IMG/VR virus record: IMGVR_UViG_3300031841_000703 | Coordinates: 1 to 32,800 of that record | DNA length: 32,800 bases | Reading direction: 5' to 3' (one strand) | From: a virus | Shown: in pieces, positions 1-32,800 of the stretch | Layout of the letters: each line of letters begins with the position of its first letter | Position numbering within the stretch: position 1 is the stretch's first letter | The notes under the pieces: model-generated | Database searches by the model: none | What the model was told of the DNA's origin: nothing | The model's input: the letters and a program-made list of their open reading frames with translations, nothing else | Translations under genes and position numbers: made by a program

Positions 1-375
1 GATACGCACAACTTTATTACCAAGTTTATACCAGATTTTGATAGGTATATTAGCCGTGCTGATAGTGCTGAACCAAAAACTATATCTTACCTACAAAGGC
101 ATGGTTTTCCACGCATGGAAGGCGTTAAAAAGTGGCCTAACAGCGTAAATGAAGGAATACGCTTTATTCGTGGCTTTAAATCTGTCATAATCCACCCAAG
201 CTGTAAGGGTGCAATAGATGATTTTAGAATGTATAGCCACAAGATAGATAAACTGTCAGGCGATATTTTACCTGATGTTGTGGATGCTAATAACCATGCG
301 CCCGATGCGATACGTTATGCAATAGCACCTTTAATTAAAGCGCAAGCCGCTGGAAAGATGGTAATTAGGATATGA
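1..375 (+). CDS. terL: Terminase large subunit, C-terminal part (5' end outside window)
   Basis: The frame is open from base 1 and gives 124 residues ending at TGA 373-375. This is the C-terminal nuclease half of a phage large terminase, the ATPase/endonuclease that packages and cuts concatemeric DNA at the portal. Seen: the segment AEPKTISYLQRHGF, then VIIHPSCKGAIDDF, then DANNHAPDAIRYAI near the end. The Asp in HAPDAIRY (visible residue 102) fits the last metal-binding acidic residue of the RNase H-like nuclease domain. The ATPase domain with its Walker motifs must lie upstream. The portal start overlaps the stop codon (ATGA), the usual terL-portal order, which supports the call. An internal ATG at 115 is not the real start, because the frame continues upstream with terminase-like sequence. 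Confidence 0.88.
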   Translation, partial: DTHNFITKFIPDFDRYISRADSAEPKTISYLQRHGFPRMEGVKKWPNSVNEGIRFIRGFKSVIIHPSCKGAIDDFRMYSHKIDKLSGDILPDVVDANNHAPDAIRYAIAPLIKAQAAGKMVIRI

Positions 376-1790
376 GTAATTCAGTAGCAAAAAGAAGCAA
401 AGAAATAGAATATATGCTGCAAGTGTCAGCGCCGTGCCGCGATCTTATGGAAGGTGGCGAACATATGCGGATGCTGGGCGAAAAATATTTACCTAAATTT
501 CCGCAAGAAACTGAAGATGATTACGATGCTAGACGGGCTTCTACTTGGCTATTTGATGGCGTGGGTAAAACAATAGAAGATTTATCAGGTAAAGTGTTTG
601 ATATACCTATACAACTGGCAGAAACAAATACTGATTTAGATATTTATGCTTATAATGTAGATTTGGAAGGTAGAGATATAAACCAGTTTGCCCGTGATGT
701 TTTCGACGAAGCGCAAGCAGCAGGTATTTCTTTTATAATGGTAGATGCGCCACCTAGACCAAATAATCTAACGCGTGTGCAAGCTGAAGCAGGCAATTTT
801 AGGCCATATTTTGTACACTTAAAGCTTGAAGATGTTTACGGTTATAAGTGGGAAGTAATCGACAATACCCCAATGTTAACGCAAATTCGTATTGGTGAAC
901 GTGTTTCAGAAGAAACAGGCGATGAATTTGACCCTGACGAAGTGCAGCAAATACGTGTTTTAACACTTCCCGTAGATAATGGGCGCGTTACAGGTACGGT
1001 TTATGTGCGTATTTACAGGCAAAACCAAAAAGAAGATTGGGTTTTACATGACGAATACGCTACAGGAATGACAAAAATTATGGTTGCAGCGTGTGATTTA
1101 GGTAGAACAGGGTACTTTTTAGCTAAACCGCCACACCAAAGGTTAGCAGAAATAAACCTTGCACATTGGCGTTCACAATCAGATCAGGCAAACATAATGC
1201 ACCATGCCCGTGCGCCTATGAAGTATTTTCACGGCTACAGTAGAGATGACCTTGAAGGCTTTGCCGAAAGTGCTGGATATGCTTTCTGGTCTAGTAATGA
1301 AAATGCAAAGGTAGGCGTAGTAGAACATTCAGGCGCAGCAATAGACGCTGGGCGCACTGAATTAAAAGACATGGAATTTCAAATGCAGGCAATGGGTCTA
1401 CAGCTTATTGTATCACGGTCAGGTTCTTCTACTGCAACTGGCGATATGATCGACGAAACCAAAATTAATAGTCGGTTAGGAATGTGGGCAGACAACCTAA
1501 AAGATACGCTAGAAATATGTTTCATGTGGATGGCAGAATTAGCAAACATTGTAACAGGGCCAGAAATAATTATTAACAAAGATTATGCGGCTAACGCATT
1601 GTCACATTTAGACATGGATGCACTTAATAAAATGCACTTAGCAGAAGTTATTTCTAAACAAACATACATAAACGAAGCTAAACGCAGAAACCTACTATCA
1701 GAAGAAGTAAATTCAGAAGATGAACAAGAATTACTAGGTTCTGAACCATTAGATCAACCTGATGAAGCAGTAGGTAATGGCGCTAATTGA
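372..1790 (+). CDS. Portal protein (DUF4055 type)
   Basis: A 472-residue protein at the usual portal position, overlapping the terminase stop by ATGA. The N-terminal region YLPKFPQETEDDYDARR followed by a stretch about a gene/function-neutral motif GVGKTIEDLSGKVFD (residues about 35-75) is characteristic of the DUF4055 family, found in phage portal-type proteins. The portal forms a dodecameric ring at one capsid vertex, through which the terminase pumps DNA and to which the neck proteins attach. The C-terminal tail is acidic (SEEVNSEDEQELLGSEP), as is common in this family. The next gene starts 14 bases before the end. The length is normal for the family. Confidence is high from family resemblance plus position; no structure-level check was possible. 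Confidence 0.88.
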   Translation: MSNSVAKRSKEIEYMLQVSAPCRDLMEGGEHMRMLGEKYLPKFPQETEDDYDARRASTWLFDGVGKTIEDLSGKVFDIPIQLAETNTDLDIYAYNVDLEGRDINQFARDVFDEAQAAGISFIMVDAPPRPNNLTRVQAEAGNFRPYFVHLKLEDVYGYKWEVIDNTPMLTQIRIGERVSEETGDEFDPDEVQQIRVLTLPVDNGRVTGTVYVRIYRQNQKEDWVLHDEYATGMTKIMVAACDLGRTGYFLAKPPHQRLAEINLAHWRSQSDQANIMHHARAPMKYFHGYSRDDLEGFAESAGYAFWSSNENAKVGVVEHSGAAIDAGRTELKDMEFQMQAMGLQLIVSRSGSSTATGDMIDETKINSRLGMWADNLKDTLEICFMWMAELANIVTGPEIIINKDYAANALSHLDMDALNKMHLAEVISKQTYINEAKRRNLLSEEVNSEDEQELLGSEPLDQPDEAVGNGAN

Positions 1791-3603
1791 TGATATTTTA
1801 GACGAAACAGTACGCCACGCGCATTATTTAGAGCGTCACAAGGCTTCTGTTATAAAAAAGCTTGTTGCACTTATGAGCAACAGCAACGATGAAATGTACA
1901 GTATGATGTACAAGCAACGTATTGAAAAGCTGAAACGTAGGGATTTAGACAAGCTTTTAAGGCGCATAAAAGTACATATTAAACAGGGTTATGAACCCGT
2001 TATAGAAACCCTAGATGCTGAAATACGCGATTTGTCAGCACACGAAACACGCTGGCAAAAGAAAATAATAGATGGATTAGTGCCTGTTGAATTAGATTGG
2101 GAAGCACCATCAGGCGAACAGATATACGCAGCAGCTAAAGCAAGACCGTTTGAAGGTTTATTTCTGCAAGATTGGTATAATGGCCTAAGTGATGGGCATT
2201 TTAGGCGTGTAAAGCAAGCAGTAATGCAGGGGTATGTCGAAGGCCAAACGACAGATGAAATAGTGCAGCAAATGCAGCAATTTACGCAAGGCAGAAGCAG
2301 ACGCGCAGCAGAAACAGCAGCTAGAACGGCGTTAACGCACACAAGCAATGTTGCAAGAAATGAAAGCTACCGTAGAAATAGGCGTGTTATACGCGCTGTA
2401 GAATGGGTTGCTACCCTTGATGGGCGCACTACAGCAGTTTGCAGGGCAAGAGATGGCAAAACATGGCCTGTTGATGAAGGCCCAAGACCACCAGCACATC
2501 CAGCGTGTAGGTCAACAACAATACCAGTTGTTAAATCTTTGCGTGAATTAGGAATAAAAGCAGATACAAAAGACATTAAAACAACCCGTGCATCTATGAA
2601 CGGTCAAGTTTCGTCGGAATTAAACTATGATAGATGGTTAAGAAAACAGCCCAAAGCATTTCAAGAAGATGTATTAGGAAGGGAAAAAGCCAAATTATTT
2701 CGTGCTGGCTTAAAAATGGATAGATTTGTTGATGAAGGTGGGCGCGAATTTACATTAAAAGAAATAGAAAAACGTGAAAAAGCTATCTGGTCACAAGTTT
2801 ATGGCAAGCCAAAGCCAACCCAAAAACAGAAAGCGCAGCCACAGCCGCAACCAGACCCAGCTTTTGATATTAGAAATAATATAGATTTAGGTAAAATGGG
2901 TGTGTTAACGCAAAAACGTGGCAAACAAAAACCTACTTTTACAATAGATCAACTAAATGAAAAATTTAGAGCGCAATTAAGCGATCAGGGCGCAAACATT
3001 GTTAACAAGCTGTCTAAACCGCGTGAGATAGTGATAGGTCAAGATGCAGGCGTGTATTATGCAAGTGCTGAACGCTTAGAAAGTGGTTATCAAAAAAATA
3101 CAATTACGCATGAATATGGGCATCATGTAGACCACGTAATTAGAAATACAGATGGTGAAAATAGATATTTTTGGTCGGTAAAAGGTCTAAAAAGTGAGTG
3201 GGAAAAAGACCGCGCTAATTTAGGTGTTTATAGAAAAGCACGTGCGGAAAAAGACCGTAAATTAAGAGAAATAAAAGATGAATTGTTTGTAACAGAAGAA
3301 GTAACTACTAAAACAAGAAATGGTTTTGAGTTTACACGAAAACGTAACGTGCCTAAATTTGATGGCGCAAACAGTTTATCAGATATTGTTGATAGTTTTG
3401 TTAGTGGTCAATTTCGTAAAAATTATTACGTTTATGGGCATACGCCTGCGTATTGGAAAAACAAAGACAACGGCGCAGTAGAAAGCTTTGCCAATATGTT
3501 TGCTATACAAAATAGCCCAGAAGCAAAAGCATGGGCGCAAAAAAATATCCCTAATTTGTGGGCAAAATTTACTGCTAAAATGAATGAGATAGAAAATGGA
3601 TGA
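1777..3603 (+). CDS. MuF-like minor head protein fused to a HExxH metalloprotease-like domain
   Basis: A 608-residue protein directly after the portal. Residues about 140-260 match the Mu gpF / SPP1 gp7-like head morphogenesis domain: AARTALTHTSNVARNE, then WVATLDGRTTAVCRARDG, then PPAHPACRSTTIPV, with C222, H241 and C244 forming the usual Cys/His pattern. A Gln/Pro-rich linker follows at about 343-362. The C-terminal part holds THEYGHHVDHV, a classical HExxH zinc motif (H445, E446, H449). A possible third zinc ligand is E569 in VESFANMFA, as in gluzincin-type proteases. Canonical MuF proteins are much shorter and lack this part. MuF proteins sit inside the capsid near the portal, and MuF fusions to toxin-like C-terminal domains are known in phages, so this domain may be packaged and delivered, or may act in capsid maturation. 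Both roles are inference. Confidence 0.85.
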   Translation: MALIDDILDETVRHAHYLERHKASVIKKLVALMSNSNDEMYSMMYKQRIEKLKRRDLDKLLRRIKVHIKQGYEPVIETLDAEIRDLSAHETRWQKKIIDGLVPVELDWEAPSGEQIYAAAKARPFEGLFLQDWYNGLSDGHFRRVKQAVMQGYVEGQTTDEIVQQMQQFTQGRSRRAAETAARTALTHTSNVARNESYRRNRRVIRAVEWVATLDGRTTAVCRARDGKTWPVDEGPRPPAHPACRSTTIPVVKSLRELGIKADTKDIKTTRASMNGQVSSELNYDRWLRKQPKAFQEDVLGREKAKLFRAGLKMDRFVDEGGREFTLKEIEKREKAIWSQVYGKPKPTQKQKAQPQPQPDPAFDIRNNIDLGKMGVLTQKRGKQKPTFTIDQLNEKFRAQLSDQGANIVNKLSKPREIVIGQDAGVYYASAERLESGYQKNTITHEYGHHVDHVIRNTDGENRYFWSVKGLKSEWEKDRANLGVYRKARAEKDRKLREIKDELFVTEEVTTKTRNGFEFTRKRNVPKFDGANSLSDIVDSFVSGQFRKNYYVYGHTPAYWKNKDNGAVESFANMFAIQNSPEAKAWAQKNIPNLWAKFTAKMNEIENG

Positions 3604-3766
3604 AGATAAAGCCTTAAAAATGTATCAAGATAAATTTGGGAAAATACCACAAATTATTTTGTTAGGTAAAGCTGACCCAGATGAAATTATACTAAAATTG
3701 CTTGAAGCAATAGAAGAAAATGTACCAATAGCTGATATAGAAAACATTGATTTAGCTAAAGTATAA
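3596..3766 (+). CDS. Small hypothetical protein (56 aa) between MuF gene and scaffold
   Basis: The ATG lies 8 bases inside the end of the MuF gene (AATGGATGA) and the frame ends at TAA 3764-3766. The product begins MDEDKALKMYQDKFGKIP and is acidic and apparently helical, with DPDEIILKLLEAIEEN in the middle. I do not recognise a named family. Tight coupling to the upstream gene, sensible composition and its place inside the head module argue that it is real. A role in head assembly is inferred only from position. Confidence 0.65.
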   Translation: MDEDKALKMYQDKFGKIPQIILLGKADPDEIILKLLEAIEENVPIADIENIDLAKV

Positions 3767-3819
3767 TCAATGCTGGGTTACGTGCCAGCCCTAACAATGG
3801 CGCAGCGAAAGGAACGGCA

Positions 3820-4503
3820 ATGAGTGAAGAAAAAGAAATAGTTGAAGAAGTAAAAGCAGTTGAAAATACTAATGATGATTTAGTAAAAAAACTGCAAAGC
3901 GAATTAAGCGAAGTAAACCAAAAGCTAGTTGATACGCGTGAAGAAGCCATGCGCAGGCGTAAAACTGTAGAAAGTTTACGTGTTGAAATAGATACATTAA
4001 AAGCAAAACCAGAAGAACCGACACCAAATCAAACAGAAATAGTGTCGCAAATTAAAGCGCAATATGAAGAACAGCTATCGAATGAACGTTCTCAGCGTAT
4101 GGATTTGCTACAAAAGAACGCATTAGCAGAATTAAAATCGTCATTAGCAGCAGAAAATATAGTGTCGCAAGGGTTACAACCTTTGGTCTTAATGGCTCAA
4201 TCTAGAATTGGATTTGACGAAAATGGAAATATCCGTATAATGTCAGTGGATAATTCCAAACCCCTAGCAGGTACGGGCAGCGATGGTTACGCAACACTAA
4301 GTGATCTAGCTAAAGAACTTGCAGCGTCGGAAACAGGCCAAATGTTCGTTAAAGATGTTGGCGTTTCAGGTGGCGGCAAACCACCAGCGAGTACAGGCGG
4401 TAAGTCTGTAAATTCACAAGTGACGCGAACACAATTCAATACAATGGGTCAACGTGAACGCTCACTATTTTTTAAGAATGGCGGCAAGGTCGTTAATGGC
4501 TAA
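3820..4503 (+). CDS. Candidate capsid scaffolding protein
   Basis: A 227-residue protein immediately before the major capsid gene, preceded by a good ribosome binding site (AAAGGAAC, 6-7 bases before ATG). The first 100 or so residues are strongly charged and heptad-like (LVKKLQSELSEVNQKLVD, then EEQLSNERSQRMDLLQKN), predicting a coiled coil. The second half has FDENGNIRI and a Gly-rich low-complexity segment GVSGGGKPPASTGGK, and the C-terminus is basic (FFKNGGKVVNG). A coiled-coil protein with a basic tail, encoded just upstream of a P22-type coat gene, fits a scaffold that directs prohead assembly. There is no direct sequence signature for the function, so this rests on position and composition. 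Confidence 0.6.
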   Translation: MSEEKEIVEEVKAVENTNDDLVKKLQSELSEVNQKLVDTREEAMRRRKTVESLRVEIDTLKAKPEEPTPNQTEIVSQIKAQYEEQLSNERSQRMDLLQKNALAELKSSLAAENIVSQGLQPLVLMAQSRIGFDENGNIRIMSVDNSKPLAGTGSDGYATLSDLAKELAASETGQMFVKDVGVSGGGKPPASTGGKSVNSQVTRTQFNTMGQRERSLFFKNGGKVVNG

Positions 4504-4524
4504 CCGCAAAAGAAAGGAAATGTT

Positions 4525-5667
4525 ATGGCTAATACCTTAACTGATCTAGCGGCTGACATTTACAAAGCCGCTGACATTGTAGGCCGCGAACTAGTCGGCT
4601 TTATCCCTGCATCAACAGTTAATGCAGGTTCTGAACAAGCAGCAGTTGGTCAAACTGTTCGTTCGTTCACAACACCAGCCGCATCAGCGGTTACAATTAG
4701 CCCAAGTATGACAATACCAGAAGGTACAGATCAAACTCTGGGTAACAAAACGCTCACAATTACTGAGCAACGCGGTGTGCAAATCCCGTATACTGGTGAA
4801 GATGTACGCTTTTTGGATGGTGGCGCAGGTTATGAAACCGTTTATGGCGCACAAATCCAGCAAGCCATGCGAACACTAGTAAACGAAATGGAAGCAGACT
4901 TAGCAGGCGAAGCATATAAAAACGCTTCTCGTGCGGTTGGTACAGCAGGCACTACGCCATTTGGTTCTAACTTCAATGCAGTTGCAGAAGCTAGACAAAT
5001 TCTTGCTGACAACGGTATGCCAGTAAATGACGGGCGCACAAGCTTAGTTGTTAATACAGCAGCAGGTACAAATCTACGTAATCTAGCATCATTGCAGCAG
5101 GTTAATACTGCTGGTGGTGATGATCTATTGCGCAGAGGCGAATTGCTAAACTTGCAAGGCGTATCATTAAAAGAAAGTGGGCAAGTAATTTCGCACACTA
5201 AAGGTACAGGTACTTCTTACCTTCTTAATGACGCTTCTTCAGCAGTGGGCGATACAACCATTGCGGCAGATGGCGGTTCTGGTACAATCTTAGCTGGTGA
5301 TATTATTACGCTTGCTGGTGACACAAATAACTATGTAGTTAACACTGCGCTAAGTGGTGGTTCGCTAGTAATCGGTGACACTGGTTTACGTGCAGCAGCA
5401 GCAGACAATGCAGCTATTACAGTAGGTAATAACTACACTGCTAACGTAATGATGCACCAAGCAGGTCTAGAACTAGCGATGAGAGCGCCAGCAAAACCAG
5501 TAGGCGGTGATGCAGCAGAAGATACGCTTGTAGTTCAAGACCCAACTTCAGGATTAGTTTTTGAAGTAGCCGTATATAAAGGCTTCAATAAAGCAATGAT
5601 CCAAGTTGGTGCGGTTTGGGGTTACAAAGCGTGGAACAGCGATGCAATTGCTATCGTTATGGGTTAA
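4525..5667 (+). CDS. Major capsid protein, P22 coat protein-like
   Basis: A 380-residue protein with a strong Shine-Dalgarno (AAAGGAAATGTT before ATG 4525). The N-terminus LAADIYKAADIVGRELVGF, then MTIPEGTDQTLGNKTLTI and EMEADLAGEAYKNASRAVG, match the P22 coat protein (gp5-like, PF11651) family, a HK97-fold coat. The region at about 235-300 (SAVGDTTIAADGG to NNAAITV-like sequence) is a beta-rich insertion of the sort seen in this family. The ending WNSDAIAIVMG is also family-like. There is no N-terminal delta domain, and no prohead protease of the usual HK97 type is seen nearby, consistent with a separate scaffold. A G-tract hairpin follows the stop codon. This should be among the most highly expressed genes. 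Confidence 0.9.
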   Translation: MANTLTDLAADIYKAADIVGRELVGFIPASTVNAGSEQAAVGQTVRSFTTPAASAVTISPSMTIPEGTDQTLGNKTLTITEQRGVQIPYTGEDVRFLDGGAGYETVYGAQIQQAMRTLVNEMEADLAGEAYKNASRAVGTAGTTPFGSNFNAVAEARQILADNGMPVNDGRTSLVVNTAAGTNLRNLASLQQVNTAGGDDLLRRGELLNLQGVSLKESGQVISHTKGTGTSYLLNDASSAVGDTTIAADGGSGTILAGDIITLAGDTNNYVVNTALSGGSLVIGDTGLRAAAADNAAITVGNNYTANVMMHQAGLELAMRAPAKPVGGDAAEDTLVVQDPTSGLVFEVAVYKGFNKAMIQVGAVWGYKAWNSDAIAIVMG

Positions 5668-5674
5668 ACGGTTA

Positions 5675-5690
5675 GGGGGATTATTCCCCC
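5675..5690 (+). terminator. G-tract/C-tract hairpin after the capsid gene
   Basis: GGGGGA (5675-5680) pairs with TCCCCC (5685-5690) around a TTAT loop, followed by TTTCCCTTTT. It begins 8 bases after the capsid stop. The stem and partial T-tract suit a weak intrinsic terminator or a 3' end that protects the abundant capsid mRNA. The T-tract is interrupted by CCC, so full termination is doubtful and read-through into the next genes is likely. Confidence 0.5.
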
Positions 5691-5713
5691 TTTCCCTTTT
5701 AAAAGGAATTAAA

Positions 5714-5791
5714 ATGCCAAGAGCGTATTTAAAGAAAAAAGGCATGATCGTTAAGAAAAAGCCTAAGAAAGCGAAGAAGAAAAAGAAGTAA
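5714..5791 (+). CDS. Tiny poly-lysine protein (25 aa)
   Basis: ATG 5714 follows AAAAGGAATTAAA, a good ribosome binding site, and the frame ends at TAA 5789-5791. Of 25 residues, 14 are Lys or Arg and none is acidic (MPRAYLKKKG, then a run of lysines). A longer version of the frame from 5606 would overlap the capsid gene and has no ribosome binding site, so I chose 5714. The stop overlaps the next ATG (TAATG), making it the first of four small basic genes. The function is unknown; nucleic-acid binding in the capsid or a minor capsid peptide is inference. Confidence 0.65.
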   Translation: MPRAYLKKKGMIVKKKPKKAKKKKK

Positions 5792-6069
5792 TGGCAAAAG
5801 ACCCACGCATAAAACGGCTAGGCGTTAAGGGCTACAATAAGCCTAAACGAACACCAAACCACCCTAAAAAATCGCATGTGGTACTAGCTAAAGTAGGGTC
5901 TAAAGTAAAAACTATTAGATTTGGTCAACAGGGCGTTAGAGGTGCTGGCAAAAATCCTAAATCAGCAGCACAAAAAGCCAGAAGAAAATCATTTATGGCG
6001 CGTCATAGAAAAAATATAGCTAAAGGCAAAATGTCAGCAGCATATTGGGCTGCAAGGGTAAAATGGTAA
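5791..6069 (+). CDS. Small basic conserved phage protein (92 aa)
   Basis: A Lys/Arg-rich protein starting MAKDPRIKRLGVKGYNKPKR and ending KGKMSAAYWAARVKW. I recognise this as a conserved small protein of environmental and marine phages, with the recurring features GVKGYNKPKRTPNHPKKSH, TIRFGQQG and FMARHRKNIAKGKMSAAYWA, but its role is not established. It is coupled by TAATG to the tiny basic gene before it. It sits between the major capsid protein and the neck genes, where decoration, cement or DNA-binding proteins are often found. Its high positive charge suggests contact with DNA; that is inference. Confidence 0.75.
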   Translation: MAKDPRIKRLGVKGYNKPKRTPNHPKKSHVVLAKVGSKVKTIRFGQQGVRGAGKNPKSAAQKARRKSFMARHRKNIAKGKMSAAYWAARVKW

Positions 6070-6073
6070 CATT

Positions 6074-6217
6074 ATGGCTAAACTTACAAAGGCACAAAAA
6101 AGACGCGCAAAAGAAATAAGCCGTAGGCGTGGTATAAAGTACCCTAATGCGTGGGCTAATTTAATGGTAGCGCGTGGTAAACGTGTTAGCCGTAAAAGAA
6201 AGGCCAAAAAGAAATGA
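6074..6217 (+). CDS. Small basic protein (47 aa)
   Basis: ATG 6074 begins 4 bases after the previous stop and TGA 6215-6217 overlaps the next ATG. The product starts MAKLTKAQKRRAKEISRRRG and ends in KRKAKKK: 20 of 47 residues are Lys or Arg and only one is acidic. The centre GIKYPNAWANLMVARG is less charged and could be a short ordered helix. The family is unknown to me. Being embedded without gaps in the late operon, and sharing composition with its neighbours, supports it as a real gene. Confidence 0.65.
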   Translation: MAKLTKAQKRRAKEISRRRGIKYPNAWANLMVARGKRVSRKRKAKKK

Positions 6218-6459
6218 ATACAGTTAAAATTAAACACGACACTGGGAAAGATGGTTATGCTATAATTAACGAAGCAGACTATAACCCAAAAATTCACACA
6301 TTATTTGACGCAGAACCGAAAAGGGCAAGAAAAGCTAACGGTCAATTGCAAGCTGATGACCCTTCTACACCAGACGTAAACGAAGCGTGGGAAGGCGGTA
6401 AAGCACCAGCAAAGAAAGCAAAAAAGAAACCAGCGGCAAAGAAAAAGGCGGCTAAGTAA
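6214..6459 (+). CDS. Small protein with H1-like lysine-rich tail (81 aa)
   Basis: The N-terminal part KDGYAIINEADYNPKIHTLF resembles a short conserved module of phage head-region proteins. The C-terminal third is Ala/Lys/Pro-rich (KAPAKKAKKKPAAKKKAAK), much like histone H1-type tails. ATG 6214 overlaps the preceding stop (ATGA), and its own stop TAA 6457-6459 overlaps the next start (TAATG). It is the last of four consecutive small basic genes behind the capsid gene. DNA or capsid-interior binding is inferred from composition only. Confidence 0.7.
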   Translation: MNTVKIKHDTGKDGYAIINEADYNPKIHTLFDAEPKRARKANGQLQADDPSTPDVNEAWEGGKAPAKKAKKKPAAKKKAAK

Positions 6460-6959
6460 TGGCAATTATAACAACGGTTGGAGCGACAACGGCTAATAGC
6501 TACATAACGGTAGCTGAATACGAAACGTTTTGGACAGAGCGTAATGTCACTATATCACATTCTACAGCAGCAAAGGAAAGTGAATTAGTCAAAGCGGCTG
6601 ATTATTTAAATCGCACTTATAACTATATTGGGGAAAGGCAGTATCGTTATCAGGGTATGGAATGGCCCAGATTAACAGGTACAATGTTGGTAAAAGATTG
6701 GCCTATTGATCCCGACACAGTTCCGCAAGACATAAAAGATGCGCAAGCAGAAATGGCGTATCTTATTCATGGCGGTGCTACCCCATTTTCTACCGTTTCA
6801 TACGGAGCAATTAAGCGTACAAAATCCAAGGCTGGGTCAGTAGAAAGTGAAACAGAATATACTAATTACCGTGAAGTGCCAAGGTACGTAGCAATCGAAG
6901 GTTTATTAGCGCCATATACAGAATTTGGTGGCGCACAAATTAAGGTTTTACGTGCATGA
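6459..6959 (+). CDS. Head-tail adaptor (phage 'DnaT-like' connector family)
   Basis: A 166-residue protein. The opening TTANSYITVAEYETFWTER, then AAKESELVKAADYLNRTY, EWPR and the later PQDIKDAQAEMAYL match a widespread phage family often annotated as DnaT-like ssDNA-binding protein. From its position it is the first neck ring under the portal (HK97 gp6 / P22 gp4-like adaptor). The DnaT label probably misleads, since there is no replication context here. It lies between capsid-region genes and further neck genes and overlaps the next gene by ATGA. Confidence 0.75.
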   Translation: MAIITTVGATTANSYITVAEYETFWTERNVTISHSTAAKESELVKAADYLNRTYNYIGERQYRYQGMEWPRLTGTMLVKDWPIDPDTVPQDIKDAQAEMAYLIHGGATPFSTVSYGAIKRTKSKAGSVESETEYTNYREVPRYVAIEGLLAPYTEFGGAQIKVLRA

Positions 6960-7330
6960 CTACTGTAACAGCGATAGCAGATGCAGCTTTTGATGCAGTC
7001 CATGCAGCAATAACTGATGTTATTAAAGATGCTACGCTATCATATGCTACAAATTACGATCATACCTATGACGTGGACGAAGGTAATTATTCACAAGCAA
7101 CAACGTCAATAACGGGTAGAGTTGTATTTGATACAGAAAAGCCAGCAAAAGATATTTTTCCTGATTATGTGCAAGGCACAAAAGAAGAACTAGTATTGCT
7201 GGAAGGTTTTAGCGCAGCCGCAAAAGAAGGTTACACGCTTACAATCGGAAGTGATAATTATGTTGTTAGACGGGCGCAAGCAGTAGCAGGCTCTGTTTCT
7301 TTGGTTTACGCAGTGGTGGCGAAAAAATGA
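6956..7330 (+). CDS. Putative head-closure (stopper) neck protein
   Basis: A 124-residue protein with an N-terminal helix (IADAAFDAVHAAITDVI) followed by mostly beta-type sequence (TTSITGRVVFDT, YTLTIGSDNYVVRRAQ). It is coupled by ATGA on both sides, between the adaptor and the HK97 gp10-like gene. In siphovirus gene order this slot encodes the head-closure or stopper protein that holds packaged DNA and docks the tail. I do not see a diagnostic motif, so the role rests on order and size. Confidence 0.55.
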   Translation: MTTVTAIADAAFDAVHAAITDVIKDATLSYATNYDHTYDVDEGNYSQATTSITGRVVFDTEKPAKDIFPDYVQGTKEELVLLEGFSAAAKEGYTLTIGSDNYVVRRAQAVAGSVSLVYAVVAKK

Positions 7331-7737
7331 CAAACGTACAGAACGCCAAAGATTTTAGCCTAAAGTTAAATAAACAGGTGCTAGATACAAACGAAAAAAT
7401 AGAAGATGCAATACAGGTTATTGCAATGGATAGCTTACGCGGCGTAGTTCAGAAATCACCCGTAGACACTGGACGTTTTCGCGGTAACTGGATAGTTTCA
7501 GTAGATAGCCCAAACTTAACAGAAACGCAGCAAACAGATGTAAATGGTTCAGCAACCATCAATAAAGGCATGGCAGCGATAGAAGCATTTGATATAAATA
7601 ACAGCAGAATTTATATTCAGAATAACTTGCCATACGGCAACCGATTAGAAAACGGGTGGTCAAAGCAAGCGCCTAATGGAATGGTTGCTTTAACGCTTTC
7701 TGAAATGAGCGCAAAATATAGGGAAATTCTTATATGA
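7327..7737 (+). CDS. HK97 gp10-like neck/minor tail component
   Basis: A 136-residue protein. QKSPVDTGRFRGNW (about residues 40-55) followed by IYIQNNLPYGNRLENGWSK is the typical signature of the HK97 gp10-like family, small proteins of the head-tail joint. In the middle lie substitution-tolerant residues (AAIEAFDINNS). It is coupled by ATGA to both neighbours. The order adaptor, closure, gp10-like, terminator, tube matches known siphovirus neck modules, which strengthens the assignment. Confidence 0.8.
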   Translation: MTNVQNAKDFSLKLNKQVLDTNEKIEDAIQVIAMDSLRGVVQKSPVDTGRFRGNWIVSVDSPNLTETQQTDVNGSATINKGMAAIEAFDINNSRIYIQNNLPYGNRLENGWSKQAPNGMVALTLSEMSAKYREILI

Positions 7738-8168
7738 GCTATTCCACAGAACGCAAAGCGATAGAAAAATATTTGCTTAGATACTGGGGAGAACGCACCC
7801 CAATAGGATTTGACGGTCACGAATTTGAACCAACTTCTGAAAGTATACGTCTAACGATACAGAACGGTCAGGCTTTTCAGGGGTCTATTGGCGGCACAAC
7901 AAATAGAATAGACTATACAGGATTAATACAAATACAAATATTTACTGATGGCGGCAAAGGTACAAACGCATGGCGGCAACATGCGGAAGAATTAGATACT
8001 TTGTTCCACGATAAAAGATTAAATGATAAGGGTGCAGTAGCGACAACCGACACATTTATTAGATTTTCACCAGATCAACAGCACCCCTATATATCTGCTG
8101 AAATTTCTGATATACCTTTTCACATAGCAACCTTTAACGCGCCATTTGTGCGTTATGAATATAAATAG
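7734..8168 (+). CDS. Tail terminator protein (DUF4128-like)
   Basis: A 144-residue protein just before the tail tube gene. The start YSTERKAIEKYLLRYWGERTP, then RIDYTGLIQIQIFTDGGKGT, then HAEELDTLFHDKR are typical of the tail-terminator / lambda gpU-like group often called DUF4128. Such proteins form a hexameric ring that ends tail tube polymerisation and joins the tail to the head. A purine-rich ribosome binding site for the next gene (AGGAGG-like, 'taggaggccac') follows the stop. Confidence 0.75.
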   Translation: MSYSTERKAIEKYLLRYWGERTPIGFDGHEFEPTSESIRLTIQNGQAFQGSIGGTTNRIDYTGLIQIQIFTDGGKGTNAWRQHAEELDTLFHDKRLNDKGAVATTDTFIRFSPDQQHPYISAEISDIPFHIATFNAPFVRYEYK

Positions 8169-8179
8169 GAGGCCACAAA

Positions 8180-9127
8180 ATGGTTGGCATTGCATCAAAT
8201 CAGCTTAGATCAGCTTTTGTGGCTGAAACTACAGCAAACACAACACCATCAACACCATCATTTACAAATAGTGATGTACCAATAAACATGACCGCAACAC
8301 CTAACATTATTGAACACCGTTCATTAGCTGGTAAAGGTGAAGCAGTCGAAACGTCTATTGGCGGTATAGATGTATCTGGCACAATGTCAGGTACGCTAGT
8401 GTACGGCGCTTATGACGATATGTTAGAAAGCCTTTTGCAAGGTACATGGGCAACTAATGTGCTAAAAAATGCTAAAACAACGCAAACATTTACTGTAGAA
8501 AACGCAATTGCAGCAGGCGATGGCGGCACAAATACAATGATGCGCTATACAGGTGTAGAAGTTTCTGGCGGTTCAATAACTCTGACTTCTAACGCAGATA
8601 TTACATTTGCATTTGATCTATTAGGTATGGGGTCAGCAGATACGACAACCAGCGCAATTTCTGGCGCTACCTATACGGATCAATCGCAAAGAACACCGTT
8701 ATCTAGTGGTTTAGATGTTGGCACAATCGCAATGGCAGGTTACACGCTAGACGCGTTTGAAAGTGCAACAATTAATTTTACTTACGAAGGTCGTGAAGCG
8801 CAGAATAAATTAGGTTCTGATTATGCTAAAGGCGGTATTACAAAAGGCGCGTTATTAGCAGAAATTACAGCTAGGGTGTATGTCGATAGCAACTTTGCAT
8901 CTATGTACAACGCAGCGCGTGATAATAATCACACCCTTTTTGCTACTACTTTCCCTTTAGGGTCGGTGTCTGGTTCTAAATACACGCTAGTTTTCCCTAA
9001 GTGCAAATTCACAACATCTAATTTAGATTTTACGGGAACAGCAGCAATGCAAGACGTAACAATACGCGCAATGTATGACGAAGCAACTGAAGATGCTTCA
9101 GTTAAACTAACAAGGGCAGTAAGCTAA
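8180..9127 (+). CDS. Major tail tube protein
   Basis: A 315-residue protein with a strong ribosome binding site (AGGAGG, ending 8 bases before ATG). The N-terminus GIASNQLRSAFVAETTANTTP, then IEHRSLAGKGEAVETSIGG and GTLVYGAYDDMLESLLQGTW, match the Phage_TTP_13-type tail tube family of siphoviruses. The protein stacks as hexameric rings to make the tail tube. The Ser/Thr/Gly-rich beta sequence and the end DASVKLTRAVS are normal. The stop overlaps the next small gene (TAATG). It should be the second most abundant structural product. Confidence 0.88.
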   Translation: MVGIASNQLRSAFVAETTANTTPSTPSFTNSDVPINMTATPNIIEHRSLAGKGEAVETSIGGIDVSGTMSGTLVYGAYDDMLESLLQGTWATNVLKNAKTTQTFTVENAIAAGDGGTNTMMRYTGVEVSGGSITLTSNADITFAFDLLGMGSADTTTSAISGATYTDQSQRTPLSSGLDVGTIAMAGYTLDAFESATINFTYEGREAQNKLGSDYAKGGITKGALLAEITARVYVDSNFASMYNAARDNNHTLFATTFPLGSVSGSKYTLVFPKCKFTTSNLDFTGTAAMQDVTIRAMYDEATEDASVKLTRAVS

Positions 9128-9285
9128 TGTTTGTTGTGCAATCTAAATTTTCAGCAGTAGTTGATGATAAAGAAGTTACTTACCGTAAAGGCGATAAAGT
9201 AAACGAAGAAGTAGCTAAAAAACTGGGTTTAGCCGACAAGCCCAATTTAGCTATTAGCGATAAAAGTATACCGACAGAAGAATAA
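9127..9285 (+). CDS. Small hypothetical tail-region protein (52 aa)
   Basis: It starts at ATG 9127, overlapping the tube stop (TAATG), and ends at TAA 9283-9285. The product MFVVQSKFSAVVDDKEVTYR is followed by KGDKVNEEVAKKLGLADKP. It looks like a short beta-hairpin plus helix protein; I do not know its family. Translation coupling to the tube gene suggests high expression. The end of the gene runs into the structured leader of the next gene, and ACCGACA within it (9270-9276) could also pair with TGTCGGT 9313-9319. Confidence 0.65.
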   Translation: MFVVQSKFSAVVDDKEVTYRKGDKVNEEVAKKLGLADKPNLAISDKSIPTEE

Positions 9286-9352
9286 GTGCAGCACTTAGGG
9301 GGGATATTTCTTTGTCGGTAAGTATCCCCCCACTTAACCGACAAAGGAAAAC
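9283..9352 (+). promoter_or_regulatory. Interlocked stems in leader of tail chaperone gene (possible pseudoknot)
   Basis: Stem 1 pairs GGGGGGATA (9298-9306) with TATCCCCCC (9323-9331). Stem 2 pairs CTTTGTCGGT (9310-9319) with ACCGACAAAG (9337-9346). The 5' arm of stem 2 lies in the loop of stem 1 and the 3' arm lies outside it, the topology of an H-type pseudoknot or of two alternative hairpins. Stem 2 can be lengthened by AAG 9320-9322 with CTT 9333-9335. The Shine-Dalgarno AAAGGA (9343-9348) of the gene at 9355 lies partly inside stem 2. A further palindrome, TAAGTGC/GCACTTA, sits at 9283-9297. No T-tract follows, so a simple terminator is unlikely. Confidence 0.6.
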
Positions 9353-9354
9353 CG

Positions 9355-9831
9355 ATGCTTAAATTAACGCAACCAAATATGTCTGATCAAATATTTCGTA
9401 GGGAATTTTCATCAGAACTAGATTTTCTATCAGGCGAAACAACATTTATAGAAATTAAATGTCGTGCTGGTGGATGGTTAAATCACAAATTAATTAAATT
9501 ACGTGATGACATAGAATTAAATAGACAAATACAAACTATGCAAGCAGCAGAGTTTATAAAAGATAGAGAAAAGTTTGCTAGAAAAGCCGCTGAAAATACA
9601 AAAACTATAGGTAAAATGCAATTTGGCGCGTTGTTTGACGCGTGTGTTATTCATTGGAATACTAATATTAAAAATGATGGCAAAAACATGGATTGTGTAA
9701 AAAGCACCTTTATGGCGTTAGCAGATGTTAGGATAGAAGAAATTTCTAATTATTTCGTAGATTTTGCGAAATATGTAGATGATTTAGCAAATTTTATAAC
9801 AGAAGCAGATAAGGAAACGGAAAAAAACTAA
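9355..9831 (+). CDS. Tail assembly chaperone, short form (lambda gpG-like)
   Basis: A 158-residue protein between the tube and tape measure genes, the position of lambda G and equivalents. It is mostly charged and helical (IELNRQIQTMQAAEFIKDR, DREKFARKAAENTK, ending EADKETEKN). These proteins coat the tape measure protein before tube polymerisation and are absent from the finished virion. The ATG at 9355 follows AAAGGAAAACCG. The last sense codons are GAA AAA AAC before TAA, forming the slippery sequence A AAA AAC. Function is assigned from gene order and the frameshift architecture rather than a sequence motif. Confidence 0.8.
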   Translation: MLKLTQPNMSDQIFRREFSSELDFLSGETTFIEIKCRAGGWLNHKLIKLRDDIELNRQIQTMQAAEFIKDREKFARKAAENTKTIGKMQFGALFDACVIHWNTNIKNDGKNMDCVKSTFMALADVRIEEISNYFVDFAKYVDDLANFITEADKETEKN

Positions 9832-10139
9832 TTAGCGCACTTCTTTGGTCATATCAATATTCACCAAAAGATGAACAGTATTTGATTGCAAAGGGTGCGC
9901 TGGACATAACAAAAAAGCCAATACCAAATAATTTAACTGCATGGATAGCGTTTAATTCTTTACGTAATTCAAGACAAATAAGTTTTAACGGAGTTGCGCC
10001 TATACCATTTACAGAAATTATGGCATACTGCAAACACGCTGGTATTGATTGCGAAATTGAAAGGTCAAGATTAGCAAGATTTGTTATGGCATTAGATAAA
10101 GCGGAGCGTGAACAGTGGCACAATCAACACTCAGATTAA
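9355..10139 (+). CDS. Tail assembly chaperone, long -1 frameshift form (gpGT-like)
   Basis: A -1 shift at A AAA AAC (9822-9828) moves ribosomes from the end of the 9355-9831 frame into the frame reading CTA ATT AGC from 9828. That frame is open from 9813 and ends at 10139. The product would be 261 residues: 158 from the short form and 103 new ones (LISALLWSYQYSPKDEQYL to EQWHNQHSD). The downstream frame has no ATG start; its earliest plausible start is a TTG at 9882 without a good ribosome binding site. This matches the lambda G-T arrangement, where the T part binds tail tube protein. The tape measure gene starts inside its 3' end. Confidence 0.8.
9822..9901 (+). promoter_or_regulatory. Programmed -1 frameshift site with downstream stem
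   Basis: The heptamer A AAA AAC at 9822-9828 is in the correct register (codons AAA 9823 and AAC 9826). After a 5-base spacer, AGCGCAC (9834-9840) pairs perfectly with GTGCGCT (9895-9901). Inside this loop TTTGGT (9844-9849) can pair with ACCAAA (9863-9868). A GC-rich stem just after a slippery site in AT-rich sequence is the usual stimulatory layout. Confidence 0.75.
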
Positions 10140-11893
10140 ACATTGACAGCACGGGCGCAAAGCAAGGCGCAGATCAATTTTCTAGTGCAACAGACCAAGT
10201 AAAACAAAAAGCAACGCAGGCAGGCAGTGCTGTAGATAGAATGGGTGGGCGTTTTAGTAAGGTTACTAATATGTCTGCACAGTCAAGGTTTGTGTTTCAA
10301 AACACTGCTAACCAGTTAGGCGATATAGCTGTACAAGCTTCTATGGGTACAAATATATTTCGTGTTTTGGGTATGCAGCTACCGCAATTAGCTGGCGGTT
10401 TTGCTATATTAGGCGGTACAATGGGTGTCGTGCTGCCTATTTTGGGTGTTATTGCTGCTGTTGGTTTTCCACTTATTGCGATGTTTACTAGCATGGGTCA
10501 GAAGGCCAAAAGTGCTGGCGAAATGCTTGACGATTTTAGTGCTGATTTAGGTGACGCAGCAGACCACTTAGAAAAAACATCTATACCACTATCAACTTTA
10601 GATGAAGAATTTGGTATTTTTGCCGCAAGCGTAAAAGAAGCGAGGGAGTCATTACAAGAATTAATACTTGCTGGTTTAGTTAGGGATTTAGACGCTGTTG
10701 GTAACAAATTGTCAGAATTTTCAGGAAATCAGGGTATTTTTGAACGTATAAAGTACGGCTCAGAACGTTTTGGCGCAGCAAACAGAAAATTACAAGCTCA
10801 GTTAGGCGCAACAGAAGAACAGGCAGACGCATTAGTTGAAGCTTTTGCAGCACTGGAAGGCGCATTTGAACCAGAAGATCAAATAATTGCTTATCAAAAT
10901 TTACGCGAAGCTTTATTAAACTTAAATCCTGTAACAGACGAACAAAAAGATAAACAGCTAGAACTTGCACGGGCAGCTTTGCAGGGTCAAGAAGATGGTT
11001 CAAAGCTTGTTCAAATGTATAATGATTTAAAGGAAAGTATTGATAAAGTTAATAATACACCTTTAAAAATAGAAATTCCTACAGGTTTCCTTAGAGGTGG
11101 AAGGGGTAGCGTATTACCTTCCGCATCAGATTTACTAATGATGCGTATGGGCGGTGAAATCACAGACAAAGATGGAAAACCTGACCCAACAGCAGACGCA
11201 GCACGTAAAAAAGAACAAACAGAACTTGTTAGTTTTGCTAAGAAATTTAAGCCAGTCATTGATGCCACAAAAGAATACAATGACAACATGGAAAAATTAA
11301 ACCGTGCTAGAGAAATTGGCGCAATTACTGAAGCACAACACGCACAAGCTACATCAGTAGCCACCCAACAGTACCAAATAGCAACAGGTGAACTAATTGA
11401 CTATACAAGAGTAGCTAACACGTTTGCACAATCATTAGAAGATAGCATGATGGCGTTAGCAGATGGTACAATGTCTGTTAAAGATGCGTTTAGAAATATG
11501 GCTTCTATGGTTATTAAAGAACTGTATAGGGTTTTAGTCGTACAGCGTTTAGTCAACGCAGCAATGGGCATTTTTGGTTTCACGCCTTCTATTGGGGGTG
11601 GTTATGTACCTATAGGTGGCGCTGGCGCGTATGGTGGCCCTGTAGAGGCTGGTAAAGGCATTGTTGTGGGTGAACGTGGGCCAGAAGTATTTTACCCACC
11701 TACAAGCGGAAATCTAGAGCCTACGGGTGGTGGCGATATTGTGGTAAATCAAACAATAAACGTTAGTACAGGGGTGCAGCAGACAGTAAGAACAGAAATT
11801 AGGTCGTTAATGCCAGAAATAGCGCAAAGTGCAAAAGCTGCTGTTGCAGACGCTAAAAGGCGTGGCGGTAGTTATGGAAGGAATTTTGCATAA
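10115..11893 (+). CDS. Tail tape measure protein
   Basis: A 592-residue protein with a GTG start at 10115, preceded by GCGGAGC (GGAG 9 bases upstream) and overlapping the end of the frameshift frame. The N-terminus is Ser/Gln/Lys-rich and helical. A long hydrophobic stretch at about 91-127 (LAGGFAILGGTMGVVLPILG then VIAAVGFPLIAMF) is the membrane-type segment typical of tape measures. The C-terminus has GGPVEAGKGIVVGERGPEVF followed by YPPTSGN, a motif common at the end of tape measure proteins. It sets tail length and helps DNA cross the host envelope. By the usual 0.15 nm per residue, a tail near 90 nm would be expected (inference). Confidence 0.88.
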   Translation: MAQSTLRLNIDSTGAKQGADQFSSATDQVKQKATQAGSAVDRMGGRFSKVTNMSAQSRFVFQNTANQLGDIAVQASMGTNIFRVLGMQLPQLAGGFAILGGTMGVVLPILGVIAAVGFPLIAMFTSMGQKAKSAGEMLDDFSADLGDAADHLEKTSIPLSTLDEEFGIFAASVKEARESLQELILAGLVRDLDAVGNKLSEFSGNQGIFERIKYGSERFGAANRKLQAQLGATEEQADALVEAFAALEGAFEPEDQIIAYQNLREALLNLNPVTDEQKDKQLELARAALQGQEDGSKLVQMYNDLKESIDKVNNTPLKIEIPTGFLRGGRGSVLPSASDLLMMRMGGEITDKDGKPDPTADAARKKEQTELVSFAKKFKPVIDATKEYNDNMEKLNRAREIGAITEAQHAQATSVATQQYQIATGELIDYTRVANTFAQSLEDSMMALADGTMSVKDAFRNMASMVIKELYRVLVVQRLVNAAMGIFGFTPSIGGGYVPIGGAGAYGGPVEAGKGIVVGERGPEVFYPPTSGNLEPTGGGDIVVNQTINVSTGVQQTVRTEIRSLMPEIAQSAKAAVADAKRRGGSYGRNFA

Positions 11894-12484
11894 ATGGCTA
11901 TTACTTACCCACTAGCATTGCCCACAAATATAGGTATAGGATCAATACAGCTAAGAGCGACAAACGCAGTTGCTTATTCACGAAGCCCGTTTACTTTTGC
12001 TGGTCAAGCCCACGCATACAGTGGCGAAATATGGGAAGCTGACGTAACTCTACCACCATTAAATAAAACAGATGCGGAAGCATGGATAGCCTTTCTTATG
12101 AGTTTACGCGGTCAGCATGGCACATTTTATTTAAATGACCCTAGCGGAACTAGTCTAAGCAGTGGTTCAGCGCCTAGTTCTTTAGCAATAACAGGTTCTG
12201 CTGGCGCTAGAAGCGTAACAGCAACCATGACGGGTACACTGTTAGCTGGTGATTATTTTTCTTTGGGTACAGGTGCTGATATGAGATTATACAAAGTATT
12301 AGCAGACAAAACAAATAGCGGAACACTGGAAATATGGCCTGCTTTACGCGCTACGGCTTCTAGTGCAACAGCAGATATTACAAGCGCATCTGGCGTTTTT
12401 AGGCTATCTGCAAATCAACAGGCGTGGACTATAAACAATGCTAATATTTTTGGCATTACATTTGGAGCGATGGAAGTTGTATGA
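11894..12484 (+). CDS. Putative distal tail protein
   Basis: A 196-residue protein starting directly after the tape measure stop (TAA ATG). The pattern YSGEIWEADVTLPPLNKTDA, then AWIAFLMSLRGQHGTFYLND, is typical of a minor tail protein family at this position in many siphoviruses, with a beta-rich domain followed by a Ser/Gly-rich domain (residues about 90-160). It probably forms the ring joining the tube to the tip. The stop overlaps the next gene by ATGA. The name distal tail protein is from order; I see no catalytic residues. Confidence 0.65.
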   Translation: MAITYPLALPTNIGIGSIQLRATNAVAYSRSPFTFAGQAHAYSGEIWEADVTLPPLNKTDAEAWIAFLMSLRGQHGTFYLNDPSGTSLSSGSAPSSLAITGSAGARSVTATMTGTLLAGDYFSLGTGADMRLYKVLADKTNSGTLEIWPALRATASSATADITSASGVFRLSANQQAWTINNANIFGITFGAMEVV

Positions 12485-13077
12485 CTAGAGCAGTTGCGCA
12501 GGCTATTTTAAATGCACTAAGTGATGACAGTGTAGAAGTATTTTACGCAGTAGATTTAGATTTTGACAGCGGTAATTTACGGCTCTGGACGGGTTACGGA
12601 AACAAAACAATTAACAGCCAAACTTATGTTGGTACTGGGGATTTGTTGCAAATCGACGGTCTAGAAGAAACATCCGATTTGTCAGCAACAAATACAACGT
12701 TAGTTTTAAATGGGCTAGATAGCACAATTTTAACCTATGCGCTGACAGAACAATACCAAGGCAGATTGGTTACAATTTACTGGGGTTTAAATAATAATAC
12801 CGTAGAGGTTTTTTCTGGTTACATGGATCAGATGCGTATATTGGATAGCGGCGATACTTCTACAATAGAATTGACTGTAGAAAGCCGTTTAATAACGCTA
12901 GAGCGCCCAAACGCAAGACGGTACACAGCAGAAAGCCATGCAGCGGTTCGATTGCGTAAATGGCTTGACGATGGCAACAGCGGCACACCAGCAGCAGATA
13001 CTTTTTTTGATTGGACAACCAAGCTACAAGATAAACAAATAGTTTGGGGGCGCGAAGTTGATGACGGTAACGCCTAA
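12481..13077 (+). CDS. Minor tail / tail hub protein (DUF2163-like region)
   Basis: A 198-residue protein. VEVFYAVDLDFDSGNLRLWT (residues about 18-37), GTGDLLQIDGLEETSDLSA, and the later EVFSGYMDQMRILDSGDT and RRYTAESHAA follow the pattern of phage tail-tip proteins with a DUF2163-like N-terminal region, which precede the NlpC/P60-like gene in many alphaproteobacterial phages and gene transfer agents. It probably belongs to the tail hub that carries J. It overlaps the following gene by 17 bases. The assignment is by motif resemblance and gene order. Confidence 0.65.
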   Translation: MTRAVAQAILNALSDDSVEVFYAVDLDFDSGNLRLWTGYGNKTINSQTYVGTGDLLQIDGLEETSDLSATNTTLVLNGLDSTILTYALTEQYQGRLVTIYWGLNNNTVEVFSGYMDQMRILDSGDTSTIELTVESRLITLERPNARRYTAESHAAVRLRKWLDDGNSGTPAADTFFDWTTKLQDKQIVWGREVDDGNA

Positions 13078-13483
13078 TTTAGATGCGCTGAATAACTACA
13101 TTCATCAAGTAAAATCTAACGGTTTTCAGTGGCACACAAATGATTGCGTAATGTTTACTAATAACGCATTTAAAGCGATGTATGGCGTAGGTTGGGCAGA
13201 TGATTGGATTGGCGCATATACAAAAAATGGCTTATATATGAAGGCAAACGAACTGCGCAAAGCATTTGCAGCTAACACATTGACTGAAGCCATAGATAAA
13301 AAGTTAAAACGCATAGATTATGTACCACCTAGAGGCGCATTAATAACAACAAAAGCAGCGCAGAACTGGGTTATTGATGAAGCATTAGGTATTGCAGTAG
13401 GTTCTAAGGGTGTATTTCTGGGCAAAAAAAGTGTAATTTCTGTTCCAATAGAAGATATTAATAACGCGTGGGTTAAAGAATGA
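13061..13483 (+). CDS. NlpC/P60-like tail tip protein (DUF6950-like)
   Basis: A 140-residue protein if started at ATG 13061; a TTG just before it (13058) is the alternative, and a GGGGG run at 13046-13050 can serve as ribosome binding site for either. FQWHTNDCVMFTNNAF carries a Cys (C29) in the position of the catalytic Cys of the NlpC/P60-like fold, and the later EALGIAVGSKGVFLGKKSV matches the C-terminal strands of the phage DUF6950-type proteins. I do not see an obvious catalytic His, so it may be structural. The position before J equals that of lambda gpK, which processes or supports tail tip assembly and may cut peptidoglycan. Confidence 0.7.
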   Translation: MTVTPNLDALNNYIHQVKSNGFQWHTNDCVMFTNNAFKAMYGVGWADDWIGAYTKNGLYMKANELRKAFAANTLTEAIDKKLKRIDYVPPRGALITTKAAQNWVIDEALGIAVGSKGVFLGKKSVISVPIEDINNAWVKE

Positions 13484-16400
13484 AATACAAGTTAGGTGAT
13501 TTAACGGTAGCTAGTTATAATAGCTGGGATAAAGTACCTAGAGATGCGTTTCTATTATTTGGCGGCAATATTATGGGAGGCGCAACAGCAGGCCAGATAT
13601 TAGCAGCTAAGATTATAACAGGCATAGCAGTTTATTCCGTTACAAGTTATGTTTTACGTGCATTAGCGCCCAAAATGAGTTTTGCAGGTCAGCAAGGCTT
13701 GCTGGTCAATGCCCGTGAAGCAACAGCGCCACAACAAATAGTGTACGGGGAAGTACGAAAAGGCGGTTATGTAACGTTTATGGAAAGTACAGGTGCAACT
13801 AACCAGTATGTACACCAAATAATTGTTTTAGCAGGCCATGAAGTTAACGCAATTAACGATATTTATATTAACGATGAAATAGTAACGTGGAATAGTTCGA
13901 CGGGTTATGTAACATCAAGCAAGTGGCAAGATGCAGATGGCAACTCAAAAATACGAATAAGAAAACACTTAGGCGCAGATAATCAGACTGCTGATAGTGA
14001 TCTAGTCAGCGAAACATCTGTCACATCTGATTTTAAAGGCGAAGGCATAGCATATTTATATGTTCGTTTAGAATATGACCAAAATGTGTTTGCAGAAGGT
14101 TTACCGCTAATTACTGCAATGGTTCAGGGTAAAAAGGTATATGACCCTAGAAACTCTACAACTGCATATTCTGCGAACGCTGCACTTTGTATTAGAGATT
14201 ATATAGTATCTACTTATGGTTTAGATAACGTTAATGCTACAGATGATAGTACAAACACAACATCTTTTCAGATTTCAGCTAATACTTGTGATGAAAATGT
14301 AGATTTAGCCACTACAGATGCTGGATCATTTACAACAGGTGAAACCTATACAATTAAAACCGTAGGTACTACTGATTTTACAGCTATTGGCGCATCTGGC
14401 AACACAGCAGGCGTTACTTTTACAGCTACGGGCGCAGGTAGTGGGTCAGGCACTGCTGTTTTAGGTAGTTCACTAACAGAAAAACGCTACGAAATTAACG
14501 GTGTCATAGGGTTGGATCAAACACCGTCTGACATATTAACCGATATGATGACCAGTTGTGCTGGAACATTATTTTGGGGTCAGGGTAAATGGCATTTAAA
14601 AGTCGGTGAATATAACGCATCTGTCAAAACGTTTACATTAGATGATTTGCGTAGCCCAATTGCGCTAGATACTAAGCACAGTAGGCGTGATAATTTTAAT
14701 ATTGTGCGTGGTACTTTTACTGATGCAAGGCAGAAATATATACGCGCTGATTACCCTGAAATAAGGTCAAGTACATTTATAACTAATGATAATGGTATAG
14801 AAAACCCGTTAGATTTTAGTTTGCCATTTACTACATCTTCACCTATGGCGCAGCGTTTAGCAAAGATGACGCTGTTTAGAGCGCGTGAACAGATGACATT
14901 AACCGCAGATTTTGGCTTAGAGGCTTTTCAGGTCGAATGTGGTGATGTCGTAGCGTTTACAAATTCAAGATATGGCTTTAACGCCAAAGAATTTGAAGTT
15001 GTTGGCTGGAAATTTATGAATGACCCCAATGTAGGTGATTTACGCGTTACACTTACATTACGTGAAACTTCTTCTAGTGCATTTAGTTGGACTGCTGAAG
15101 AAAACGAAATAACAGGCAATAATAGCACGTTAACCGATGTTTTATCTAATATAGCACCATCTTCTGTTACAGTTACTGATTTAGGTGACGTACAAACCGA
15201 TGGTTCGTTTGTTAGCCAAGTAAAAGTTTCTTGGTCTGCTGCAACAAACAAATTTATAACTAATTACGAAATACGTTATAAAGTAGTCGGAAATAGCGAT
15301 TATTTACACGCGCAAACTGATGCAGATGAAACAACAATCGTATTAAGTGGTTTGCAAGCTGGTAGCCAGTACAATGTAGAAGTTCGCGGCGTAACGGTAA
15401 ACGGTAGATATTCTGCATGGGTAGCAGCTACTGCGCACACAGTTGGCGGTGATACTACCGCGCCTTCCCCAGTAACTGGATTGGGTGCAACTGGTGGCAT
15501 ACAAAGCGTAACATTAGATTGGACTGCACCAACTACCGAAGTAGGTGGTGACACACTGCATGATTTAGCAGGGTATTATATTTATAGAAACACAAGCAAC
15601 AGCCAGCCAACAAATGCAATAGCTTTTGTAAACGCTGATAAGTATGTAGACGGTGGTTTAAGTGAAAGCACTAGTTATTATTATTGGGTGGAAGCAGTTG
15701 ATTTTACAGGCAATACATCTACAGCCGTTGCATCTGGTGCTGTAACCACACAAGCAACGCCGCAAGATGGGCAAGATGGGCAAGATGGTGCTAACGGTGC
15801 TAACGGTGCTAACGGTGCTAATGGCTCACGCCATGCAGTTGTAACATATTATCAAGAAGCGTCATCAGCACCAAGTATTTCAGGGCTGGCTTCTGGCTCA
15901 ACATACACTTGGTCTACAGGCGTAGCTACGGCAACTGTTGGTAGTTGGTCAACAACAGCGCCCACAGTTGATGCTGCTGGTTCGAATAATTATTACTATA
16001 GTGATGTTACCTATATAGATAGCACTGGTTCAGCTAGTACAAGTAGCGGTTCAAGCGCCACAAACGCTGTACAATTGTTCAATTTTAATGGTCTTGTTAC
16101 ATTTACCAATACTAGTGGCACAACAACTTTAAACAATGCTTTGGCAGATAGCAGCACTATTATTGATGGTGGGCGTATTACAACAGGCACTGTAGAAGCT
16201 GATAGTATTAAAATTGATAATGTCACTTTAGACACAAATGCAAGCAACCAGCTTATTATTAAGGGTGGTGGCGTTGACACTTCACAAATTGCGGCAAGTG
16301 CTGTTTCTACGTCAAGTAGATTTTTTAATGCAGCAAGTAGTTCTTACGCAAGTAGCAGTGGAACTTGGGGGGCAACAATATTTACAACTACATTGACTGC

Positions 16401-16701
16401 AACAATAGGTGATAAGTTTTATATAGCTACTGAAACGCCTAATTTTAATTTATCAAGCTGGACGGCAAACACATACTATTTACAAATGTATACGTTTTTA
16501 AATAATGCGTCTTTTTCTGCCATGACATTAATTTACCCTAATATGACAAATTATCATGGCGGTATACACTATGGCGGCGTCTTTACTGCTACTGCTACGG
16601 GAAACCTAACATTAGACGTTAGATTTAAAACAAGCAACACTACAGCAAATTCTGCGCAAGCCAATGGGGTTCGCATTAACGTGCTAAAATTAGAGCGATA
16701 A
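13480..16701 (+). CDS. J-like tail tip / central fibre protein with FN3 domains and collagen-like repeat
   Basis: A 1073-residue protein, the largest in the window. Residues 1-560 resemble lambda gpJ-type tip proteins: a hydrophobic N-terminal stretch (about 28-62), VYGEVRKGGYVTFME, HEVNAINDIYINDE, then CDENV and EKRYEINGVIGLDQTPSDIL. An Ig-like insertion of about 45 residues (about 283-327) lies between CDENV and EKRYE. Two fibronectin type III domains follow (about 560-650 and 661-757), then a collagen-like run of Gly-X-Y triplets (about 762-783: GQD repeats, then GAN repeats). The beta-rich C-terminus probably forms the receptor-binding end. In its family, J is a trimer that recognises the host surface. 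A run of six G occurs near base 16370 within the coding sequence. Confidence 0.85.
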   Translation: MKYKLGDLTVASYNSWDKVPRDAFLLFGGNIMGGATAGQILAAKIITGIAVYSVTSYVLRALAPKMSFAGQQGLLVNAREATAPQQIVYGEVRKGGYVTFMESTGATNQYVHQIIVLAGHEVNAINDIYINDEIVTWNSSTGYVTSSKWQDADGNSKIRIRKHLGADNQTADSDLVSETSVTSDFKGEGIAYLYVRLEYDQNVFAEGLPLITAMVQGKKVYDPRNSTTAYSANAALCIRDYIVSTYGLDNVNATDDSTNTTSFQISANTCDENVDLATTDAGSFTTGETYTIKTVGTTDFTAIGASGNTAGVTFTATGAGSGSGTAVLGSSLTEKRYEINGVIGLDQTPSDILTDMMTSCAGTLFWGQGKWHLKVGEYNASVKTFTLDDLRSPIALDTKHSRRDNFNIVRGTFTDARQKYIRADYPEIRSSTFITNDNGIENPLDFSLPFTTSSPMAQRLAKMTLFRAREQMTLTADFGLEAFQVECGDVVAFTNSRYGFNAKEFEVVGWKFMNDPNVGDLRVTLTLRETSSSAFSWTAEENEITGNNSTLTDVLSNIAPSSVTVTDLGDVQTDGSFVSQVKVSWSAATNKFITNYEIRYKVVGNSDYLHAQTDADETTIVLSGLQAGSQYNVEVRGVTVNGRYSAWVAATAHTVGGDTTAPSPVTGLGATGGIQSVTLDWTAPTTEVGGDTLHDLAGYYIYRNTSNSQPTNAIAFVNADKYVDGGLSESTSYYYWVEAVDFTGNTSTAVASGAVTTQATPQDGQDGQDGANGANGANGANGSRHAVVTYYQEASSAPSISGLASGSTYTWSTGVATATVGSWSTTAPTVDAAGSNNYYYSDVTYIDSTGSASTSSGSSATNAVQLFNFNGLVTFTNTSGTTTLNNALADSSTIIDGGRITTGTVEADSIKIDNVTLDTNASNQLIIKGGGVDTSQIAASAVSTSSRFFNAASSSYASSSGTWGATIFTTTLTATIGDKFYIATETPNFNLSSWTANTYYLQMYTFLNNASFSAMTLIYPNMTNYHGGIHYGGVFTATATGNLTLDVRFKTSNTTANSAQANGVRINVLKLER

Positions 16702-16702
16702 G

Positions 16703-17092
16703 ATGAAAAATTATGTAATATACAATTCTAGTGGGGAAATTTTAAGATGTGGTTCTGTTTCTGACCCGTCATTTTCTGACATACAAGATGCTGGTAATGA
16801 ATTTGAATTGTTATCAAATTGGCCTTACGATGTAGAAAATTATCACGTTGTAGATGGTCAATTAGTACAAAAAGCGCAAACAATACTAGATGAGCAAACA
16901 GACGCAGAAAATTACAGTTTGTTTATACAACAACGCAACGCTTTGTTAGTTGCTTCCGATTATACACAGCTACCAGATAGCCCATTAACAGATACAAAAA
17001 AACAAGAGTGGGCAAGTTACAGACAACAGCTAAGAGATTTACCGACTACAGTAGACCTGACAAACATAACTTGGCCTAGTAAACCTACATAA
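16703..17092 (+). CDS. Tail fibre assembly chaperone-like protein (Phage_tail_APC type)
   Basis: A 129-residue protein. The C-terminal part QQRNALLVASDYTQLPDSPL, followed by WASYRQQLRDLPTTVD and TWPSKPT, is the well-known motif of phage tail assembly chaperone / fibre assembly proteins (Phage_tail_APC, tfa-like). The N-terminal half is a small beta domain (MKNYVIYNSSGEILRCGSV). In known cases such proteins help fibres fold and may stay on the fibre tip. It starts 2 bases after the J-like gene and precedes the other fibre genes. Confidence 0.8.
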   Translation: MKNYVIYNSSGEILRCGSVSDPSFSDIQDAGNEFELLSNWPYDVENYHVVDGQLVQKAQTILDEQTDAENYSLFIQQRNALLVASDYTQLPDSPLTDTKKQEWASYRQQLRDLPTTVDLTNITWPSKPT

Positions 17093-17139
17093 AATACGTT
17101 ACTATGTCTTTGCATGTGCATAACTACGGAGTTCCTTAA

Positions 17140-17577
17140 ATGGCAAGTTTTAATAAAGTAAATGATTTTGTAGTCAACGCGGTTCACAATATGGATTTAG
17201 AAAGCGATCAAATAGTAATTGCTTTGTCTAACACCGCGCCAGCTTCAGAAAGTTCAAACCCTTCAGCAGATGGCAATGGTATTTTAGGAAATGTAACAGA
17301 AATTTCTTATACTAACTGTTCATCTAGAAACGTAACAACTACCTCAAGTACGCAAAGTTCTGGTACTTATAAGCTAGTTCTAACAGATTTAACGCTCACT
17401 GCTTCTGGTGGTTCTGTCGGGCCATTTCGTTACATTTACATCTATAATGACACTGTAACCAGCCCTGCTGACCCACTTATCGGTTATTATGATTATTCTT
17501 CTTCATTAACTCTAAATGACGGTGACAGTTTTACTGTAGATTTTAACGCAACGAATGGTGTTCTTCAACTCGCATAA
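17140..17577 (+). CDS. Small virion-associated beta-rich protein
   Basis: A 145-residue protein starting MASFNKVNDFVVNAVHNMDL, with ribosome binding site ACGGAG. It is rich in Ser, Thr and Asn and beta-type throughout (VTEISYTNCSSRNVTT, GPFRYIYIYNDT, GDSFTVDFNATNGV). I know similar proteins from phages, where they lie beside fibre genes and are called structural or hypothetical. A role as a small tail decoration or fibre-attachment protein is inferred. The preceding 47-base gap holds only the leader of this gene. Confidence 0.6.
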   Translation: MASFNKVNDFVVNAVHNMDLESDQIVIALSNTAPASESSNPSADGNGILGNVTEISYTNCSSRNVTTTSSTQSSGTYKLVLTDLTLTASGGSVGPFRYIYIYNDTVTSPADPLIGYYDYSSSLTLNDGDSFTVDFNATNGVLQLA

Positions 17578-17586
17578 GGCGGTACA

Positions 17587-19305
17587 ATGGTCACATTAGC
17601 GAACCGCGTTAAGGTATCTACCAGCACAACTGGCACTGGCACAATAACCCTAGGAAGTGCTGAAACTGGCTACTCTACGTTTGCTGGTGGCGGTATTTCT
17701 GATGGGGATACAGTTAGGTACACAATAGAAGATGGTACTAGTTCGTGGGAAATTGGCACTGGTACATATACCCATAGCGGCACAACCTTAACTAGAACCC
17801 TTACAGAAAGTTCTACAGGCTCATTATTAAATTTAAGTGGTAGTGCAAAGGTTTTTGTAACTGCTGCTGCTGAAGATATTGTGCCTTCTACTGGCGGCGC
17901 ATTTACTGGTAATGTTACTTTTGGTGATAGCGACAAAGCCATCTTTGGCGCAGGGTCGGATCTTAGCATATTTCACGATGGGTCTAATAGCAAAATTTCT
18001 GATAGTGGAACTGGCAATCTTCATATTTTAGCTGACAATGAAGTTTATATTGCTAATGCAGGTAACTCAGAATACAAAGCTAGATTTATTACAGATGGGG
18101 CTGTTGAGCTATATTATGACGCAGCTAAGAAATGTGAAACTAGCAGTAGCGGAATTTCAGTAACTGGCAACATTGTTGTTTCTGGTACTGTTGATGGTCG
18201 TGACATTGCAACGGATGGCACGAAGCTAGATGGCATTGAAAGCGGTGCGACAACGGATCAGACAAAAGCTGACATTGATGCTCTGGGTATTAACGCAGCA
18301 ACACTTGATAGTTTAGACAGCACACAGTTCTTGCGTAGTGATGCGGCAGATACGGCAACAGGCGTTGTTACGTTTGATAATGATAGTGGTATAAATGTTG
18401 TTTACAGTACGTCAGATACGACAAACATTACTGGCTACGGTATTATTTCAAATAGGGCAGCTTTTTATTTACGTCCTACGACAGATAATTCTTACACTCT
18501 ATATGTTGGTGGCTCAGATGCTTCTTATGATTGGAGCAGTATTGAACTAAAGGTTGGCAATAATAACAACGTAAACATCAACGGAAATACAGTCTGGCAC
18601 GCAGGAAATGACGGCTCTGGCTCTACTTTAGACGCAGATCTATTAGACGGTGTGCAAGGCTCTAGTTATTTGCGAAGTGATGCTGCTGACACAGCTACAG
18701 AACAAATTACTTTTGCCCCAACAGTTGCTACTGGATCAACGATATTTGGAAGTTCAACGCAAACAAACTATATGAATTTAGTTTTATATAGTAATAGTGG
18801 TTCTGGTCAAATATGGAAATCTGGCACGGGTTACACTTCATATGGTGGCGCATCTTCTTTAAACATCTATAACTCTAATGCAAATATAGCTTTCTTTTCA
18901 AATGCAAGAACTACAGCCGACATGAACATTACAAACGGTAATGTTTCAGTTGCAGGCGCGTTAACGGCTACCAGTAAATCATTTGTCATTGACCACCCTA
19001 CCAAAGAAGGCATGATGCTACGTCACGGCTCACTAGAAGGGCCAGAAGATGGTGTTTATGTTCGGGGTAGGCTAACAGGTGAAACAGTTATTAAGCTACC
19101 AGATTACTGGACAGGCTTAGTACATGAGGACAGCATTACTGTACAACTTACAGCTATGGGCAGTAAGGCTAATTTATGGGTAGAAAGCATAGCAGATAAT
19201 AAAGTTACTGTAGGTTGTGACACAGAAATAGACTGTTTCTACTTTGTACAAGCTACACGTAAAGATGTAGATGCATGGGATGTAGAATATGTTGCAGATA
19301 GTTGA
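17587..19305 (+). CDS. Tail fibre protein with repeats and conserved C-terminal domain
   Basis: A 572-residue protein with ribosome binding site AAGGCGG. The N-terminal 100 residues ([19 protein letters not shown] to [11 protein letters not shown]) are a module typical of marine phage fibres. The shaft holds [21 protein letters not shown] and two copies of a repeat ending [11 protein letters not shown] / [11 protein letters not shown], the second with [20 protein letters not shown] as in many phage fibres. Residues about 464-572 ([65 protein letters not shown]) form a conserved C-terminal domain seen in cyanophage-like fibres. It probably forms trimeric fibres that bind host surfaces. Confidence 0.8.
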
Positions 19306-19447
19306 AGAACAGATTGTTAACGGTGACGGTAACACTGTAACACAATACAGAGTGTTCAAAGAAGATGGCTCTAATATTCAAATAGAATGGGCATTTGAAA
19401 CAAGAGAAATGGCAGAAGCTTTTGTTGAACAATATGACGGGGAATAA
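19289..19447 (+). CDS. Small hypothetical protein (52 aa)
   Basis: ATG 19289 lies inside the end of the fibre gene and TAA 19445-19447 lies 2 bases before the next ATG. The product begins [20 protein letters not shown] and is acidic with a predicted helix at its end ([13 protein letters not shown]). It has the look of a short conserved phage protein, but I cannot name it. A role in fibre folding or attachment is possible from position only. It ends with GGGGAATAACG, the ribosome binding site of the next gene. Confidence 0.6.
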
Positions 19448-19449
19448 CG

Positions 19450-20205
19450 ATGGGTCAAAACTATGGTGTGAGTGTACCCAAAGATGATTTAAAGTTTTAC
19501 TTTGATATCAATAATCCCAAATGTGTAGATGCTAGTGCAGCTATTACATCTTCTACGACACTTACAAATTTAGTCGATAGTAGTTATACTTTTGCGCCTT
19601 ACGACACTTCGTCTACTGGTTTAAGTGCCATGTCTTTTGCACAAGATAACGGTAATTATGTATATGCACAAAATGCTAAAGTAGGTGGCGAACCGTGTTG
19701 GGTTGGATCAAATATACCAAGAGTTAATGAGTTTACTTTTATTTGTTGGTATAAACTTGCATATGGAACAGCTACTCAAAGGGCAGAAAACATTTATGGC
19801 GGTGGCTTTTCGGGCAGAACATCTTTTTATTTAGTACCTAGTGGCACAAGTACTTATAATGGTGTTTTAAGATATTCTGATGCAGGTAGTACAAATTATT
19901 ATTCAGCAGGTGCAAGTTACGGTGCAACAGATAATAATTGGCATTGTTGGGCAGCGGTAGATTATGGCCCTGATTATTACCATAAAACAGATTTTTATAT
20001 TGATGGTGTGTTTAAAGTAACAGGAACAAGCAATACGTCTTTCGATACACCTGATGGTGACGGTACGCCTACATGGGGATCATGGTCTTTAACTTATGGA
20101 AACTTTGGTGGCAGCACTAATTTATTTATGTACTATGAAAAAGCACTTACTGCTGCTGAGATATATAAAATTTACCAAAGCACTAGAACAAGGTTTGGTG
20201 TGTAA
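19450..20205 (+). CDS. LamG/concanavalin-like adhesin 1
   Basis: A 251-residue protein. The N-terminal part VPKDDLKFYFDINNPKCVD, then EFTFICWYKLAY, NNWHCWAAVDYG, KTDFYIDGVFKVTGT, and the end YYEKALTAAEIYKIYQSTRT plus RFGV follow the laminin-G-like (concanavalin-type) beta-sandwich pattern common in phage adhesins. Such domains usually bind sugars. It is the first of three neighbouring proteins of this design. The stop overlaps the next start (TAATG) within a 19-base sequence that recurs at the next junction. Sugar binding is family knowledge; the target is unknown. Confidence 0.75.
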   Translation: MGQNYGVSVPKDDLKFYFDINNPKCVDASAAITSSTTLTNLVDSSYTFAPYDTSSTGLSAMSFAQDNGNYVYAQNAKVGGEPCWVGSNIPRVNEFTFICWYKLAYGTATQRAENIYGGGFSGRTSFYLVPSGTSTYNGVLRYSDAGSTNYYSAGASYGATDNNWHCWAAVDYGPDYYHKTDFYIDGVFKVTGTSNTSFDTPDGDGTPTWGSWSLTYGNFGGSTNLFMYYEKALTAAEIYKIYQSTRTRFGV

Positions 20206-21410
20206 TGGCACTAGCACATGGATCAGGCATAACTACAGATGGGCTTGTGTTAGCTTATGACAATGGCAGTAGTCAGTCATGGAAGGGCGCACCCACTACC
20301 AATCTAATTGATTCGTGGAATCCAGAAACACCTGCGTCAACGATGTATTGGTGGTACAGTTCTGGTAATCAATATTTTACTAAATCTAATGTTCTTGAAG
20401 ATGAAGTAAACGGTTATTACTACGCCGATGTGTATATTACTACATCTTCACAAAGTGGTTATTATAACGGACAGTTGTACACTGGCAATGTCACTCTTAA
20501 CTCAGGATCATACTATAGCATTTCTGCTTGGGTTTGGACAGATAGAGCCTTTCAGTTAAGGCTTGGCATGATCAAGAATGGTTCGCCTTACAGTACATAT
20601 ATAACAATGCAAGCACATCAATTATCAGTTGGTTGGAATTATGTAGTCACAAGTACATCTTCTGCAATGAGTGCAACATATACAGATGCACGTTTTGAAA
20701 TGGCTTTTGGTTACGCACCTGCTGGCACACACTTAAAAATATACAAGCCACAAGTAGAGGCATTATCTTTTGCTACACCATTTACACCTACAAGTAGATC
20801 AACAACACAAGCATTAACTGATTGGGTAGGTGGGCAGACGATTACAATGCTGTCTTTGAATGATTACAACAGTACGGAAAAGTTTTCTTTTGATGGTACA
20901 AACAACACAGATAGAGGAATAAGTATACCTAGTCAAAATTTAAACAACAGCTATTCTGTAGAAGCGTGGTTTAAATTTGATACAGGTGGTCTATTACAAG
21001 GTATTATAGGCGATTATCAATATGGTTGGTATAGATTTGTTTTAAGTACAAATAACCAAATCTACGCAGGCCACATAAATAATGCTAGTGGGTACAGCTA
21101 TAATTTTATTACAGCACCTACCCAATTATCTACAGGTACATATCACCATGCTGTACACGTTTTCGATGAAAACGCAGGTCAAAGAATTTATATTAATGGG
21201 TCTTTAGATGCTTCTAATACAAATTCCCTAAACTTTTTATTAAGCAGTAGAGGCCCACAGTACATAGGACAAGATAGAAATTCTGCACCCTCAACAAGAA
21301 ATAACTTAGATGGTACAATTCCAATATTACGAATATACAAAAACAAAGCACTAAGTGCATCAGAAGTGGCAAAAAACTATAATGCGTTACGTGGAAGGTT
21401 TGGTGTGTAA
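20205..21410 (+). CDS. LamG/concanavalin-like adhesin 2 with extra N-terminal carbohydrate-binding-like domain
   Basis: A 401-residue protein. It starts with DGLVLAYDNGSSQSW, then APTTNLI and a beta-sandwich of about 170 residues (GYYYADVYITTSS, YSISAWVWTDRAFQLR, TDARFEMAFGYAPAGTHLKI) resembling CBM-type domains. The second half is a LamG-type domain: YSVEAWFKFDTGG, HAVHVFDENAGQRIYINGSL, QYIGQDRNS and LRIYKNKALSASEVAKNYNA followed by LRGRFGV. The two-domain build is seen in other phage fibre proteins. It is coupled by TAATG to both neighbours. Binding to host polysaccharide is inferred. Confidence 0.78.
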   Translation: MALAHGSGITTDGLVLAYDNGSSQSWKGAPTTNLIDSWNPETPASTMYWWYSSGNQYFTKSNVLEDEVNGYYYADVYITTSSQSGYYNGQLYTGNVTLNSGSYYSISAWVWTDRAFQLRLGMIKNGSPYSTYITMQAHQLSVGWNYVVTSTSSAMSATYTDARFEMAFGYAPAGTHLKIYKPQVEALSFATPFTPTSRSTTQALTDWVGGQTITMLSLNDYNSTEKFSFDGTNNTDRGISIPSQNLNNSYSVEAWFKFDTGGLLQGIIGDYQYGWYRFVLSTNNQIYAGHINNASGYSYNFITAPTQLSTGTYHHAVHVFDENAGQRIYINGSLDASNTNSLNFLLSSRGPQYIGQDRNSAPSTRNNLDGTIPILRIYKNKALSASEVAKNYNALRGRFGV

Positions 21411-22054
21411 TGGGTTGTGCAGCAGGGGCAAACGTAGTTACAGACAATTTAAATTACTATGTAGATGCCAAAAACACAAAATCTTACAGCGGATCAAGTG
21501 GTTATGGTGGCACGAATTGGGTAGATTTAACAGGCAATAATGATGTGTCATTATCTGGTGTTTTTTACAGTACAGATGGCTATTTTGTTTTAGATGGCAC
21601 TAACGATTTAATCAGCCAAGTAGTTACCGTAGGCACAGCGAAAACAGTCAGCATTTGGGTGCGGCAATCTACAGGTACTACTTTAGGTTTACTGCATAGA
21701 AGTGATTGGCGTGAGCGTGTTTTTCAGGGCAGTATTGTTTTAATAGCAAGTAATGGCACGTATTTAACATTAGATTATACCGATTTAGTTGGCGATACAG
21801 ACTATAATATTTGTTATACAATAGATGGCACAGCGGCAAAAGCTTATGTAAATGGCGATTTGGCAGTAACAGGTACGCTTGCGTCGAACATGAATACAGG
21901 AAGCTATACGTACTATCACGGTTATCAGTGTTCTGGAAGTAGCTGCTACTATATTAACGGGCGTGTTTATGCTATTAGTTATTATGATACTGCTTTAACT
22001 GCTGATCAGATAAAAGCAAACTTTATAGCATTACGCGGTAGAATTGGGATTTAG
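21410..22054 (+). CDS. LamG/concanavalin-like adhesin 3
   Basis: A 214-residue protein. VVTDNLNYYVDAKNTKSYSG, WVDLTGNNDVSLSG, YFVLDGTNDLIS, TVSIWVRQSTG-like strands, then AKAYVNGDLAVTGTL and the end YDTALTADQIKANFIALRGR follow the same LamG-type pattern as the two preceding proteins, but without the extra N-terminal domain. The ending (RIGI) parallels RFGV in its neighbours. A cysteine-rich turn YQCSGSSCYYINGR replaces the segment in the others. Probably a third member of the same adhesin set; whether all three are on the virion cannot be told. Confidence 0.75.
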   Translation: MGCAAGANVVTDNLNYYVDAKNTKSYSGSSGYGGTNWVDLTGNNDVSLSGVFYSTDGYFVLDGTNDLISQVVTVGTAKTVSIWVRQSTGTTLGLLHRSDWRERVFQGSIVLIASNGTYLTLDYTDLVGDTDYNICYTIDGTAAKAYVNGDLAVTGTLASNMNTGSYTYYHGYQCSGSSCYYINGRVYAISYYDTALTADQIKANFIALRGRIGI

Positions 22055-22057
22055 CAC

Positions 22058-24124
22058 ATGGCAAATACAGACAAAGATATTTTAATAACGCCTAACGATG
22101 GGTCAAGCACTGATGACCCTAAAATAGAGTTTAAAGGTGCAGATGCTAGCACTACGGCGCAGACAATAACCGCAACTGTTTACCCTACAAATTCAGGCAC
22201 ATTATCTTTTGATGGTTCAGCAGGCCAGTTATTTTCTATTACTAACGATATGTCAGGCACTATTTTCAGTGTTAACGATGTGTCAGGCATACCCAGTATC
22301 GAAGTAGATGACGATGGCACAATACGTTTAGCTGAATATTCTGGTAATATTCTTGTTGGTACAGCTACAGATGACGGTTCTAGTAAACTACAAGTAAACG
22401 GTACAACTTCTATTGATGGCGTTTTAAAATTAGAAACAACCTCAGATCAAGCCTTCGAAATGCGTCAACTGTCTACAAAGGCTAATGATTGGAATTATAT
22501 AAGTTTTTTCGGCAGAGATGGCACAAGAGATGCTTATGTAGGCACTGATGCCGATGGCGATTTAATGTTATATTCTGATAAAAATAGCAGTTATATAGAA
22601 ATGGCTGCTAGTCCTAATATTAATGGTAATGTAATAGTTCATGCTGGCAATGTCAGCAGTTATGTTGGTGGCCCTACTCTTACGGCAACGGCTTCTGGCG
22701 CGATTTCAAACGGTGATACTTGCTGTGTAAACACTGATGGCACTGTAAGCGCAATAGCTTCTTCTGCTGTATCGCAAGGCGCGACAACGCCAGCAACAAC
22801 AGGCGGTGGTGTAACCTATTATAGTCATATGGCAATAAACAGTGCTGGTACTATTTTGGCAGTGTTTGCAGATAGTAACTACTATTTAAGCGCACAAGTA
22901 GGCACAGATAACAACGATGGTACTGTTACATGGGGAACTAAAGCAACTTTACTAAGCAACAATATACAAAATTGTAGGGTTGCTTATATACCAAGTTTAG
23001 ACAGATTTCTTGTTGTCTATCATAACAATTCGCTTTCTAGCAGAACGTATGCAGGCGTAATTACAATTTCTGGTACTACACCTTCTTTTACAGCAGGTGG
23101 TTATGCAACAAATGTTTGCTTTGATATTGACGTTGCAACAAATACAGACACAAATAATGTGTTTGGTGTTTGCAAATCAAACAATCAACCACGTTGCTTT
23201 ATGGCAAGAATTGACCCTGACAACACAACCACAGCACAAATTACTAGCGCAGATACAATTAATTATACTGGGTCAGGAACTTTTAATGATGAAGGGGTTA
23301 CCTATGACAGTAGTGTGCAAAGGGCAGTGGTAACTTGGCAAAATAGTTCTAGAATTTATGCTGAAACAATAGAAAATGACACTTCTTCTAATTGGTATGG
23401 CAGAAATTATACTAGTCAGGTTCTTATAAACGGCTCTTATTTAGGTTCTTTTGATACTTCTAATTCGATAGGTATTAATCTAGCAATTGCAAGCAATGGC
23501 GCTGGCAAAGCTTGTGTCATTTACGATACAACAAGCGGCACACAAACACGTATATCACAATTAAGCGTAACCGCTTCAGGCGTTTCTTTAGATGGTGTTG
23601 TTACCTTAGATAGTGACGAAAGTTACGAAGCTGTAATTTGCTATGACAGTAATACAGACACCTTTCTTTGTGTTTACGAAACGCAAGATGGCAACACGCA
23701 AGGCAAGGTTGCTACTATTGGGGGCAGTGGTGTGACTTTAAGTTCTCAAACTACAATAGAAACATCAGCAAATAATCCTGTAAATATGTCGGCTATTTTT
23801 TCGACGGTTTCTAATCGTGGTTTATTTTTGTATTACGACAATAATGCATCAAACGTAGGTACGTATAATTTTTTCAATAATGCGTACACCAGTACAAACC
23901 TAACGACAGAAAATTATATAGGTATTGCAGATGCTGCCTATTCTAACGGCGCAACGGCAACAATACAAATTGTAGGGTCTGTCGATGACGCACAATCAAG
24001 CCTAACAGCAGGGCAACAGTATTACGTTCAATTAGATGGGTCATTAGGTTTAGCGCCTGCAACTGGTAAATCTGTTTTTGCTGGCACAGCGGTTAGTGCA
24101 ACAAAAATTATAGTGAAAGGTTAA
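22058..24124 (+). CDS. Large fibre/spike protein with propeller-like middle region
   Basis: A 688-residue protein. Residues about 1-230 form a fibre-like N-terminal region (ITPNDGSSTDDPKIEFKG, GTIRLAEYSGNILVG, NGNVIVHAGNVSSYVGG). Residues about 245-610 show recurring units of the form strand-turn-strand (RVAYIPSLDRFLVVYHNN, GVTYDSSVQRAVVTWQNS, VICYDSNTDTFLCVYETQ, SAIFSTVSNRGLFLYYDN), about four to six times, suggesting a beta-propeller like sialidase or Kelch folds. The C-terminus (NYIGIADAAYSNG to KSVFAGTAVSATKIIVKG) is a module seen in marine phage fibres. No catalytic residues are recognised. It is likely a receptor-binding or glycan-interacting protein. Confidence 0.7.
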   Translation: MANTDKDILITPNDGSSTDDPKIEFKGADASTTAQTITATVYPTNSGTLSFDGSAGQLFSITNDMSGTIFSVNDVSGIPSIEVDDDGTIRLAEYSGNILVGTATDDGSSKLQVNGTTSIDGVLKLETTSDQAFEMRQLSTKANDWNYISFFGRDGTRDAYVGTDADGDLMLYSDKNSSYIEMAASPNINGNVIVHAGNVSSYVGGPTLTATASGAISNGDTCCVNTDGTVSAIASSAVSQGATTPATTGGGVTYYSHMAINSAGTILAVFADSNYYLSAQVGTDNNDGTVTWGTKATLLSNNIQNCRVAYIPSLDRFLVVYHNNSLSSRTYAGVITISGTTPSFTAGGYATNVCFDIDVATNTDTNNVFGVCKSNNQPRCFMARIDPDNTTTAQITSADTINYTGSGTFNDEGVTYDSSVQRAVVTWQNSSRIYAETIENDTSSNWYGRNYTSQVLINGSYLGSFDTSNSIGINLAIASNGAGKACVIYDTTSGTQTRISQLSVTASGVSLDGVVTLDSDESYEAVICYDSNTDTFLCVYETQDGNTQGKVATIGGSGVTLSSQTTIETSANNPVNMSAIFSTVSNRGLFLYYDNNASNVGTYNFFNNAYTSTNLTTENYIGIADAAYSNGATATIQIVGSVDDAQSSLTAGQQYYVQLDGSLGLAPATGKSVFAGTAVSATKIIVKG

Positions 24125-24125
24125 T

Positions 24126-24398
24126 ATGAAAGTAATAGCGCAGCGAAATACAAATGTTGTTTTGTATGTATTTGAAGATAGTCAAGTTATTACATTTACT
24201 GACGGTCAAATGCATTTAGGCGATCCAGTTGTTGATATGGTCGCAGACTGTAATTTAGAAACTTGTATTTTGTATGAAAATATCAGCAACGTGCCAGCCG
24301 ATTATCAAGGTTGGAAATATGATTTCGATGGCACAACATGGACAGAAAATGAAGCCTTTAAAAACTGGGCTGCTGATGATGAACGAATAGAGGAATAA
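24126..24398 (+). CDS. Small hypothetical protein (90 aa)
   Basis: A 90-residue protein (MKVIAQRNTNVVLYVFEDSQ start), mostly beta-type in the first half with an acidic, Trp-containing C-terminus (WKYDFDGTTWTENEAF). The pattern, ending in a Trp-Asn-type segment, resembles small proteins that accompany fibre genes in marine phages. It begins one base after the preceding stop and is followed immediately by the repeat protein. Function unknown; fibre chaperone or tail accessory by position. Confidence 0.55.
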   Translation: MKVIAQRNTNVVLYVFEDSQVITFTDGQMHLGDPVVDMVADCNLETCILYENISNVPADYQGWKYDFDGTTWTENEAFKNWAADDERIEE

Positions 24399-26075
24399 AT
24401 GTTAGGTTTTGTTGCACTTGCAAAAATTACACTTGCTGATGATGCGGCAGAACAAAATTACGTTTTCGAGGCTGGAACGGGAACATTTACAGTTACTGGT
24501 CAAACAGTAAATCTTAACAACCAGCCGATTATAACAGCAGAAACTGGTTCTTTTGCACTTACAGGCCAAGAAAATCAGTTTCTATTAAATAACGTCAATG
24601 GTTTCGGCTCTTACGCATTAACTGGGCAAGATGCGCAGTTTAAGTTTAGCATGGTTGCTGAACGTGGTATTTTTGCGCTTAGTGGTTTTCCACACGTTAA
24701 AAACATTACAATGGACGGTAGGCATGTCGTTCATTCATTTACAGGGCAAGATAGCGTATTTTCTATTAATTACCCTGTTGATAACGGTTCGTTTGCATTA
24801 TCAGTATTTGACGCTGAGTTATTACGAAGCGTATTAGCGGAAACAGGCACTTTTACGTTAACTGGGCAAGACGCTATTTTACAGGGTGTTTTGTCGTTTG
24901 TTGCAGATGCAGGTACATTTACTGCAACAGGCCAAGATGCTAGTTTCACTGTAACGCGCAAAGCTGATGCAGGTTCTTTTGCGGCAACAGAACAAGATGC
25001 AAGTTTTGCTATTAATTTTCCTGTTAATGTTACTAGCAACCCATCTGGAGCAACGACAGTACAATATGATGTAAGCGTAGCCAGTGGTACGAATGAATAC
25101 GGTTCAGGTAATAAGTATTATATAGACGGGCTGGTGGGTGCTAGTCCTACGCTACAGCTTATGGCAGGTGTTACCTATAGATTTAGTCAAGCAGACGGTA
25201 GCAACGGAGGCCACCCGTTACGGTTTTCAACAACCCCAAATGGAACGCATGGTGGCGGCACAGAATACACTACAGGGGTCACAGTTAACGGTGTAGCTGG
25301 TTCTAGTGGTTCATATACCGAAATAACCCCTACGGCTACTACACCGCGTTTATTTTACTATTGTACCGTACATGCTGGCATGGGTGGGCAGGCAAGTGCA
25401 AATGGTGGTGTACACACGCTAACAGGGCAAGATGCTACCCTTATAAAAGATTTAAAACTAGCAGCAGATAAGGCAGATTTTGTACTAACGGGTCAAACAT
25501 CTGTATTTAATGTAAAAATAAGTGCAGCACATGGTTCGTTTATTCTAACGGGTCAAGACATTGCTCTTAATAAAGCAGTTAATATTAATGCAGAAGTTGG
25601 TAATTTTGTTCTTACTGGGCAAGATGCGCTTAAAGGTATTAGCGAAATTGCAGCAGCCGCATCTTATGCGTTAACTGGGCAAGATGTTTCGTTTAATGTA
25701 ACTCTTAATGCAGAAACGGGTAGCTTTACCTTAACAGGGCAAGATGCCCTAAAAGACATTATCGAAATAATACCTTCAGCGTCTTTTGTTTTAACAGGGC
25801 AAGACGTTACCTTTAGAGTAAACATTTCTTTAATAGCTGAACACGCTATATTTACCCTTACTGGGCAAGATGCAGAACCTAAATTTGTGCTAATACGCAC
25901 TGAATTTGATGGTTATGAACAGCAGTCAGAATTTATAAAAGCAAGCACAGTAGAATTGACTACGGGCAAGCCAAACATAGTTGAAATAGAAGCCGTAGAC
26001 GAAAATGATTTACAGCTATTTGAACAGACGCAAAATAGTGTTACAATAGAACCAACATTTAACAGGGCAGCATAA
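24399..26075 (+). CDS. TGQD-repeat tail protein with a cupredoxin-like insertion
   Basis: A 558-residue protein. The unit G-S-F-x-L-T-G-Q-D-A recurs about 17 times at spacings of about 20-24 residues (for example FTLTGQDAI, FTATGQDAS, FVLTGQDALK, YALTGQDVS), with two degenerate copies (FALSGF, FALSVF). Between repeats 9 and 10 (residues about 208-335) lies a domain with GGHPLRFS (H272) and YYCTVHAGMGG (C322, H325, M328), the His...Cys-x2-His-x2-Met set of a type 1 copper site as in plastocyanin-like cupredoxins. The C-terminus returns to acidic sequence (EIEAVDENDLQLFEQ). Likely an elongated adhesin or tail-side fibre; copper binding is a prediction. Confidence 0.7.
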   Translation: MLGFVALAKITLADDAAEQNYVFEAGTGTFTVTGQTVNLNNQPIITAETGSFALTGQENQFLLNNVNGFGSYALTGQDAQFKFSMVAERGIFALSGFPHVKNITMDGRHVVHSFTGQDSVFSINYPVDNGSFALSVFDAELLRSVLAETGTFTLTGQDAILQGVLSFVADAGTFTATGQDASFTVTRKADAGSFAATEQDASFAINFPVNVTSNPSGATTVQYDVSVASGTNEYGSGNKYYIDGLVGASPTLQLMAGVTYRFSQADGSNGGHPLRFSTTPNGTHGGGTEYTTGVTVNGVAGSSGSYTEITPTATTPRLFYYCTVHAGMGGQASANGGVHTLTGQDATLIKDLKLAADKADFVLTGQTSVFNVKISAAHGSFILTGQDIALNKAVNINAEVGNFVLTGQDALKGISEIAAAASYALTGQDVSFNVTLNAETGSFTLTGQDALKDIIEIIPSASFVLTGQDVTFRVNISLIAEHAIFTLTGQDAEPKFVLIRTEFDGYEQQSEFIKASTVELTTGKPNIVEIEAVDENDLQLFEQTQNSVTIEPTFNRAA

Positions 26076-26401
26076 TGAGTTTTTACATTAAACAAAACGA
26101 TACAGCACCTTCTTTAAAGGCAACACTAAAAGACGGTGACGGTAATGTGATTAATTTAACGGATGCTAGTGTACGCTTTCACATGCGTACTGTCGGCGGC
26201 GCAAGCAGCGTAGTAGACGCAGCAGCTACAGTAAATAGCCCTGCAACTGCTGGTGTTGTGCAATACGATTGGGTTGCAACAGACACTGTTACTACGGGAG
26301 CATATCAAGCAGAATTTGAAGTAACCTATGGCAATAGTAAGATTGAGAGTTTCCCAAATAACGGGTATATACGGGTGCAAATCGTTGATGACATTACCTA
26401 G
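26075..26401 (+). CDS. BppU N-terminal-like baseplate/fibre attachment protein
   Basis: A 108-residue protein. YIKQNDTAPSLKATLKDGDG (about 4-23), VRFHMRTVGG, VQYDWVATDTVTTGAYQAEF and FPNNGYIRVQIVDD match the N-terminal domain of baseplate upper protein BppU (PF10651-like), a small beta domain often found alone in phages. In lactococcal phages BppU anchors receptor-binding proteins. Here it probably provides an attachment for a nearby adhesin. The start overlaps the stop of the repeat protein (TAATG). Confidence 0.7.
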   Translation: MSFYIKQNDTAPSLKATLKDGDGNVINLTDASVRFHMRTVGGASSVVDAAATVNSPATAGVVQYDWVATDTVTTGAYQAEFEVTYGNSKIESFPNNGYIRVQIVDDIT

Positions 26402-26411
26402 GACAGAATTA

Positions 26412-26663
26412 ATGGCAGCAGAAAATTGGCACTTGTCTAAAACAATACCAATTACTTTTTTAGTTGGTATCATAGCGCAAACGTTTATTTTAGGTTGGTT
26501 AATAGCCGATGCGCAAAATACTATAGAAACTAACAGCGCAAACATCATGCGCAATCAGGCAGATATTCAGGTATTAGAAAATAAAGTAAATGACCATGCT
26601 GTGATGATGGGTCGTATAGATGAAAACCTGAAGTTTTTGCGTGAATATATAGAAAAGCAATAA
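26412..26663 (+). CDS. Small membrane protein with coiled coil (lysis cassette)
   Basis: An 83-residue protein. I use ATG 26412 because AGGACAG lies 8 bases upstream. An ATG at 26388 would overlap the previous gene and gives an extra MTLPRTEL. After ENWHLSKTIP comes a hydrophobic segment ITFLVGIIAQTFILGWLIA (about 12-30), then a charged helix with ENKVNDHAVMMGRIDENLKF. The one-helix plus coiled-coil design is common in phage lysis regions and is often annotated as Rz-like or holin-associated. I cannot say which; there is no lipoprotein signal. Confidence 0.6.
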   Translation: MAAENWHLSKTIPITFLVGIIAQTFILGWLIADAQNTIETNSANIMRNQADIQVLENKVNDHAVMMGRIDENLKFLREYIEKQ

Positions 26664-26665
26664 AA

Positions 26666-27133
26666 ATGCCTATTTTGGAGAGTATAGCCGCAGCAAATGC
26701 GGCTTATTCCGTCATACGCACGGCGCTCAGTAACGGGAGGGAAACCGCTGGGCTTATAGGCGCTGTAGGAAAATTTATAGGCGCAGAAGAAGATGTAAAA
26801 GACGCGTTAGCTAAGAAAAAAAGAAACCCAATTGCGGCTATTGCTGGCGGTCAGCAAGGGGATTGGGAAGAATTTCAAGCATTAGAAAAGTTAAAGGAAC
26901 AGCGTCGAGAACTCGAAAGTTGGGTAAGATTGTACGGTTCTAGTGGGCAATGGGATAGGTGGCAAGAGTGGCAAAAAGAAGCCAGAAAACAACGTCAAGC
27001 AGCTAAGAAAGCGCGAGAAATAGCAAGGCAAAAACGGAATGAACAAATTGCATTAGGTGCTGCAATACTATTAGCGGTTGGTGGCGCAGTTGGTGGGGTT
27101 TATTATATCGGTGTTTTAGTAGGGAAATTTTGA
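26666..27133 (+). CDS. Conserved phage protein with C-terminal membrane helix
   Basis: A 155-residue protein. The start LESIAAANAAYSVIRTALSN is a pattern conserved in marine phages near lysis genes. The centre is strongly charged and Trp/Gln-rich (GDWEEFQALEKLKEQRRE, WDRWQEWQKEARKQRQ). The C-terminus is a single membrane helix (IALGAAILLAVGGAVGG to VYYIGVLVGKF), so it is tail-anchored with its bulk in the cytoplasm. Function unknown; a role in lysis timing is suggested by neighbours. The frame continues open past the TGA stop for 45 codons (see separate entry). Confidence 0.65.
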   Translation: MPILESIAAANAAYSVIRTALSNGRETAGLIGAVGKFIGAEEDVKDALAKKKRNPIAAIAGGQQGDWEEFQALEKLKEQRRELESWVRLYGSSGQWDRWQEWQKEARKQRQAAKKAREIARQKRNEQIALGAAILLAVGGAVGGVYYIGVLVGKF

Positions 27134-27271
27134 GTTGGGAAAGTAATAATAATAGAAAAAAATAGAAAATATATTGTATATGACAAAAACGGAAAAATAA
27201 TTATAATTACCCGTGATAAAAAAATAGTGAATAACATAGTTAGGAAATCAAATGGTACAAGTAACGTCTAA
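27134..27271 (+). CDS. Small protein-like open frame without a normal start codon
   Basis: The 118-base gap before the next gene holds a frame, the same as the upstream gene after its TGA, reading from about 27143 V-I-I-I-E-K-N-R-K-Y-I-V-Y-D-K-N-G-K and ending at TAA 27269-27271. It has the look of a short conserved phage protein (alternating I/V and charged residues). No ATG, GTG or TTG exists in frame near its beginning; ATA codons at 27146, 27149 and 27152 follow GGGAAAG. An ATA start, TGA read-through or a lost start are all possible. It overlaps the start of the next gene. Confidence 0.35.
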   Translation, partial: VGKVIIIEKNRKYIVYDKNGKIIIITRDKKIVNNIVRKSNGTSNV

Positions 27272-27479
27272 AATTCTTGACGAATTAAAAATATTACCGC
27301 GCTTGATGATGTTGGCAATAACTATAATGTGTTTTCAGGTTACAAATTGGATGATTAGCCTTGAAGATCCGACACTAAATCAATCTGGGTTTTGTAGCGT
27401 AATTTTTGGATGTTTCAGCGCCTGTTTTGCGGTGTGGTTAGGAAAAGAAGCTAAAACAGATCGGAGTATTGTAGAATGA
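27252..27479 (+). CDS. Small two-helix holin-like membrane protein
   Basis: A 75-residue protein beginning MVQVTSKILDELKILPRLMM. The hydrophobic segments MMLAITIMCFQVTNWMI (about 19-35) and CSVIFGCFSACFAVWLG (about 48-64) give two predicted membrane helices, and the charged end KEAKTDRSIVE is typical of a class II holin. I know similar proteins (DELKxLPRLMMLA) from marine phages. A good ribosome binding site (AGGAAA) precedes ATG 27252. The stop overlaps the next gene by ATGA. In lysis, a holin opens the inner membrane for the endolysin. Confidence 0.65.
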   Translation: MVQVTSKILDELKILPRLMMLAITIMCFQVTNWMISLEDPTLNQSGFCSVIFGCFSACFAVWLGKEAKTDRSIVE

Positions 27480-27859
27480 TTGGGTCTTTGATTGCGCCAC
27501 TAGCTGAATTGGCTGGTGGCTGGCTTAAAGGAAAAGCTGATGCAAACGCAGCAGCAGCAAATTTAAAGCTGGTAGAGGCAGAAGCAAAAGCCGCAATAAT
27601 GAAAAGTGAGAAAACAAGCCTTGCGGAGTGGGAAAAGCTGATGGCGCAAGGCGCACAGCATAGCTGGAAAGATGAGATGTTCAGTATAGTGCTAGTTTTG
27701 CCCTGCTGTTTAGCCTTCTGTGGTGAATGGGGCAGGCAAATAGTAACAAATGGTTTTGCAGCACTAGATGCTATGCCCGATTACTACCGTTATTTTTTAG
27801 GTTGTGCGATAGCTGCAAGTTTTGGTATTCGTGGAGCAACAAAATTTTGGGGTAAGTAA
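27476..27859 (+). CDS. Holin, GTA_holin_3TM-like
   Basis: A 127-residue protein. LAELAGGWLKGKADANAAAA and the helical region up to AEWEKLMAQGAQHSWKDEMF, followed by FSIVLVLPCCLAFCG and the end YYRYFLGCAIAASFGIRGAT plus KFWGK, match the phage holin family GTA_holin_3TM (PF11351), first known from gene transfer agents of alphaproteobacteria. The protein has a soluble N-terminal helix and two to three membrane segments. It lies between another small membrane protein and the endolysin region, in agreement with a holin role. Two holin-like proteins adjacent may act as holin and antiholin (inference). Confidence 0.8.
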   Translation: MIGSLIAPLAELAGGWLKGKADANAAAANLKLVEAEAKAAIMKSEKTSLAEWEKLMAQGAQHSWKDEMFSIVLVLPCCLAFCGEWGRQIVTNGFAALDAMPDYYRYFLGCAIAASFGIRGATKFWGK

Positions 27860-27952
27860 ATGGAAATGTGGCAATGGATAATGTTATTTTCGGCAGTAAG
27901 TTTAAATACATTGGTTAATTGTTTACGGCTATACTTAGAAAGTAAAAGATGA
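27860..27952 (+). CDS. Tiny membrane peptide (30 aa)
   Basis: ATG 27860 follows the holin stop directly (TAAATG) and TGA 27950-27952 overlaps the next ATG. The product MEMWQWIMLFSAVSLNTLVN followed by CLRLYLESKR is a single hydrophobic helix with a basic end. Its tight ATGA coupling and membrane character fit the lysis cassette. The function is unknown; an antiholin-like or regulatory peptide is possible. Short length keeps confidence moderate. Confidence 0.55.
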   Translation: MEMWQWIMLFSAVSLNTLVNCLRLYLESKR

Positions 27953-28206
27953 AAATAAATCTTAGCTTGTGGTTCGCTTTAATTGTGCAGTTGGTTGCGT
28001 TAGTCTGGTATATTAGCGGCCTTGTACATGATTTAAACAATTTAAAAGAACAAACATCAGCACAACAGGATATAATTGATTTACTGTCAGAAGATGTAAA
28101 CGATTTATGGACATTTTGCACTTTTACGGAAAACAAGTGGGCAGAAGCATATACTAGCGATATGGTCTACCAAAGATTATGCGGTACTAAGGAAATAGTG
28201 GAGTAA
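27949..28206 (+). CDS. Signal-anchor membrane protein, possible i-spanin-like
   Basis: An 85-residue protein with an N-terminal membrane helix (LSLWFALIVQLVALVWYISG, about 5-24) followed by a charged helix (LNNLKEQTSAQQDIIDLLSE) that could form a coiled coil, and two Cys near the end (TFCTFTE, RLCGTK). A small type II membrane protein with periplasmic coiled coil just before an endolysin is the pattern of Rz-type inner-membrane spanins. No separate outer-membrane Rz1 lipoprotein was found nearby, so the call is weak. Confidence 0.5.
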   Translation: MKINLSLWFALIVQLVALVWYISGLVHDLNNLKEQTSAQQDIIDLLSEDVNDLWTFCTFTENKWAEAYTSDMVYQRLCGTKEIVE

Positions 28207-28211
28207 AACCA

Positions 28212-28829
28212 ATGGCTAAAGGTGACGCGCTAAAATATCTGCAAAAGCAATGCAATGTAATGGCTGATGCTAAGTTTGGTATCAATACGGCTAGAGCAAT
28301 AGCAAAAAAATACAAATGGTCACAATTACGGGCAGCACACATTTTAGGTCAATGCGCCCATGAAAGCGGAAACTTTATTAGAACAGAAGAAAGCACGTAT
28401 TATAGTACAGCCAAACGAATTAGAAAAACTTGGCCTACACGATTTAAAACCGATGCTGACGCTGAACCTTACGTAAAGAACCCAAAGGCTTTAGCTGACA
28501 AGGTTTACGGTGGTCGTATGCAAAACCAAGGCAGGGGTTATTTTTGGCGTGGTCGGGGTTTTATACAATTAACGGGCGCTATGAATTATAAATCTTTTGC
28601 TGAAGATACAAAGCTTTATGAAGTGTTAAAAAATCCCGATTTAGTTGCAACAGAATACGCAATGCAAAGTGCTATTTGGTTTTTTGACGTAAACGATCTT
28701 TGGGATGATTGTGACAATGGTTTAGACGTTGAAAACATAAAGTTCATTACCAAACGAATTAACAACGGTTACAAAGGTTTAAAAGACCGCATAGAAAAAA
28801 CTAATAAGATTTATAACTGGCTTAGTTAA
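28212..28829 (+). CDS. Endolysin, GH19 (chitinase-like) lysozyme
   Basis: A 205-residue protein with ribosome binding site GGAG. HILGQCAHESGNF carries Glu51, the general acid of GH19 lysozymes, and E60 in RTEESTYYS is the likely second catalytic Glu, nine residues on as in phage GH19 endolysins. YGGRMQNQGRGYFWRGRGFIQLTG (two pieces, about 97-121) with the GRGxxQLTG motif and then NYKSFAE is diagnostic of the family. It cleaves peptidoglycan glycan strands. There is no signal peptide, so it needs a holin. Its TAA stop overlaps the stop of the opposing gene. Confidence 0.9.
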   Translation: MAKGDALKYLQKQCNVMADAKFGINTARAIAKKYKWSQLRAAHILGQCAHESGNFIRTEESTYYSTAKRIRKTWPTRFKTDADAEPYVKNPKALADKVYGGRMQNQGRGYFWRGRGFIQLTGAMNYKSFAEDTKLYEVLKNPDLVATEYAMQSAIWFFDVNDLWDDCDNGLDVENIKFITKRINNGYKGLKDRIEKTNKIYNWLS

Positions 28830-29326
28830 CTAAAAAATAAACTGTTTTTTTGGAAATGATATACGTTAACTTTTCTTTTTGACGTTTCAATCCAAGTGTT
28901 TTTATGCGAAATACCTTTTCTATCGCCTAGTCGTTTCCAGCCAACGCCTTTCCAAAATTCATTGCTAGGTAAATCATCAGCGCAACCACAAGCAAAATCG
29001 TGTATGCCTCTGCTTTGACCGTGTTTCATTCCAGCGTCTAACAATGCTTTACCTCTTTCAATTCTTCTTGCATCCTCTTGAATAGCAATTTGATTTACTT
29101 TTGACCATTTGCCAAAAGACATTAAAAGAAAACCAACTTTATCACCATTTTCTTCACATATCCATAGTTTGTCATTACAAGTATTAGACCACCTTTTACC
29201 AGTTTTTTCACCAGTGATTGCTGCTTGATATGCAGTATTGGGTATAAACCCTAAAGCATTGCTTTCTATTTTTGATAAAGAATGAATATATTTTAAATCA
29301 TTCAAGTTTGCTAATCTTACTTTCAT
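28826..29326 (-). CDS. GNAT-like acetyltransferase
   Basis: A 166-residue protein on the minus strand. The start MKVRLANLNDLKYIHSLSK is a typical GNAT beginning, followed by KLWICEENGDKVGFLLMSF (strands 2-4), VNQIAIQEDARRIERGKALL in the acetyl-CoA binding region, and ASxx/EFWKGVGWKRLG near the end, as in other GNAT proteins. The RxxGxG/A loop is degenerate (RRIERGKA). The ATG is preceded by AAGGA 8 bases upstream and by a good promoter. It faces the lysis genes and its stop codon overlaps that of the endolysin (TTAA). It may modify a host or phage molecule; the substrate is unknown. Confidence 0.75.
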   Translation of the reverse strand: MKVRLANLNDLKYIHSLSKIESNALGFIPNTAYQAAITGEKTGKRWSNTCNDKLWICEENGDKVGFLLMSFGKWSKVNQIAIQEDARRIERGKALLDAGMKHGQSRGIHDFACGCADDLPSNEFWKGVGWKRLGDRKGISHKNTWIETSKRKVNVYHFQKNSLFFS

Positions 29327-29355
29327 AAAAGTATTCCTTAGTAAGCATTGTTAAA

Positions 29356-29384
29356 ATTATACAAAACTTTACTTATTAGGTCTA
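29356..29384 (-). promoter_or_regulatory. Sigma-70-like promoter for the GNAT gene
   Basis: On the minus strand TAGACC (29384-29379) is separated by 17 bases from a perfect TATAAT (29361-29356). The GNAT ribosome binding site AAGGA and ATG lie 20-30 bases downstream. Four of six bases match the -35 consensus. The -35 box lies within the end of the upstream small gene, so this gene has its own promoter rather than depending on the early operon. Confidence 0.6.
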
Positions 29385-29587
29385 GGCATAGGCTTCACAA
29401 GCTCATTAGAGGCGTATGCAGTGCCTTTGCAGTGTATTAGCACTGTGTCATGGTGATTTTCCATTATGGCGAACATAGCGCCTTTAGAATAGCTACACGC
29501 ATCATAGCTAGGGAATAGAATTTGATGTGTTATTTGTTCGCCTTCAACAAAATAACTTAATATCATAAAAGTGTAATACTTTAGCAT
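29369..29587 (-). CDS. Small hypothetical protein (72 aa) with hydrophobic N-terminus
   Basis: The start is ATG 29587, because AAAGGA lies nine bases upstream of it, while an ATG nine bases earlier (29596) directly abuts that ribosome binding site. The product MLKYYTFMILSYFVEGEQIT has a short hydrophobic start, then FPSYDACSYSKGAMFAIM and HCKGTAYASNEL with two Cys. It could be exported, with a disulfide, but the hydrophobic part is short for a signal peptide. I do not recognise the family. It stands alone between the GNAT gene and the early operon terminator. Confidence 0.55.
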   Translation of the reverse strand: MLKYYTFMILSYFVEGEQITHQILFPSYDACSYSKGAMFAIMENHHDTVLIHCKGTAYASNELVKPMPRPNK

Positions 29588-29650
29588 TGTAATCATTCCT
29601 TTAAAATTTTATTATTGATATGGGGCAGGTTCATTAAAATCTAATAAACA

Positions 29651-29666
29651 GCGTTATCAGTAACGC
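29651..29666 (-). terminator. Hairpin after the early minus-strand operon
   Basis: GCGTTA (29651-29656) and TAACGC (29661-29666) pair around TCAG, immediately after the HTH gene in the direction of transcription. On the minus strand it is followed by TGTTTATTAGATTTT, a T-rich but interrupted tract. A weak intrinsic terminator is plausible. The remaining bases of the 85-base gap hold the leader and ribosome binding site of the next gene. Confidence 0.4.
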
Positions 29667-29672
29667 ACTGCC

Positions 29673-29927
29673 TCACGATCTAATTTGATCCCAAGGTGCA
29701 GGCGGAAGCGTTACTTCATTTGGTATTAAAAGTTCTTGTGCAACGGACGTTCTGCCACCATCTTTTTTAAGAAACGCTACGCCTTGATGATGCGCTATCC
29801 TACGTAGTGAATTTTGATCTACGCCTAATTGTTTGCTGGCTTCCATTATTGTTAAATGGCTATGGTCTAACAGCAAACATTTAATTTCTGCTTTGTGGCG
29901 TTCGCGCATTTGTCTATAAATACTCAT
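29673..29927 (-). CDS. Small helix-turn-helix DNA-binding protein candidate
   Basis: An 84-residue protein. After a basic start (MSIYRQMRERHKAEIKCLLL) comes LTIMEASKQLGVDQNSLRRI (about 25-44), a clear helix-turn-helix pattern with the recognition helix NSLRRIAHHQG, and then a Pro-rich tail (PNEVTLPPAPWDQIRS). It resembles small phage or transposase-type HTH proteins. It is translationally coupled to the upstream membrane peptide by ATGA and is the last gene of the early operon. A regulatory role is inferred; the target site is unknown. Confidence 0.6.
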   Translation of the reverse strand: MSIYRQMRERHKAEIKCLLLDHSHLTIMEASKQLGVDQNSLRRIAHHQGVAFLKKDGGRTSVAQELLIPNEVTLPPAPWDQIRS

Positions 29928-30043
29928 TGGAACACCAGCACAAAAAATAAACCAACATACAACATGCCAACTAAAGACAGTGCGCCTATTATATCACCTA
30001 TGGTAATTGTCTTTGCTATTTCTATTAATTCTCTAAGTGTCAT
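29924..30043 (-). CDS. Membrane peptide (39 aa)
   Basis: The frame from ATG 30043 to TGA at 29924 encodes MTLRELIEIAKTITIGDIIG followed by a long hydrophobic helix (ALSLVGMLYVGLFFVLVFQ). It overlaps both neighbours by ATGA. The upstream part is a short charged helix. A membrane-bound peptide between two HTH-type genes is unexpected. It may be a small toxin- or antiholin-like, or a superinfection-type, membrane peptide; that is speculation. The good coupling and the clean helix support it as a gene. Confidence 0.55.
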   Translation of the reverse strand: MTLRELIEIAKTITIGDIIGALSLVGMLYVGLFFVLVFQ

Positions 30044-30261
30044 ATTACTGTACCTGCTTCTTTGATTAGAAAATATTGCGCTACTTCAGTGTATTCGTCA
30101 ATTCGTAACCGTTTAGTTTCTATGTGGTGGCCTGCATCGCGCAAACGTTTTATTCGTGCAGCTAACCTAAAACACCCGTATGAATTTAAAGCCTGTTTAG
30201 GTGTAATAGGATTTTTCCGTAGATGCTGCAAAATCATTTGTTCTTGTGATATACGGGTCAT
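30040..30261 (-). CDS. HTH_55-like helix-turn-helix protein
   Basis: A 73-residue protein. MILQHLRKNPITPKQALNSY, then FRLAARIKRLRDAGHHIETK and AQYFLI, match the phage winged-helix family HTH_55 (pattern I-T-x3-A-L, R-L-A-A-R-I, L-R-x2-G-x-x-I). A good ribosome binding site (GAAGGAAA) lies before ATG 30261. Such proteins are common in early regions of temperate and lytic phages and may control early gene expression. It overlaps the downstream membrane peptide by ATGA. Confidence 0.8.
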   Translation of the reverse strand: MTRISQEQMILQHLRKNPITPKQALNSYGCFRLAARIKRLRDAGHHIETKRLRIDEYTEVAQYFLIKEAGTVI

Positions 30262-30528
30262 TTAATTTCCTTCATAACGTTCGTTTAAGTGTTCGCTGAT
30301 GTCTTTAGCGTATTTTTCCATTATCGCGTCTGCTAGGCGCTTGTGTAGCTTCCTAGCGCGTTCTGGGTGATAAAGGTTTTCTGTACTAAAGCTTGCATGT
30401 GACCAAGCTGGTTCGTCTGAACCGTAAGCATTAGAACCGCCTGATTGCATGTCAAAATACACTTCTATGGTTATTTCTTTACCACGCAATTCGCATGTGA
30501 AATAATCGTAATTATCTGTAATGCTCAT
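30262..30528 (-). CDS. Hypothetical early protein (88 aa)
   Basis: An 88-residue protein starting MSITDNYDYFTCELRGKEIT, with beta-type sequence followed by acidic and helical parts (YHPERARKLHKRLADAIMEK, ending HLNERYEGN). The family is unknown to me. The start overlaps the stop of the preceding gene by ATGA and its own stop abuts the next ATG. Being part of the early operon suggests a role in host take-over or DNA metabolism, which I cannot specify. Confidence 0.6.
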   Translation of the reverse strand: MSITDNYDYFTCELRGKEITIEVYFDMQSGGSNAYGSDEPAWSHASFSTENLYHPERARKLHKRLADAIMEKYAKDISEHLNERYEGN

Positions 30529-30872
30529 TGTTCGTACTTTTCTGCTGCTTCATCAATACGGTTCATTATTACAGCAACAGCAACACCTAAGTCTTTTAAT
30601 GATGCTTCTTCTGCACATTCGCGTATTGTTTGCCAATCGTGTTTTTTAACAAACGGTGATGGTTTGTTGATTTGTGGCATATCAAACTTAACGCTATCGC
30701 GTTCTAAATCTTGTGGGCTTTGTGGGCGCACTCTATAAGAGTTTAAGAACTCTAAAAGTTGCGCTTTTGCTGTTGGTACGTCAACTTCTTTGAAATTGCC
30801 TTTACCCAAAGCTTTTTTTGCGTCTAATTGTGTGCCTACCCATTGGCCTTTATTGTCTGTATATAGTTTCAT
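30525..30872 (-). CDS. Hypothetical early protein (115 aa)
   Basis: I start this gene at ATG 30872, because GGAAGGAACAAACCAA precedes it, rather than at an upstream frame-opening ATG at 30917 with no ribosome binding site and overlap into the previous gene. The product begins MKLYTDNKGQWVGTQLDAKK, has VDVPTAKAQLLEFLNSYRVR, and ends in an acidic helix (VIMNRIDEAAEKYEQ). The opening KxxxTDxxGQWVGTQxDAKK resembles proteins seen in other phages and looks like a short conserved domain; no function known to me. Confidence 0.6.
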   Translation of the reverse strand: MKLYTDNKGQWVGTQLDAKKALGKGNFKEVDVPTAKAQLLEFLNSYRVRPQSPQDLERDSVKFDMPQINKPSPFVKKHDWQTIRECAEEASLKDLGVAVAVIMNRIDEAAEKYEQ

Positions 30873-30897
30873 TTGGTTTGTTCCTTCCGTTAAGAAT

Positions 30898-31473
30898 TTA
30901 ATAATCTTCACCATCAAGCATTACTTTTGATGGTCTTTGTATTACAGTTTGTTTAACGCCATCGCGTATATCGTGCGCTTTGACTGTAGCTACACAATCT
31001 ATTTGTGACCCTTTTTTCCATTTTTGTGTGCCTTTATAGATAACAACGTTGTTATCAGCGTCACGACATATGTTAATATAGGAAAACCCGTACATTGTTT
31101 CTAATTCTACAATGTGCATAACGATTACTGTAAATGACTGACGTTCACCTACGTTACCAACCCATGCACATTTAGCGTCTTGTTCTGCCCATTTAGCAGC
31201 TTGTGCAGCGCGTTTATCAAGTATGGCAACCATTTTATCGCGCATATTGTCAGTAGGTTTACCGTATGTCTGTATTCCGTAATTTACAGCGTTAAAAAAA
31301 CCTATGCCATCGTTTGATGCTTCATAGCCAGAAACAAATTCTATAATTTCTGCTGCACGTTCATCAGATGCAAGCCAGTTTTTGCGTTTTGTGTTAGCAG
31401 CATTAGCTAATTTACGCGCCTCAATAGACGGGTAATAATGATGTTCATAATCGTGGGTTTCGTCGTATGCCAT
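30898..31473 (-). CDS. Hypothetical early protein with possible OB-fold-like C-terminus (191 aa)
   Basis: The N-terminal half is helical and charged (EARKLANAANTKRKNWLASD, DNMRDKMVAILDKRAAQAAK). The C-terminal half, VGNVGERQSFTVIVMHIVEL, then ADNNVVIYKGTQKWKKGSQI and CVATVKAHDIRDGVKQTVIQ, has repeated beta strands like an OB-fold and resembles uncharacterised proteins in phage replication regions. A role in binding nucleic acid is suggested but unproven. A hairpin of G7/C8 lies just upstream of its ribosome binding site (GAAAGG). Confidence 0.6.
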   Translation of the reverse strand: MAYDETHDYEHHYYPSIEARKLANAANTKRKNWLASDERAAEIIEFVSGYEASNDGIGFFNAVNYGIQTYGKPTDNMRDKMVAILDKRAAQAAKWAEQDAKCAWVGNVGERQSFTVIVMHIVELETMYGFSYINICRDADNNVVIYKGTQKWKKGSQIDCVATVKAHDIRDGVKQTVIQRPSKVMLDGEDY

Positions 31474-31488
31474 TGGAAAAACCTTTCT

Positions 31489-31506
31489 GGGGGGGATACC
31501 CCCCCC
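31489..31506 (-). promoter_or_regulatory. Perfect G-tract/C-tract hairpin in leader of the 30898-31473 gene
   Basis: Seven G (31489-31495), ATA, eight C (31499-31506) on the plus strand form a 7-bp pure G:C stem with a three-base loop. On the minus strand it lies between two early genes and ends immediately upstream of AGAAAGGTTTTTCC, which contains the ribosome binding site of the downstream gene. No T-tract follows directly, so it is not a typical terminator; it may be a leader structure or mRNA processing or stability element. Confidence 0.45.
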
Positions 31507-31512
31507 TGTTAG

Positions 31513-32061
31513 TTAGAAATTATAATCGTGAAATTTAGAAGGTGCAGTTGCTAATGCGTGGCGTCCGATAGCTGAGTAATAATATCCGTCTTTGCGTCTA
31601 CGGATACGCACAGTGTCATTTTTCGCGTTAGTATTATATAACCATTTTTGTTCATGGTTATTTACAGTGTAACCTGAAAAACCACCTTTTACGGTTTCTG
31701 GTTTCCATGTTGTATCAAGTTGCGCGTCAACTAATCTAACTTCTAGTGTTCGTGGTGATACAACTTTGACTATTTCATACGGGTGTTTATCAGAATAACC
31801 GTGAAAATTGGCGTGTGTATAATCAATAGCTTCAACATTGTATACGTAAGTGTTGATGTATTCGCCAGAGCGACTAACTGGTAATTGCTCAATAAAACTT
31901 TCTGCATCTGTACACATATCAAAAGTTTTATAAGCAACAGAATTAAGTTCTAATCTGTCACCTTTAACACCGTTTACGTATCTTTTATCGCAAATGTGGC
32001 TACGTTGACCATCACGGCTAGTAATTTTTTCGGTTACTGTAATTACGTACTGTCTAAACAT
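31513..32061 (-). CDS. Hypothetical first gene of the early minus-strand operon (182 aa)
   Basis: A 182-residue protein with an excellent ribosome binding site (GGAGGAAC, ATG 32061) and an upstream promoter. It starts MFRQYVITVTEKITSRDGQR. The C-terminal half holds KHPYEIVKVVSPRTLEVRLV, then KDGYYYSAIGRHALATAPSK, a pattern seen in uncharacterised phage proteins with beta-rich folds. No catalytic motif is recognised. Its position as the first gene after the promoter suggests early expression. Function unknown. Confidence 0.65.
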   Translation of the reverse strand: MFRQYVITVTEKITSRDGQRSHICDKRYVNGVKGDRLELNSVAYKTFDMCTDAESFIEQLPVSRSGEYINTYVYNVEAIDYTHANFHGYSDKHPYEIVKVVSPRTLEVRLVDAQLDTTWKPETVKGGFSGYTVNNHEQKWLYNTNAKNDTVRIRRRKDGYYYSAIGRHALATAPSKFHDYNF

Positions 32062-32086
32062 TAAAAGTTCCTCCGTTTATAAGTTA

Positions 32087-32119
32087 AGTATATACATCTA
32101 TACGTAAAGCACAAGTGCT
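32087..32119 (-). promoter_or_regulatory. Early operon promoter overlapped by a palindrome
   Basis: On the minus strand TTGTGC (32114-32109) is spaced 16 bases from TATACT (32092-32087). The palindrome AGCAC-AA-GTGCT (32108-32119) covers the -35 box, as expected for a repressor operator. The start would lie about 20 bases upstream of the GGAGGAAC ribosome binding site. The opposite, RusA-side promoter is not clear: no good -10 was seen, and the only ribosome binding site-like motif (AAAGG 32158-32162) is too far from that ATG. Confidence 0.5.
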
Positions 32120-32188
32120 AATTTGTAAACTAAGTAAGAAAAAGCAAAAATAATTATACAAAGGCGCAAATTCCTGTACCTTGCGGCT

Positions 32189-32626
32189 ATGTACAAAGTA
32201 GAAATTGAAGTATCTGGGCAACCGATTGGCAAGGCTAGGCCACGCTTTGTAAGAAGCGGTAAAACCTACACGCCAGCAAAGACCGTTGACTATGAACGGC
32301 GCATACATGCTGCTGCATGGGCTGCTATGGTTAAACAAGACGTATACCAAACATTACGTCCTGTAAGCGTAGAAATAATAGCGTTTATGCAGATACCTAG
32401 TTCATGGTCAAAAGTGAAACAATTACACGCTGAATACAACGCTATCAGTCATACAAGTAAACCCGATTTAGATAATATTGTGAAAGTGGCCTTAGACGGG
32501 CTTCAAGGTACTTTGTTTAAGAGTGATGCGCAGGTAACAAGTATTAAAGCTAGAAAGATGTTTTGTCATCCTGATCGTGGCGCATTTCTTTATATGGCGG
32601 TATCATGGACTGAAGAAGGCGAATAA
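32189..32626 (+). CDS. rusA: RusA-family Holliday junction resolvase
   Basis: A 145-residue protein. The N-terminus VEIEVSGQPIGKARPRFVRS, then KTYTPAKTVDYERRIHAAAW, and KPDLDNIVKVALDGLQG with a later SDAQVTS, match RusA (PF05866). Active-site acids are D93, D95 and D113, with spacings of 2 and 18, near the 2 and 19 of E. coli RusA (D70, D72, D91). RusA resolves four-way junctions formed in recombination or replication. There is no strong ribosome binding site before ATG 32189. The 3' end overlaps the opposing Ref-like gene by 37 bases. Confidence 0.88.
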   Translation: MYKVEIEVSGQPIGKARPRFVRSGKTYTPAKTVDYERRIHAAAWAAMVKQDVYQTLRPVSVEIIAFMQIPSSWSKVKQLHAEYNAISHTSKPDLDNIVKVALDGLQGTLFKSDAQVTSIKARKMFCHPDRGAFLYMAVSWTEEGE

Positions 32627-32800
32627 ATCCAATCTGCGCCGTATGTTTCACGCCACAGCTTCGGTTCTTTGTGTATCGCTATTTTAGTCTGATCCCAAAG
32701 CCCTTGATGATGCCCCTCACATAACGGAATAGCAGTGCTATCAGGCCGTTTCTCAGTGCTAAATCTATCGTGGATTGGATGATGCGCTGTTGTAGGGCTG
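32590..32800 (-). CDS. Ref-like HNH nuclease (5' end outside window)
   Basis: On the minus strand the frame is open from the window edge to TAA at 32590-32592. The visible C-terminal part reads TAHHPIHDRFSTEKRPDST, then AIPLCEGHHQGLWDQTKIAI, then WRETYGADWIYS. This fits the phage Ref / RecA-dependent nuclease family (PF16786-like), an HNH-type fold in which the His and Cys residues bind zinc and the catalytic metal. Phage P1 Ref cleaves DNA in a RecA-dependent way. The N-terminal part is missing here, so length and full domain content are unknown. It is adjacent to, and antisense-overlapping with, the RusA gene. Confidence 0.75.
   Translation of the reverse strand, partial: SPTTAHHPIHDRFSTEKRPDSTAIPLCEGHHQGLWDQTKIAIHKEPKLWRETYGADWIYSPSSVHDTAI

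Follow-up and report, generated by a model that had tools for sequence, protein, structure and literature searches.

A mobile cupredoxin-fold module with a predicted type 1 copper site in tail proteins of marine phages

A domain embedded in a repeat-built phage protein carries the complete ligand set of a type 1 copper site. The reading that we favour, on a balance tipped only modestly in its direction, is that the domain is genuinely of cupredoxin fold and contains a type 1 copper site of the amicyanin kind, in a mobile extracellular module put to adhesive or structural use in the tail. The present analysis establishes the conservation of the ligands, the predicted fold, homology, mobility of the domain, and its occurrence in annotated tail and virion proteins. 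That the domain binds copper is an inference made without binding data, and one in which we place considerable confidence. The DNA analysed, hereafter the window, is a stretch of 32,800 nucleotides from IMG/VR virus record IMGVR_UViG_3300031841_000703. A previous sequence-only reading proposed that the domain is cupredoxin-like, and this identity is now backed by the predicted fold, by the pairing of ligands in profile-profile comparison, and by their near-invariance among homologues.

Results

Domain and predicted ligands

The motifs GGHPLRFS (H272) and YYCTVHAGMGG (C322, H325, M328) lie exactly at the residue positions previously given for them, and together meet the definition of a type 1 copper ligand set, namely two His, a Cys and an axial Met or Gln (Table 1). 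C322 is the only Cys in the entire 558-aa protein. The Cys-x2-His-x2-Met loop had been thought shorter than usual; it is not abnormally short, because amicyanin has the same spacing, with ligands at Cys92, His95 and Met98 (PMC12723479; PDB 1aac). On reading the sequence, repeat units of approximately 20-22 residues with the pattern ..F.LTGQDA.. occur nine times before the domain (approximately residues 25-205) and seven to eight times after it (approximately residues 339-500), which agrees with its earlier placement between repeats 9 and 10.

Table 1. Coordinates in the window of the repeat protein, its repeats, and the predicted cupredoxin domain and ligands.
Feature	Position	Strand	Basis
558-aa repeat-built protein, putative virion/tail surface protein	24399..26075	+	open ORF
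Repeats 1-9 (..GxFxLTGQDA.., each 20-22 aa), N-terminal of cupredoxin domain	24471..25013	+	
Predicted cupredoxin-fold domain, approximately residues 219-335	25053..25403	+	AlphaFold2, structural matches, profile match
His272, predicted first ligand of type 1 copper site, immediately ahead of beta strand	25212..25214	+	aligns with amicyanin His53
Cys322, predicted thiolate ligand, last residue of strand	25362..25364	+	aligns with amicyanin Cys92
His325, predicted second His ligand, in loop	25371..25373	+	aligns with amicyanin His95
Met328, predicted axial ligand	25380..25382	+	amicyanin Met98 spacing
Repeats 10 onward (7-8 copies), C-terminal of cupredoxin domain	25413..25898	+	

Conservation of the ligands

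Across a non-redundant set of 52 homologues (<70% identical), which share 23-66% identity with the window domain, H272 is kept in 52/52, and C322 and H325 each in 51/52, while the position of M328 is occupied by Met in 48 of 51, by Gln in two and by Tyr in one. When all columns of these 52 homologues are ranked by conservation, H272, C322, H325 and M328 come first, second, third and seventh; the check on Cys, His and Met that the sequence-only reading had proposed thus finds them conserved. Because it is near-invariant in 52 homologues less than 70% identical, the four-residue motif cannot be put down to chance. All four ligands are present in every copy of the first homologue set (143/143), and in 187/198 copies when a distant subfamily is included. 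The complete exceptions among these 198 are Met to Gln (2), HSDM (2) and HNNY (1), and the remaining non-HCHM copies are partial matches. In complete copies of this set the Cys-His-Met spacing is always 3,3, the His-Cys spacing ranges from 41 to 64, and codons at the His and Cys ligand sites vary synonymously.

Two loci (L146, L147) hold cupredoxin copies with C-x2-H-x2-Q, in which the Gln is a putative axial ligand and the motif suggests stellacyanin-like sites. Gln for Met is a natural axial substitution in stellacyanins.

As some of the homologue search patterns contained the motif, the conservation test was repeated without motif-based selection, using 24 GenBank phage loci picked by whole-domain tblastn. 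In this repeat, 23 matched rows were HCHM, including the window itself and a sister locus from IMG/VR (L157). The domain is split by insertions in S-BM3 and Sf-CH11, with all four ligands present, and the P-HM1 copy reads C-x2-H-x3-M. The second copy in P-HM2 is degenerate (His to Lys, Cys to Asp), as is the second copy in S-CAM22, where the His is lost and the C-x2-H-x2-M motif is absent; degenerate copies elsewhere have lost Cys and His (L070/L126), or Cys, His and Met (L147). Several ligands disappear together in such copies, and this near all-or-none retention is the pattern that a metal site predicts.

Sequence relationship to known cupredoxins

The window domain reached no Pfam or NCBIfam model. 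The gathering cut-off of PF00127 Copper-bind was not met, with the window domain unmatched and three of 25 members matching at a best E of 0.021, and a bacterial homologue (L115) scored 20.4 bits against a cut-off of 21.2. Apart from these sub-threshold Copper-bind matches, none of the Pfam, PHROG or NCBIfam entries that were matched names the domain as a copper domain. A Pfam CBM_4_9 identity was set aside, as the match was weak (6/25 members, best E 0.001) and points to another beta sandwich family. Searches of the PDB with the single domain sequence, or with a 25-sequence profile, returned nothing significant, and the top of the sequence search listed antibodies and ribosomal L31 alongside a pseudoazurin (E 0.2-0.9). 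Since this search was indecisive, fold and profile-profile comparison were needed to place the domain. Comparison by hhalign of a diverse domain profile with amicyanin (1aac), plastocyanin (1plc) and three marine pseudoazurins gave a probability of 90.7 and a score of 38.05, against a maximum of 18.1 in 100 column shuffles and 15.0 for the reversed control, and paired H272, C322 and H325 with H53, C92 and H95 of amicyanin.

Predicted fold

An AlphaFold2 model of the window domain, computed from an alignment of 25 sequences (the window domain and 24 homologues), has a pLDDT of 88.8 and a pTM of 0.83. DSSP assigns strands to model residues 112-116 and 124-129, with C116, H119 and M122 (C322, H325 and M328 of the protein), and H66 (H272) falls just ahead of a strand at 68-71. 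The model therefore meets the type 1 topology, in which Cys, His and Met occupy the loop joining the last two strands and the first His lies upstream. Structure prediction had been suggested as a check on whether the fold could bring the four residues together; the answer is favourable by topology and profile mapping only, as ligand distances are unmeasured, and closure of the four ligands around one metal should be read as a proposition that topology and profile alignment alone support.

When the window model was compared with the PDB by Foldseek, the top rows were rusticyanin and multicopper oxidases, with E of 2e-3 and up. VIA gave a Z of 9.4 (rmsd 2.4, 101 aligned) to domain 1 of CuNiR (6tfo), and of 8.3 to rusticyanin. 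The former is only moderately above the level that the tool calls common, whereas the distant sister subfamily (30% identical), which was modelled separately (pLDDT 84.7), is clearly above it, with Z of 12.4 to CuNiR domain 1 (HdNIR, 2dv6) and 11.7 to rusticyanin; auracyanin and azurins follow at about 10. Among the matches of this second model are azurins whose loops were engineered to CTPHPFM (an entry titled Cu(II)azurin) or to CAAHAAM, which indicates that a Cys-x2-His-x2-Met loop is compatible with a copper site in a cupredoxin fold. With an all-beta model and whole-domain cupredoxin matches, membership of the cupredoxin fold (a Greek-key beta sandwich of approximately eight strands) is met in prediction. 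BFVD includes the same protein as A0A516MLJ1 (558 aa; 98% identity across the domain), together with numerous marine phage proteins that share the domain's fold.

Distribution and mobility

What had appeared to be an oddity of one phage is a widespread marine module. Searches by tblastn against GenBank phages found 53 records, mostly cyanophages, but also pelagiphages, Methylophilales phages and uncultured marine viruses, and the homologues are annotated as tail fiber, virion structural protein or gp7 baseplate wedge. IMG/VR contains at least 571 coding stretches with the domain, of which the sequences of the best 80 were retained. Contigs of bacterial and archaeal genomes contributed 41 loci, nearly all labelled as marine taxa (one is Epulopiscium); some are clearly phage, and others encode bacterial secreted proteins, as in OM182 and K189A bacteria (L093 and L098), where the domain accompanies a lipobox and a cadherin domain. 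Further examples of the latter are a giant adhesin-like protein of SAR86 (L100) and a DUF4214 protein (L120). PHROG families among domain-bearing proteins comprise tail fiber, baseplate wedge and connector, and one protein (L116) has a Phage_T7_tail N-terminus, as in T7-type tail fibres, followed by the cupredoxin domain. Architectures fall into 78 bins of length and position, with up to four copies per ORF.

The cupredoxin domain is a mobile module that has moved between repeat positions. At both ends, the sister protein L157 corresponds to the window protein, but it carries the domain between repeats 4 and 5, and the position occupied in the window protein (repeats 9/10) is empty; a further repeat protein (L158) is without the domain, and L002 has it at the same position as the window protein.

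Four marine contigs (L093, L095, L096, L098) encode lipobox lipoproteins in which a cadherin-like segment is followed by the cupredoxin domain. Two of these, L095 and L096, are near-identical yet binned as Acidimicrobiaceae and Gammaproteobacteria.

Gene neighbourhood

Genes in the window are ordered terminase, portal, head, tape measure, lambda-J-like tail fibre and LamG-like genes, then the repeat-protein ORF, a BppU_N-like gene and endolysin, such that the tail tip J and LamG-like genes precede the gene for the repeat protein, and the endolysin gene lies downstream of it. The domain region of the repeat protein matches the PHROG tail fiber families phrog_30742 (E 7e-21) and phrog_693 (E 4e-12). 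By these matches and the tail gene order the protein qualifies as a phage tail/virion protein, a placement that remains putative, being drawn from homology, annotation and gene order without virion proteomics. The best relatives of the J protein are in Roseobacter phages (37-43% identity), from which a Roseobacter-type host may be inferred as likely. No close DNA relatives of the window phage were found in GenBank.

Two adjoining LamG/ConA-like lectin genes at 20205-22054 (Pfam Laminin_G_3, E 1e-22 and 1e-6), the first of which also has a weak CBM_4_9 match, are part of a multi-gene adhesin cluster. Immediately preceding the repeat protein in gene order is a 688-aa protein (22058-24124), which resembles, by eye, repeated segments fused to the cupredoxin domain in a single polypeptide (5905-12288) of the contig L102, which binning assigns to Euryarchaeota. 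The repeat-protein gene is followed at once by a small gene (26075-26401) for a BppU_N-type baseplate domain (Pfam E 7e-7), and a GNAT acetyltransferase gene on the opposite strand (28826-29326, -) adjoins the endolysin gene.

Discussion

The domain resembles amicyanin, plastocyanin and pseudoazurin (PF00127) in having a His followed by Cys-x2-His-x2-Met at amicyanin spacing, a Cys that ends the penultimate strand, and ligands that align in profile comparison. Proteins of PF00127 are, however, diffusible electron carriers, whereas the phage domain is embedded in virion proteins and, in the window, lies below Pfam detection; further, its His-Cys segment is longer (50 residues, versus 39 in amicyanin), and its first His is followed by Pro (HP) where PF00127 proteins have HN. 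For both models the closest folds are those of rusticyanin and of the cupredoxin domain at the N-terminus of Hyphomicrobium CuNiR, but identity is below 30% and these proteins serve an enzyme or respiratory function. Ig-like and LamG-like virion decorations are likewise mobile beta-sandwich modules found across tail and head surface proteins, but lack a type 1 metal ligand set. Tail fibres also hold metal at the HxH iron sites known from T4 gp37 and from marine phages (PMC11705849), although fold, metal and ligands all differ, and an iron-type site was rejected here as there is no HxH within the 558 aa.

We propose that the domain belongs to a mobile family of extracellular modules, present in marine tailed phages as insertions in tail fibres, in the baseplate and in further surface proteins, and in some marine bacteria within secreted adhesin-like proteins; in the window phage, the module sits inside a repeat protein of the adhesion gene cluster. 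As the most likely mechanism, the protein would fold in the host cytoplasm, copper-free or zinc-bound, and would then take up a copper ion after lysis. Metal might in turn lock the exposed ligand loop into a rigid face, which could help the tail to hold or recognise a component of the host surface. Occupancy by copper, exposure at the surface, uptake of the metal after lysis and the role, whether adhesive or structural, are each inferred, and no evidence shows that the domain contacts the host.

The bacterial cytoplasm holds almost no free copper, and a zinc-bound or empty site in the virion is therefore possible. If the four residues bind cytoplasmic zinc, or another metal, then the site may merely stabilise the fold; virion assembly takes place in the cytoplasm, and a cupredoxin-like Bacillus protein and an azurin, both among the structure matches, were solved with zinc (4hcg, 1xb8). 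Secreted bacterial homologues, however, have an identical ligand set. Moreover, Met as fourth ligand, and the exchange of Met for Gln, are typical of type 1 copper and not of structural zinc. We consider this alternative unlikely, while regarding it as the most serious of those weighed here.

More doubtful is the proposition, drawn by analogy and untested, that a type 1 copper module spreads horizontally among tail fibres, picks up copper within the host or in seawater, and is read by copper-uptake receptors of the host. The copper-loaded domain would then be a receptor-binding head that docks on an outer-membrane copper-uptake receptor of the host, as a copper Trojan horse. Iron in tail fibres has been proposed to engage siderophore receptors (PMC11705849), secreted azurin is reported to bind the copper receptor OprC (PMC6907878), and pyocins are reported to enter via a copper-regulated TonB transporter (PMC10422930); the domain, too, is present in tail fibres of many phages. 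Nevertheless, contact between OprC and azurin was not reproduced with native OprC (PMC8610252), and the domain also occurs in gp7 proteins of the baseplate and in proteins that bacteria secrete, neither of which needs a phage receptor. Were it true, the module would be the copper counterpart of the proposed iron Trojan horse.

Electron transfer is the known use of the type 1 site in small cupredoxins. As the ligand set is complete, the site might conceivably cycle between Cu(I) and Cu(II), trading electrons with periplasmic or surface redox proteins of the host, or scavenging oxidants. We give this very little credence, given that no redox partner gene was found nearby within the window, that the domain is embedded in fibres, at up to four copies within one protein, unlike diffusible carriers, and that the same domain occurs in phages of very different hosts. 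We hold out equally little hope for a metal-free, Ig-like adhesive sandwich that retains His, Cys and Met for the sake of packing or covalent linkage. Phage tails frequently bear Ig-like decorations, and loss of the metal is known for some relatives of cupredoxins, but the ligands are the most conserved columns here and are lost jointly in degenerate copies (P-HM2, S-CAM22, L070/L126, L147).

Cupredoxins have long been known; the variation here lies in their deployment as a mobile module in phage virions. Respiration, photosynthesis and denitrification are the known settings of type 1 copper sites; virus particles, to our knowledge, are not among them. Among open-licence papers, where absence is not proof, we found none linking cupredoxins with phage tail fibres or phage virions, and none matching the motif strings of the domain; the one paper that brings cupredoxin and cyanophages together deals with Borgs. 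If the preferred reading, a cupredoxin-fold module with a type 1 copper site, is right, then the influence of trace metals on contact between phage and host becomes a question of copper as well as of iron, and a domain undetected by standard libraries gets a name. More broadly, a module whose copper ligands are near-invariant, and which recurs in tail proteins of cyanophages and pelagiphages as well as of hundreds of uncultured marine phages, leads to the prediction that many virions in the sea are copper proteins. Measuring the metals in isolates, for example S-TIM5, Mosig, Baldr or HTVC028P, is a direct way to examine it.

The idea that virions make up a relevant share of seawater copper ligands was rejected. 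Taking generally known seawater concentrations of virions and dissolved copper, 1e10 virions per litre, 10% of them carrying about 18 sites, would amount to approximately 3e-14 M sites, against approximately 1e-9 M dissolved copper.

The fold may extend to giant viruses, a suggestion that rests on fold matches alone, without ligand data: in BFVD, beta-sandwich proteins of Marseillevirus LCMAC201 (A0A481YVH3) and Pithovirus LCPAC302 (A0A481Z6J5) match it with E of about 1e-5.

What the first reader, a model, noticed from the sequence alone, without database searches (positions are those of the whole stretch)
27134..27271. Conserved-looking small frame with no normal start codon
Downstream of the 26666 gene, in the same frame after its TGA, an open stretch encodes VIIIEKNRKYIVYDKNGK followed by IIIITRDKKIVNN, with the composition of a real small phage protein. 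No ATG, GTG or TTG is in place; ATA codons follow a GGGAAAG-like ribosome binding site. Read-through of TGA, a rare ATA start or a recent loss of the start codon are possible. Read-through would add a cytoplasmic or periplasmic tail to the upstream membrane protein.
Basis: partly seen in the sequence, partly recalled or inferred. Interest (0 to 1): 0.5.

Follow-up and report, generated by a model that had tools for sequence, protein, structure and literature searches.

The report
Start-less phage gene hiding a promoter
A short marine-phage reading frame that seems to lack a start codon is a broken copy of a real small gene, and the part of it that stays conserved looks like a promoter for the cell-lysis genes just downstream.

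Summary
The frame is real. A profile made without the window finds it at E=7e-13 among 1240 six-frame pieces. Of 92 distinct relatives, 89 have ATG/GTG/TTG just before the core; the window, L014 and L200 do not. The nearest clade, sought by peptide, has GTG or TTG at the exact codon where the window has GTA (55 of 55). So this is a genuine small gene whose start is lost. UGA read-through and ATA initiation have no comparative support.

The frame holds ATGACA-16-TATAAT (27180-27207), 44 nt before the next gene's ATG, ahead of an endolysin gene. At this fixed place 49 of 92 members score at least 10/12, against 0.3% of background windows. In the nearest clade all 55 have TATAAT, with ATA at the promoter isoleucine in 55 of 55 but at the adjacent one in only 15. 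In the isolate CRP-406 it is the only 11/12 site in 29 kb. The window keeps this block as well as start-bearing relatives do, while the rest of its peptide has drifted.

Most likely the peptide is no longer made and the DNA is kept as promoter plus ribosome-binding region. There is no expression evidence.

The parts
26666..27133 (+). Upstream gene, 155 aa, C-terminal hydrophobic stretch (by eye); ends Gly-Lys-Phe-stop where most relatives shown end Trp-stop
   Evidence: phrog_32327, unknown function, E=3e-14
27114..27142 (+). Imperfect direct repeat (14 nt, 86%, spaced 15) at the gene junction
27143..27145 (+). GTA codon where the nearest relatives have their start codon (codon -16 from the conserved glycine)
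27143..27271 (+). Start-less small gene: homologue of a conserved 30-45 aa phage gene, stop included
27180..27185 (+). -35-like hexamer ATGACA
27202..27207 (+). -10 hexamer TATAAT, 16 nt after the -35
27213..27216 (+). Expected transcription start (inferred from usual distance, not observed)
   Evidence: inference
27242..27247 (+). AGGAAA, likely ribosome-binding site of the next gene, inside the small frame
   Evidence: sequence
27252..27479 (+). Next gene, 75 aa, two hydrophobic stretches (by eye); phrog_10198, unknown function
27476..27859 (+). 127 aa gene, phrog_2524, unknown function
28212..28829 (+). Endolysin (phrog_181, E=6e-44; Glyco_hydro_19)

Best explanation
The frame is a homologue of a conserved 30-45 aa phage gene that in many relatives overlaps the stop of the gene before it and, as a rule, the start of the gene after it. 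In the window lineage its start codon is gone, so the peptide is most likely not made, or only in traces. The middle of the gene doubles as a sigma-70-type promoter (ATGACA-16-TATAAT) and its 3' part holds the ribosome-binding site of the next gene. Host RNA polymerase would start near 27213-27216 and transcribe the 75-aa membrane protein and the genes up to the endolysin. Shown here: homology, missing start, and conservation of both hexamers beyond what coding explains. Inferred: promoter activity, transcription start, host sigma factor, that these genes form a lysis cassette, and that the peptide is not made.
For: Homology without circularity: E=7.1e-13. Start present in 89 of 92 distinct members and in 55 of 55 of the nearest clade, which was sought by peptide. 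Promoter: 49 of 92 score at least 10/12 at one fixed place versus 0.32% of 10365 background windows; TATAAT in 44 of 75 Ile-Ile members versus 5.8 expected from the loci's own codon usage. The -35, not used to define the TATAAT group, goes with it at synonymous sites: GAC:GAT 33:1 versus 20:21, TAT:TAC 15:0 versus 24:18. In the nearest clade TATAAT 55 of 55; ATA at the -10 isoleucine 55 of 55 but at the adjacent isoleucine 15 of 55; TAT:TAC 55:0; GAC:GAT 47:8. Permuted consensus pairs, up to 200 draws: mean 1.8 members, none reaching 49. CRP-406: only 11/12 site in the genome. Distance from -10 to the listed next ATG is 29-47 nt in 41 of 44 TATAAT members. Window drift: outside the promoter block its third-position share of differences is 0.38 against its 15 nearest relatives, versus 0.52 (5-95%: 0.43-0.62) in 260 pairs at matched distance, while the block itself is as conserved (0.14 versus 0.15 per nt).
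Against: No transcript, reporter or protein data. Inside the window alone an 11/12 site is not remarkable: shuffles give 0-4, and all promoter-like hits number 59 versus 46.5 +/- 5.9 in shuffles. Members are related: the promoter label needs six changes on a poorly resolved tree, only two forced by supported branches, and the independent-pairs test cannot reach significance; with representatives more than 25% apart the count is 7 of 23. 48 of 92 members lack TATAAT, including the nearest relatives by the downstream gene. In the central part compared with the whole family the window does not look relaxed, and a neutral simulation is only mildly against neutrality (probabilities 0.001-0.17 with hexamers excluded). 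Most alphaproteobacterial promoters studied lack the T at -7 (PMC8407463 abstract).
Confidence: 0.68

Rival explanations
1. The peptide is still made from a non-standard start: one of three ATA codons at 27146-27154, or the GTA, by re-initiation just after the upstream TGA.
For: The frame is intact over 45 codons; three ATA codons sit next to the expected start; a GGGAAAG stretch precedes them. The central part shows no extra relaxation against the whole family.
Against: The other start-less members of the 92 (L014, L200) have no ATA/ATT/ATC/CTG at -19 to -8. The nearest relatives use GTG or TTG (55 of 55). The window's flanks show a lower third-position share than matched pairs (0.38 versus 0.52).
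Confidence: 0.15
2. UGA read-through adds a 45-residue tail to the upstream membrane protein.
For: The frame is in phase with the upstream gene after one TGA.
Against: A long open frame (at least 50 codons) precedes in phase in 10 of 92 members (one more could not be determined), and the nine besides the window have their own start, so the phase is not a conserved feature. No fold at the junction beyond chance (z 0.25). In many relatives the small gene overlaps the upstream stop in another frame.
Confidence: 0.03
3. The conserved hexamers are a by-product of the peptide (Tyr-Asp-Lys and Val-Ile-Ile codons), and the window gene is simply a recent pseudogene with no promoter.
For: About half of the family lacks TATAAT but keeps the peptide; the start-bearing family is clearly coding (about 70% of differences between close pairs at third positions).
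Against: Codon choice: ATA 55 of 55 at the -10 isoleucine against 15 of 55 at its neighbour; 44 TATAAT against 5.8 expected; -35 synonymous sites go with the -10. Synonymous diversity is 0.00-0.06 at the hexamer codons in the TATAAT group and 0.4-0.7 at many other columns, though not all.
Confidence: 0.12
4. A sequencing or assembly error hides a normal start codon.
For: One base would be enough.
Against: L001 is identical at the junction, though possibly from a related sample. L200 and its sister L218, on two different contigs, show that start loss occurs in this family.
Confidence: 0.02

Closest known systems
Roseobacter phage CRP-7 gp66 (QBQ72859.1) and CRP-406 gp20 (XYH46214.1), hypothetical proteins
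   Same: Same small gene by sequence (tblastn E=8e-3 and 5e-2; both rows of the family profile); in CRP-406 it also stands before a short gene and a lysozyme gene and holds ATGACA-16-TATAAT.
   Different: Both have start codons; CRP-7 has no TATAAT there.
Intragenic sigma-70-type promoters of phages and bacteria (general knowledge, not tested against a catalogue)
   Same: Promoter inside the coding sequence of the preceding gene, close to the next start codon.
   Different: The gene is only 30-45 codons, so promoter and ribosome-binding site take up much of it; in some members the gene has lost its start while the promoter-like sequence remains.

Membership tests
Small gene family of CRP-406 gp20 / CRP-7 gp66 | Sequence homology of the peptide | tested here: met
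   E=7.1e-13 with the window row left out of the profile
Small gene family of CRP-406 gp20 / CRP-7 gp66 | Same place: after the 155-aa-type gene, overlapping the next gene's start | tested here: met
   30 of 35 loci of the upstream gene carry it (L001, near-identical to the window, included); L031-L033 gave no match and L034-L035 end too early. Overlap of 27252 ATG:
Small gene family of CRP-406 gp20 / CRP-7 gp66 | Standard start codon before the core | tested here: not met
   None in the window; so a homologue, not shown to be a working member
Sigma-70-type promoter | -35 and -10 hexamers with 16-18 nt spacing | tested here: met
   11 of 12, spacing 16
Sigma-70-type promoter | Hexamers conserved at the DNA level beyond coding | tested here: met
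   members not independent
Sigma-70-type promoter | Transcription starts there | not testable with these tools
   needs RNA 5'-end mapping or a reporter
UGA read-through gene | In-phase extension conserved in relatives | tested here: not met
   in phase in 10 of 92, and nine of these have their own start

The most novel reading that the evidence does not exclude
The small gene is a portable promoter-plus-gene cassette in phages related to roseophages: one stretch of about 45 nt is under joint selection as protein and as promoter, it stands in front of at least three kinds of next gene, and when the start codon is lost the promoter is kept alone. Apparent conservation of the small protein would then be partly the shadow of a promoter.
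Probability: 0.45. Interest if true: 0.5.

Novelty: new member of a known kind. Interest (0 to 1): 0.38.

Why it matters
It gives a concrete, testable candidate for how genes before the endolysin are switched on in a large group of uncultured marine phages, with an isolate (CRP-406) that carries the same site. It also shows how a conserved-looking small frame can be kept for its DNA, a warning for small-protein surveys that rely on frame conservation alone.

Tried and rejected
ATA start, UGA read-through, assembly error and a mere by-product of the peptide: see the rivals.

TTG at 27130 (overlapping the upstream TGA) with a shift of frame on the run of seven A near 27156: considered from the sequence only; it needs an untested shift, and the alignments put the relatives' start at the GTA codon.

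RNA fold at the junction: none beyond chance (z 0.25).

Function of the peptide: no NCBIfam match; PHROG matches of unknown function only, best E 0.038; one PDB match, E 0.035, a designed protein, taken as chance. The peptide was not run against Pfam. No structure was predicted.

Promoter without the small gene: of 41 distinct relatives of the downstream gene in which the profile found no small gene, 1 (L109, 93 nt upstream) scores at least 10/12 within 130 nt; in some of these rows the start of the next gene was placed only roughly.

Genomes of bacteria: 62 stretches matched a pattern from A3, none was confirmed.

Earlier description. Of the 12 papers listed and the one I saw the listing only. 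In PMC12629253, which describes CRP-406, the word promoter does not occur in the main text (passages only). PMC8407463: abstract and two passages; listings only.

I therefore sought the nearest clade by peptide, which upheld the reading; the odds of the novel case stay at 0.45. That 3 of 3 start-less members found without the pattern (window, L014, L200) keep the promoter is not significant by itself (base rate 49 of 92).

Full report
What is there. The window is a virus record of 32800 bases, 39.5% G+C, with head, tail and lysis genes among those scanned. From 27134 to 27271 a frame is open in phase with the 26666 gene, after its TGA, with no ATG, GTG or TTG before its core. A second assembly, L001, is identical here.

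It has relatives. Searching with the upstream gene gave 35 loci; 30 of them, L001 included, carry the same peptide directly downstream or after one extra gene of about 60 codons. Their starts often overlap the upstream stop (GTGGTAA, ATGGTAA). Named relatives are hypothetical proteins of Roseobacter phages CRP-7 and CRP-406, with weak scores (E=8e-3 and 5e-2). With more loci, 92 distinct members were counted after two rows were dropped; 89 have a standard start at codons -19 to -8 from the conserved glycine, and the window, L014 and L200 do not. A profile without the window row gives E=7.1e-13.

The lost start. In the clade nearest to the window, sought by peptide, 55 of 55 distinct members have a start at codon -16 (GTG, twice TTG); the window has GTA there. 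In L200 and in L218, on another contig, the overlap has changed so that the upstream gene ends Phe-stop and no start remains. The window's upstream gene also ends Phe-stop, and the junction carries an imperfect 14-nt repeat. The order of events in the window is not resolved.

A promoter inside. The scan found ATGACA-16-TATAAT at 27180-27207, the only plus-strand site of 11/12 in 18000-32800 and one of three on both strands of the window. By itself that is not significant: shuffles of the window give 0-4 such sites. The family makes the case. 49 of 92 members score at least 10 at this one place, against 0.32% of 10365 background windows; 44 of 75 Ile-Ile members have TATAAT against 5.8 expected from their own codon usage. 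The -35, not used in defining the TATAAT group, is kept with it at synonymous positions. In the nearest clade, whose peptide patterns allow any codon, all 55 have TATAAT; the -10 isoleucine is ATA in 55 of 55 and its neighbour in 15 of 55. None of up to 200 permuted consensus pairs reached 49; the highest, 47, shares TATAAT and shifts the other hexamer by one base. In CRP-406 it is the only site of 11/12 in the record. The -10 lies 44 nt before the next ATG in the window, and 29-47 nt in 41 of the 44 TATAAT members; my listing gave 70-95 nt for L018, L195 and L197. The next gene is of at least three kinds. Relatives of the next gene without the small gene lack such a site in 40 of 41.

Coding or not. 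The start-bearing family is clearly coding: close pairs have about 70% of their differences at third codon positions, with or without TATAAT. So one stretch serves as protein and, in about half of the members, apparently as promoter. For the window, outside the promoter block, the third-position share against its 15 nearest relatives is 0.38, against 0.52 (5-95%: 0.43-0.62) in 260 pairs at the same distance, while the block itself differs by 0.14 per nt, as in those pairs (0.15). An earlier, partly circular comparison agrees. Against this, the window's central part looks like the others when compared with the whole family, and neutral simulation gives 0.001-0.17 depending on the relative. A loss of the start followed by relaxed constraint on the peptide fits best but is not proved.

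Limits. Members are related; the promoter label needs six changes on a tree of 60 columns with many unresolved forks, two of them forced, and 7 of 23 well-separated representatives score at least 10. 48 of 92 members lack TATAAT, including the nearest relatives by the downstream gene. Most alphaproteobacterial promoters studied lack the T at -7 (PMC8407463 abstract). The host was not tested; Roseobacter-type hosts are inferred from the named relatives. Of the genes downstream only the endolysin is identified; that the others act in lysis is inferred. No expression data exist here.

Verdict. The more useful finding is the conserved promoter-like sequence inside the frame.

Noticed in passing
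window 27860-27952 (+): A 30-codon frame with one hydrophobic stretch (MEMWQWIMLFSAVSLNTLVNCLRLYLESKR) fills the gap between the 127-aa and 85-aa genes; its stop overlaps the next ATG (ATGA). Too short for the ORF list.
   Followed up: no
window 26328-26663 (+): The listed start lies inside the preceding gene; ATG at 26412 (MAAENWHLSK...) is the likelier start.
   Followed up: no
window 31489-31505: GGGGGGGATACCCCCCC, a perfect stem of seven G-C pairs between minus-strand genes, terminator-like.
   Followed up: no
window 25585-25873: Internal repeats (about 72% alike over 170 nt) in the 558-aa tail-fibre-like gene.
   Followed up: no
L200 1351-1650 and L218: Sister loci on two contigs share a change that ends the upstream gene in Phe-stop and removes the small gene's start.
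   Followed up: partly
window 27135-27166: GKVIIIEKNRK weakly resembles the later NGKIIIITRDKK of the same frame (profile domain of 7.2 bits); partial duplication or low complexity.
   Followed up: no
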